A stretch of DNA of 64,000 nucleotides from assembly GCA_963971425.1 (NCBI GenBank), contig OZ020516.1, positions 18,402,593 through 18,466,592 on the forward strand, given 5' to 3'. The DNA is from Bryoerythrophyllum caledonicum (taxonomy: Eukaryota; Streptophyta; Bryopsida; Pottiales; Pottiaceae). Numbering within the stretch: the first letter of the stretch is position 1; the number at the start of each line of letters is the position of its first letter. The notes beneath the pieces were generated by a model, which was given only the letters and a program-made list of their open reading frames with translations, had not been told where the DNA came from and ran no database searches. Positions 1 to 64,000 of this stretch are shown one piece after another. The position numbers were made by a program, and so were the translations under genes.

Positions 1-557
1 TGGGTCATTTTGGGCACATTAACTTTTATACCAAGCGCTACACTAGAGCACCTTTGAAGAAAGCTTGAAGAAAATCTAGAGGCGGAACAAGATGAGCATT
101 CTTTTGGGACTGGCGCCATCAATGTTGATGTGACATTGACAAACTACAATTGTTTTTGCAACGTGGGGTCGAGATGGAATGTGCTTGTTGTGTAAATGAT
201 GTTTTGCATAGTCTATTACACTTGTGAGTTTGTAGGCCTTAAAGATTAATCAAAAGTCTCGATGAGGACAAAGGTGTATATCTATAGTTTATAAAATTCA
301 AAATGAAGAGTTATGAAAAAGGTTAAATTGTATAGTAATTGAAAGGAAATTTTTTTTGGAATACTCATAAAGTTATTCTATTTTGTATAAAGGAATGAGT
401 ATCGTTTCTATTTTTGGCTTGTGTAATTATTATTTAGACATTATATTAGCTTTTAATTGTAGTATCTCAAAATTGACTATTGATAAAAATATGTGATAAT
501 TTTTCTTGATTTTATAATTCTACAGGCTAAACAATCATTGTGTATATAGTTGATCAT
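1..557. other. AT-rich spacer, no gene seen
   Basis: AT-rich sequence with no open frame of useful length, no RNA gene and no clear repeat boundary. Nothing further can be supported. Confidence 0.5.
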
Positions 558-852
558 TTAAGGTTGATGGGCTAATTTGGCCATGAGAATCTACAAGTGC
601 TCTATATCATGCAAAATGACATCTACACGATAGATATATTTCAGTACAAAATCTTCAAACTTACTTCATAGAAATCACTATAGTTCATTGATGCTTGTAA
701 TAATTGTTGTGACGATGGTCTCAATAGTTATCCATCTTCCTCCATCTCTATGGCCCTCTTTAAATTTTGCATGAAGGTAGCTAGAAGCTTTTGCTGTTGA
801 GATTGTTGTGCCAAAAAAATCCGAAAATGAACTTTTGGTCTCAAAGGGTTAA
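558..852. mobile_element. TTAA-flanked MITE (about 295 bp)
   Basis: A non-coding stretch that begins at a TTAA (558) and ends at AAAGGGTTAA (852). Its left part resembles 43,285-43,372 and its right part resembles 55,643-55,839, including a shared order of motifs around ATCTACAC and AAAAATCCGAAAA. Those two segments are the halves of one copy split by a LINE, so this is the unsplit relative. The TTAA target and CCC-type end suggest a piggyBac-like non-autonomous element; the class is inference. Confidence 0.5.
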
Positions 853-1365
853 AAAAATATGTTTTGGAATCTACGATTCAAGGTAAGAGGCGTTTAACCT
901 TTTAACAAATCAAAACTTGGATACGTATGATAATTCTTACAAACATATTTTCAAACGAAATTATGGAATTTTGGATTGGTTAATAATTTAGTGTAATATA
1001 ATGTTAAAAAGTTGAGTTAAATATGGGTTCTTTTGATATCAAATCATAGCATTGAATAGAAAAGATACTTCATTATCATAAAATCAATGAAAACCCATTA
1101 TAATTAGACATGTGAAGAGCTTAGAACTAGAAAACATTTATAGGACTAAAATGAATTGCAGGCTTACACCATAATACAAAGAATGTAATATTAGGATGAA
1201 TGTTCTATCATTTTGAGTTTAAAATAATTTTCAATAAAACAAACTTTAAAGCAAAATATCAAGTATTCTAATATTTCACATCAATGGAGCCAAGTATACT
1301 ATAATATACTTTATGATACCATCCCACTCATGTTTATCCCCTTGAAAATCAACTTAGGGACAATG
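853..1365. other. AT-rich spacer, no gene seen
   Basis: AT-rich, no coding potential and no recognised repeat. Confidence 0.5.
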
Positions 1366-1444
1366 TTAACCCCTAAATTTCCAATAGTCCCTTCCAAAGG
1401 CTATAAGAGTTTCCTAGGGAGACTCTTGGAAATTCAGGGGTTAA
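1366..1444. mobile_element. 79-bp TTAA-flanked inverted-repeat element
   Basis: TTAA at both ends with inverted termini CCCCTAAATTTCCAA and TTGGAAATTCAGGGG enclosing a short loop. The TTAACCCCTAA end is shared with the much longer elements at 7590-8522 and 34,558-35,487, so this is probably a minimal deletion derivative of the same family. Confidence 0.5.
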
Positions 1445-1607
1445 AACATGCACAACAACCAACTTAGAGAGATACGACAACCTAGATGGCAACCTCAAAT
1501 TCTTTAATAAAACTATTCCATGAAACATATCACTGGAAACAAGGAACTAACTATTATAATGAATGCTTATTTAAACATACAGGGCTGTTGTAGAGAGAGC
1601 CGACCAT

Positions 1608-1954
1608 ACTACACTAAAAATTATATTTAGTGTTGGATGACAATTGGTGTATTTACCACCATCATGCCTCAACACTATTAGTCAACTTGTGGACAATTAG
1701 TGTATTGGGGCCACCATTTCTTAATGGCAGCCTCCCTTTTAGCCGCCAAAGTTGCAAGTTGCATAATTAATGTGTATTTCAAAATCTAACACTAAATGTC
1801 AACTTCTTCATTTTTCAATTCTTTAAATCTTACTATTGTTCACAATTGGTGTTGGAATTGACAACTAGAGTTGCTACAATTCTACCCTTGTTGACAATTG
1901 GTGTTGTTGTTCGTGTTTAGTGTTGCCAACACTAAATATAATTTTTAGTGTAGT
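1608..1954. mobile_element. MITE with 29-bp perfect terminal inverted repeats
   Basis: Positions 1608-1636 and 1926-1954 are exact reverse complements (29 of 29), starting ACTACACTAAAAATTATATT. The 290-bp interior is non-coding and carries several copies of GACAATTGGTGT-like motifs near the ends, as binding-site clusters often do. If the termini are read as CACTA...TAGTG the element looks CACTA-like, but no 3-bp duplication fits; a TA duplication (Tc1/mariner type) does. Superfamily is therefore left open. Confidence 0.75.
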
Positions 1955-2260
1955 CAATTGGAGAGCTTCATGACCACAACAAACCTTACGACGGTTCCGG
2001 AAGATTCGAATGAATAATCTCCCTTAACTTATCTAGTAGTGTAATTACTCACATAGAAGCCCATGATAAAGTTGTGGTTGCTAGATAATACTAAAGCAGA
2101 AAAATGACCCTTTAAGGTATAGGAAAATGATGTCAACCAATATTAGGAGAAAATCGTGAGTTGACTGGAAATGTATACAATAGAAAAAACAAAACATTTA
2201 TGTGACAGTTGAAACATCTGAAATAGTGAATCCCACCTTGTATTTGCAAACTCCTCGGAC

Positions 2261-5200
2261 CTACAGAACTCGAATTGCCGCCTGCAAATTAGGCAACTCC
2301 TGGAGCTGTGATAAAACTCCATTCTGCAACAAACAACCTTGCCACATCACAGTGAATTTATCAGCATCCTGTGCCTGCTCCTCATCCACAAATGCCTGCT
2401 CTTCGTCCACAAATACTTGCTCTTCATCCACCAATGGCTCATCTTCATCCATAGGTTCACACTCAACATTGCCAACCTTCTCCTGATCCATTTGAGCTTC
2501 TCCTTCTTCTTCTTCTTCACTCATGAGTTGATCTTGTACCCTCATTCTCTTGAGATCAGCTCCAGGTGTGACTTCAGTACCTTTTCTTTTCAGGTCTGCA
2601 GGTTCGCATCCCTGGTTCATGTCGAACTGAGGAACGGCAGCTTCGGTTCCAATGGATGGAAGCATTCCAATTGCACAGGGCGTCCAAGTCTTGGCCTTTG
2701 ACCAAGGTCCTGCAGATGCTACTGGAAGTGTAGTTTTCTTCAAGCTGGCAAAGTACTTTGAAATTTTGATCTGCAAACACACACACACACACGTCAGGCA
2801 GAACATTTGATAAACAATGAACTGATTTCCAGGAGATTCTTTGATTGAATGTAGACCAAGATGGATTTCAAAGGTAATCACCTGTTGCAGTTCCCTCGCC
2901 TTCTCCACACTAAACTCCTCAGTTGGAATTATGCTGCAATCAGAAAGGAAAAAGAGTTAAAAAAAAACACCAGCCTCGCAGAGGTGAGTGGCTGCACCCA
3001 TTATTCGGTTTAGTCGGAACATATACTAGACCAAGTTGAGAGTTCATCCAAAGTGTCAATAAGGAACCCCCTCTGGTGGGGCTACTCTCTAGTGATTGGA
3101 TCAGTAGAAGGGCTTAGGAGTTTTATCCTTCAAATCAGTCAATGGACGACCTGGGTGGTTTCTACACTCAAGTCAAAGTAGTTTAGCCGTCTTTGAAGAA
3201 AGAGTTTCGACCACAAATATTAACCACCGTTCTCTCCTTTGACCAACGAGCTCATTTTTAGGTCAAAAGAGGGGATCTCTTATTCAAACTTTGGGTAACT
3301 TTTTCTTAAAGACAACGGGAACTACTGTTGACTTGAGTTCAGAGACCACCAAGCTCTTCTATGGAACCATTGACTATTTAGAGGGAGTCATCTCATTGAC
3401 TTCACAAACAACTCAAAGAAAACAACATACCTGTCTGATTCAGATCCAAACCTGCTTTCACTCTCCACATCACCACACCTTGCAAGCACCTCCACACGGC
3501 GGCGAAGACAGCCATCGCTAATGAGAGGCGCAAGGTGAGCGACTACCTTGCCAAGAGCCTCCTTCTCCAGTCTCCCGCTCCTCACACACATAAGAGCGAC
3601 CTCCTTGAGAGCATCCTGAGGAAACAACACGCTAACCACACCAGCTACTTTTTTCTTGGTGGGAGAAGAAGTAGAAGACTGGTCCAGAATCCACGTCGCC
3701 CACTCCACAAGCCCCTCTTTGGAAAAGGATGATGGCACTACTTCCTCAGGCGTGATTAGTGCTTTGCAGATGCTTGAGAGTAAGAGGGCTGGAAATTGAG
3801 GCAGATGCTCCGCCAGCTGCAAAAAGGTGTGTTTCCACGCGGCTGAGGAGTAGTCCAAAGTGGACGCTTCGGAATTGGAAGATGAGGGAGAATCCGGGGC
3901 CTCATCAACGTCAGAAAACCTGTGATTCTCATCAACATCATCATCATCTCTGGGTGTGTCTAGGTTGTGAACTAAGAGACCTTCTTCCACCAACAACGAG
4001 ACCAGTTCTGAGGTCGTTCCAAGCTCCAGCAGCTCCCTTAACAGCGCTTGCTGCTGTCGTTTCATGCCTGCAACACCCAAACACTACAATGATAAGGTAT
4101 CTCTTACAGTAACATTGATTTTCTTCTTTAATGGAGACTATTGTTTTACGACAGATGAATTGTACCTTTGAGAGCACGCTTGAGCGTCAATCTTTGGAGC
4201 TTGTAATCTTGTCCCTTGCCAAGCAATTTCTGCTGCGGAGCCAGCATTTCAAACACCACTTGGGCATGCTCCACAAGTTTAGATCTGAGAGTGCCTTGCG
4301 TGTCTGGCAACAGCTGCTCCTGCTCCTCCCAATAACTCTTTTGCAACCATGCCAGCGCCTGAGAATCATCACAAAATCATCGTCAAAAAGAAATAAAAAA
4401 CAGTCCTACGAAACAAAACAAACTGCCTTACTCCTCTATATTCAACAAATTTTAATAAGAAATTCCATGCTTGGCATATACTAGATGATTATAAGATGTA
4501 TCTTATGAAAAAGGTAAAGTAGTACTATAAATCGATTCTGAAGAGCAAATTCTGATGTTTCTAACCATTAAGGGAACTGGGAGCACTATCCTTTCAAACA
4601 ATGCAAGCTAGCTAAAACCAGAGATGTTGCAAGCAAATAATGAGAACCCTGAACCCTAAACCCTACGTACCTGTTTGCTTGCATGACGCACGAGAGGTAG
4701 AGATGGAAGCTCATTATGCGAAGTCTCTGAAACATGGAAGAATCATGATTCAGTGATGCTCTGTAAAGCCATGGACAACAGCAGAGTAAGTAAATAATCC
4801 ACAAACCAGGGTTTAGGGTTTAGGTTTAGGGTACCATGTCGAATATCAACAAAAACACGAGGCAGATTCGCATCTTCGGCACGGTTGGCAACTGAGAATG
4901 TGCTGCGCCTCACCGACTGGTCCACCACCCCATTCACCAACCTGACCCCAAGAAAATCTATCTCTCTTCAGCAAAAAAAAAGCTTTCAACAAAGCAGAAG
5001 TTGGAAGAAGATACCCCTCGTTTCTCATTTGATCCAAAGTCAGCTTCAAGGAAAGAACATTCATCAGGATATTTTATGCTTCACTAGAACACCTCAACCA
5101 TCTAGAGTGAGTGTAATGAATAAAAAGAGGGGGTATCTTTCTGAAACTCTAGTAATCTACTACAAAATATATCATCCTATTTCCTACTGAATTGATTATA

Positions 5201-6153
5201 AGAAGGCTTGTTTCTAGATACTGTATCACATGAGAAGTTCAACGTTTACAATATATAAAAAGTAAGAAAATAGAAAAAGAGTCGTGGTTCACCTCATGAT
5301 GGCCATGGCGTACATCATCCGCAGCATTTCTCCAGGCAATGCTACATTGGGAGACACCTCGGTGCTGAACCAAAAAACCACCACCATAATAATAAGAGGA
5401 AGAATGAGAATCATCCACTGCAGGTCAAGGAAATAACCCTAAACACTAAACCAGATCAAAAGTTGTGTGTGTGCTGCTCACTTCATGTGTGGGTCTCGTT
5501 GGTGTATGCTGATCAGCTCTGCTGTAATCTCCACAGCCACCGGTAAACTCCCCCTGCTCTGCCACGCCGAAACCTACACAAAAACAGACAAAACCATGAA
5601 AGCTAACCTAACACCAAATCCAAAAACAGACAATTCACTACAGAAAAGTAGAAGAACAATTCCATACGTGTAAACAAAGCAGAAACCTGAATTCGTTGCA
5701 AACAACGCTTCCCCGAAACCCTAAAAACCCTAAAACCGTTCTCAAAATCCTAAAACCTAGAAGAATCCCTGTAACCCATAATTCCTAAAAGCCCTAAAAT
5801 CCTGTAACCAATAAGCCCTAAGTACGCTAACACTCATAACAATCCTACAACCCATAAACCCTAAAAACCCTAAAAACCGTAAAGATCATATAAACCCCCA
5901 ATCCGAACAATTCCGTGTCGATGAACCGATAGCCCAACGCCTCGAAGCCAAGCGCGAAACGCATTCCAACCTCACCCCCTAGAATCACAACCAACGACAA
6001 CGAAACCCTAGAACTTGCTGGAATCCAAGCTTGAGGCGACTTTACCTGATCCAGAGCGTGGGCGATTTGCGGAGGCGAGTGGGAGAAGATGCAACTGCGC
6101 ACATGGCGCCACTGCTGCCAGGTCTCCCACGGCACCGCTCGCTCCCGCTCCAT
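2261..6153 (-). CDS. LAS1: LAS1-like pre-rRNA processing endoribonuclease, nine exons
   Basis: Nuclear/nucleolar HEPN ribonuclease that, with a Grc3/NOL9-type kinase, cuts ITS2 during 60S ribosome maturation (family knowledge). Nine exons with GT-AG junctions and compatible phases can be read: 6153-6046, 5573-5482, 5364-5293, 4941-4835, 4726-4671, 4358-4166, 4067-3431, 2933-2882 and 2770-2261, giving 608 aa. The N-terminus has the LAS1 signature VPWETWQQWRHVRSCIF, then VSAWQSRGSLPVAVE. The HEPN catalytic motif RHETSH is intact at residues 125-130, followed by NELPSLPLVRHASKQAL. The C-terminal exon has WTPCAIGMLP, a lysine/arginine-rich stretch, a poly-Glu run and a fourfold VDEEQ-type repeat. 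The ATG is supported by an in-frame TAG 21 bases upstream (GAG GTA GGA and so on). Introns carry CCCTAAA-type runs. Exon joins are inferred, not proven by RNA. Confidence 0.9.
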
Positions 6154-6299
6154 CCTCCCTCCTACCTCCTACTCTAATGCAAAACCTCAGAGAAAGCCAC
6201 CAAGGCGACCATCGGAGAAGTAGGGTTAGGGTTACTACTACTTGCACACACGCATCATGGCATTCTAGAATGTGAAGCGCATCCCTAACTGATGCCCAC

Positions 6300-6480
6300 T
6301 CAAAGCAAAACACTGCGGCTTTGTTAGCGATGAAAGGCTACTTCGTGAGATAGTTTATTTCCGCCAGTGTGAATAGCGCTTTTTCCCAACTCCATGAATA
6401 GGGACTTTCTTTCCGCTCGTGTGAATAGGGCTCTGGTTTTGCTAGTGTGAAATAGGGGTTTCATATTTGCTACGCTATTA
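6300..6480. promoter_or_regulatory. Upstream region of LAS1
   Basis: Immediate upstream flank of the LAS1 start on the minus strand. It has a short tandem phrase built on GTGTGAATAG (three variants). No clear TATA box is identified; promoter function is inferred from position only. Confidence 0.3.
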
Positions 6481-6489
6481 ATCTCATTT

Positions 6490-7450
6490 CGTGTTTGATA
6501 AAAGCTCTACACTAGGTAATACCTAGATGATACTTAGGTGATATAGGAGACGACAACATGTGGCATTTACTTTTATTATATTTATGTTTGTTTTTACTTT
6601 TCTGATTGTAGTTAACTTTACCTAAACTTACAACATATTAGTGACAACCAGTAAGTTTACTAGTCTATGTATCTATATCTACTCTACATTATAAGCAAGG
6701 GCAGTACTTGGTGGTTAAAACCTCCAATATTTAGGCGATACCCTCTTCTCTAGGAAGTCAACATGTGGTATATTGTCTACTACTGCATACAATAAAAGAT
6801 GATGGAGCAATACCCGGGCGGTACCTAGGCAATCCGTTGTGCCACATCGCGATACCTGACCTACCCCAAAATTGGCCTTTCTTGTCACGTGGCAATAGCT
6901 AGGTAAAAGAAGAAGGGATATATCTGGTGATGGAAACCGGGGAAACTTAGATAATACTTGTCGTAGGAGGCGGCGACATGTGGCATTTACTTCATGTCTT
7001 TTATTTTTATTATTATTTATTTTAGTTAACTTTTCTGAACTTACATTATCCGTTGAGGACAACAGGTCGGTATACTAGTTATATAATCAAAGGCCTACAA
7101 ATATCACCTAGGTATCATGCCACAGGACTCGGCAACATGTGACATTTATTTATGTTTTATTTAATTTTACCATTTTACTTAACTTACCCAAACTTACACT
7201 ACATGTTGGGAACAATGGATCGAATTACTAGTATATATAAATCAAAGCCCTAAGGGTATCATCTGATATCTAGGTGATATCCGGCATAGAAGACATGGTA
7301 TTTACTTTTATTATATTTATGATTTTTTTTACTTTTACAATTGAAATTAACTTACCTAAACTTTCAATCCATTTATGACAACGGATAAGTTTACTAGTCT
7401 ATATAAGGAAAGCGCTACGGGTATCATGTGATACCTAGGTGATACCTGTT
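6490..7450. repeat. Tandem array, about five diverged units of 160-210 bp
   Basis: Units share the order (TACCTAGGTGATA) - (CAACATGTGGCATTTACTT) - T-rich stretch - (AGTTAACTT.CCTAAACTTACA) - (GACAACGGTAAGTTTACTAGT). The CATGTGGCATT-like landmark recurs near 6551, 6757, 6971, 7131 and 7290, spaced 206, 214, 160 and 159 bp. Units are well diverged, so the array is old. Non-coding. Confidence 0.65.
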
Positions 7451-7589
7451 GTTAAAAAGGGATCTTCTATTCCCTTGCAAATCCCAAATCTAATGGCAGT
7501 CAAAGCTTCTACAATTTTGATCCACTCAAACACACTTGAATGCGTCAAATCACATTGGACTTTATAAGCTAATTCATAGTTTGTACATC

Positions 7590-8522
7590 TTAACCCCTAA
7601 AGGACCACGACCACTTGTGCTCTAAAACCAGTCCAAAACTGCCACTGCAAAAAAGAGACATGAAAATCACAATTTAAAGTGAATTTCGGATTTCCAACCA
7701 TAAGATCTTAAAATATACTTCTATATAAACATGCTGTTCAATTTTGGTTGCAATCCACCGCACGGATTGATAGATTTTAGTGTTTAAAGTCAAAACAATG
7801 GTTCATTTTCTTTCCTGCGTTGAGTAGATCAGCAGACTTTGACTTCACTTTGTATCAAAAAAATTCATTGTACAAGGTCAAAATATTTGACCATTGTCTT
7901 AAGCATGATGTTATTTCCCGACACACCAATTTTTAGAGGTAAAAAAGGGGTGTAGCATATTCAAAACAAGTGTGCAAGGAGTGGAGGTTCAAAAATTTCC
8001 ATTTCACGTTTTAATTTTTTGTGAACTACGTATGTATTCAAATGATAATCCAAACGGTCAATAAGAAGGTTTTCACCACATATTGTTGTTGAAAAAATAA
8101 AAAGTGAAAAATATGAAGATCTCTAGGTTTAATGTAGAAAAGATGAATTTTTTTCCCCCGTTGACCGACAATGTGTGAAAATGTTTGACTTGGAATAAAA
8201 TGCCTTTTTACACTAAAGGCAAGAATTTTTTTTGAAAATTTCCAGAAAAGGAAATATTCTTTATGTGTGTGAAAAATCTCAATGTCAATAGAAACTTTTG
8301 TCAAAAAGTTTGGAGGTGCCCGGTGTCCCCACTTTTGGCTTTAAGTGGTACTAACTTTCAAACCACAAATCCAAAAAATAAAATAAAAATATGTCCACGA
8401 AGCTCTTTTTAGAGGAAATCTAGAATAAAAACTTCAGAGAAAAAGATTTTTTTTTCGAATTTTAGAAACCTGCCCAAAATCAGAAATCCCCCCGAAGGAG
8501 ACTCTGGTCCTTTAGGGGTTAA
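7590..8522. mobile_element. TTAA-flanked DNA element, 933 bp (piggyBac-like MITE)
   Basis: Perfect 18-bp terminal inverted repeats TTAACCCCTAAAGGACCA (7590-7607) and their reverse complement (8505-8522). Taking the outer TTAA as the duplicated target leaves ends starting CCCC, the pattern of piggyBac. The interior has no transposase. It is clearly related to 34,558-35,487 (shared blocks such as GACCGCACGGATTGA-like and ACACACCAATTTTTAGAGG), so two copies of a roughly 930-bp non-autonomous family are present. Confidence 0.7.
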
Positions 8523-11500
8523 AACCTACAAAGGCTTCTAATTCTTCTACTAACTCATTAACTTGCTCTAACCTCTAAACCCTTGCTTCACCTCCAACAG
8601 CTTGCGAGAGAGACTGAGAGAGAGAGAGAAGCTTGCAAAGCTCTTTACACATGGTTCCCAAACCCCTAACTTCATCCATCCATTGGATGAAGTTGGCTAG
8701 GAAAGGAATTCATTCATCTAGCTAGATTCATCCGTCTAGATAGTGGATGAAAACCGGCTAGGGAGGAGATCATCCGCCCCGTCAGGTTCATCCACTAGTG
8801 AGCCAAAACTCAACCGTTGAGAAAAAAAATTACTACCTAAGCCCGTAAATCCTAGTTATCCGCTTAACATTATTTCTCATCTAGTTTATATAGGTCCTCC
8901 GATGTTCAGAATGTTATTGGAAGAAAGTTCAACATCTCCAATTAGCCCGATTTCAAAGAGCAAGACTGGGAGAAGGGGACTATTGTCTAACACTCCTTTA
9001 ACAAGAAAATCCATAACACATCAACTAGCCACAAGGTGGAGAAGTACTCTTGGGTGCTCCAATGCCTTCCTAGCGTCAGGTTAGAATCGAGCCTGATCAT
9101 CCTACCTCCTCTAGCCCGCGGCTGGTCCTCCTTGCATTCTTGGTTAATGTCGCAACCATGCTTTGTGCCTACTTTACCATAACTGCGGCCTCCACTGAGG
9201 TCACCTCGCAACTCTTGCCACCCCAACATCTCTCTTCTTCTTCAATGTTGTCCTGCAGCTGATCAAGGTCGGCATCAAAGGCTAGAATTGTTGGTCGCCA
9301 ACCGCGCTCCCCAGAACCCTTTTCATTTGAGCTCCCAACCCTTCCACGCGTCAAGTGAGTTGCAATGCCACGGGCTCTTTTCTCCTAGGTGTGACTGTTA
9401 CTCAGGCTGTCATTGCTCCACTGCCCACAGTTTCCTCTCCCCACCTGTTCTTCTAGATCTCCCTGTTCATCTTCTAGCTCTTGGTGTTGGTCTTGTACCA
9501 TTTCTAGCTCCTGGTCCTAGTTGTGGTTCTTGTCCAGCTCCTGGTCCTAATCTTGATTTTGGTCAAACTTCTCATCTTGGCCCGTGCTCTAGTCTTTCGA
9601 AGGAGATAAGAATCTCCTCCTAGTGTCAATATCTCTTTAGCTTGTCGGGCTCAAAGTACTTCCAAACTGGGTCCGGATCTTGGTGATCCTTGTTTTTTTG
9701 ACCGGTCCGCTTCCAAGACCGCGCCAAATTGAGACAATGACACTATTGCTGGAATGTCTGGCTCCGTCCCTAACCACTTTGGTTTTTCCTCATCCGTTAG
9801 TCCTTCAACTCTCACCAATCTTTCTATTGCTCCCATAGGTTGATCTTCAGTTCTCACCGGGCCGTTTTTCACGAGGCCATCTTCTACTCTCATTGGTCTG
9901 TTTATTACTTTGGAGCCTTTCCATGGTGCCTTGAATCCTCCCTTCGATTCATTGGATCTGTCCTCTACTACCCAAGGTTCATCCAATATTGATCCAGGTC
10001 CGTCCACCACTACCTCAGGTCCTTTTTCCGTTGCCTTGGATCCTCTCTCTAGCGTTTCCAATCCCCTCTCTAGTGTTTCTGGTCCTCCTTTCCTTGATTC
10101 TGGTCCTCACTCTGGTCCTACCGGTTGTGCCTCATGTCGTGCATGAGCTCGTGTCTCTGTTTGTGCAACTGATCATGCCTTTGGTCCTATTGACTATGCC
10201 TCTTGTTGTCCCCTGGGTGTATCCAATCTTTGGTGCCTTCCGTCTCGTCTCCGATCATGTCTTTAGTGCCTCTAGTCTGGTCTCCAGTCCTGCCGATGGT
10301 GACTCTTATCCTATCTTCGGCCGTGCTCGTCTTGCCTTCGGTGCCTCCATTTGTACCTCCGGCTGTGCATCCAAACGTGCCTTCAGTCCTGCCTCCGGTG
10401 CCTCCAATCTAGTCTCCAGTCCTGCCCGTCGTGCATCCGGTCGTGACTCCGATGGCTTGGCTTCATACATGAGAGTAAACCAATCTGTTAGAGATTTTTG
10501 TCTCTTGGCAATTTTTGAATCTCAAGCGTCGTTGTCTCGAAAGGATTTGATCCATGTGCATCCACCCAATTCCATTGGGTTGGTCTTTCAATTAGCCAAT
10601 CTTCGGATCTAGGAACCTTCGGGTGATAATCATCACCGGTTAGATGATTGACATAGTCCTTGAAATTCAAAACTCTTCTCAATTCATTGGACAAATAGGT
10701 ACCAGGCAGCTGACCCTGTGTTTGGCTACGGATTGAGCTCCTAGATGTCATAATCTGAGACATGACAACCTCCGGAACTGCTCTAAACCATTTCTTTAGA
10801 TTCTTATTCTCCATTTTATGGAGACCTCCGACATGGGCTACTTCCAAAGATGATTCAAGTAATCTGCTTTGGATATGCCCCACTATCTCCCTAAAGACTC
10901 TAGCCGTTGCCTTTCAAGTTCAATCTTTGGCCTTTATATATAGTAGAGCTTGTATGCCTTCATTCTATGTTCTTCAGCCTTCTAAGCCAATTGTATAGTC
11001 CTAAATTCTTCCAATAGCCTCCATTTCTCATACAAGGTTCGTAAAGCCTCTTACTTCTTGGCCTCCTAGTATTTTTCCACTTCCCCTTTTTGATCCCTAA
11101 ACTTGTATCCGGCATGTCTTTCTGCCGCTTGTATCTTGGCCCATGCCTCATAGTCCATCCATTGATAGCGTCCTACTATCATAGGACACATATCCTTCTT
11201 ATACAAGGTGATTGTACCGTCATACTGACTCGATTGGGTTGCTTCTCCAGCTCTTCAGTATATGGTCCTCCAATTGGTTGTCGGATAGGTACTAGAGATC
11301 CTCTTTGTCTCATCCTCTTCTGGTCCATCTTTTGTCGCCGAGTAGGTACTCGAGACCTCCTCTGTCTCCCTTCCACCTTTGGTTGTCGGCTCACTGTCAT
11401 GGTCTTCCTACAATTTCCTTGACCTCCTCCTATCACGTTGCCTTCCATGCCGAGGGTCACGGGTGTTTAGTTGTTCCTCCCGGCGACTGTATTCTAGTGT

Positions 11501-11745
11501 TGACTTCGTTGGATTGTCTTGCCAGCTGCTTCAGTATCCGGCTGTTCCCTCGTGATCGGGGATCTTCTTGTCCTCGGTCTCTCCTCTGGTCCTTCCCTAG
11601 TGTCGATTCACAGTCCTGGTCCTCCAATATCCACTTTGACACTCCACTTACCAACTCCACTATAAGCCGCCAGCAATACATTAGCCTAGACTAGATGCTC
11701 CCTAGTGATTATAATCTCATTACTATAGCATACACCTACATTTTG
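8523..11745. other. Decayed, less AT-rich block of unknown origin
   Basis: A GA microsatellite near 8608-8632 is followed by about 3 kb with higher GC content than its surroundings. Between 9430 and 10,450 the plus strand is a degenerate low-complexity array of CTGGTCCT/TCTGGTCC phrases that leaves several chance frames open. On the minus strand 10,488-10,883 is open for 131 codons (with ENKNLKKWFRAVPE), and neighbouring frames at 10,960-11,151 and 11,179-11,460 look like continuations of decayed coding sequence. I recognise no family; it may be a broken mobile element or an old gene. Confidence 0.35.
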
Positions 11746-13503
11746 ACTAATCCTCCGCATGACCATGTTTGTTTTTTTATGCAAAAAAATTAAGTAATTT
11801 TTTAATGGAGTTTCTGCCTTGGTGAGGATCCTTTCCGCCAACAGTGGGCTTTTTCCTTCCTACAAGTGGTGGCGCCCTCGCCACCGCATCCAAGAGTTGC
11901 CTAGTGCACGTGGAAAACTGGCCGCTCCAACTGCTCATGTTCACCGTTGGTTGATTGCGCTTGATTCCCCTTGAAATATTCTTTCAGCAAAACAACAAGT
12001 AACACAATATTCATTATATTGGGAGATTATAAGTCTCCCAAATTAATACAAGTAGCAAACAATTTAGGTTGGGTCGACTTAAATAAACACCTTCATAATC
12101 ATGGAATTTTCCGAATATAACAAATACGGTGTTAAGTGCTTTAATCACATATTTGATGCGTCTCCAACTGGTGTCGACTCCTCCTCCGACTAGTTCAGAC
12201 GGTTCAACGTCCTCTTGACGATTGTTGTAGTGTGGCGCCAATGGTCCGACATACCCTAGATACTGGTGTAGTTGTCCGGCGGCTACACGGTCCTTTGGGC
12301 AAAAGTTGTTGGCTGCTTGCGGTCACCACGGCTGCGAACTCTTTCGATCGCCAAGATCCAACACGATATTTAAAAAGTGTTTACAACTAGCCCACAAATC
12401 TTCAACAAAACTTTGCGAAACATTAATCAAAACTCTGCTAAACGTCAACAAAACTCCACTCAACGTCAATAGAACACCACTAAACATCAACAAAACTACG
12501 CTAAAAATCAACAAAACTTTGTTAAACGTCAAAAAAACAAACCAAGTGACATCTGAAGACGTAAAAGCAACTATTCAATGAGAGCCTCGCTTCTTGCCTT
12601 GAAAAGGACTCAGATTTGTCCTAACACAAGTGTTGCCTTGTTGGCCACTGGCTCTCAAATCAACTCCAACCGCCCCTCCAATTGCGTAGGAGCTACTTGG
12701 ATAGCGCATCAGAGGCTGCTCTGACTTGTCAGATAGTGCTCAGCTACGTCAACATCCTCCCGGTGATCGCTACAAAGTGGATGCGACCGTTGGCGTATTT
12801 GCTCACCGGATCGCCTTGAGTACGCCGTATTAATCCAAGCTCGTTGGTCGCCCTCTACGTTGTTCGGATGGGACCAGAGGTCCATCCGAGAGTTCTACAA
12901 GACGTTTGTAACGTAGAAAAAATAAAGTTAAGTTTCTTTTTACCTCTTTCACCGCCCGTTGCCTCGATCACTGGCGGGTCGCTAAATGGTCAACACGGTT
13001 GCTGCTCGGTTGGTGTGCGGTCAACCACCAAACGACTAGGCGTCAATCACATCGGTCGTTGGGTGACCGTGCACCGACCAAGCAGCGACTAGACAGCAAT
13101 CGGGGCTAAATTTGGCGACCGCCAATTTAATCTTGTCCGGACGTCCGGGACGTCCGAAGGCTTGAATTTCAGATGTATGTGACAACCTAGGTTGCCCTTA
13201 GTATGTCTTGCGCACAACACCTTTATCCTAACAGACTGAAGTTGATTGCCATTGCCGTCGCCGTCGCGAATGGATGAAACTCCAATGGGCCGAAGGCAAG
13301 ACCTGGTCGCAACAAGCGATAGGCCGATGACGGGTCGGGCATTCAAGAATTGCCGCCGCTGATCTGTGGTTGTCGGCGTTTGAGAAATGGTTGTAGCCAT
13401 TGTAGAGTTGCGCCGCTACGTAATTTCAAGATTCTCATATAATCCCCACAGAAAACTTGCAAAACCCTAATGGTTGGCTACTAATCTTCCGCATGACCAT
13501 GTT
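11746..13503. repeat. 1.76-kb block bounded by 24-nt direct repeats
   Basis: ACTAATCCTCCGCATGACCA (then TGTT) at 11,746-11,769 recurs at 13,480-13,503 with one mismatch. The enclosed DNA is less AT-rich than the flank, and contains a minisatellite (12,406-12,540) and a minus-strand open frame of 103 codons (13,089-13,400) without recognisable homology. The repeats could be a duplication scar or element termini; this is undecided. Confidence 0.35.
12406..12540 (+). repeat. Minisatellite, 21-bp unit, about six copies
   Basis: Repeats of the phrase CTAAACGTCAACAAAACTCC with substitutions. The unit is a multiple of three, so the plus strand reads a sevenfold-periodic peptide (NVNKTPL-like) for six rounds; this is a by-product of the period rather than evidence of a protein. 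Confidence 0.6.
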
Positions 13504-13658
13504 ACATGTGAAGATTACACGACGTTCCCATCACGTTCCTCACATTCCTCACGTTCCCATTGCATCCCCCTTGTATTGTCTCACGTTCCCCTAACGTTCC
13601 CATTGTTGTGTTCTGTTAATATTATTTGAAACGAAAATTGTATCGTCATTATATCCAT

Positions 13659-14046
13659 TAGTGGTAGTCACAACATGTTCAAGTGGTGTGTGAACAATGA
13701 ACAATGAACAATGGAAAGTGCTTTGAGGGGCCAATGAGAAGTGACAAACATTGAACAAGCTGTGATCACCTTTTTTTGTTCAAATGTTGAGAATGAACAA
13801 TGAAGGATGGCTAATGGTGAGATGGACGGAGATGGACGGATGTAATTGAAAGTTAAGATAACAAAGGAATCATCTTAGCGGGGAATTGATTGTTCACTCC
13901 CAAAATCCACCTCCGGAGGTGGATGTTGGAAGTGAACAATCAATTCCCCGCTAAGATGATTCCGTCGAAAAGAAACCAACCCCACGCCACCACCGCTTCA
14001 ATGTTCATTGTTCACCACTACGGTGAACATGCTGTGACTACCCCTA
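13659..14046. mobile_element. Inverted-repeat element with a central palindrome (hAT-like ends)
   Basis: Imperfect terminal inverted repeats: left TAGTGGTAGTCACAACATG and right (reverse strand) TAGGGGTAGTCACAGCATG, each continuing into TTCA and AATGAACAATGAA-type sequence. The TAGNG start fits hAT ends, but no clean 8-bp duplication is visible. In the middle, 13,868-13,961 is an almost perfect palindrome with 31-bp exact arms. No transposase. Confidence 0.6.
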
Positions 14047-14811
14047 ATATATCGTCGTTTATCCTCAGTTTTGTATATAAGTAATTATTTGAAACAAAAA
14101 ATATGACATGAGTCATATTGTAACTGGGCAAAAGTGACAATGACCCGTTAGAATCGAACCTCAAAACTCAAATTTGACATAACATAAATAATGTGATCAT
14201 AATAAAATTTGTTAAGGATCTGAATGTACTTCGAACTAGGTACCCAAGACTGATCAAAATTATGTATATCTACATACTGTGCAAGAAATGCAAACAAAGA
14301 TACAATTTAACATCTATTTTTGGTAAAAATGACATAGTTTAATTAATACAGTTATACCATAAATTCACCAGGGATCCAAATATGCATGTAAATGATAAAC
14401 TCAAGATTAATATGACTAAGCATAATTATGAATCACCATCACATTTACAAATAAATATGCACATAAATTAAGGTTTTCATCTATATTTGCTAATTACGAG
14501 AGTATGAAAGTGTCAAAACCATAACAATAATTCACACAAACATCCATAACATTCTAAAGCAATCCAAGAGACTGCCTTTTGTACTCCGGAGTCCTCATCG
14601 ATAGACTTCATCCATATGCTACTAACGTGTGCTCTTGTCAAAATGGTTGTAGTAAATTTATTATGTGCTGCATTTTTTTTTTGCTAATTTTGAGACCAAA
14701 TATACAAACAATAAATAATTGTATAAATAGATGGACACAATGACGAACACTCCAATGAAATTTTTACCCATCCGCCTTTAGTAATATAGTAATATATAAT
14801 TTCATTAGACA

Positions 14812-15410
14812 AGAGAAGCTCTTTATGTACTGTACATATGGTGTGGCAAGAGCTGGAACAACCATGTGGGATATGTAAGTTAGAATTTTTAGTTTCTCAA
14901 TCGCTTATGGTGAAGTTAAAAGTAAGAATTGTGTCAAAAATTAGAATTTCATACCTCATTTAGTCATAGTAGAATAATTTTTCTCAGAAAAACTTGAACT
15001 AAGAAAAATTGGAAAATCAAGTTAAGCTTGATCTCCCAAAATCCGTTTGTGATTTCAAGTTCTTAATTAAAAGTTAAGGACAAATTTTAGAGAGGGTGTT
15101 TAAAAATGTCCTAAAAAATTCCCTTGCAATGCCTCTTTGAAATTTGTGCTTAACTTTTGATTAGAGGCTTGAAATCTCAAAATGATTTTTGGAGATGAAA
15201 CTTAACTTGATTTACCAACTTTTCTTAGTTCAAAGTTGTTAGAGAAAAGTTATTATACTATGTCTAAATGAGGTCTAAAATTTTAGTTTTAACACAATTT
15301 TTACTTTTTTAAAACTATGAGCGGTTGAAGTTCATACTAATTTTCAAAACAAATCTCACATTGTTTGTTTTACCTCCTACCACACATATCTATATAAAAA
15401 AGAGTTGTTA
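14812..15410. mobile_element. Fold-back MITE, about 600 bp
   Basis: The two halves are inverted copies of each other over arms of roughly 280 bp centred near 15,105. The left arm reads from GAGAAGCTCTTTATG through ATTTCAAGTTCTTAATTAAAA; the right arm is the diverged complement. A related copy lies at 33,555-34,080. Non-coding; the transcript would fold into a long hairpin. Confidence 0.6.
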
Positions 15411-16319
15411 CTTCACCAACATTATCAAGCTATGAATATCTATCACATCGTAGTGAGAAAATTTTCACCTTGACATCATTCATCTTGAAGACTTGAATGT
15501 TATTGAAGTATTTGATAAGAGTATTATTTGAAATTTCATATTTTCTATTGAATATAATGTGCAGTGCCCCGAGAGCCCCCAACTCATTGTATTGCAGTCC
15601 TCTGACACAACTTGACGCGTGTAGTTGAGCTCAATTGCGGGTGTGGAATATTCCACACCATTCTGTTCGGAGGGAGGCAGTCAGATTGGCAGCTCTAGAA
15701 TGTTATGTCAAATGTACACGCACGGAATTATGCAAGGTTTATATGATTTAGTAGGATCATGGTGAACTACCAAATGTGCAGTAAGTGGGAGCATAAAAAT
15801 AAATTCGCATATATTTATGTTACTTATAATATTGTAAAAGTGATTGAGCAATCATAACCAAAATTGAGATGGACCTTAGATGCTAAGAGTTACCCACAAT
15901 TAATCAACACATAAAAATCTCAACATTGTTGTCTTTGAATTGTATATGGTGTTAGGTCATATCAGCACGGTTAACTAAGTGTGGTGCATGATATAAAGCT
16001 CATCACAGACAACATCGACACAACAATCTGTTTACGGAAGCTTCTACCCGCCCAAGTGGAATATTGAGATATAATAGATAGAACAACTGCTCGTGATCCT
16101 TCCTCTCGGCAACTTTCAGAACTTTATATGCTACCACCTTCCATCACATGTCTGACTCTAGTCAATTTACCTTAGTCAATGTTTCTTCTGCTCAGAACCT
16201 TTGATCCTCTGTATGTATATGTGATAGTTTCAACTAGCGGGCTGATTATCCATTCTAATCATCGCGGAAATGCATCAAATCCTAAACAACAATTCCAGAT
16301 CTTTCATACAAGAAAACCA
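15411..16319. other. AT-rich spacer, no gene seen
   Basis: No coding sequence or RNA gene is recognised. A slightly GC-richer patch at 15,560-15,720 has no identifiable function. Confidence 0.45.
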
Positions 16320-16510
16320 CAAAATTATGTATATCTACATACTGAGCAACAAATGCAGACAAAGATACAATCTAACAACTAATTTTGGTAAAAAATGACA
16401 TAAATGAATGTTTACATCTATATTTGCTAATTACATATATATTTGCTAATTAGTGGAGAGTGATGAAAAATGACGGAATGGCTGCTCATATCAAATTTTA
16501 CCATAACGCA

Positions 16511-16763
16511 GAAGAAGAAGAAGAAGAAGAAGAACGCCGGTCCCCGAAGGGGGCCGGCGTGAGTAAAGTGTCCGTTCGTTCCACCACTAAGCCCATGCCC
16601 ACCGGGCATGGGTTAGTAGTATGGAACTACTTCCCCCTTTCGAGGGTGGACACTATATACCCAGTAACAAGTAACAAGTAACCAATCCCAGGGGACCCAA
16701 GGTCCCAAAAAGTCCTAAAAGAGGGAGGGCAAGCACGGTGACGTTCAACATGCAAGTGTAGAT
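16511..16763 (-). other. LINE copy 1 3' UTR with stem-loops and (UUC)n tail
   Basis: In the RNA sense, an outer stem (16,579-16,590 with 16,613-16,626) encloses a CCCATGCCC/GGGCATGGG hairpin (16,592-16,612). This is followed by a GC-rich hairpin (16,534-16,560) whose CCCC/GGGG stem is capped by UUCG, then the UUC repeats that end the element. The same order is present at 43,373, 54,740 and 57,147, and in the SINE-like element at 49,730-49,978. Likely the signal recognised by the reverse transcriptase. Confidence 0.75.
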
Positions 16764-18806
16764 CTATGGAGGGGGGTTTAAAGCGTCCGGAAGGGGTTGA
16801 TTGTTTTCAAGTTTACGTTTATGTAGGAGTATCGACATAGCATGTTGAATAGCAATAGTGTTAATATTTGAGAAGGTGGTTTTGATTGAAGTGATGGGGA
16901 TTTTAAAGGTTTCTTCAAGAGTTATCATTGATGGGATGTAGGTGGTGGCTCTAGCACCCGCGGTGATGACAATGAGGGGGTCTACTTTCCATCCTAATCC
17001 TTGAATATCGTCAAGTAGTGGTTGGTATTTATTTGTTTTATTTGAAATGGTGTCCGGAGAGAATCTATCATTGCAATATGTGAATTCAATAAATTGGATG
17101 GTGAGAGTAGGGTCTATGTGGTTTGGTGGCGGGTCTTTGTATGAAAGTCCTCTAACACATAGTAGGTCCGGTTTGAGTCTTGCATTACAGTGGCATCTTT
17201 GGGTATGACAGATGCATGGTAATAGCCACGGAGGGACCGTATTTTCTTGTGGAATGTCATTAAAGGTTCCAGCATTCATGAGAATGAAACATCGGGATTT
17301 GGTTGATGATATAAGTAATTTACGAATAGCCCATACGGCTTTGTTATGTCTTTTAACAATTAATGAGTGTATATGGGGGTTTTGGCACCTGAGTAAGACA
17401 TGTAGCCATGTGTCTGGGTCCGTGGTGTTACAAATTGAACATGTAATTGTAGGGAATCTTTCTATTCCAAAGAAGAGTTGTTTGCGGACATTGCCCATGT
17501 ATTGTCCGGTGCGAAATTTGATTAGGCATGTGATTTGTGAATCTGTTATAATGGGATTTTTCCAGAAATTGTTGGATAGTACTTTATGAATGTTTGGGTT
17601 GCCAGTCCATTTATCAATATTGGGGAAGTTTTCTGTAAGTTTTTCTAGGTTATTTACAAGATCATGTTTTTTGAGATATTTGTCCAAGAATTGTATGGGG
17701 CCTTTATCGGGAGTTTCACCCATGGAGGGCCATTCATATCTATGGAAGTAGTATGGGGTGGCATGGGCGTGTTCATATGGGTGTTCGGCATTCTTGTGGG
17801 TTTTTTCTCTTCCTTCCTTTGCTAGTTTGTCGGCTTGTTCATTACCGTCAACATTAGCATGCGCACGGACTTTATGGAGTGTAGTGATCTGTGTATGGTT
17901 TTGGAGCATTTCAACCATAGATGTAAGGATAGTTTTATCCGGGTGACTATTGTGTAAAGTAGGGTGCTTAATATGTGTATTAAGGAGATATAATACATTT
18001 ATGCAATCTGTAAAAATGTGAGCCGGTTCGTTTGGGTATTGGATGGTGATTATTTTAAGGGTTTTGTGTATAGCCATCATTTCGGCTCTTAGAATAGTTT
18101 GGAGTCCATGTAGTCTTTTACCTAATTTAATTTGTTTGGTTGAATTGTATATCCCATAACCGGCTTTTTCTCGGTGCCAATGTCCCGGGCTTACTTCGGT
18201 TGGTTCTTTGAAAGAGCCGTCAGTGTAGTAGCTAAAGTTGGGGTCAAATTTAAGGTCTGTATTAGTTTGGTAGTAGGAGAGGGGGAGGCTTAATTCGGTA
18301 ATTTGTGATGTGGAGATGTTTGTGTGAGGGGTTTTAGACCATTTTTTGTTGCGATTAACCCGGGTTGCAATGGGTGTGGGAGAAGCAATTGCGGTGTATA
18401 CCTTGTTAATGTTTAGATTTCTTGCTATCAATGTCAGATGAGTGAGGTTGTCTAGAATACCTATTTCACAAGTTTGTTGGTGTATACATAAGATACGTAG
18501 AGTTGCCGGTTCCAGGCGGGGTGTTTGTATTTGCGGTGGAATAGTGGGTTCTTTGTATGTCATAGTGTCCGCTTCGAATAATACTATGATGTGGGAGTCC
18601 GGGAATGGGCCTAAGTGTGGGTTAGGGTTATGGTACCAATGAGTATCGGGAGTGATAATAATGGTGATGTTGTGGTTGGGGTCATTTTTTGCCGCCAGGC
18701 GTGCCCAATGTATTGCTTGTTGTATTTCTTCTTTGTTGTGAGGGTGTGCAAGGCCTATTCCAGTCCACTTGTAATCAAAAGCTTTACCAAGAGAACCAAA
18801 AATCAT
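16764..18806 (-). CDS. LINE copy 1 ORF2, C-terminal part: RNase H, CCHC, PD-(D/E)XK-like
   Basis: RNase H shows YYTDGSF (about 18,208-18,235), RAEMMAIHKTL, HIFTDC and HANVDGNEQADKLAKEG (about 17,820-17,860), i.e. the D-E-D-D set. About 130 residues later comes the zinc knuckle C-x2-C-x9-H-x4-C (about 17,386-17,445). The last 150 residues contain LKPDLLCVRG, then IQFIEFTYCNDRF and GWKVDPLIVITAGARAT. That is the PD...(x26)...E layout of restriction-like endonucleases attached to some retrotransposon RTs. The frame is open further upstream (to about 19.5 kb) and is the direct continuation of the RT segment. The second endonuclease call rests on motif pattern only. Confidence 0.8.
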   Translation of the reverse strand: MIFGSLGKAFDYKWTGIGLAHPHNKEEIQQAIHWARLAAKNDPNHNITIIITPDTHWYHNPNPHLGPFPDSHIIVLFEADTMTYKEPTIPPQIQTPRLEPATLRILCIHQQTCEIGILDNLTHLTLIARNLNINKVYTAIASPTPIATRVNRNKKWSKTPHTNISTSQITELSLPLSYYQTNTDLKFDPNFSYYTDGSFKEPTEVSPGHWHREKAGYGIYNSTKQIKLGKRLHGLQTILRAEMMAIHKTLKIITIQYPNEPAHIFTDCINVLYLLNTHIKHPTLHNSHPDKTILTSMVEMLQNHTQITTLHKVRAHANVDGNEQADKLAKEGREKTHKNAEHPYEHAHATPYYFHRYEWPSMGETPDKGPIQFLDKYLKKHDLVNNLEKLTENFPNIDKWTGNPNIHKVLSNNFWKNPIITDSQITCLIKFRTGQYMGNVRKQLFFGIERFPTITCSICNTTDPDTWLHVLLRCQNPHIHSLIVKRHNKAVWAIRKLLISSTKSRCFILMNAGTFNDIPQENTVPPWLLPCICHTQRCHCNARLKPDLLCVRGLSYKDPPPNHIDPTLTIQFIEFTYCNDRFSPDTISNKTNKYQPLLDDIQGLGWKVDPLIVITAGARATTYIPSMITLEETFKIPITSIKTTFSNINTIAIQHAMSILLHKRKLENNQPLPDALNPPP

Positions 18807-19537
18807 ATCGCGTTCGAATGGAGAGTAAAATTTGGAGATTTTTGTGGGGCATGTAACGGGGGATGAGAAGTATGAGTGTGTGATATTTAGGGATGTAATA
18901 AGGTAGTCTAAGATAGGATCAGGTAATGTGTAGTGTGCATTTTTAAGGGGGTCATTTTTGGGTATGCGGTAGTTATATCTATGGTATAGCCAAACAATTT
19001 CGGTTTCAAAAGTTTGGGGTATTAGTTCAATGCTAATGGGGGTTTGTAGTGCGTTGTGATATTGGTTCCATAGCCATTGTAGTCTAGCAAGTGGTATGGT
19101 TATTAGGTGTCTCCCATTACCTTCGTATATGAGGGCATTATCTTGTTGTATTTTAATAGTATTTGTTTGTGCGAGGATGTCTGTTTCGGGGTTGCATTCG
19201 GTTGTAAAGATGTTAAGGAGGGGGATAATAAGAGGTGGCGTGACAAATCTATTATCTCGAGGTTGTGCTTGAGGGTGGTGTAATTGTATGATATTAAGGT
19301 AGTAGTTATTTTGAGTTCTAAGGTAGTATTGTGTGAGGATTTCGGTGTTATGTAAGGAAGTATTTGGGTTGTGCCAAGGAAAAAGATTTCTTTGTGGGAG
19401 CCATTTGGCGTAGGAGGTGTTATTGTGGGACCAATGGCATAGGTATGATGTATATTGTTTGCTTATGTTGTAAGAGTCAATGTACTTTCTATGTTTGTGC
19501 GCGGTTATGTTGTTTATTGGGTGTATGGAGGGATTTT

Positions 19538-22282
19538 TTAATATATGTGGTGGGGGGTATGTGGACGTGAGTGTGGTGAGTTTGGAGGGGTTAGTGGGAG
19601 GTTGATGCTGGGGTGGGTGTCACTGTGATTGATGATGTATGAGTCTTTAAGTGTGTATGGTGGGGCGTGAGTGGTACAATGGTTGGGGCATGTAGGGAGG
19701 CATGGGGGGTGGCAAAATAATTGTTTAGCAATATTTAGTGCACTTTTTATTAGTTTGTGAGGGGTACCGTAGAATGTTTTGTAGTTCTTGTCGTCCATTA
19801 GTTGTGTTCCATTTGGTAGTGTAATTTGTTTTAGATCAATAATGTTTACAGAGAAAAGTTTTTGTAGGAGTTTGTCGGATAGTTGTCGGTCAAGTCTAGG
19901 GAGGTTATGTATTTCATTTGCCCAATTTTGTTCAAGTGGTGCGGGGCCTAATAAGAAATCTTCTAGTGTGCTTTTTAGAAATGTTTGGCCTTCCTTTTTT
20001 AGTAGATAAAGTGTGCGGGTGATCGGAGATCTAAGGCAATCAGATTTTTTAAGTCTTTGGAGGTATTGTGCACCTCCATAAATGGCAAGGATGTGCCGGA
20101 GGAGTCCACTGTAAATTAGTCCTAGTCGGCCTTTGTCGTTAAGTGCATTTTGGAGTTGTTCTCCAATGCAACGTATATATTCATTTTTTAGGGAAAAAGC
20201 TTCTAATCCGAATAGTTCGTGGGGGAGTTGTGTTATGACATTGGGCGTACAATTAGGGAGTCCGCATACTTTCTTTTGTATAGCTATGATTTTTTTATCT
20301 AGTTTGTTGATGGCGGGCATGGAGTACGGGACCGCATAGAAACTATATGAGATACCCAGACGTATGACGGTATCAATCATTTTTATTTTTTGTTGCAATG
20401 TGGCCGGACAGAATGAAAGTTCCTTGCATTGTTTAATAAGCTTTGTAGTAGTAGCGTGGATTTGAGTTTTCCATTTTAGAGATGGAACTAGGTTTATTCC
20501 AAGGTATATGTAGGGTTGGTTTTGGTTGAGAACCGGGATTGGTTGATTACGATAGTGGATGTTGGTAGCTTGAATAATGGCTTTGAAGGCCGTCGGGTTT
20601 ATTTTGGATTTGTTTGGGCAACCGGTTACGGCACATTTCTGGACCCCAAGTTCCATCCCGGACCATAGACAAAATTTGTCTATTTTGTCTAATTGAATTT
20701 GGAGTGATTTAAGTCGTCCAGAGATGGCCGCTAGATCATCGGCATATGCGGCCGAATTTACGGTGACTTTATAGGTACCAAATGTGTAGCCGTTATTACC
20801 TCTTTGAAGCCATCTCAGTAGAGGTTCTAGAAAAATAATAAAGAGGTATGGGCTCAATGTGTCGCCTTGGATGGTACCACGTTGGATGGGGATAGGGCGT
20901 GTTTTACCAAAGAATTCTCCGACGTATGTAGTGGTAGATTGGGAGTATATATTGCCAACTAGTGTAACTGCGTCTTCCGGGTATCCAAGATCATTCATAA
21001 TGGCTAGCAATCGAGGATGGTCAATGGAACCAAATGCATTTTTGAAGTCAATATAGAGTATGTAAATGTCTTTATTTGTGAATTTAGCATCTTCAAGAGC
21101 GGCAATGACGGTTTGAAGTTGACGTGTGGTACTTCTTTCGGCTCTAAACCCTTCTTGGCTTTCATGTAATATTTGGTGTATTTCTCCGTAGGCCGATAAT
21201 ATTGATGTGAGTGTACTAGTGTATAATTTGTAAATGGTGTTAGCTAGGGCAATAGGTCGGTGGTTAGGTAGCACGGATGGGTTGCCTTTTTTGTATAATA
21301 GGATTGTTAAACTTGTTTTCCAAGATGCGGGAATGGATTTTTGTTTGTAGCAATGAAGGAAAAATAATGATAGAAGATCGTGGAATCTTGGGGGCATGTT
21401 TTTTAGAATTGAGTTGGGTATGTGGTCCGGGCCAGGGGCTTTGTTAGTCCCCAAATTTTTTAGGCACATGTTGTATGTGTCTCTGTTATAATATGTGTGG
21501 AGAGGTGTTGTTGGTTCGCCTCTTTTATCAATAGTAAATCCGTCTAGCTCATGCCACGGGTATTGTCTAACTCCGCATGTACATGTTGGTGTATGTTGTG
21601 GTTGAAAGTGACATGGGGGGGTGGTTGGTCTATTGTTTATGGATTGTTGAATATGTATTTCGTTTGCAATGTCATCTGGGCTAGTTAGAATGTTGTTGTT
21701 TTGATCTAGAATACAGTCTAGTGGCAGGTTTGTGTTATTTTGAAAGACTTTTCTATTAATCTTTTTTGGGCTAGTTTCGTATAGTTGTCGATATTTCGAA
21801 ATGGCTTTTTTGACACATTCTCTAGCATACTTTGAAGTAATTTTCCGAGCTTCTTTGTTGGCGACTTTTGCAATGGTTGCAATGTCTTTTAGCCAATCTT
21901 CGTGAGGGGTGTTGATTGGTGGTACTTGAGGTATTTGGGGGTGACAAATGTTTTGTAGTTCGGAGAGTATGGGATGGGTTCGCCAATTTTGGTTACTTTT
22001 AACAATATATATTATTTTTCGAATAGTGTGGTATGTGACAAGATGTTGTTTCCATTTTTTGGCTAGTTTTCTTGGGAGATACCCCCCTTGTTTCGAGGTT
22101 CTAGGAGTGAGTTGTGGAATCGGGGATGCTTTACAAGTCTTTTCTAATGTAGTAGAAATTTCTTTAATAAGTTTGTCAAGAGTTGTGCAAGCTTCTTGCC
22201 ATTGTATATGTGTGAGGTGTTGGTGGTTAGAAAGGATATCTGTAAGGGAGTCTATTTGAAGTGAGTTTTTTTCAAAGAACAT
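19538..22282 (-). CDS. LINE copy 1 ORF2, reverse transcriptase part
   Basis: Non-LTR reverse transcriptase with the usual blocks in order: NKAPGPDHIPNSILK, SWKTSLTILLYKKGNP, NHRPIALANTIYKLYTS, ESQEGFRAERSTTRQ, ILYIDFKNAFGSIDH, RGTIQGDTLSPYLF and AAYADDLAAISG (about 20,726-20,755). The YADD catalytic aspartates are intact. A thumb-like region and a long linker follow. The first Met shown is internal: the frame is open upstream and carries the end of the APE domain. A frameshift near 19.54 kb separates this part from the RNase H part; copy 3 reads through that point in one frame. Confidence 0.88.
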   Translation of the reverse strand: MFFEKNSLQIDSLTDILSNHQHLTHIQWQEACTTLDKLIKEISTTLEKTCKASPIPQLTPRTSKQGGYLPRKLAKKWKQHLVTYHTIRKIIYIVKSNQNWRTHPILSELQNICHPQIPQVPPINTPHEDWLKDIATIAKVANKEARKITSKYARECVKKAISKYRQLYETSPKKINRKVFQNNTNLPLDCILDQNNNILTSPDDIANEIHIQQSINNRPTTPPCHFQPQHTPTCTCGVRQYPWHELDGFTIDKRGEPTTPLHTYYNRDTYNMCLKNLGTNKAPGPDHIPNSILKNMPPRFHDLLSLFFLHCYKQKSIPASWKTSLTILLYKKGNPSVLPNHRPIALANTIYKLYTSTLTSILSAYGEIHQILHESQEGFRAERSTTRQLQTVIAALEDAKFTNKDIYILYIDFKNAFGSIDHPRLLAIMNDLGYPEDAVTLVGNIYSQSTTTYVGEFFGKTRPIPIQRGTIQGDTLSPYLFIIFLEPLLRWLQRGNNGYTFGTYKVTVNSAAYADDLAAISGRLKSLQIQLDKIDKFCLWSGMELGVQKCAVTGCPNKSKINPTAFKAIIQATNIHYRNQPIPVLNQNQPYIYLGINLVPSLKWKTQIHATTTKLIKQCKELSFCPATLQQKIKMIDTVIRLGISYSFYAVPYSMPAINKLDKKIIAIQKKVCGLPNCTPNVITQLPHELFGLEAFSLKNEYIRCIGEQLQNALNDKGRLGLIYSGLLRHILAIYGGAQYLQRLKKSDCLRSPITRTLYLLKKEGQTFLKSTLEDFLLGPAPLEQNWANEIHNLPRLDRQLSDKLLQKLFSVNIIDLKQITLPNGTQLMDDKNYKTFYGTPHKLIKSALNIAKQLFCHPPCLPTCPNHCTTHAPPYTLKDSYIINHSDTHPSINLPLTPPNSPHSRPHTPHHIY

Positions 22283-22593
22283 TGTGTTGAAGTTATCAAG
22301 GTTTTCTCTTGGGATGGGGTTAAGTATTTTAATGTCATTTGAGTTGATGATTGGAGGAGGTCTATTTATAAGGGTGTTGTGTGGTATGTTTAGTTGGACT
22401 GGGAAATGGTCCGAATTTAAGTTGGTTGTGGTATTGGTGATGGATGTATATTGGGTATGGTTAGGTGTTTTGATGTAAAATCCATCAATCAGGCTAGTAT
22501 GTGTGTAATTAGGACCTCCTTGTCGAGAGTATTGTGTATTGATTGGGATTAAATGTAATTCTAGATTATCCGTATAATTTTGCCATTGATAGT

Positions 22594-25203
<2,610 letters not shown>

Positions 25204-25445
25204 ATGTTTGGGGTTGGGATATGTTTTTGCTTTTGTAGTTGTTCTACGGATATGGGGTTTTAAAGAAATATGTAGGTTCCCTTTTAAATATTTTGGTGAG
25301 TTTTTTTTAATTTTTGAGGTAGTATATAAATATACTATTGAATATATTACGATGGTATTATTTTTATTTTTTTGGATTTTCTTGTTTGATGGTAAATAAG
25401 TATATAAATATACTTTTAGGTATTTTATCTTGTTGTGGGTCGGAA

Positions 25446-27133
25446 CTAGTTTAACAAGTCCGGTCGTTTGACAACCATGGATGACTCTTTTGAGGCTTCC
25501 TCTTCATGTGCTTGGATTATTTGAACGAGGTGCATGCGAAGCGAAGACATCTCCCCTCGAAGTGTCTTTGCTGTCTTAGCTAAGACATTGTCTGCATATA
25601 CTTGAGCTTCTTGTACAATCTCTGTCTTTAGTGATGCCATCTCCTTTCTTACCTCCATAATGGTACTACTGGTGCCTTTCTTCACCTCCTCTTGGACCAT
25701 CTTGTGAAGGTCTTCTTTGCTATATCCATTTTTCGGAGCACTCTAGTGCAATGACTGCATTAGCGACCGCCGTGTTCACTTCATTGAAACCCCATTTTGT
25801 GACACATTCATCCGAAGGGGCGCTACTTCCGTTCAGGCTTTTCGGGTGAGGGGTAAATTCCACATATTTACCTAGGATTTTACCGCTGGTGTTTACTAAT
25901 TTTTTGTATACTGCCGCATTCAAGCATTGGATGTTACATATCCCAACATGTCGACCATGTTCGAGCTTGAAATAGATGTCCACGACATTCTCCTTGCCCA
26001 TAAATGCGTTGATACCTTGCTCTAGCGCACAAACAGTCTTTGCTTTGTTTAAGTTTTTAGCGATCAAGATGAGGGCGTTCTTTTTGGCTTTATCATTTCC
26101 ACTCATCTTCCCTTTACTAGCAAAATAGGGATTGAAAATCTCGTTCGAAAAAGCTATCTTTTGGTCTTTCACTTTTTGAGCTTGTTCGGGGGAGGGGGTT
26201 TTTAACCAAGCGAATTCTAGTTCTAGTTTCTTTTGAACATCTGTTATTTCATACTCAAATCCTCTAACAAACCCCTCCTTCACAATTTCCTCATGCAAAA
26301 CATACCATGGTTTTTGGGCCAAGTTAGCCCCAAAGATTTTGACTGATAGAAGGTTTGCAAGAGCTAGGGAATCATAACTCTTGCATACCTTCCCTCTACA
26401 AGGAATGCCCTCATTAAGGCTCAAGATGAAGGGTCTCGTATTTGAGAAGCCCTTTAACGTCCACACCAGGGTTTTTGAGGTGGAGTTTGATGCTGCCACT
26501 CCATCTATCCGTCTTGTGGTGGCATAAAATCGCAATTGGTTCACCTAACAAGTCTCCTAAACCAATGTTCATGTGAAGAAGTCGCATTTTAACCATGGCA
26601 TAGATTGCATCCTTTGAGTAAATTTGTTCCCCTATTTCAAAGAAAATGGCTATTTGATAATCTAATGCATATCCATGTTCATCGGTCTCTACCTCACTGG
26701 GTACCTGGGTTAGGTTAAAGTGATTACCTTCTTTCCCATCTGTCCTTTGCGAAGGCCACTCTTCTTGGACGACAAAGGGGAAGGAAGGCAATGCCACAGC
26801 CTTCTCTTGTGCTTCTGTATCAGACATTCCCATTTCAATCATTTCGGAGACCGTTAGGACAGGTTCCTTGGTGATACCACTATGCAAAGCTATTGTATTA
26901 AGTGTCTTAAAACCTAGCCAATAAGGTGGACGAGAAGATTTTGATGCTCTAACCTTCTTTAGGTTAGAAGTGTTCTCCATCTCATCATTGGTCCTCTTGT
27001 GCAATGCAACAGTCTCGCATGTGTTTTCCTCAACAATTTCCATTAGTACAGGACCATTGTGAGGGGCGACAGTAAGATCAACAAGCATACGGTCTAGTCC
27101 TTTGGAAGAGGAGGCGGTGGTAGTTTTTGTCAT
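25446..27133 (-). CDS. LINE copy 1 ORF1: two RRM-like modules and coiled coil
   Basis: Candidate RNA-binding ORF1 protein, about 560 codons, homologous along its length to copy 2 ORF1 (51,058-52,662). It starts MTKTTTASSSK. It then has a conserved YWLGFKTLNTIAL block and a first RRM-like unit (YQIAIFFEI - helix - PIAILCHH - WSGSIKLHLKN). A second unit follows (ALILIAKNLN - helix - VVDIYFKLEHGRHVGICNIQ - helix - KYVEFTPHP) in which the paired strands resemble RNP2/RNP1. The tail (25,446-25,700) is a charged heptad-like coiled coil. Two frameshifts (near 26.45 and 25.72 kb) break it. The ATG lies two bases after an intron-acceptor-like CAG. RRM assignment is from predicted strand/helix order. 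Confidence 0.65.
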
Positions 27134-27929
27134 TCTGCATGTCAAAGGTAAGAGGGTGTTATTAGCATTTTCTACGAGTTCAAGTGTAGAGTTGCTTAGG
27201 GGTACTATGTAATCACTTCCATCCCACAACTTACTTTGTGGGCTTGCAGGTCGTGATAACAAGTAAAAGCATGAGAAGATAAAAATTGATGCAACATATA
27301 GAAAGGATTTGGGACTTAGAGAGTGCTTACCTGTTTGATGGACGGGCGTTTGATGCAGGGCAAAGGGGATAGTACGATGTTTGCCTCTGTAGTGTATACC
27401 AACACTGTTGGGCATATGGTTGTTCTGGCGGCGAGCTTCACAGTGTCTCCGCACGGCTGCCACCTCCTCACCGTATGTCTTGCTCCGACCGTATCTTGCT
27501 CTGTAGTACCTCCACCCGCTTATCTCCACATGAGCAAGCGTCTTCCAATTTACTCCTACGCAGTACCCCACAGCATGTTCTGTATCGTTCCAACGTCTTC
27601 TTTCCTGTGCCAACACCTTACGAGGGTTTGGGAGGGCGAGGCCGCCTCTGAATCGTACCTCGCAGGGGCTTGCCTGATTCGGGCCGCTAGTATCCACGTT
27701 GGGCGATACTCCTGCTCGGCTTTGTGGAGGCTGATCTTCTCTCTTGAACGCCGCGTTTCGGTTCTGCTGGACCTTCGCACTGGTTTTCCTTGTGTTCAGC
27801 GGTTCCTCTTGACTCCGAGTTTGTTCACCCCACCACTTCGCCGTCCTAGGGTTCCCAGTCCAGTAGCTGTTGCCTGATGGTGCACCTCCGCCGTCGAGTT
27901 GTGTTGACTGAGAATGCCGTTCAGTCTTT

Positions 27930-28340
27930 AGGCAGCAACGTAGGCGAGCAGCACCTTGTGGAATGGCTTGTTGTCGGGAACTCCTATGTCTTGGGCAGCG
28001 GCAGGGACGGGCAGCACCGTGCGGGGCGGCTTGATGCCGCGCTCTTCTCCGCCTTGGGCAATAGCATCGACGAGCAGCACTGTGCTGGGCAACTTGATGC
28101 CGAGCTCTCCTCCACCTTGGGCAGCAGCATGAATGAGCAGCACCGTGCGGGGCGATTTGATGTTGAGCTTTCCTCCGACTTGGGCAGCAGCAAAGACGTC
28201 TTGGAAAGTGGCGCAGGCGAGCATCACTGTGTGGAGCGGCTTGTTGTCGAGCACTCCTCCGCCTTGGGCGGCAGCAAGGACGTCTTGGGCAGTAGTAAAG
28301 CCGAACACTGTGCAGAGCGGTTTGATGTCGGGCACTTCTT
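27930..28340. repeat. 63-bp tandem repeat in LINE leader
   Basis: About five or six units of the pattern GAGCAGCACCGTGCGGGGCG...CTCCGCCTTGGGCAGCAGC, some with an added 21-bp GTCTTGG segment. Because 63 and 21 are multiples of three, several frames on both strands stay open; on minus this gives a Cys/Arg-rich 21-residue repeat. Possibly promoter monomers, as in other LINE 5' UTRs. Confidence 0.7.
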
Positions 28341-29269
28341 CGTCTTCGGCAGCCGTACTGAGTGGCTCTCCGAGAAGCCACTCTCCGAAAAGCAGGTCGA
28401 CCACTCTGTCTGCTTGGCCTACAGCGTGGGGGAGCGACGTCTTGGAGATCGGTTCTTGGGTGCTCCGGATCTGGTTGTGTGCTACCTAGGGGTGGGGTGG
28501 CGGCCTGAGTGGAGAACTGGGGCGATGCTACGTACGTGATTCTAAGGTAAGATGCTCTCTGCCTACACACAGGAGCTCTATACTTCTCTGTCTGCTTTGT
28601 TCGGCCACTATGGAGATGTCTAGGAAGGTCTGAGTAGTGAGAGGCTAGATAGAAGGTTGAGCAGAAGAGTTTGTATGAAGAGTATTTATACTTACTTGCT
28701 GGGAGTAGGGTTTTGTTAGGGGAGTCGTGAGGGGAAGAGAGGCGCCGTTGCTGCATCTTCCTCATTCTAGGGTTTGTTGGCGTTTGGGTTGATCTTTGGC
28801 TTTCAGTTGAAAATAGTGGGTATCTTGTTTGCCAGGTTGCTGTGCGTCAGATTTGGGGTGTCACATGGGTGGCGTTGTGTGCCAACTTTTCTGTTGGCGA
28901 AGATGGCTTGGAGCGGGGCAGCGTGGAGTCTTGGCTGTCAAGTTAGCTGTTGGAGCGTCTGTTTGATGCTCTGACTTTGCTATTTTTGCATGTCTGGGCA
29001 TTGCAGCACCTTCCCTTGTGCTTTTCTGCACATATTTTCCAGGGTAATTTTTTGTTAGGAGAGTGAAATGATAGAGAGGTTGGAGATCTTACCTTAATGG
29101 TGATGAAGTTGTTTTTTGCTTGTCGTCGTTTTCTTGATGATGACTGAATCTTGTGTTCTTGGGCGTGCTCTGTATGTCTCAGGTGGGCGTTCTTGGACTT
29201 GGCGCATTGTGGACAGCAGGTGCAGCAGTGGGGGCCATCTGTTTGATGGAGTGTGCAGCAACGATACCT

Positions 29270-29510
29270 TTGACCATCTAGTACGTGTCTTTCTATTCGG
29301 CTCTCTATTGTTTCGTTGTTTACTGTTGGCTCGATCTTCGCGTCTTGATGGAGTTGTGGTGGTCCCTGTGCAGGTGCGCGGCAGCGGTAACTTTGACTAT
29401 CTGGTACGTGTCTCTCCATTCGGCGCTTTGTTGTTCTGTTGCTGTTGTTTACTGTTGACTTGATCTTCACTTGTTGATGGGGTTGAGGTGGTCCTTGTGC
29501 AGGTGCCATT
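29270..29510. repeat. Tandem duplication of about 124 bp in LINE leader
   Basis: Two adjacent units share TTTGACCATCTAGTACGTGT, TTGTTTACTGTTG, GATCTTC and TGGTCCCTGTGCAGGTG in order, with moderate divergence. No coding role is apparent. Confidence 0.6.
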
Positions 29511-31210
29511 GGTCGGTGGGGCGAAGTTTGGTTGCGCATCCTAGAGTAATGTCGCTCCTTGGCGTTTTGCAGCACGTCCTGAAATGATGTTTCTCCATGT
29601 ACATGCATATGTATTCTATAGGCTAATATAGCTACTCTTATGTGTTTGTTTATTTTTGAGATTATACATCTTGTGTTTCTCACTATGTCGTGCCTGTATA
29701 TTGTGCGTTGTCTAGGTGCTGTGGTGATTATAGAGAGTTTTGGTGTGCAAAGAATCATGTGAAAAGAGAAAAGGAATGAGTTGGAGTTAGAAAGATACTT
29801 ACCTGTATGTTCTTCGTGGGTGTTGTGTGTTTGGCCTCGTCGGGGTCGTGGTGCGTCCCTGCCTTCTCTTTCGAGGTTCAGTTCTTGTATGTTGACGATA
29901 TTTGCAACCGCGCGGGTCTGCTCCAGTGTTGGTTCTTGAAAGGCTTCCTCGTGTATGTGCAGGCAACAGTGTTGGTGATGGTCGGCAAGGGGCTCCTTTG
30001 TGAGTTTCTGGTGATCTGCCTCATGCGTGGGCAAGCCGCGGCGTCGCTGGTGGCCAACAGGGGGCTCTGTTGTAGGTTCTTGTAAGTCCTCCACTTGCAT
30101 GTCTGCTGCTAGTTGGTACATGTTGTGTTGTTTATTCGGGTTTTTGTTGTCTATTGCTAGCCATCTCGTGGGGGCGCGTTTGAATCTGTTGGGAGGGGTT
30201 AGTGGTAGTTTGAAAATTGAAAATGTGGGTAGAGTACTTACCTTAGTTGAGGTTGTCGCCGTGTCTTCTCTGACGCATGCCTGTTGTTGTTGGTGCAGGT
30301 GTATTGCTGCTGCTTTAGCTCGGGGCAATCTCTGTGAATCCTTGCCTTTACTATTTTGACTCCTCTCCTCCTCGATGTTGAGTTGCTGCTGTGCCCGGTA
30401 GGGCTCCTTGGCGGTGTTGAGTTGCTGTTGTGCCTGGGTGGGCTCTGAGTGTAGCATTTTCGATCCAGTGGTTTCTTGTGTCTGCAACAGGTGGTTATTG
30501 TGCTTCTCTGTGCCTGCGCGGTTATAGAGTGAACCTACTTCTACCACTATTCCTGATTTATGTAAAACTAACTTGCAATTCCAGAAATGAAATATTACGA
30601 GGTGTATTTTGCAGCATGCGTCTACTTTGCATTTTCTAACAAGGAACATTGTATGCTGCATTTTGTAAGAGGGTAACTTATCTGATTTTGTTGAATGTGG
30701 TGTCTGTTGGTGCTGTCTTGTGTCTTGGCGGCTGGTTCTAGTCTTGTGTAGGCAGTAGTTCATCTTCACGGTAGTGCTAGAGTCCTAGTTGAGGAGGGGG
30801 GGTTTGGTGTGTGGTATTTCTATGGTGTCGTGGTAACCTAGATCTAGATCTGACTGACTAGGGCATGGTATGGAGGCTGCAACCTCTAGATCTAGAACTG
30901 GGCCAACACAGAGCCCCGCCTCAGATCTACTCTCCCAAACTAGTGCTAGGTTGTTGCATCCTCATACATACTTTGTCAGTAGAACTAAGATTTGCAATCC
31001 CTCTCAACTCTCTACACCATCCTAATACCGTTCAGCAACAAAGGAATGCATACCGGGATTTACAATGAGCCCAACAACCCTCATTGTTGTGTGCATTGTA
31101 TTTGCACCTAACACCACGAAGACCCCTCCTCACCAGGTTTTGCGGAGCTACTCTTGTCTCATCTCACTCACTTGCTCCAAGCGATCCGCATCAATAATTA
31201 CCATAACGCA

Positions 31211-32255
31211 TGAATATCCAAACTTGAGTATTGTATGTAAAGCCCTACAACAACATAGAGACTGCAACAACTAAAACATTTGATAGGGTATTTTTTTTGT
31301 TCAAGTCCATTCATTAAGGCGTATAGGCCCTCTCATTGCTTCCACTTTTAAGAACCAACTTCAACTCACTCACAAAAAGTAGTGGAAAAATATATTGCCA
31401 CTGAGCAAGCATTTCACGTAATCATCAGTCTATACTTACCAAAACATAAATCCATGGAATTTCATTTAAATAGGGTGTTTATACTACTCACATTTTTTAA
31501 CACTATGTGCATCAAATTTAGGGTTTAGGGTAAAATAGAAAAAATTTCCATAAAAAAATGTCAGTAAAACTACTAAGTTCAGGATTTAGGATTTTGAGTT
31601 TAAACCCTAAACCCTAAAAACCCTAAACCCTAAAGGTCCTACTGATTTTTGAAATGTTGTGAATTTGTTGATGCAAATATGAAGAGGTAGATCTAGAATG
31701 GGAACCCAACCTCTTTTGTTGCCAAAATTGCACATAATGCAATACCAACAAAAGACTTGCTCACACTACATTACTTTCATAGGGCCATGTTTCCACCATC
31801 ACCGCGCCATCGACATTATTCCTCATAGCCCTCACTATCCAACACCTGAAGCCAACACCCATAAGTAACCCATATTAAGTAGCAATATCAAGCGCAAAAA
31901 TTATATTGTCGTTCTTATATGCTGCTTCTGTAAGATTAGGAAGAGGAGGAAATGGATATTGTGTTAAAGCTTGCTTTGATAACAAGATCGTTGTATTTGC
32001 AGATTCTTGGTACAACTGGGTGTTGGTGAATTTAAGATGGCGAAAATATCTCATATGTGAAAACATATGGTGCCAAAGTTGGTGGTGGAATACTAGTATT
32101 GCATTTTTGAACCTCCTCACTTTCGAACGAAACAAGACATTTTTTAACCTGGGACGGATCTGTCTTCTAAAGGACTACTTAGGCACCTGCTCTGCAAGTG
32201 TTTTAGCAAATTGCGTTGTAGACGGTGACTGATAAATGTCGATTTACTGTTGCAG
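31211..32255. other. Spacer with CCCTAAA-type interstitial telomeric repeats
   Basis: AT-rich host flank beyond the LINE. 31,515-31,530 and 31,595-31,637 contain TTTAGGG/CCCTAAA units of the common plant telomere type, as short interstitial runs that do not mark a chromosome end. No gene seen. Confidence 0.5.
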
Positions 32256-33554
<1,299 letters not shown>

Positions 33555-34080
33555 TGAGAAGCTCTTTATACAAGTTGGGTGGTAGGAGGTAAAACAATTC
33601 ATGTGGGATATGTAAAGTTAGAATTACTAAGAGCTCAACTACTCATAGTTAAGTCAAAAGTAGGAATTGTATCGAACTTAAAAATTTGAGGCCTCATTTT
33701 AGCATAGTAGAATAACTTTTTCTAAAAACATTTGAACTATGAAAAGTTGTGAAATTAAGCTAAATTTCATCTCTAAAATTTTATTTGAGATTTCAAGTCT
33801 CGAATAAAAAATTATGGACAAATTTCAAAGGGGTTGGAAGGGAAATTTTCTTTAACATTTCAAACATGTCCTCTAAATTTTTTCCATAACTTCTTTTTGG
33901 AATCTCAAAATCACCAAAGAATTTTTCGGAATGAGAACTAGCTTGGTTTTTGAACTTTTCTAAGCTCAAATTGTATTTAAAAGTGATTCTATTATGCCAA
34001 AATGAGGTATGGAATATTACTTTGAACCCGATTCTAACATTTTGACACTAAGTGGATAAGTTCTTATCTTCAAATTATTC
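33555..34080. mobile_element. Fold-back MITE, second copy
   Basis: Matches the left arm of 14,812-15,410 (GAGAAGCTCTTTATA, CATGTGGGATATGTAA, CATAGTAGAATAA, GAGATTTCAAGT) and then folds back on itself. The right arm is shorter and more diverged, so this is an older or truncated copy. Confidence 0.5.
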
Positions 34081-34557
34081 CATACTTCTTGATGATTCAT
34101 GATAAATAATGGATTTCATTATAAATATGTCCTCGCCATCAATCAAGATTATAAACCTTGTCCAAGCTCCTTTGGGCATTGCAATCTCAGAAAGAAAATT
34201 GGATGAAAATTTCCAGTACATCATCCAATAATCTGCAGTTGCAAACATTCATAAGCCACATTCTGGCTTTCTGACTTCAGAAAAATTCAAGGGTTAAAGG
34301 TTAGAGGAAATCTACCTTTGAAATGACCTTGCAACAAGAGTTATCTTTGTTTCCATGAATTGTGTAAATTTTGCGTCACATGAATTGTGCTCCTTTGAAA
34401 GTCAACTTCGCATTATTTTCAGAAATGCACTATATATACACTTGGGCATGTGTGTTTTATTATAAAAATGGTTTGATGAAAACTTGTGTTAAACTTCTCG
34501 TTCCACAATCTATCGTTTCATCCGCTTGGCCAGTAGTGAGCAATCATTTGACATTCT

Positions 34558-35487
34558 TTAACCCCTAAGGTACCGTGACAGTTTTACACCAAAAACACTT
34601 CAATGAATAAAGAAGGAAACAAAAACTTTGATTTTTAGTTCTGACCGTAGGATCTCAATAAAGGCTTATTAAGTAATACATGTACAAAATTTCATAAACT
34701 TTGACCGCACGGATTGAAAGATTATAGTGTTTGAAGTCAAGAAAATGGTTCATTTTCTTCCCTGCGTTTAGTGGATTAATATAGTTTGACTTCACTTGGT
34801 GTCAAAAGTTTTCACTACACAAGGTCTAAATCCATTACCATCTTGTTAAGCATGATGTTCGCTCCTTACACACCAATTTTTAGAGGTAGAGACAGGGTCT
34901 AGCATATTCAAAACAAGTCTGCAAGGAGTGGAGGCTCGAAATTTGTTAATTCACACTTTAATTTTTTTGAACATAATATGTTTTTGATTGATAATCCGAA
35001 TGGTTAATAAGAAGGTTTTCATTACATATAGTTGAGGAAAAAATAAAAAGTGAAAAATATAAAGATACCTAGGTTTTCTGTGGAAAAGAAGAAGTTTTTT
35101 TGGTACCTTGCCCAACAATGAGTGACAATGTGTGAAAATGTTTGACTTGGGTTAGTATGCTATTTTCCACTAAAGACAAGAACTTTTTTTTGACAATATG
35201 AAGGGAAATAATATTACTTGCGAGTACTGAAAATCTCACTTTCAATAGAGTGTCCTATCAAAAGTTTTTGGAGGTGCCCGAGGTGCCGCCCTCCCCATTT
35301 AAAATTCAAAACCCTATAACTTTTTCATCAAGTGTCCAATTTAGGAAAAAATTGTTTTCCCACTAAGGTCTTGGTAATGTCTTTCTATAGTAAAAAGTTC
35401 AAAGAAGAATGTTGGAAATTAACACCATAGGAATCTGACCGAACTTTCAAAAAGCCCATTTTTGACACTTGGTCCCTTAGGGGTTAA
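34558..35487. mobile_element. TTAA-flanked DNA element, about 930 bp, second copy
   Basis: TTAA at both ends with inverted termini CCCCTAAGG. The interior follows the 7590-8522 copy block by block (for example CACACCAATTTTTAGAGG, GCAAGGAGTGGAGG, TGTGAAAATGTTTGACTTGG). No transposase is encoded. Confidence 0.65.
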
Positions 35488-36300
35488 GGACAACCATTAG
35501 GGTTTCGTCAATGACATGAAACTGTATCCAAATGCAAATTGAAAAACATTCTACTAGTAGGCAGATCACCCGTTAGGAGAGATGAGAATCCTGTGATGCC
35601 TCAGTCAATGACAATTTTCCTTGCTCGCCGTGCATTCTGGAAAATAAGCCATCAGAAAAATGAACAGGAAATTTTTCTGATGGCGGATTACAAGTTGGCA
35701 AATTTCGTCCCCTGTCCATATAATTACTTGCAAAATCAGTAACCCGAAACTAAGGGAAAATTGACAGGGATATAGGTAACAGTTTTACAGTATTGGTGAA
35801 TACTGGATAGTCAGAGGATTAGCCGAATTACAATATGCTGCCCTGTGACGCCTAAAGAGAATCAAGACTAATTAAAGACCATCGCAACAAGGTAATTAAG
35901 TGAGTCACAATGCTCCACATGGCAAGAACTCCAACCGTCCTAATTAACTCCTCCAAATTATCTGAAAAAGGGAAGTTAGACCGTTGCTTTCAGCCGACCT
36001 TGAGATATACTGGCATTGCTTCTAGTGAGATATGATCCTCAATCTTCTGAAAGCTTCCGTTACATGACTCGTGATAAGAGTAACCATCGTTCCACGGTTA
36101 CAAAAACGCCATGCTTACACACCGATGGTGTGAAAGGATACCTAAGAAAGCATCCACAGATGATCAGAAGTTGCATTACTATGTCCGCCTGAGTTACGTG
36201 AGGAGTCACGAGTCAGAAAAGAGCAAAATAAATAACTTACCAAGCAAAATAATACATCAAGCAAATCTTAAGACAGAAAGTCACCTGAATGCAAGTCAGA
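35488..36300. other. Spacer, no gene seen
   Basis: No recognised coding or RNA feature. It forms the 3' flank of the minus-strand gene that ends at 36,301. Confidence 0.4.
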
Positions 36301-37230
36301 CTACTGCAATACTAGCCAATATGTAGTCTTGAAGGACTCCAGGTCCTGGGCTGTCAACTCGAAGTCATTTGCCCCAAGGTTTGGGGGCAGAGGTTGATCA
36401 TATACTTTTGCAGCAGGGATCTGTAAGGCAGGACCTGCATATTGAACATCATGCTCTAGTGTGATAGACTGCACCATCCCTGGATTGTAAAGAGGTGTGC
36501 TGTGACGTGCCGGTGGAATCCTCGCAACATCTTCCCACCTTTCGATTTTCACCTTCTTTGCAACAGTGTCAATAGACATTAGTATCACCACCCGAGTCTC
36601 CCCTCCGCTGTTGGTTAACCAAAACCTTGCGTCGTTTCGCAGCTGTTGTAGGCTTTCAGACACTCCTACCTCCACCATGAGAGACGGCCATGCGCCGCTT
36701 GAGATGCGAGTCACGGGTTTGAACCCGCTGTCGCCTTCCTTGGCTCTATCCCTCACTTCAAACTTTGTTGCTAACATGCCTACGAGTGAAAAGACGTCGG
36801 GAAACTTTGACGAAAAGAGGGCGTTGAACATGGCTGTCGCTATGTCATGGAAACTGCCGGGGATGAATTTCACGATAAGAATTTCACTCACCCGGTCATA
36901 GAGAATTCTCATCCTTGGAAGGGTTTTGTTAGAGTCCTCCCGCAACTTCTCAATGTCTTCCAAATTCTTGGATGTAACATCTTCGAATGCAACGTACTGC
37001 TTTCCATCAGCCAAAGCCGCTGAGCTTGTTTCGCAAACCTGCTTGAACTGCTTGAGGCTCTCGAAGGTGCACGGTCTATAAATTGCGTATCCACTTAAAA
37101 GCTCCTCCCTCCTGCTGGTTCGAGTGGGAACCTCGCCACATCCTCCATAATCGTTCGAGGACTCCTCATAAAGCATCGCCATAGAAGTCCGTTCCTTTCT
37201 GTTTCGTAGAAACGCAAACAACTCCCACAT
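36301..37230 (-). CDS. Single-exon 309-aa protein, fungal-like PD-(D/E)XK-type hypothetical
   Basis: Uninterrupted 309-codon frame; the ATG follows an in-frame TAA (six bases upstream). The centre reads WPSLMVEVGVSESLQQLRND, then ARFWLTNSGGETRVVILMSI and KKVKIERWEDVA. From memory, this pattern typifies a large family of uncharacterised fungal proteins whose E-V-G...S-E-S, R-x-D-A-R-x-W-L core resembles the PD-(D/E)XK (Uma2-like) nuclease fold. An acidic/Ser-rich N-terminus and a C-terminal Pro-rich segment flank it. No intron or transit peptide is evident. It sits between MITEs and is not obviously co-regulated with neighbours. Horizontal origin from a fungus is possible but unproven; contamination is unlikely inside a continuous plant window. 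Confidence 0.7.
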   Translation of the reverse strand: MWELFAFLRNRKERTSMAMLYEESSNDYGGCGEVPTRTSRREELLSGYAIYRPCTFESLKQFKQVCETSSAALADGKQYVAFEDVTSKNLEDIEKLREDSNKTLPRMRILYDRVSEILIVKFIPGSFHDIATAMFNALFSSKFPDVFSLVGMLATKFEVRDRAKEGDSGFKPVTRISSGAWPSLMVEVGVSESLQQLRNDARFWLTNSGGETRVVILMSIDTVAKKVKIERWEDVARIPPARHSTPLYNPGMVQSITLEHDVQYAGPALQIPAAKVYDQPLPPNLGANDFELTAQDLESFKTTYWLVLQ

Positions 37231-38011
37231 ATTGGTTTACATGCTTAAACTGAAGCAATATGCTTACACTGTAGCGTCCTCAACCCTTTAATCTACTCCA
37301 CCAAACAAACAACCTAAACCAATGATCAACCACCATGACGAAGAACCCTACAAACATTTTATCTATCCACATGAGGGTTAGAAGCTCAAGACCATAGGTC
37401 GCTAAAATTGGTTAAGAATGTACCTGCGGGAGGTCACAATGGTCTGATTCTCCGTGTTGCCGTGGTGGCAGACGACCAAGGTGGATGACCCCAGCGATGG
37501 CGACCAGCTAAGTTAGTTAATTGGTGCGCTTGCTCTGCTGTGTAGAAACCAGTGCACAGTAGTATCTTCTAAACGATCGTAACCCTAATCAATTGCGCAA
37601 ATCACCGTTCGACAGCACTACATACTGGTTGGGAGGCTGGCTTTGCAACGAGAGGACTTAAGCACGGACTCCAAGGTGCGGTTGGAGCACATTGTTGAGA
37701 TAACCAATCCTAGGGTTACACCTAGGTTTCTCCGCCTAGTTAACTCGTAGTTCAGTCTTGGCAACTTCCTCTTCTACTTTTAGCATGTATCACACCAGAC
37801 CAGTATATAAACAATCTCTTACCTCTGGTAGGATCACTTCTTCTACTTCTCTCGCTTGCTCTTCATCACAACACATACGATGTAGGGTTCATGGTCAAGG
37901 CAACAGACGTGGGTCAGTTTCTAAGAAAAATGTCGTGCCTGAAAGATCACAAACATCCAGTTCACAATCACACAGGTTTGAACATCAAAATGTAGAAGGC
38001 ATACATATGGT
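37231..38011. other. Upstream region of the 309-aa gene, no other gene seen
   Basis: Intergenic; no convincing exon. Short open stretches with splice-like borders exist near 37,830-37,890 and 37,620-37,770 on minus, but are not supported by any recognisable homology. Confidence 0.35.
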
Positions 38012-38549
38012 TTAAGGAAACATCTGTAGTAAAGGAGGAGCGTGGGAAGAGAGACTGACAGAGGGCGAGAAGGCAGTTGACAGGGTGACACCGAGCTCCA
38101 AGCACGCTTCCTCCAGAGCCAGCTTCAGCTCGTTCTCTACCTCGCTCTCCTGCACCAAAAACAACGCCCAACAATTGCCTTACATCAAAGCCCTACAAGC
38201 AACCATTTCAATGTTCTAGAGATGCCAACATAACCTGGAGATGCAGCTCAGAGCCCTACTACAAATTAAGGAGCTCATTGATGAACTTATGTGGCGTCAT
38301 CTGAGTTCTGAATTCCAGCTCCCTGACGCCAATAACAATGCAAGATGACAACCCTACCCCAGACCCTCAAAGCCGAAACATTTGGGGAAGCAAGACGAAA
38401 TCCGAAAAGAACGTTTAACGAACCCAGGTTGTAGGGTAGTAAACCTACGCAGAGCGGCACTCTTCCTCTCTCTCTCTCTCTACTGTACACAATCCTTAAT
38501 CGGAACAAAGATGAAAGAATACCTGGCGGTAGAGTGGCAAGGTCGCCAT
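38012..38549 (-). CDS. Candidate small spliced gene (about 61 aa), unknown
   Basis: Three phase-0 exons can be read: 38,549-38,523 (MATLPLYRQ), a 21-base microexon 38,255-38,235 (GSELHLQ) and 38,149-38,012. The last starts ESEVENELKLALEEACLELG and ends TAA. All borders are GT-AG, with donors GTATTC and GTTATG and acceptors TAGTAG and GGTGCAG. The third exon predicts one amphipathic helix. It would be transcribed divergently from Z-ISO, starting about 620 bp away. I do not recognise the protein; the gene model is tentative and later exons may exist. Confidence 0.25.
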
Positions 38550-39167
38550 GGCTCCGTCTGCTGCTGCTCCGTCCTCCCTCACCTACCTAATCGTAGCAAT
38601 CCCTCGGCATCCTCCTTCACACTGCTTCCACACATGGATCACACAGAACTCAGGTACCATCACATCTTTTATGAGGCCACAGAGCTCCAGATTCACAACA
38701 TGCACACAGTACCAGATCGAAGAAGAGTGTTACCAAGCTTGTGGAGAGATGATCATTCGAGCTGGAGCTAATGAAGAGCAGCTTGGGAGTGAGAATTGGC
38801 AGATCACACTTCGAAGAACATTTCGTGTGCCACGTGGCGCGTTTAAGACTATTCTATGCCCACGTGCCTGTCGGTGAGGTCTACTTCATACATAAATAAA
38901 GAGGGAGGTTACCTCATTGAAAGTGTTTGCGTGAATTTACCGGTAACGTGTGATGAAACATTTCAATCTGAAATCATGGACTCGAAAACCGCACCCATCC
39001 TCAAAGAAATCACACTTTGGGTTGTGTGTCAGGGTTTATTTCTTAGCACAACTGCAGTTTCTGGGATCACCGACAGAAGTACCGACAGTGTGATACTACT
39101 TCGGAGAGATCACTCATGGAAGAGGAGATGGAGTACCACTAGTTAGAGAGGATTCGAAGCAGCAGCT
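38550..39167. promoter_or_regulatory. Intergenic region upstream of Z-ISO
   Basis: Lies between the divergent candidate gene and the Z-ISO start. It probably contains the Z-ISO promoter by position; no specific element is claimed. Plus-strand open frames here show no homology. Confidence 0.3.
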
Positions 39168-41822
39168 ATGGCTACGCAGCAAGCTTTGAGGAAGTTTTGC
39201 ACGGTTTCTTCACTGCTTGAGGGACGGCGCACGAATGGTTGTCGGTTTCCCGTTTCCAACCGCGCACATTTTTCACCTGTGAGTGTGTTCCTCTCTTTTA
39301 CCCTAATTTTCTTATACCCTAAACCCTAAAACCCAAGTGCGCATTGGTTGAAACCCTAAACCTGATTGCATATTGGTTGGAACTGAACTAATTCATTTTC
39401 AATCAATGTGCAATTGGGTTTTAGGGTTTAGGAAGGTTGCGTTAGGGTTTTTGATGATACATGTGGATTGTGAAAGGCGTCGCCTGGGAATGGTAGATGT
39501 GAGCAAGCAATTGAAGAGGTGGGAAACCTTTAAATGAGCACATCAGTGAAGGAGATTCGAAGTTGGCGTTAGGGTTCAGGGTTTAAGAGGTACCAGTAAT
39601 CGGTACTGCGTATGTTAGAGGTTTGGTAGATGTGAGCAAACAATCGATGTGCAAGAAATCGTTCAAACGAGGATCTTTAGGAGTTTAGGGTTTGGGGTAC
39701 TCGAAGTCGGTGTCAGGGTTTTTGGTTTAAGAGGTGTTGTTTTGCTGATGCTGATGCCAGGGGTTGCAAGATGTGAGCAAGCAATTGAAGAGGAGGAAAG
39801 CCTTGGAGCGAGTAGTATATCAGGGACGGATACGGAGCTCTCCATCTCCATCTCCTGATCATTCACAGACACCATCTCTTCCTCCTTCACACGATGATGA
39901 TGATGATGACCTTGTTGTTGGTGAGGACGCTGCAGCGTTCGACTTCACCACTCAATCTGCATTCTCCTGGCTGCTCTTCACAGCGATTCTAGCGGTGGTG
40001 CTTGCGGTCCTCTACATCGCTTGGATCGACCCAGAAACAGGCTACGGAAGTAGCTACATCGATGCGGTCTCCTCGCTCAGTAGTAGCCATGAGGTATAAA
40101 CACGGATTCGGCTCTTTCTTGAGTAGAGTCATGAGTAAAAACCAAGCTTTGTGGAAGTTTTGCACGGATCTACTCAAGAACTCACTTGGCTCTTTCTCAT
40201 GATGTCACGTCTTTTTGTGGCATAGAACTCACTTGGTTTTGTCTAGGCTTTTCCTTTCATGGTGTGATGATTTTTTGCAGGTGGTGATGCTGATCATACT
40301 CTTCACGTTTGCTTTGGTGCATAGTGGATTGGCAAGCTTGCGTGGAGCAGGAGAGAAGTTGGTTGGAGAGAGAGCTTTCCGTGTAATTTATGCGGCGTCG
40401 TCTCTTCCTCTTGCTGTGTCAGCTCTTGTAAGGAATTACGGTTTCGGGTTTAGGGGGTTCGCATGTGATTTCTTAGCTGGTTATGTGGGTTATGACATGG
40501 GAAGCGCCTCAAAATCATGATCTAGAGTCTTGGTCCCTACTTTCTTCCGTCAGGAATTTGGTTCTTACGTGGAAGTTTAGGGTTCTAGGGGTTAGGGTAT
40601 AGGGTTCTGCATATGAATTCTTCGCTGCTTTTGGATTGGCTTTGGAATGTGGATTATCAGATGGGAAGTAGCGCCCCTTTCTCTTGTTTCAAAACCATGA
40701 TGCTTTTGGTAGGAATCTTGAGAGTTGCAATCTCAGGTGGTGGTTCAGGTTTAGGATTTAGGGTTTAGGGGTTTGCATATGAATTCCTTACTGCTTTCAA
40801 GTTCGAATGTGAGAACCACCCCTTTATTTTGTTCCAAACTCTTGATTCTACCATGAAAGATGTGCTTTTTTGTTGCTCAGGTGTACTTCATGAACCACAG
40901 CCATGACGGAGTGCAACTCTGGGACGTCCGAAGCGCCTTCGGGGTGCGCGAAACAGTTTGGACACTGTCATTCATCTCCTTCTTCTTTCTGTATCCATCC
41001 ACATTCAATTTGCTGGAGGTTGCTGCTGTCGACAAGCCCAAGATGCACATGTGGGAAACTGGTATAATGCGCATCACCCGGCACCCACAGGTACTATGGT
41101 TTCCTTCTCAGACCTGTGTTAACCTAGAATTCACGAAAAAGCAGATCTAGAAAGTGTTGGAAACCTCAAAAAGAACCCTTTAGATTAGTCTCTACAGTAC
41201 TAGTTTACTTTCATTATTTCAAGCATTCTTTGCATAAAACATTCTAGCATCTCGTTCGAGGGTAATGAACATGAACCAAAATGAAAGAGGCTACATTCTG
41301 CAAGAGACTAGTTCTAGAATGCAATGTATGTTTTTCCATATATGCATGACATGAAATCCTGTTAAACCTATAGAATAAAAGCTCTTCATTCCATTATAAA
41401 CGCTGGCCTTCATACCTAGTTCCTAGTTCAACATCTAGTTCGCCCTGGCACATGATCATGACTTCTGTTGTTTTCTTTCCTCACAGATGGTGGGCCAGTT
41501 TCTGTGGTGTTTTGCCCATACGCTCTGGATAGGAAGCTCCTTCACACTGGCGACGTCGGTGGGCTTGCTGGTGCACCACCTGTTCGGAGTGTGGCACGGG
41601 GATAAGCGTTTATTAGAGAAGCATGGGGAAGCTTACAGGGCTCTGAGAGAGCGCACAAGCGTCGTCCCCTTCGCTGCCATTCTGCAGGGGCGCCAGAAGC
41701 TGCCACAGGCGTATTACAGAGAGTTTCTCAGAGCTCCCTACCTCGCCATTGCTTGCTTGACAGCCGGAGCTTATTGGTCCCAATCCCTCCTCGAGAGCGC
41801 AAGCCACTTTCTCAAGTGGTAA
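39168..41822 (+). CDS. Z-ISO: 15-cis-zeta-carotene isomerase, chloroplast (NnrU family), five exons
   Basis: Plastid membrane haem protein that isomerises the 15-cis bond of 9,15,9'-tri-cis-zeta-carotene, between phytoene desaturase and zeta-carotene desaturase. Exons 39,168-39,278, 39,761-40,093, 40,281-40,427, 40,881-41,090 and 41,487-41,822 all join in phase 0, giving 378 aa. Exon 1 is Ser/Arg-rich (transit peptide); exon 2 has an acidic DDDDDD run, then FSWLLFTAILAVVLAVLYIA (membrane). Conserved blocks include FALVHSGLASLRGAGEKLVG, FLYPSTFNLLEVAAVDKPKM, WETGIMRITRHPQMVGQ and RTSVVPFAAI. His162 and the C275-x2-H278 pair have the 113/116-residue spacing of the known haem ligands His150, Cys263 and His266 of Arabidopsis. 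Length is close to the usual 360-370. Confidence 0.95.
39496..39793 (+). repeat. Triplicated segment spanning Z-ISO intron 1 and exon 2 start
   Basis: The phrase GATGTGAGCAAGCAATTGAA occurs at 39,496, in diverged form at 39,629, and at 39,770, where it encodes the start of exon 2. Spacing is 133 and 141 bp, and the intervening CGAAGT.GGCGTTAGGGTT / GGTTTAAGAGG motifs are also repeated. Confidence 0.65.
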
Positions 41823-42390
41823 ACAAAAATGAGGAGGTCTATGTCTCCGAAGCGGTAAACCATGAAGGTGATGGATATGTCTCACATGAGAGATCTGGAG
41901 CGCAGTGTCTGAAGTAGTAAACATCTATTGTATACATGAAGATGGTGTGGAGTTTTGGAGTGCAATATCTGAAGCGGTGAAGGATGGTGTGTATGTCTCT
42001 CATGAGAGTTCTGGAGCCACGGCTTGAGAGCAATCACAGGTAAATGATAAGTGATAATTACAGCAAAGTGATAAGCTTCTCTTGGTGGAAAAGTGAGCTT
42101 CTCAAGTGGTAGGATGTGCTTGTCTCCAAAACGGTAATTCAATATGTACTATGAAAATGAAGGTGGTGGATATGTCTCACATGAGAGATCTGAAGATCAA
42201 ATATCTATTCTACACATGAAGGTGGTGTTTATGGAGTGCAATATCTGAAGCGTGATATATGGGTATTGGTTACACATGAGAGTTCTGGAGCCAACAGGTA
42301 ATCAAATTGATAAGCTTTTCTCTTGGTGTAGAATTGAAGCTTTCATGGATACCTTGCATGTTTCACCTGATAAAAGTGTAGTTTGAGTAA
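41811..42390 (+). repeat. Tandem duplication of Z-ISO stop-codon region and 3' UTR
   Basis: CTCAAGTGGT (encoding the last residues LKW and the start of the stop codon) at 41,811 recurs at 42,101. Each is followed by the same series: GTCTCC.AA.CGGTAA, GGTGATGGATATGTCTCACA, TGAGAGATCTG, GAGTGCAATATCTGAAGCG and GAGAGTTCTGGAGCCA. The offset is about 290 bp. The second unit lies in the 3' UTR or downstream DNA. Confidence 0.7.
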
Positions 42391-43284
42391 CTTTCTGTGT
42401 AGAAAGCATCAGGTGGTTTCAAGTGATCTGGTAATTATCTTAATACATGAGTGTTGAGAAAGAATTTGCCCAGGTGGTTGTGATTTTCACATAGGAGTGC
42501 TGCAACCTTGACTTGGTTTTATCATCATGGGAGCTTATCGTTGATTGATTTTTTTTATGTTGGCTCAATTTCCAACCAGGTGCGTAGTTGCATCAGCTCC
42601 TTCCTCTCGTTGCGAATTCCGGATCATTGAATGTTGAATCCCTCAATCATTTCATTACATGTTTCTACTGACAAGTTTGCACACTAGGTTAGCACCCTTA
42701 AGCTCTTTTTTTTCTGAAAAGTTTCTGTAAAAGCTGCATGTAAAGCTCTGTATCAGGTCACCTACTCTTTAATCCTTGACCACTTTTTGGTGAGGAACTA
42801 GATTGTGAACTCCTAAGTACAATGTGAATGTAGAAACACTTTTCAAAGTTTGAATCATGTTTTGGAGTTATGGAATACCTTGGGATTAAAACTTTCTGTG
42901 TTGACTTGTACGAGTTTTTGGAACATCTTTGTATACAATTAAATGGACAGTAGATGAAGAATTCAACAAAAATCATGCATAAATGTTTACGTCACGTGTT
43001 GTATGTCAATGCAAAGCTATCAACATAATGCATGTATGAGCTTTGTCCATTTTTTAAAGGAATATAAGTTTGCAAGATTGTGTATAAGGACATTGGTTCT
43101 AACATTATTATCTATTACATCAACCCTTGGATGTTGTGCATAATGTTCCCCAAAGTGATGTTCATGGATTATGTTCAATTTTTGAAGGTTGGTTACTTAA
43201 ATTAGAATGTATATTTCCATGAGAACCAACTCAAAGACGAAAAAAATCAATGCAAAGCTTGATATTGTAGAAAACGGAAAAGGG
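42391..43284. repeat. AT-rich repeat DNA related to 55.9-57.1 kb
   Basis: From about 42,838 the order of motifs (GATCATGTTTTGGAGTTATGGAA, TTGGAACATCTTTGTATA, GCTATCAAC.TA.TGCA, GTTGGATGTTGTGCA, ATGTTC/CCCCAA) matches 55,941-57,118 on the same strand. It ends in GGGTTAA at 43,288, so it may be a tandem neighbour of the TTAA element that follows. No gene. Confidence 0.45.
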
Positions 43285-43372
43285 TTAACCCTTTAAGGCC
43301 GATGAGCTTATAAGGCCCAGGAAAATCCACAAGTGTAGTAGATCATGTAGAACATCATCTACACAAAGAGTA
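43285..43372. mobile_element. TTAA MITE, left part, split by LINE copy 2
   Basis: Starts TTAACCCTTTAAGGCC and runs into ATCTACACAAAGAGTA, where LINE copy 2 is inserted. The remainder resumes at 55,627 and ends at TTAA 55,839. The whole matches the intact copy at 558-852. Confidence 0.6.
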
Positions 43373-43639
43373 GAAGAAGAAGAACGTCGGTCGCCAAAGG
43401 AGGCGGACGTGAATGAAGTGTCTGTTTGTTCCACTACTAAGACCATGCCCATCGGACAGGGAATTAGTAATCTGGAACTACTTCCTTTCGAGGATAGATA
43501 CTATGTAACAAGCAGCCAAAAACCACAGAACGCACCAATTGTAATAATAAGGAGGGGGGATGCAGGGGGAGGGAAGAGAGAGAGAGAGAAGAGAGAGAGA
43601 TGAGGGGGACAGATGGAGAGGAGGGTGTGTTTCGCAATA

Positions 43640-46600
43640 TTAGGGATTTAAAATAAAGTAAAGATGCAGTTTTATGGGGGTCTTGTGTATCGGGAAGGGC
43701 TTGGTTGTTTTCAATTTTGCGTTTATGTAGAAGGATGGACATAGCGTGTTGTATGGCAATGACCTTAATATTCTTGAAAGTGTTTGTAATTGTATTAATA
43801 GGAATTTTGAAGGTATCTTCTAGGGTTTTCATAGACGGAATAAAGGTGGTGGCGCGAGCGTCGGTTGTGATTACCATCAGGGGGTTGACTATCCATCTGA
43901 GTGTAGTGATGTCGTCTATAAGGGGTTGGTATTTATTGATTTTGTTTTCGATTGATTCTAGGGAAAATCTATCATTACAGTATGTGAATTCGATGAATTA
44001 AATGGTATAGTTTTGGTTTATGTGGTTGGGTGGGGGGTCATTGTATGATAGACCTCTAACGCATAGTATGTCCGGTTTGAGTCGAGCATTGCAGTGACAT
44101 CGTTGGGTTTCACATATACATGGAAGTAGCCATGGTGGGACTGTATTTTCTTGTGGGTTGTTGTTAAAGGTTTCGGCATTCACGAGGATAAAACATCTCG
44201 ATTTGTTATGGAAGGTGATTCATTTACAGAGTTCCCATACGGCTTTGTTATGTCTTTTGACAATTTGGGAGTGTATGTGGTGGTTATGACATTTTGGTAA
44301 AACATGTAGCCATGTGTCGGGGTCCGTGGAAGTGCATATTGGGCATATTATGGATGGGAATCTTTCTATTCCAAAGAAAAGTTGTTTTCGGGCGTTTCCC
44401 ATGTATTGTTCGGTACAAAATTTGATAAGGCATGTTATTTGTGAGTCGGTGATGATGGGATTTTTCTAGAAATTTGTAGAGAGTTCATTGTCTATGTTGT
44501 TGTTGTTAGTCCCCTTTTCTATGTTAGGGAAGTCATCTGAGATTGTGTCAAGGTTATTATATAGGTCTTGTTTTTTGAGGTATTTGCTCAAAAATCTAAC
44601 CGGGCCTTTATCGGGGGTGTCTTCTTTGGAGGGCTAGTCTTCTTTTTGGAAGTAGTATGGGGTGGCGTAGGCATGTTCGTGTGGATCTTTGGCATTTTTG
44701 TGTGATATTTCCTGGCCCTCTTTTGCTAGTTTGTCGGCTTGTTCGTTACCATTAATATCGGCGTGGGCTCGAACTTTGTGGATGGTTGTGATTTGTCTTC
44801 GTTTTAGTATCATTAGGACCATAGATTTTAGCATGATTTGGTCGGGGTGGCTAATGTGGGGGGTAGGGTGTGTTATTTAGGTGTTTAATAAGTATAGTAC
44901 GTTAATGCAGTCTGTGAATATGTGCGCTGGTTCATTATTGTATTTTGTTGTAACAATTTCCAGTGTTTTGTGGATGGCCATGAGTTCTGCTCTGAGGATA
45001 TTTTGTAGTCCATGCAATCTTTTGGGTAATTTGATTTCTCTTGTAGGATTGTATATTCCAGAACCGGGTTTTTTTCTACGCCAATTATCCGGGCTGATTT
45101 GTTCTGGTGGTTTGAAGGAGCCATCGGTATAGTAGCTATATGCGGGGTCAAATTTTGGTGAGGTGGTAGTTTGGTAGTCCGGGAGGGGTGGAAGTGATAA
45201 AATGTAATCTAGTGTATTGTTATTGTAATTTAGTTTTGACCATTTTTTGTTTCTGTTGACTGATGTTTGTATAGGTGTTGGTAGGGCCATCTTTGTATAC
45301 AGCCGGTTTATGTTAAATTTTTTTGCTATGGAGGTGAGGTCGGCAAGTTGTTCTAGGGTGTCAATAGTTTGGTTTTGGTGGTGGACGCATATTATTTGTA
45401 ATGTAGATGGTTCAATTCTGGGCTTTTTTAGCTCGGGTGGGATAGAAGGTTCTTTGAAATTGAGTATGCTTCAAATATTGCAATGATATGGGAGTTTGCA
45501 AATGGCTGGACTGGGGATTAAAGTTTTGATACCAATTTTTGTTTGGTGTGATAATGAGTATAGATGTGTGTTGTGGGTCATTTTTAGCAGTAAGGCGGGC
45601 CCAATGTAGTGCTTGTTGAGTTTCTTCCTCATTGTGGGGGTGAGCTATACCATTACCGACCCATTTATAGTCAAAGGCCTTTCCCAAGGAGCCAAATATT
45701 TTATCTCTTTCAAAGGGTGAGTAGATTTTTTTTAATTTGGTCGAGCATGTGACGGGGGAAGAGAAGTATGATTGTTCGATGCTAAAGGATGAGATTAATG
45801 AGTCTAGAATAGATGTGGGTATTGTGTATTGTGCATTTTTGAGGGGATTATTTTTTGGAATGCGGTATTTATATCTTTGGTATAGCCAAATTAATTTGGT
45901 TTCAAATGGTTGGGTTGTTGGCTCAGTGTTTGTAGGAGTTTGTAGTGTCATGTTGTATTGATTCCATAGCCATTGGAGTCTAGGAGTGGGAATAGTGTGT
46001 AAGTGTCGGCCATTTGCTTCACATAGATGGGCTTGATTGTTCTCTATTTTAATTGTGTCCGAGATTGTGATAATATCGTTTTCGGGGTTACTTTCCGTTG
46101 TATAGATGTTTAGAAGTGGGATGATTATAGGTGGGTTACGGATCTTGAGTCTTGTAATTGTTCTTGGGGGTGGTGGGCTTGAATGATTTCCGAGTAAAAT
46201 TTATATTTAATTTTTTGATAGTATTGTTTTAGTTTTTTGGTGTTATATGTGGAGGTATTACACTCGTGTCTTGGAAAAAGGTTTCTTTGAGGAAGCCATT
46301 TATTGAATGTATTGTTGTTGTGTTGCCATTGGCAAAGGTATTTAATACTGGTATTATGTATTCTGTTGGTATCTAGATGTTGTATATGTTCATGGTGTAT
46401 GATGTTATTAATAGGGTATGTGGTGGGATTTTTGGTGATGTATATTGGGGGAGCGGGGTGATATGGGTATAGGGGGTTGGGAGGATGGATTGGTGGTAGG
46501 GTAGTTCTTGGGAGGATGTTATTATTGATGGTGATGAATGGATCTTGGAGTATGTAGGAGTATGGGTGTATGTTACAAGGGGTATTGCATGTAGTGGAGC

Positions 46601-49600
46601 ATGTTGGATGGCAAAAAAGTTGTTTGGCAACATTTAGGGCTTTCTTGATTAGTGTGGATGGGGTGAAGTGGAAGGTTTTGAAGTCCTCATTATTCATGAT
46701 GTGTGTGCTGTTTGGTAGAGTGATTTGTTTTAGTTCAAAAATATTTTTTGAGAGGAGTTTTTGTAAAAGTTTTTGGGCGAGTTGGACGTTGAGTGTGTTT
46801 TGGTTTTGTATTTCTTGACTCCATACTACTTCTAATGGTGTTTGATCACAGAGGAAGTTTGGAAGTGTACTCTTAAGGTGAACTTTAGCTATATGTTTTA
46901 ATAAGAAGAATGTACGGGTTATTGGTGATCTTATACAATCCGTTTTTTTAATTCTGGGTATATTTTCAGCACCACCATATTGAGCAAGTACATATTGAGT
47001 TAGCCCATTATATTTTTTTCTGAGCCTACCTTTATTATTTAGGGCATTTTGTAATTGTTCCCCTATATATCGGAGATAGGCATTTTTGAGGGAGAAAGCT
47101 TCAAGTCCAAATAGGTTATGTGGGAGTTGGGTTATTGCGTTTGACATGCATTTTGACATACCACAAATGGTTTTCTGTATGGCTATAATCTTTTGGTCAA
47201 GTTTTTTAATGGCTGGCATAGAGTATGGTACAGCGTAGAAGCTGTATGCTACTCCTGAGCGTATTTCAGTGTCAACCATCTAAATTTTTTATTTCATAGT
47301 GGCCGGACATGTTGTTAATTCTTTGCATTGTTTAATGAGTTTTGTGGTTGTAGCGTGGATTTGGATTTTCCATTTTAGAAAGGGAACAAGATTTGTGCCT
47401 AGGTATACATATGATTCATTTTGGTGTAGTATGGGGATTGGTTGGCCACGGTAGTTGATGTTAGAAGCTTGCATTAGGGCTTTGAATGTAGTTGGATTCA
47501 TTTTGGATTTATTTGGGCATCCAGTAGCAATGCATTTTGGGACACCTACGTCCATACCAGTCCATTTCCAATATTTGTCGATTATTTTAATTTATGTTTG
47601 TAATGATTTTATTTTGTTAGTTATAGCGGCAAGGTCATCGGCGTATGCGGCGGAGTTTATAGTGTTTGTGATGTACCAAAAGTGTATCCATTATCGCCTC
47701 GCTCTAGCCATCTAAGTAGTGGTTCTAAAAATATAATGAATAGGTATGGGCTCAGGGTGTCCCCTTGTATAGTCCCTTTATGGATGGAGATGGACTTAGT
47801 TTTACCAAAGTACTCACCGGTGTAGTAAGTAGACGATTGGGAGTATATATTTCCAACTAATGTGGTTGCATCTTTTGGGTACCCAATATCCGTCATTATC
47901 GCTAGTAGTCGGGCGTGGTCTACAGAACCAAAGGCGTTTTTGAAGTCAACATATAAAATATATATGTCTTGGTTTGTGAATCGTGCATCTTTTAGTGCCG
48001 CTATCATGGTTTGTATTTGTCTAGAGGTACTTCTCTCTACTCTAAATCCTTCTTGACTATCGTGTAGGATTTTAAACTTTTCACCATATGAGGATAATAT
48101 TGAGGTAAGTGTACTAGTGTAGAGTTTATATATTGTGTTGGCTAATGCAATTGGTCTATGATTTGTTAGTATTGAAGGATCTCCTTTTTTGTACAGTAAA
48201 ATTATTGCAGTTGTTTTCCATGAGGCTGGTATTTGTTTTTGTTTATAGCAATGAAAGAATAATAGAAATAGTAATTTATTAAATCTTGGGGTTATGTTTT
48301 TTAGTATTGAGTTCGGTATACGGTCTGGCCCTGGGGCTTTGTTATTTCCGAGGTGCGGAGACATGCGTCATATATGGCTCTATTGAAGTATGTGTGCAAT
48401 AGAATTTTAGGTTTGCCTCGTTTGTCTAAGGTAAATCCATCTAGGTCATGCCATGGATATTGGCGTACTGCACATGTGCAATCGGTTGGGTGTTGCGGTT
48501 GATAGTTGCATGTTGGTATTGTCGGTCTATTATTTTTTGTCTGTTGGTTGAATATTTCGTTTGCAATATCTTCCGGGCTAGTTAGAATGTTATAATATTG
48601 GTCAGTGATACAATCTAATGGTGGAGATTCTAGTTTTTTTAAAACTTTTCTGTTTATTTTCTTAGGGCTAGTTTTGTATAGTTGTCTATATTTTGAGATG
48701 GCTTTTTTAATATTGTCTTTTGAGTATTTTGTAGTTACTTTCTGGGCTTGTATATTGACATTTTTTGCGATTAATGCAATGTCTTTTATCCATGTATCAT
48801 GAGAAAGTTCGGGGGGGGGGTGGAGCAAGAATTTTGGTGTGGTGTAAAGCTAGTAGTAAATTACATATGGGATGGTTATGCCATTGTGGGTTATTTTTTT
48901 ACGGTTCAAATAGTTTTTTGTATTATATGATATGTAGTTAGGTGTTGTTTCCATATTTTAGAAAGTTTTTGGGGTAAATAACCTCCTTGTTGTGATGTTC
49001 GGTTTGTCATTTGTGGTATTGGTTGAGCTATGCAAGTTTGTTCTACTATATCAGAGACATTGTTGGTGAGTTTATCTAGGGTGTGGCATGTTTCGTGCCA
49101 TCGTGCTTGAGAAAGTTGGTTATTATTTTCAAGTCATGGAATATATACAAAACATATTCATGTTTAGATTTTGTGGCGGATTTTTTTGTTTCTTGGATGG
49201 CTAATAGGGCAAGTGGTGTTTCTGTATATGTGGTCAAAGCTTTTAAGCTCGGGACAGCAGTGTTTAGAGATGACGCATTCCATGTAATGATGTTTGTATT
49301 TTCGTTGTTTGTGCTAATGTTTTGGTTCTGTGGGGGAAGAAAAGAGGGGGGAGGGGGTGGGTGGGTATATTCTACTATGGTGTCAAAACATTTTAGTGTT
49401 TTGTTAATTAGATTGTTGAGAAGGTAAGGAAATTTTTGTTTTATTGTGGTGTTTGAGGGTGGTATGGTTTGGCTATGTAAGAAATTGTATAGTTCTTTAT
49501 GTATTGAGTTCCCGTGATTTATAAGATTTTGATTTTCTTCAAGAATCTTTGTGTATGGGTGCGGGGTATGAACATGTCTTTTTGGTGGATTTTGTAAGTT

Positions 49601-50260
49601 TCAGAAGGTTTGTAGTAGTGTGTTTGTCCATGTGATTATATTCATGTTTTGAGGGTTTAAAAGTTGGTTACATTCGTCTATGTTTGGGTGGATGGTAATT
49701 ATTAGGGCATATAAGATATGTGTTGGTGGCTACCACCATAGTCCACCCAACTATGGTGGGGGTTCTTGAGACCTCGTTGTATGGGTACCCAAAAAGCCCT
49801 TGGGTGGGATGACATGTCGGTTGTCTTTAAGGCACTTAGTGTAGAAAAATGTTTACCTTCGAAAGGAGGAAGTAGCTCTAGATTCACTATCCTTTGTCCG
49901 GTGGCCATGGGATTAGTGAATAGAATGAACAAACACTATATTTACGCCGGTCCCTTCGGGGCCGGAGTTCTTCTTCTCTGTTGGTGGATGTGTATTTTGT
50001 TGTTGTATATATTGGGCAATATTTGGGTGTGTATTGTTGTATAGATGATGTAGTGTATGTGTGGTTTTTAAGAGAGGTGCAAATGTTTGAGCGATGTGTT
50101 TGTATTCCGGTTGTAATTTTATGGTATTTGGTATAAAGTATATTTTGGCGTTTTTCTTATGTGATGTGGGATGAGTTTTTAGTATATTATGCATTGGGCC
50201 CGGGTTGGTTTCTATGTCTCCGTCTAGAAGTAGGAGGAGTTTTATGTGTTTAGCTTTGGT
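43640..50260 (-). pseudogene. LINE copy 2 ORF2, decayed
   Basis: Fragments in several frames give, in order: 2A GDIETNPGP (50,195-50,221) after IKLLLLLD; the N-terminal conserved region; part of the RT (48,364-47,657: NKAPGPDRIPNSILK, NHRPIALANTIYKLYTS, DFKNAFGSVDH, GTIQGDTLSPYLF); thumb (47,279-46,125); RNase H (45,290-44,634: YYTDGSF, RAELMAIHKTLE, GNEQADKLAKEG); the C-x2-C knuckle; and the PD-(D/E)XK-like end (LKPDILCVRGLSY, FIEFTYCNDRF). Much of the APE domain is missing or unreadable: only its first part is seen near 49.1-49.3 kb, and the sequence then joins the RT linker. Multiple stops and frameshifts; not functional. Confidence 0.8.
49730..49978 (+). mobile_element. SINE-like element nested in LINE copy 2
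   Basis: A 249-bp insertion in the opposite orientation to its host, with TSD TGTTGGTGG at 49,721-49,729 and 49,979-49,987. Its 3' third (from about 49,857: TTCGAAAGGAGGAAGTAG, paired stems around GTCCGGTGGCC, then CCGGTCCCTTCGGGGCCGG and TTCTTCTTC) matches the LINE 3' UTR. Its 5' part is unrelated to the LINE and starts with a CCACCATAGT/ACTATGGTGG hairpin. No convincing tRNA-type A and B boxes are seen, so its promoter origin is open. Likely mobilised by the LINE machinery through the shared tail. Confidence 0.7.
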
Positions 50261-51057
50261 GTTATGTTTTAGTATTTTTGTTGTTTGTGTAATTTTATGG
50301 GGGTTTTTTTATGTTTTTAGGGTTGTGTTTGTTTGAAAATGTATGTGTGTCTTTGTATGGGTGTGTTGTTGTGTTTGTGGTATGACTATCCTTTGAGTGT
50401 GTTGTGTGTTGGTTGTGGTTTTGTATGTTTTGGTAGGATGTGGTGGGAATGTTTCCTAGGAGTGGTTGTATGTGTGCCTTAGGTCAAGTTGGTGTGGTTT
50501 TGTTCGTGTATTGGTGTGTGGTATGTGTTTGGTGAGGAGGTAATTCCAAGGAGTGATGATACTCCAATGCCATTGGCATTGATAGGTCGGAGGTGTTTTG
50601 AGGTAGTGATGTAGTCTACCATTTATTGCTATGTTTGTTTGAGTAAGACATGTGGGGTGTGGTGATATTTCCACAAGGCTAACTACAAACATGTGACAAT
50701 TGTGAGTGAAGGAGTATTTAAACAATGAGATAATAAGTGAGAGAAGGATGAGGTATGAAGTATAGCTATGGTGTTATATGAGAATGGAGGGAGAACAATA
50801 GTATGAATATATTAAGGATGGACTTATAAGCAAAGCTACAGCTAGAGAATAAACTATGTAGAGAACTAGGAGATGAAGCATAATGGTGGCATAGAAGGCA
50901 TTAACAATAGATAGAGGGGGAGAAGGTGGAGTTAGTGATAGAGAGAACCAATGCCAACGCGGTTGGTGAGTCATTCGTGGGTGGTCCGTGGTCAATCCAC
51001 GTTTGACGGGCCATTTGAGGGCGGAAGAGAGGGCACCGAACCGCTTCCATTGATACC

Positions 51058-52662
51058 TTACATCACCAAAAGGGCATTCAATATTAGTTTTTCATCATTG
51101 ATGAGTTTATGTTTTACCTCATCCGTGCGGGCGTCGATGTACTCTCGCATTTCACGAATAATGTCTTCCTTGAGGGAGGAGAGTTCCAATCAAAGTTGTT
51201 TGGGGCCTTCTTCCACAATCGCGGTCATCTCCTCCCGAAGGGTGTTGGTGGGGGTGGTCTTCATAGATGCCACCGTGTTAACCAATGTTGTGTTGATGTC
51301 ATTGAACCCCCATTTGTCTACCAAGGTGGCGGATGGGGTGTCAACTCCATCTAAGCTCTTTTGATGCAGGAGGACTTCTCCTTGATGTAGCCCAATGTTG
51401 AAGGTTTTGTTGAGGTGTTGTTGATACACAATGGGATTGATGACTTGGATGTTGGCGGATCCATTGTGCTTGCCTTCTATTTGCCTATGGAACCAGATAG
51501 TGACGATGTTCTTGGCTTGGAAGGCATGGATGATGGCAGACGTGGTGTCATCCACGCTCATGAGTATGGGTAGTTCTGACAGGGTTAGTGTCAGAGTATC
51601 CTTCTTGGCCCTATCGGAGGTGGAGAAGTCACGAGAACTACTAGCTTTGGCAGAGAGGATCTCTTGAAAGGTGGTGACTTGGTGGCGTTCTAATTTCTTG
51701 GCTTGTTTGGCAGTGGGTGCGATGATCGAGGCATGGGGCTCCGCTACCGCCTTCTGCACGTCCGTCACTTCAAATTCGAGGTTTCTAGAGAATCCTTTTT
51801 GTACCACGTCTTGGAAGAGTGCTCGTGCAGTGACTCCCTTCAAGTTGTCACTCTTAATGCGAACCGAGAGGCCCTGACGAGCCACCGCATGCCATGTTTG
51901 GCACACTTTCCCCAAGGATAGTCGACCCATGAGGTTAAGTGGCAAAACAAAGTATCGACTGCTGCGGAGGAGTGCTAAGGCATCCACCTCTGGGTGGAGG
52001 AAGTGGATCTTGATAATCCCTGAAAAAACATCCTTCTGTCCCTCTTTCTTAACCCCTTTGCAAAGAATTGCAAGAGGGTCAATAAGGTTAGTACCCAAAG
52101 ATATGTTCATGTGTACAAGTCTGGTTTTAACAAGTTTTTTAATGTCGTCATGGTATAGAGGATGATTAGGCAATTCAAAATATATGGCCACATGGAAGTC
52201 GTATCACAAACCGGTCTCTGGGTTAGTAGGGATGTTGAAGGGGACTTGAGTGATGTTGAAGTGTTGTCCTTCAACATCATCATTTCTTGCCTTGAGGTAG
52301 GATACCTGTGGAATACTGGGGTAAGTTATAGTTGCCTCCAACGCCTCTTCCGCTTCTCTTTTGGGTACACCTCTAGTGAGCATATCTGTCACAGTTTCCC
52401 CACTATGTATGATCTCTTGGCCAATGTCATGTGCCAGTTTCTCCATGATAGGGAAGCCAAGCCAGAATTTGAAGGTGGTGAAGTCAGGGTCTGAGACATG
52501 GGATATGCCATGGGTACTACTCCTAGGCTTCTTAGCAAGGTGTGGAGTGTCTATATTGGAGGATGTGGAGGTGTTCTCTATTGAGGGTTTTTTAGTGTAA
52601 AATGTAGGATTTTCGACGTCCAATGCTACCATGTCTAATACGGCCCGGGTTGGGTCCGTCAT
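51058..52662 (-). CDS. LINE copy 2 ORF1: RRM-like RNA-binding protein
   Basis: A single frame of 534 codons from ATG (MTDPTRAVLDM) to TAA, interrupted only by two in-frame stops (52,204-52,206 and 51,190-51,192). Domains parallel copy 1: KFWLGFPIMEKLAHDIG; first RRM-like unit (FHVAIYFEL, PLAILCKG, FSGIIKIHFLHP); second unit (TLTLTLSELP, IVTIWFHRQIEGKHNGSANI); DKWGFNDINTTLVNTVASM; and a charged helical tail (LKEDIIREMREYIDARTDEV). No cysteine knuckle. The absence of frameshifts, against a badly broken ORF2, may be chance or stronger past constraint. Confidence 0.65.
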
Positions 52663-52779
52663 ATTTGAGGGAGAGGTAGGGATAGCACTAGGCTTTGTCT
52701 TCCTTAGTCTTGTCCAGGAGTATTTTGGTGAGAGATGGAGGTTGCAATTATGGGAGAGAGGAGGTCGTTGGGAGGGTGA

Positions 52780-52990
52780 GAGGTGATAGTGGTAGGTCGA
52801 AGGGGATGGGAGAGGGTCGCAGGGGGTTAGAGAAGGAGGTTGGAAAGGGAGGAGGGTCGCAGGAAGGAGGTCGCAGAGAGTTGGAGGAGAGGTTTGTGAA
52901 GGGAGGAAGGTCGCAGGAGGGAGGTCGCTAGGGGGTGGGAGGTCGCTGGAGGAAGGAGGTCGTTGTTGGTAGGTCGATGAGGGGGGTCGT
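52780..52990 (+). repeat. G-rich GGAGGTCGC array
   Basis: Irregular repeats of GGAGG(A/G)AGGTCGCAGG on the plus strand, with many GGG runs. The transcribed (minus) strand is pyrimidine-rich. The plus strand could form quadruplexes; no coding role. Confidence 0.5.
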
Positions 52991-53186
52991 TGGTAAAACG
53001 TCATTGATCTCTAGCAGGTCGTTGTTGGGAGGTCTTTATTGCTCGGGGGTCTGTGTCCGTTGCAGTTTGCATGAGATTCGAAGGAGGGTCTAGACGTGCG
53101 TTTGCACATGAGCAGTCTATGGGAGTCTCTAATCGTTTGCTGCTTGTGCGGCTTTCTGTTCTTGGCTCGCTTATGATGTTTCTTGC

Positions 53187-53395
53187 TTGTGTACCGCCTG
53201 TGAGTCTTTGATTGCATGTGAGGGTCCCTCCTCTTGTATCGCCTGTATGCACCCTAACTTCGGGGGTCTCTTCTTGTGTGGAGTTCACATCACTTGATGT
53301 GCTTGCTTGTGTACCGCCTGTGAAGGTCCCTTCTCTTATATCGCCCGTATGCACGCTAACTGCGGGAGTCTCTTCTTGTGTGCAGTGGACGGCGG
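53187..53395. repeat. About 120-bp tandem duplication in LINE copy 2 leader
   Basis: Two units share GCTTGTGTACCGCCTGTGA, GGTCCCT.CTCTT.TATCGCC, TATGCAC.CTAACT.CGGG and GTCTCTTCTTGTGTG in order. Confidence 0.6.
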
Positions 53396-54739
53396 GGGTT
53401 CACTACTCCAGGTTCTCGGTGGTTTGCTTCGCCAGAGGGTTTGAATGCAGGGGGTCCCTGCTCGTGCACCGCCTACGGAAGTTCATGATCTTATTCGTGT
53501 TGGATCTTTGCGGCAGGGGGTTTGAGTGCGGGGGGTACTTACGCGTGCATGGACTGCGGGGGTTTCTTTTTGGGTGAGCTCAGTTCGTCGGGGGTTTCGG
53601 GTGTTGTATGAGGAGAGGAGAGTTGATGTGTTGCAGGAATCCGTGCGTGGGAAGGGGGCTAGAGGGGGAGGGAGAGGGGGGGCAATGAGGTTGGTTGAGA
53701 GGGAGAAGATCATGTTGCAAAGAGGAGGAAAGGGGAAGGGAGAGAGGGGGGGCGGGTGGGAGTTGATCTTGTTGTAGAGAGAAAATGGTTGTACAGGTTG
53801 AGAGGAGTTGAGGGTTTTTCAAGTGAACTTACCTTTTTTTTGCCTTGTATTCTTGTTTCTTCTTGTTCATGCGATGTTTGTCGTTGTATTGGTGTTGTTG
53901 GTCTGTTGGTCGCCTTTAGGGAGCCGCTTCTAGATCGTTTATCGCTATTGGCGCTAACGTGTGTAGTTGTAATGGTGTCGCAGATTGCTTGTGGATGCGC
54001 ACGGAGTAGCTCCGGGTTGGCATCTTGGTTTTATCCGCGTGTTTGTTGCTTAAATCTGCAAGAATTTTGCCAGCGCTGTTGCATGCGGCATGCAGATACA
54101 CACTTCCTATGATTGTGCCTACAGGTTAGAGGATTAGTGACAAGGTGGGTGTGCGTAGTGTTGTGCCTAGTGTGCGCGTGGGTTGAGGTGCTGTGACTAC
54201 TGTGTGTGATGTGCCTATGAAGAGAGATCCATAATATATAAAAACAATGTGATGAGTTAAGTATAACCTGAAGTGGTGGAAAGTTGATGCCGGATACCGT
54301 TGTCGAGTTGATCTCTTGCTCAATCTTGTATGTGGAATGTCTGGGTCGGGAAATGAAGAAGAGACTTATGAGAGGTAGCAGATCTACTGTAAGCTCACCA
54401 GATCTGGGTCAGATCTTACCTCTAACGGCTCGCAGATATGGATCTATGCACCAACACAAAAATCCTCGCTCTCAGATCCACTTTTACATAAATCAATCCC
54501 TCCTACACATTTCGTGGTCAACTAGCCTCAGATTTGGTGTGCGAGCACTTCCCAACACAAAATTCTACTTCCCAAACCTCTCTGCAGCTCAGATCTACAG
54601 CTTATGGAGGCTCTTAACAAGGCCAACCACTCTTGTCGCCCATAAATCTTACTTCTGAGGCTAAGTCCTTCCTAATCCCTCACCAGAAAAAACGGAGCTC
54701 ATCTAGACCTCATCTCTCCACACACCATACTCGAATCTA

Positions 54740-55619
54740 GAAGAAGAACGTCGGTCTCCAAAGGGGGCCGGCGTGAATAAAATGTCCGTTCATTCCACCA
54801 CCAAGTCCATGCCCACCGGGCATGGGTTAGTAGTATGGAACTACTTCCCCCTTTCGAGGGTCGACACTATGTACCCAGTAACAAGTAGCCAAGAACAAAG
54901 GACCAAGGTCCCAAAAGTCTCCAAAAGAGAGAGGGCGTGTATAGTGAAATGCATATGTTAGTCTATTTAGGGGGTTCGAAGCGTTAGGAAGGGATTGGTT
55001 GTTTTCAAGTTTTCGTTTATGCAGGAGTATTGACATAGCATGTTGAATTGCAATAATGTTAATATTTGAAAAAGTGGTATTGATTGAAGTAATGGGGATT
55101 TTAAATGTTTCTTCGAGGGTAGTCATTGAGGGAACGAAGGTGGTGGCTCTAGCACCTGCGGTGATGACAATGAGGGGGTCAACTTTCCATCCTAGTGCTT
55201 GAATATCGTCAAATAGTGGTTGATATTTCTTTGTTTTGTTTGCAATAGTGTCCGGAGAGAATCTATCATTGCAATATGTGAATTCAATAAACTGAATAGT
55301 GAGACTAGGGTCTATGTGGTTTGGTGGGGGGTCTTTGTATGATAGTCTTCTAACACATAGTAGGTCCGGTTTGAATCTTGCATTACAGTGGCATCTTTGG
55401 GTGCAACAAATGCATGGTAATAGCCAAGGAGGGACCGTATTTTCTTGTGGGTTGTCATTAAAGGTTCCGGCATTCATGAGAATGAAGCACCGGGATTTGG
55501 TTGATGATACAAGTAGTTTACGAATAGCCCATACGGCTTTGTTGTGTCTTTTGACAATAAGTGAGTGTATGTGGGGGTTTTAGCACTTGAGTAAGACAAG
55601 TAGCCATGTGTCCGGGTCC
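54740..55619 (-). mobile_element. LINE copy 4, 5'-truncated (880 bp)
   Basis: Bounded by the perfect 12-bp duplication TACTCGAATCTA (54,728-54,739 and 55,620-55,631), flush with the TTC tail. Contains only the 3' end of the family: the C-terminal PD-(D/E)XK-like domain in one open frame from about 55,590 (FKPDLLCVRRLSYKDP, IQFIEFTYCNDRF, GWKVDPLIVITAGARAT) and the 3' UTR stem-loops. Closest to copies 1 and 3. Typical 5' truncation by target-primed reverse transcription; probably young. Confidence 0.85.
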
Positions 55620-55626
55620 TACTCGA

Positions 55627-55839
55627 ATCTATACAAAGTGTACATTTCATTGAGACTCCACTTCACGAAAGTCATTGTATTGCATCGATTTTGGTGGTGC
55701 GGATCCGAGTACATGCTCATCTTTTTCCACCTCTAAAAATTCCTCAAATTTTCTACTAAGGTGGCTTCTAGCGCTTGCTACAAAGGATAACGTGCCCAAA
55801 ACAACCCAAAAAGATCCAAAAAAGGTCACTTCTCTTTAA
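55627..55839. mobile_element. TTAA MITE, right part, split by LINE copy 2
   Basis: Continues the element begun at 43,285 (starting with the TSD copy) and ends at TTAA 55,836-55,839. It aligns with about 610-852 (TCCACCTCT/TCCATCTCT, GGTGGCTTCTAGCGCTT/GGTAGCTAGAAGCTTTT, AAAAAGATCC/AAAAAAATCC). A further TTAACCCTTTACTGCCC start overlaps its last bases, suggesting a tandem neighbour. Confidence 0.55.
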
Positions 55840-57146
55840 CCCTTTACTGCCCATGAAGCCCAAAATGGGATTCCAGAGGTGCTAAAACTCAATTTGCATG
55901 AAATCCATGAGCACACATTTCATGAACACTCTCCAACAATCAGATCATGATTTGGAGTTATGGAACTCTTGGAAAAGCTAGGAATACAACACAAAATACA
56001 TCAGATACACTAAGGGCCGCTTCACACTTGGTCGCCAAATCGAGAGGCCGTCGATTTCCACCAATGAGATTGCTAGAATGGCCAAAGTCCAGACCTTGGG
56101 CCTTCACACTTGTGCCCAAACTCCAAAGGCCATCGTCCTACATGGCAACACTTTTGGGTAGTTTTGGCGCCAAAGCGACGGCCTCTCGAGCAAAACTTAG
56201 GTCGCCCATTTTGCTCGACCTAAACTACAATCGAGAGTCCGTCGATTTTTTTTATTAATATAATCAAAAAGTGACAAGATCTAGACCGTTAGATGAAAGA
56301 GACCGAATTTTTGGGCTGATTTTTTTTGGCTGATTTTTTTGGCTGATTTTTTTGGACTGATTTTGATTGGCTGATTTTTTTGGGCTGATTTTTTTTGGAG
56401 TAATGATATGGGGTTTGGACTTTGGACTTGGCCTTTGGGGCTTCACACCACGACTGGCCAAACCTTCAACCTATATTATTTTATGTATTTTTTTGGCAAA
56501 AAAGTTTGGCCTCTCGCCATAGTTTGGCCACTCATTTTGACGGTCGGCCTCTCGACTTGGGCATAGTGTGAAGCGGCCCTAAAATACAGTGAATACCACA
56601 CCACATACTATGTTGTATTTCACACACATGCACTTTGATTTTGGTCTTAAACGTTGATTGAACTTCGTCTTTGAGACATTCTTCATTGTTTTGTGATTGT
56701 TGATCTCTCTCTACACATACAAAATTTCCGTTTTGATTTGAATAAGGTTGGAACATTTCTGTATATAATCAAGTAGAAAAAAACAAAAAAAAATCACCAA
56801 TAATTGTATATAAATAAATTCTTCACATATGATATGACAATGCGGAGCTATCAACCTAGTGCACATGTGAGCCACTTTTATTCAAAGTAAAAAAAATTCG
56901 TGCAAGAATCCATTGATGGTTAAACTAGTACACCCTCCAAAATCCACAGTTTTCACTACCAATATATGGTAACTTTAAACACTATAATCTATTCCATCAA
57001 AGGTTGGATGTTGTGCAAAATTTCCCCAAGTTCAAGTCATGGGTTAAGTTCAAATTTGTAAGGTTAGATATTAATAGTAGACATTGTATGTCCATCAAAT
57101 TCGGTTCAAAGAGAAAAAAATCAGCAGAAATCTTGGTTTTTCCAAA
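55840..57146. repeat. AT-rich repeat DNA related to 42.8-43.3 kb
   Basis: Motif order matches 42,838-43,288 on the same strand, interrupted by the PIF/Harbinger-type MITE at 56,014-56,579. The end abuts the TTC tail of LINE copy 3. No gene. Confidence 0.45.
56011..56582. mobile_element. PIF/Harbinger (Tourist-like) MITE, 566 bp
   Basis: TSD TAA at 56,011-56,013 and 56,580-56,582. Perfect 15-bp termini GGGCCGCTTCACACT (56,014-56,028) and complement (56,565-56,579), with diverged inverted similarity extending inward (CGAGAGGCCG). The 3-bp TWA-type target and GGGCC start are standard for PIF/Harbinger. The interior carries a T-rich tandem phrase TTTTTTTGGCTGA (56,310-56,400). No transposase. 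Confidence 0.8.
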
Positions 57147-57375
57147 GAAGAAGAAGAAGAACGCCGGTCACCGAAGGAGGCCGGCGTGAATAAAGTGTCT
57201 GTTCGTTCCACTACCAAGACCAAGTCCACCGGACATGGAATTAGTGAGTTGGAACTACTTCCCCCTTCGGGGGTAGACACTATGTATCCGGTAACAAGTA
57301 ACCAATAACAAGGGACCAAGGTCCCACATGTCTCCAAACTATAAAGGGCGCGTACTGTGGAGTGTAAATGTAGAT

Positions 57376-59685
57376 CTATGGAGGGGTGTTCGATGCATCC
57401 GGAAGGGGTTGGTTATTTTCTAATTTGCGTTTATGCAGGAGTATCGACATAGCGTGTTGGATTGCGATAGTGTTAATATCTGAGAAAGTGGTTTTGATTG
57501 AGGTGATGGGGATTTTAAATGTTTCTTCAAGGGTTGTCATTGAGGGAATAAAGGTGGTGGCTCTGGCACCCGCAGTGATGACGATGAGGGGGTCTACTTT
57601 CCATCCCAGTGCTTGAATATCTTCAAGTAATGGTTGGTATTTGTTTGTTTTGTTAGTAATAGTGTCCGGAGAGAATCTATCATTGCAGTATGTGAATTCA
57701 ACAAATTGGATAGTGAGACTTGGGTCTATGTGGTTTGGTGGGGGGTCTTTATATGAAAGTCCTTTAACACATAATAGGTCCGGTTTGAATCTTGCATTGC
57801 ATTGGCATCTTTGAGTATGACAAGTGCATGGTAGTAGCCAAGGAGGGACCGTGTTTTCTTGTGGGTTGTCATTAAAGGTACCGGCATTCATGAGAATGAA
57901 GCACCGGGATTTGGTTGATGATATAAGTAGTTTTCGAATAGCCCATACTGCTTTGTTGTGTCTTTTGACAATTAGTGAGTGTTTATGGGGGTTTTGGCAT
58001 TTGAGTAAGACATGTAGCCATGTGTCCGGGTCCGTGGTGTTGCAAATTGAACATGTTATTGTGGGAAATCTTTCTATTCCGAAGAAGAGTTGTTTGCGTG
58101 CATTTCCCATGTATTGTCCGGTACGGAATTTGAATAGGCATGTGATTTGTGAGTCCGTAATTATGGGGTTTTTCCAAAAGTTGTTGGACATTTCATTGTG
58201 GATATTTGGGTTGCCGGTCCATTTATCAATATTGGGGAAATTTTCTGTGAGTATTTCCAGGTTATTTATAAGGTCATGTTTTTTGAGGTATTTGTCCAAG
58301 AATCGTATGGGACCTTTATCGGGAGTATCGCCCATAGAGGGCCATTCATATCTGTGGAAGTAATATGGAGTGGCATGAGCGTGTTCGTATGGGTGTTCAG
58401 CATTTTTGTGGGTTTTTTCTCTGCCTTCTTTAGCGAGTTTGTCGGCTTATTCATTGCCGTTGATATTAGCGTGAGCACGGACTTTGTGGAGTGTAGTAGG
58501 TTGTGTTCTATTTTGGAGCATTGTGACCATAGATGTAAGGATAGTTTTGTCCGGGTGACTGTTGTGTAAAGTAGGGTGTTTTATGTGAGTATTAAGGAGA
58601 TGTAATACATTTATGCAATCTGTAAAAATGTGGGCCGGTTCGTCTGGGTATTGGATGGTGATTATCTTAAGGGTTTTGTGTATGGCCATCATTTCGGCTC
58701 TTAGAATATTTTGGAGTCCATGTAGTCTTTTCCCTAGTTTTATCTGTTTGGTTGAATTATATATTCCATATCCAGCTTTTTCTCGATGCCAGTGTCCTGG
58801 GCTTACTTCAGTTGGTTCTTTAAAGGAACCATCAGTGTAGTAGCTAAAGTTGGGGTCAAATTTGGGGACGGTATTGATTTGGTAGTTGGAAAGTGGGAGG
58901 TTAAATTTGGTAACTGGTAATGCGGAGATGTTTGTGTGGGGTGTTTTAGACCATTTTTTGTTCCGGTTTACACGGATTGGGGTTTGTGTGGGAGGGGCAA
59001 TTGCGGTGTATACCTTGTTGATGTTTAGATTTTTTGCTATCATAGTGAGATGAGTGAGGTTTTCTAGAGTACCTATTTCCCGAGTTTGGTGATGTATACA
59101 CAGAATACGTAGGTTTGCGGGTTCGAGGCGGGGGGTTTGTGTTTGTGGTGGTATAGTGGGTTCTTTGTATGTCATAGAGTCGGCTTCAAATAGTACTATG
59201 ATGTGAGAGTCCGGGAATGGGCCTAAGTGGGGATTAGGATTGTGGTACCAGTGGGTGTCGGGAGAAATAATAATGGTAATGTTGTGGTTGGGATCTTTGT
59301 TTGCCGCTAGACGTGCCCAATGTATTGCTTGTAGTGTTTCTTCTTCGTTGTGAGGGTGTGCAAGGCCTATTCCACTCCATCTATGATCAAAAGCTTTCCC
59401 AAGAGAACCAAAGATCATATCCCGTTCGAATGGAGAGTAGAATTTTGAGATTTTTGTGGAGCATGTGACGGGGGATGAGAAGTATGAGTGTGTGATATTC
59501 ATAGATGTAATGAGGTAGTCCAATATAGGATCGGGTATTGTGTAGTGTGCATTTTTAAGGGGGTCATTTTTGGGGATTCGGTATTTATATCTTTGGTATA
59601 GCCAGACAATTTCGGTTTCAAATGTTTGGGGTATTGGTTCAATATTAATGGGGGTTTGTAGTGCATTGTGATATTGGTTCCACAA
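57376..59685 (-). CDS. LINE copy 3 ORF2, RNase H / CCHC / PD-(D/E)XK-like part
   Basis: RNase H motifs YYTDGSF, RAEMMAIHKTL, HIFTDCINVLHLL and HANINGNE-stop-ADKLAKEG; a single CAA-to-TAA stop (58,447-58,449) splits an otherwise continuous frame. The knuckle C-x2-C-x9-H-x4-C and the end domain (FKPDLLCVKGLSYKDP, VEFTYCNDRF, GWKVDPLIVITAGARAT) are intact, as is the normal C-terminus near 57,376. The upstream conserved region starts WNQYHNALQTPINIEP. Separated from the RT part by a frameshift in the linker upstream of 59.7 kb. Confidence 0.82.
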
Positions 59686-59714
59686 CCAGTGTAGTCTAAC
59701 GAGTGGTATGGTTA

Positions 59715-62700
59715 TTAGGTATCTACCAGTATCTTCGTATATGTTGACATTCTCTTGTTGTATTCTGATCGTGTTTGTTTGTGCGAGGATGTCAGTTTCA
59801 GGGTTGCATTCGGTTGTAAAGATGTTGAGGAGGGGGATAATAAGAGGTGGCGTGACAAATCTTCTGTCTCGAGGTTGTGCTTGGGGTGGTGTATTTGTAT
59901 GATATTCTGGTAATAACTGTTTTGAGTACTAAGGTAGTATTGTGTAAGGATTTCGGTGTTGTGTGAAGAAGCGTTTGGGTTGTGCCAAGGGAAAAGGTTC
60001 CTTTGCGGGAGCCATTTGGTGTAGGTTGTGTTATTGTGAAACCAATGGCATAGGTATGATGTGTATTGTTTACTAATGTTGTTGGAGTCAATGTACTTTC
60101 TGTGTTTGTGCGCGGTTATGTTGTTTATTGGGTGCATAGAGGGATTTTTTAATATATTTGGTAGAGGGGTGGGTGGTCGTAAATGTGACGGGTTTGGAGG
60201 GATTAGCGGGGGGTTGATGTTAGGGTGGATGTCATTATGGCCAGTGATGTATTGGTTTTTGAGTGTGTAAGGTGGGGCGTGAGTGGTGCAAGGGATTGGG
60301 CATATAGGGAGGCATAAAGGTTTACAAAATAATTGTTGGGCAATTTTTAATGCACTTTTTACTAATTTATGAGGGGTGCCGTAGTATGTTTTGTAGTTCT
60401 TGTCATTCATAAGTTGTATTCCATTTGGTAGTATGATTTGTTTTAGGTCGGTAATGTTTGCTGAGAGAAGTTTTTGTAAGAGTTTGGCGGATAATTGTCG
60501 GTCAAGTCTAGGGAGATTGTGTATTTCATTTGCCCAATTTTGTTCAAGTGGTGTTGGGTCTAGTAGGAAGTTTTCTAGTGTACTTTTGAGGAATGTTTGT
60601 CCTACTGTTTTAAGTAGAAAAAGTGTACGGGAAATAGGGGACCTTAGGCAATCAGTTTTTTTAAGTCTTTGGAGGTGTTGTGCTCCTCCGTATATGGCAA
60701 GGATGTGCTGAAGGAGTCCACTATAAATTAGCCCGAGTCGTCCCTTGTCATTAAGTGCATTTTGGAGTTGTTCTCCAATGCAACGTAGATAGGCGTTTTT
60801 TAAGGAGAAGGCTTCTAATCCAAATAGTTCGTGGGGGAGTTGTGTTATGACATTAGGCGTACATTTAGGGAGACCACATACTTTCTTTTGTATAGCTATG
60901 ATTTTTTTATCAAGTCTTTTTATGGCAGGCATGGAGTAGGGGACCGCATAAAAACTATATGCGATACCCGGTCGTATGACGGTATCTATCATTTTTATTT
61001 TTTGTTGTAATGTTGCCGGACATAGTGCGAGTTCATTACATTGTTTAATAAGTTTTGTAGTAGTAGCGTGGGTTTGGATTTTCCATTTTAACGATGGAAC
61101 TAGGTTTATTCCAAGGTATATGTATGGTTGGTTTTGGTTTAGTACTGGAATTGGTTGGTTACGATAGTGGATGTTGGTAGCTTGGGTAAGGGCTTTGAAG
61201 GCAGTCGGATTTATTTTGGATTTGTTTGGGCATCCAGTTACTGCACATTTTTGGACCCCAAGTTCCATCCCGGACCATAGACAAAATTTGTCTATTTTGT
61301 CTATTTGAAGTTGGAGTGATTTGAGACTTCCGGAGATGGCCGCTAGATCGTCCGCATATGCGGCAGAGTTTACGGTGACTTTTGAAGTGCCAAATGTGTA
61401 ACCATTATTACCTCTTTGAAGCCATCTCAGTAGAGGTTCTAGAAAGATAATAAAGAGGTATGGACTCAGTGTGTCACCTTGGATGGTGCCCCGTTGGATA
61501 GGGATAGGACGTGTGTTACCAAAGAATTCTCCAATGTATGTAGTGGTAGATTGGGAGTATATATTGCCTACTAGAGTGACTGCATCTTCCGGGTATCCAA
61601 GATCACTCATGATGGCTAGCAGTCGAGGATGGTCAATGGAACCAAATGCGTTTTTGAAATCAATGTAGAGTATGTAAATATCTTTATTAGTAAATCTTGC
61701 ATCCTCGAGTGCGGCAATGAGGGTTTGGAGTTGTCGTGTGGTGCTTCTTTCCGCTCTAAATCCTTCTTGGCTTTCGTGTAGTATTTGGTGTATTTCTCCG
61801 TAGGCCGATAGTAGTGATGTCAATGTACTAGTATATAATTTGTAAATGGTGTTGGCTAGGGCAATGGGTCGGTGGTTAGGTAGCACAGATGGGTTGCCTT
61901 TTTTGTATAATAAGATTGTTAAGCTTGTTTTCCAAGAGGCGGGGATAGATTTTTGTTTATAACAGTGAAGGAAGAATAATGATAGAAGGTCGTGGAATCT
62001 TGGGGGCATGTTTTTCAGGATTGAGTTAGGTATGTGGTCCGGGCCGGGGGCTTTGTTGGTTCCTAAATTTTTTAGGCACATGTTGTATGTGTCTTTGTTG
62101 TAATATGTATGGAGAGGTATTGTTGGTTCGCCTCTTTTATCAATAGTGAATCCGTCCAAATCATGCCACGGATATTGTCTAACACCACACGTGCATGTTG
62201 ATGTATGTTGTAGTTGGAAGTGGCATGTAGGAGTGGTTGGTCTATTGTTTATGGATTGTTGGAGATGTATTTCGTTTGCAATGTCCTCTGGACTGGTTAA
62301 AATGTTGTTGTTTTGGTCTAAAATGCAGTCTAGTGGCAGATTTGTGTTATTTTTAAAGATTTTTCTGTTAATCTTTTTTGGGCTAGTTTCGTATAGTTGA
62401 CGATACTTAGAAATGGCTTTTTTGACACATTCTTTTGCATATTTTGTAGTGATTTTTCGAGCTTCTTTGTTGGCAGTATTAGGTATGGTTGCAATGTCTT
62501 TTAGCCAATTTTCGTGAGGGGTGTTGGGAGGTGGTATTTGTGAGATTTGAGGGTGATGGAGGTTTTGTAGTTCGGAGAGTATGGGGTGGGTATGCCAATT
62601 ACGGTTAGTTTTAGCAACATAAATTGTTTTACGAATGGTATGGTATGTCGCAAGATGTTGTTTCCACTTTTTAGCTAGTTTTCTCGGGAGATACCCGCCT

Positions 62701-63377
62701 TGTTTCGAGGTTCTAGGTGTGAGTTGTGGAATCGGAGGCGCTTTACAAGTTTGTTCTAATGTAGTAGAAATTTCATTAATAAGTTTATCAAGAGTCGTGC
62801 AGGCTTCTTTCCATTGTATGTGTGTTAGGTGTTGGTGGTTAGAAAGAGTGTTAGTAAGGGAGTCTATTTGTAGTGAATTTTTCTCAAAAAATATTGTGTT
62901 AAAGTTATCAAGTTTTTCTTTTGGGATGGGGTTTAGTATTCTGATATCATTTGAGTTGATGGTTGTGGGAGGTCTACTTATAAGAGTGTTGTGAGGTATA
63001 TTGAGTTGGATTGGGAAGTGGTCTGAGTTTAAGTTGATTGTGGTGTTGGTGCTAGATGTGTATTGGGTACTGTTAGGTGTTTTAATGTAGAATCCATCAA
63101 TTAGGCTAGTGTGTGTGTAGTTGAGTCCACCTTGTCGAGAATATTGTGTATCGGTAGGGATTAGATATAGTTCTAATTCATCCGTATAATTACGCCATTG
63201 ATAGTCTATGTCCATTGGAGGGGTACAAACCTCTCCGTTTTGCCGTCCAATGAGGGCGATATCACGGTTGAAGTCCCCGCAAAGTATTACTGTATGGTTA
63301 TTATGTGTACTTATCATTGACGTGATGGAATTTTGGATTTCCGGGATAAGTCGTAAGTCTTCTGTATGTGAGGGCAT
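59715..63377 (-). CDS. LINE copy 3 ORF2, APE end and reverse transcriptase
   Basis: 1220 continuous codons. Begins inside the APE domain at MPSHTEDLRL, with VILCGDFNRDI, TSLIDGFYI and LNSDHFPIQLNI, then a linker and a full RT: TNKAPGPDHIPNSILK, NHRPIALANTIYKLYTS, SQEGFRAERSTTRQ, YIDFKNAFGSIDH, GTIQGDTLSPYLF and AAYADDLAAISG, followed by thumb and linker. This copy shows that APE and RT are one polypeptide without an ORF break. The Met is not the true start: the frame continues upstream past one CAA-to-TAA stop (63,432-63,434) into TWNAS and IAIQETKL motifs. Confidence 0.88.
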   Translation of the reverse strand: MPSHTEDLRLIPEIQNSITSMISTHNNHTVILCGDFNRDIALIGRQNGEVCTPPMDIDYQWRNYTDELELYLIPTDTQYSRQGGLNYTHTSLIDGFYIKTPNSTQYTSSTNTTINLNSDHFPIQLNIPHNTLISRPPTTINSNDIRILNPIPKEKLDNFNTIFFEKNSLQIDSLTNTLSNHQHLTHIQWKEACTTLDKLINEISTTLEQTCKAPPIPQLTPRTSKQGGYLPRKLAKKWKQHLATYHTIRKTIYVAKTNRNWHTHPILSELQNLHHPQISQIPPPNTPHENWLKDIATIPNTANKEARKITTKYAKECVKKAISKYRQLYETSPKKINRKIFKNNTNLPLDCILDQNNNILTSPEDIANEIHLQQSINNRPTTPTCHFQLQHTSTCTCGVRQYPWHDLDGFTIDKRGEPTIPLHTYYNKDTYNMCLKNLGTNKAPGPDHIPNSILKNMPPRFHDLLSLFFLHCYKQKSIPASWKTSLTILLYKKGNPSVLPNHRPIALANTIYKLYTSTLTSLLSAYGEIHQILHESQEGFRAERSTTRQLQTLIAALEDARFTNKDIYILYIDFKNAFGSIDHPRLLAIMSDLGYPEDAVTLVGNIYSQSTTTYIGEFFGNTRPIPIQRGTIQGDTLSPYLFIIFLEPLLRWLQRGNNGYTFGTSKVTVNSAAYADDLAAISGSLKSLQLQIDKIDKFCLWSGMELGVQKCAVTGCPNKSKINPTAFKALTQATNIHYRNQPIPVLNQNQPYIYLGINLVPSLKWKIQTHATTTKLIKQCNELALCPATLQQKIKMIDTVIRPGIAYSFYAVPYSMPAIKRLDKKIIAIQKKVCGLPKCTPNVITQLPHELFGLEAFSLKNAYLRCIGEQLQNALNDKGRLGLIYSGLLQHILAIYGGAQHLQRLKKTDCLRSPISRTLFLLKTVGQTFLKSTLENFLLDPTPLEQNWANEIHNLPRLDRQLSAKLLQKLLSANITDLKQIILPNGIQLMNDKNYKTYYGTPHKLVKSALKIAQQLFCKPLCLPICPIPCTTHAPPYTLKNQYITGHNDIHPNINPPLIPPNPSHLRPPTPLPNILKNPSMHPINNITAHKHRKYIDSNNISKQYTSYLCHWFHNNTTYTKWLPQRNLFPWHNPNASSHNTEILTQYYLSTQNSYYQNIIQIHHPKHNLETEDLSRHLLLSPSSTSLQPNATLKLTSSHKQTRSEYNKRMSTYTKILVDT

Positions 63378-63434
63378 GTATAGGTGGAGAATAAGCCATG
63401 GTTCAAGGGGTCGGTTAGTAATTTCAATAATTTA

Positions 63435-64000
63435 AAAATATGGTGATATAGTAGCCGGGGTGGGGATTTTGGTAATATTTCTTGGAAAGGCATGTGATTG
63501 GTGTATTAACATGAGTAGACCTCCTCTTGCCGGTGTGTATGGCCTTCGTTGTTGGATGCATCGTGTAAGAGAGTGTGTGTTGTTAAATATGAGTTTATAC
63601 TCGGGAAATAGTTTTTGGATGTATTTTGTGGATTTGGTAGCGGTTAGTTTGGTTTCTTGAATGGCAATTATGGCGGGTGGCGTGTTGGTGTGAACGGTTA
63701 AGTTGTAGATGCATGGTAAAGCAGTGTTTAACGTTGAGGCGTTCCATGTTGTTATATATGTGCTTCTATTATCTATATTGTCGTAGTTACGAGGTGGAGG
63801 AGAGATGTAGTCGGGTGTCAGGGTGGGGTGTGTGTAGGCATGTATTGGTTCAAAACATCTAAGGGCTTCAAAGATAAGATTACGCGGGAAGTAGGGGAAT
63901 TTACGTTGTAGTTCGTCGGGGGAAGGGGGTGGGGTTTGGCTATGAATGAAGTTATATAGGTCATTGTGAAGAGAGGTTTTGTGTGTGAAGAGGTGTTGGT
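63435..64000 (-). CDS. LINE copy 3 ORF2, N-terminal APE segment (partial)
   Basis: Reads from the window edge: FPYFPRNLIFEALRCFEPIH, then TWNASTLNTALPCI and AIIAIQETKLTATKSTKYIQ, and RPYTPARGGLLMLIH, ending at the in-frame stop near 63,432. These are the first APE motifs (N and E). Equivalent to 22.8-23.4 kb in copy 1. Confidence 0.75.

Follow-up and report, generated by a model that had tools for sequence, protein, structure and literature searches.

A 14.7-kb LINE with a PCIF1/CAPAM-like domain in its ORF2 polyprotein in Bryoerythrophyllum caledonicum

The element, its ends and its copies

The window, that is, the whole stretch of 64,000 nucleotides of Bryoerythrophyllum caledonicum contig OZ020516.1 that was analysed, carries on its minus strand a 14.7-kb unit (c1) that comprises a leader, ORF1 and a giant polyprotein encoded by ORF2. 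We read it as a complete non-LTR retrotransposon (LINE), with a probability of about 0.9. Its extent is defined by the following features, some of them at target site duplications (TSDs).

16511..31197, minus strand: LINE copy c1, read as complete, 14,687 bp between TSDs
16498..16510, no strand: TSD TTACCATAACGCA on the 3' side of c1, exact, flush with the (GAA)n tract
31198..31210, no strand: TSD TTACCATAACGCA on the 5' side of c1, exact
16511..16534, minus strand: (TTC)8 3' tail, reading GAA on the plus strand
16535..16763, minus strand: 3' UTR; its inverted repeat (CGCCGG..CCGGCG), rich in G+C, adjoins the tail
27400..31167 (inner limit approximate), minus strand: 5' leader of about 3.8 kb, with tandem repeats at 27990-28288 and 29268-29506
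31144..31163, minus strand: conserved 5' terminus GATGAGnnnnGAGTAGCTCC
31168..31197, minus strand: copy-specific filler of about 30 nt between the TSD and the conserved 5' end

On the plus strand, TTACCATAACGCA was present twice, at 16498-16510 and 31198-31210. As a chance control, 3000 random 13-mers from the left flank were searched for in 16511-64000 (repeats included), and 24 of them recurred, so the TSD by itself corresponds to a p value of about 0.01 or less. Genomic copies with matching ends are stronger proof of the unit than this TSD. Self-comparison revealed no match of at least 60 bp between the two ends of c1, as LTRs would give. The 5' end had been predicted at the TSD. The TSD does stand at 31198, but the conserved terminus, common to 22 of 22 aligned copies with differing flanks, lies near 31163-31167, and some 30 nt outside it are specific to each copy. 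Such filler was present in all four other copies of 14.47-14.85 kb as well, and a (TTC)n-type tail was also found in c2, c3, c4, c6 and 10 of 10 young copies.

Elsewhere in the genome, five other 5' ends were 96-98% like that of c1. Four of the five pair with a 3' end 14,467-14,848 bp away (5'-3' spans of 14,801, 14,467, 14,823 and 14,848 bp, and 14,663 bp in c1); the fifth, at C14:18103928, had no 3' partner among the matches listed. TSDs of 11-14 bp were present in all four partnered copies (14/14, 11/11, 13/14 and 12/13 positions identical), so that two are perfect and two differ at one position. In these copies, as in c1, the distance from the 5' end to ORF1 is 4.5-4.74 kb; the copies are known from their ends, not from their reading frames. 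With c1 included, the genome holds five loci of 14.47-14.85 kb, and the family ranges in size from 9.9 to 14.85 kb. The original prediction of a complete 14.7-kb unit, with further copies sharing its ends and carrying matched TSDs, was borne out by the exact 13-bp TSD, by these four copies and by c4 (see below). The empty site that it had also proposed did not emerge, as the pattern TTACCATAACGCATGAATATCC had one genome match, the filled site itself. Plant LINEs are usually 5-8 kb long, and c1 is about twice that length.

The spacing of element parts was also compared across the genome. Leader and ORF1 were paired at 4.19-4.74 kb for 7 of the 40 best 5' ends (c1 included), against 0.045 expected after shifting. 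ORF1 and the PCIF1/CAPAM-like domain of ORF2 (PF12237) were paired at 5.6-7.1 kb for 4 of the 141 best ORF1 matches (0.2 expected), and a spacing of 8.6-10.1 kb from ORF1 to the 3' end was seen for 13 of the 40 best 3' ends (c1 included) when 43 of the 141 ORF1 matches were entered. When the best 40 5' ends were set against the best 40 3' ends, both ranked by likeness to c1, 35 of the 40 5' ends had no partner, and none of the 40 paired with the 150 best PF12237 matches, among which c1-type copies do not occur. Loose genome searches for element parts returned thousands of candidates, which are not confirmed copies.

The window contains further members of the family:

43373..55626, minus strand: copy c2, in which c3 is nested; its TSD has decayed to 14/16 (43357 and 55627)
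54740..55619, minus strand: copy c3, 5'-truncated, 880 bp; perfect 12-bp TSD TACTCGAATCTA (54728 and 55620)
57145..64000, continuing to 70044 beyond the window, minus strand: copy c4; perfect 13-bp TSD CTTGGTTTTTCCA
49855..49977, plus strand: 3'-end fragment of the c1 family within c2, in opposite orientation

After subtraction of c3, c2 alone measures about 11.4 kb, in line with the 11 kb or so predicted for a second copy. Copy c4 is 12.9 kb long, half of it outside the window, and repeats the part order of c1. A 12-bp match of the c4 flank at 58167, considered as a TSD, was taken as chance because homology runs through 58167 and the 13-bp TSD stands at 70045. For copy c5 no (GAA)n tail was found and no TSD is shown, and c6 had only an 8-bp match as a TSD.

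ORF1 and the ORF2 polyprotein

The coding features of c1 are, from the 5' end of the element:

25510..27400 (approximate limits), minus strand: conserved part of ORF1, in two frames, aligned with c2, c4 and a further locus, Y
16764..25503, minus strand: ORF2 region, in three frames here
24331..24357, minus strand: degenerate second 2A-like motif, RDSNQNLGP
23885..24297, minus strand: perfect (CAA)137 tract, which the ORF2 frame reads as polyQ
23797..23820, minus strand: 2A peptide DIETNPGP, present in four of four elements
22397..22729, minus strand: APE-type endonuclease (C-terminal part of the match), PF14529
20492..21283, minus strand: reverse transcriptase (RT) with AYADD motif, PF00078, E=8.7e-30
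18645..19016, minus strand: PCIF1/CAPAM-like domain (PF12237), NPPF replaced by HPHN, E=2.8e-9, 37.2 bits
17808..18233, minus strand: RNase H, PF00075, E=2.1e-13
16950..17441 (approximate), minus strand: C-terminal region resembling a restriction-like endonuclease (RLE), with C-x2-C-x9-H-x4-C, KRHN, KPD, (I/V)EFTYCND and KYQPL

ORF1 of c1 is split over two frames (28846..26414 and 26544..25720), and its genome matches were strong, with all 141 best of 3074 loose candidates at E<=1.3e-92. The RRM predicted in ORF1 was not confirmed: no Pfam RRM was found in the pieces from c1, c4 and c2, and no PDB match was better than E 1.1.

For ORF2, some 2,800 codons had been predicted. The figure fits the total length of 8,740 nt, but no single frame is open over that length in c1, where the region is spread over three (25503..22594, 22738..19538 and 19619..16764). 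A programmed frameshift between them is not favoured, because c4 breaks elsewhere and the ORF2 of a young 9.9-kb relative (type B) is open throughout, in one frame of 3,087 codons. The reverse transcriptase and RNase H were also matched in c4 (PF00078, 2.8e-30; PF00075, 1.6e-9), and PF14529 reached 31.4 bits in c4, over the cut-off of 27.4, and 24.2 bits in c1, below it. The pattern D[V/I]ExNPGP is a 2A motif of non-LTR retrotransposons according to an excerpt of PMC4981915. The run of CAA is (CAA)122 in c4, and c2 and type B lack such a run; the second 2A-like motif was not found in c4 and c2, and type B has GGDINTRP. At the C-terminus, the RLE-like motif set is present in four of four elements. 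These motifs resemble those of a restriction-like endonuclease and recall Dualen/RandI; the region gave no profile match and a poor structure model (31.6). An ORF2 piece of 951 aa had no relatives in viral contigs or plasmids, and Rfam had no match in the window.

Comparable ORF2 pieces, the PCIF1-like domain included, are under purifying selection. Between c1 and both c4 and c2, dN/dS was 0.06-0.19 for whole ORF2 pieces, 0.12 and 0.09 for the PCIF1-like core, and 0.07 (c1-c4) and 0.09 for the RLE-like region, the c1-c2 ratios being rough because dS is 1.5-3 there, close to saturation. For c1-c4, the RT-holding piece gave 0.11 and RNase H 0.06, and the stretch before the PCIF1-like core was less constrained (0.26 versus c4).

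The ORF1/leader block and relatives without ORF1

Type B lacks ORF1 but has a leader and TSDs of its own; its 5' end was found in 40 of 42 equal-scoring domain copies. At Y, the nested 9.9-kb type B unit has a TSD; for the resident element no TSD was found, its far 5' end (Y 1775) included. At both type B units with a 5' junction that was read (Y and C10), an ORF1-like stretch lies upstream. The existence of such ORF1-less units speaks in part against the original prediction; c1 and c4, each with only one 5'-end motif, speak for it.

ORF1/leader and ORF2 might be recombining modules of a single element family, forming one unit today after repeated assembly through template switches where CAA tract and 2A peptide meet, a reading to which we give somewhat less than an even chance. 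Identity between c1 and c4 is 0.85-0.93 in ORF2 but about 0.5-0.6 in ORF1, and the change is abrupt and falls at the (CAA)n tract; synonymous sites are saturated in ORF1, compared with a dS of about 0.5-0.8 in ORF2. The ORF1-less young relatives, and a CAA tract that is present in c1 and c4 and absent from c2 and type B, fit the same reading. However, the same pattern could arise if ORF1 and leader evolve faster, and the full-length comparison is one of a single copy pair.

It is most improbable that the 14.7 kb are two units, an ORF2-only LINE of type B kind having inserted behind an unrelated ORF1/leader: this accords with the ORF1-less units at Y and C10 and with the fall in identity at the CAA tract, but TSDs join the far 5' end to the 3' tail in c1, in c4 and in four of four other copies, five loci span 14.47-14.85 kb, and the single 5'-end motif, together with the TSDs, rules out c1 as an ORF2-only unit nested in another element.

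The PCIF1/CAPAM-like domain and related systems

In ORF2 the PCIF1-like domain lies between RT and RNase H. The original prediction mentioned neither this domain nor the 2A peptide nor the RLE-like end. PF12237 scored 37.2 bits in c1, 36.4 in c4 and 46.6 in c2 (cut-off 31.1), matched 17 of 17 aligned copies and exceeded the cut-off in 150 of the 150 best genome matches, out of 2614 loose candidates. A profile of the 17 copies placed zebrafish and human PCIF1 at the top of the PDB at weak E values (0.13 and 0.53), with an unrelated third entry at 0.54; a 3-copy profile and a single-sequence search of the PDB did not find PCIF1. The domain gave a poor fold model (pLDDT 41.6), for which the best Foldseek E was 0.88 and none was below 0.001. 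Among the open-access papers listed for PCIF1 or methyltransferases in retroelements and for Dualen/RandI, none has a title or abstract that describes such a domain in a LINE.

The NPPF motif is catalytic in PCIF1. In the alignment, NPPF of human PCIF1 falls on HPHN in c1 and on (x)PH(N/T) across copies, with P and H as invariant columns in the 17 copies, and [ND]PP[FYW] is absent from the sense frames of four of four elements. In the alignment with PCIF1, the FGSxG stretch is kept. As NPPF is replaced by (x)PH(N/T), we do not claim an active CAPAM. We propose, as an unlikely reading, that a CAPAM/PCIF1 domain was taken up by a LINE lineage in which the motif for adenine methylation was then lost, while strong selection preserved the domain to read the capped 5' end of the element's own RNA.

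That the domain instead acts on the element RNA as an active cap-adenosine N6 methyltransferase is doubtful. The family is one of CAPAM/PCIF1-like mRNA-cap methyltransferases (excerpt of PMC7641849) and the FGSxG stretch is kept, but the motif change, with its invariant P and H, argues against such activity in any of the four elements. A degenerate passenger without function, as the lost NPPF and the lack of a usable structure model could suggest, is very unlikely and is disfavoured by the codon test: the ratios of 0.12 and 0.09 are near those of the RT piece and RNase H, and all 17 copies match.

In our main reading, the element would work as follows. Target-primed reverse transcription (TPRT) would start at the (TTC)n tail. 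What is observed is that both ends of the element are fixed, that its TSDs measure 11-14 bp, that some copies are truncated at the 5' side and that filler stands at 5' junctions. ORF2 runs from a low-complexity N-terminus through 2A, APE, RT, the PCIF1/CAPAM-like domain and RNase H to the RLE-like C-terminus. StopGo at the 2A peptide may separate the enzymes from the low-complexity part, the first nick would be made by APE, and the RLE-like end could help to bind the template or to make the second cut. As for the PCIF1-like domain, it would have a methyltransferase fold of non-canonical kind and would act on the capped 5' end of the element's own RNA.

The Dualen/RandI clade is reported from Chlamydomonas by Kojima and Fujiwara (2005), and Dualen carries a cysteine protease; none was found among the Pfam matches of the ORF pieces from c1, c4 and c2. 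From the L1 and RTE LINEs of plants, c1 differs in its RLE-like C-terminus, its PCIF1-like domain and about twice the length usually given. Dualen encodes both APE and RLE (excerpt of PMC4640811), and in eight of eight green-algal RandI families the 3' repeat is not poly(A) (excerpt of PMC3747384). c1 resembles Dualen/RandI in domain content, a single protein combining APE, RT and RNase H with an RLE-like C-terminus, and in its non-poly(A) 3' repeat; it differs in the PCIF1-like domain between RT and RNase H, the 2A peptide, the separate ORF1 and the 14.7 kb. With plant L1 and RTE LINEs, as excerpts of PMC9033089 present them, c1 shares RNase H, endonuclease, RT, TSDs and 5' truncation, and two ORFs with L1, whereas its tail is (TTC)n and not (A)n or (GTT)n. 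PCIF1/CAPAM shares PF12237 with c1, where the domain is part of a retrotransposon polyprotein and NPPF has become (x)PH(N/T). The 2A-bearing non-LTR retrotransposons of trypanosomes and sea urchin (excerpt of PMC4981915) likewise have D[V/I]ExNPGP in a LINE protein, but differ in host lineage, in the CAA tract before 2A (c1 and c4) and in the degenerate second motifs (c1 and type B).

The PCIF1-like domain widens the range of cargo in LINE polyproteins. The element bears on how LINEs complete full-length copies and come to favour their own RNA: its 14.7 kb, the type B relative whose 5' end recurs in 40 of 42 equal-scoring domain copies, and the cap-methyltransferase-like domain together make 5'-cap reading by a LINE protein directly testable. 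If the cap-reader proposal is true, a polyprotein holding both ends of the RNA would favour complete copies, and elements of 10-15 kb could persist and burst as near-identical full-length copies.

Extent and termini of the 14.7-kb element

The size of 14.7 kb originally predicted for the LINE c1 as one unit stands. Because its coding frames lie on the minus strand, according to the frame reading of the window, the 3' end of c1 is at 16511 and its tail is (TTC)n; the predicted 13-bp TSD at both ends is exact and flush with this tail, its left occurrence directly adjoining a (GAA)n tract. Four family copies start inside the window. The far end of c4 was read from the adjoining chromosome stretch, beyond the window.

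c1, 16511-31197, minus strand: exact 13-bp TSD TTACCATAACGCA, two occurrences, at 16498-16510 and 31198-31210
c2, 43373-55626: TSD with 14 of 16 bases matching
c3, 54740-55619: 5'-truncated, sitting at c2's 5' end; perfect 12-bp TSD
c4, 57145 to 70044, past the window edge: perfect 13-bp TSD CTTGGTTTTTCCA at 57132 and 70045

Other repeats in the window were a near-perfect palindrome (13866-13963, 49-nt arms, zero spacer), a MITE-like repeated sequence with long inverted arms of about 159 nt (14813-15386 and 33556-34043), a direct repeat of about 570 bp with 78% identity (7757-8322 and 34704-35280), and telomere-type AAACCCT (TAAACCC) repeats (31601-31634 and 39321-39383). The first of these telomere-type tracts is suggestive of the green lineage.

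Two queries were run against the source assembly (437 Mb, 894 contigs): the outermost 1.2 kb on the 5' side (best 40 scored of 464 first-look candidates) and the terminal 1 kb on the 3' side (best 40 scored of 5665 candidates). The match began at query position 29-35 in 34 of the best 40 5'-end places. When the 5' ends fetched for 20 of the 39 places other than c1 were aligned with c1 and c4, all 22 copies had the conserved 5' terminus GATGAGnnnnGAGTAGCTCC in common, and the sequence preceding it was unlike from copy to copy. In c1, about 30 extra bases (31168-31197) separate this terminus from the TSD. The filler of c4 (70013-70044) is hairpin-like (GATCTTA...TAAGATC).

Among the matches listed, both ends were found no more than 20 kb apart at five loci, c1 (5'-3' span 14,663 bp) and four others (14,801, 14,467, 14,823 and 14,848 bp). 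The size of c1 is thus borne out by four more loci with matching ends and their own TSDs, the kind of copy for which a search had been suggested. The 5' filler of these copies (L026-L029), judged from gap lengths, is about 11 to 65 nt long, and their TSDs are as follows.

TTCCAACATTTTAG, 14 of 14 bases matching
TGCACATTCCT, 11 of 11
TGCA(G/A)TCATCAAGA, 13 of 14
TTTC(A/G)TTTGCATG, 12 of 13

Neither C14:18103928, a place 96% like c1 by its 5' end, nor the remaining 5' ends had a 3' partner among the matches listed. Small overlap between the lists is expected, because they contain the best-scoring places only. ORF1 was located 4.19-4.74 kb behind 7 of the best 40 5' ends (c1 included; 0.045 expected by shifting) and 8.6-10.1 kb upstream of 13 of the best 40 3' ends (c1 included), the latter pairing taking in 43 of 141 ORF1 matches. 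A match to PF12237, a domain of ORF2, followed 4 of the 141 listed ORF1 matches at 5.6-7.1 kb (0.2 expected); direct pairs of a 5' end with a PF12237 match numbered 0 of 40 among the matches listed.

ORF2 and its PCIF1-like domain

ORF2 of c1 is split over three frames. Pfam placed PF12237 (PCIF1_WW; 2.8e-9, 37.2 bits, cut-off 31.1) between RVT_1 (8.7e-30) and RNase H (2.1e-13); c4 (5.1e-9) and c2 (3.7e-12) also contain PF12237. APE-type Exo_endo_phos_2 was above the cut-off in c4 and below it in c1. Strand bias is strong in ORF2: in 1-kb blocks over 16511-25200 (minus), G makes up 5-17% of the sense strand and A 28-47%.

According to PMC7641849, PF12237 is a CAPAM-like methyltransferase and not a WW domain; PCIF1/CAPAM places an N6-methyl group on the adenosine that is transcribed first in capped mRNA (PMC10946433). 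The PF12237 cut-off was passed by all 150 scored genomic matches (best 150 of 2614 first-look candidates), and the domain was matched by 17 of 17 aligned copies and found in 0 of 14 control genomes searched. With the c1 piece alone or a 3-copy profile as query, PCIF1 was absent from the PDB matches listed. A 17-copy profile returned zebrafish and human PCIF1 as the top two, with weak E values of 0.13 and 0.53, the third match (0.54) being unrelated. In the 17-copy alignment to PCIF1, FGSxG is opposite FGSLG, and human NPPF, the catalytic motif of PCIF1, is opposite HPHN. P and H of the equivalent motif are invariant columns, followed by N in most copies and T in one (L076). Methyltransferase activity of the domain is doubtful.

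Codons were compared (NG86) between c1 and c4 and between c1 and c2, the latter ratios being rough since dS is near saturation. For the PCIF1-like core, dN/dS was 0.12 (c1-c4) and 0.09 (c1-c2). Between c1 and c4 the ratio was 0.06 in RNase H and 0.07 in the C-terminal region; it was 0.06-0.19 over whole ORF2 pieces and 0.26 (against c4) in the stretch immediately upstream of the core. The PCIF1-like domain is maintained by selection.

The C-terminal motifs C-x2-C-x9-H-x4-C, KRHN, KPD, (I/V)EFTYCND and KYQPL occur in all four elements compared (c1, c4, c2 and type B, a young ORF1-less relative). From its motifs we read this set as a putative restriction-like endonuclease (RLE); profile searches did not find an RLE at the ORF2 C-terminus, and the AlphaFold model of the region (pLDDT 31.6) was too poor for use. 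With APE, RT, RNase H and an RLE-like end, assigned from motifs, within one protein, the family resembles Dualen/RandI by domain set, and no membership is claimed. It would move by TPRT, as other LINEs do.

ORF1 and the CAA/2A junction

ORF1 is kept among c1, c2, c4 and locus Y, read for type B, and is common in the genome (at least 141 scored matches, of 3074 candidates). The RRM label it had been given was unconfirmed by Pfam or by profile against PDB; by eye, its strand/helix order appears RRM-like.

On its N-terminal side, ORF2 carries the 2A peptide DIETNPGP in all four elements; it fits the form D[V/I]ExNPGP quoted in PMC4981915. Shortly upstream are uninterrupted tracts of (CAA)137 in c1 (23885-24297) and (CAA)122 in c4 (element position 5177-5542). 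From the 3' end to this tract, c1 and c4 share an identity of 0.85-0.93 in each 500-bp block; identity falls where the tract lies, to about 0.5-0.6 in ORF1 and to 0.42-0.48, near the forced-alignment level, over most of the leader. The outermost 280 bp are 76% identical. Synonymous sites are saturated in ORF1, and ORF2 dS is about 0.5-0.8. Either ORF1 and the leader evolve much faster, or the halves were swapped at the CAA/2A junction.

A young ORF1-less relative

Among the best 150 of 2614 PF12237 candidates, 42 share one identical score (50.6 bits, E 4.0e-11); in 33 of these, counted by hand, the open frame is exactly 3,087 codons long. The unit read at L046+L047 (Y) is 9.9 kb long with a perfect 12-bp TSD; its 5' terminus is homologous, its leader different, and no ORF1 lies within it. 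C10, another copy, carries a 12-bp TSD of its own and lacks 5' filler. Both sit downstream of another element's ORF1-like stretch.

Searching with the first 1.2 kb of type B (best 40 scored of 257 candidates) gave a printed identity of 100% in all 40 matches listed (G000 C8:15553759 and 39 others). All 40 pair one-to-one, on the same strand, with 40 of the 42 PF12237 matches, at 7.36-7.51 kb in 38 cases and at 8.6 and 18.5 kb in the others; the 5' ends of the two unpaired matches may fall outside the best 40 of 257. These places form a burst of ORF1-less, near-identical relatives, 9.9 kb long with an open frame of about 3,087 codons. The last 201 bp are the same in all ten young copies fetched, with differing flanks beyond. 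The 3' flank was family-like sequence in eight of the ten (L049-L067), the flank matches in three of those eight (L051, L053, L057) being judged low-complexity. These flanks suggest self-nesting, in which the young element may insert into copies of itself.
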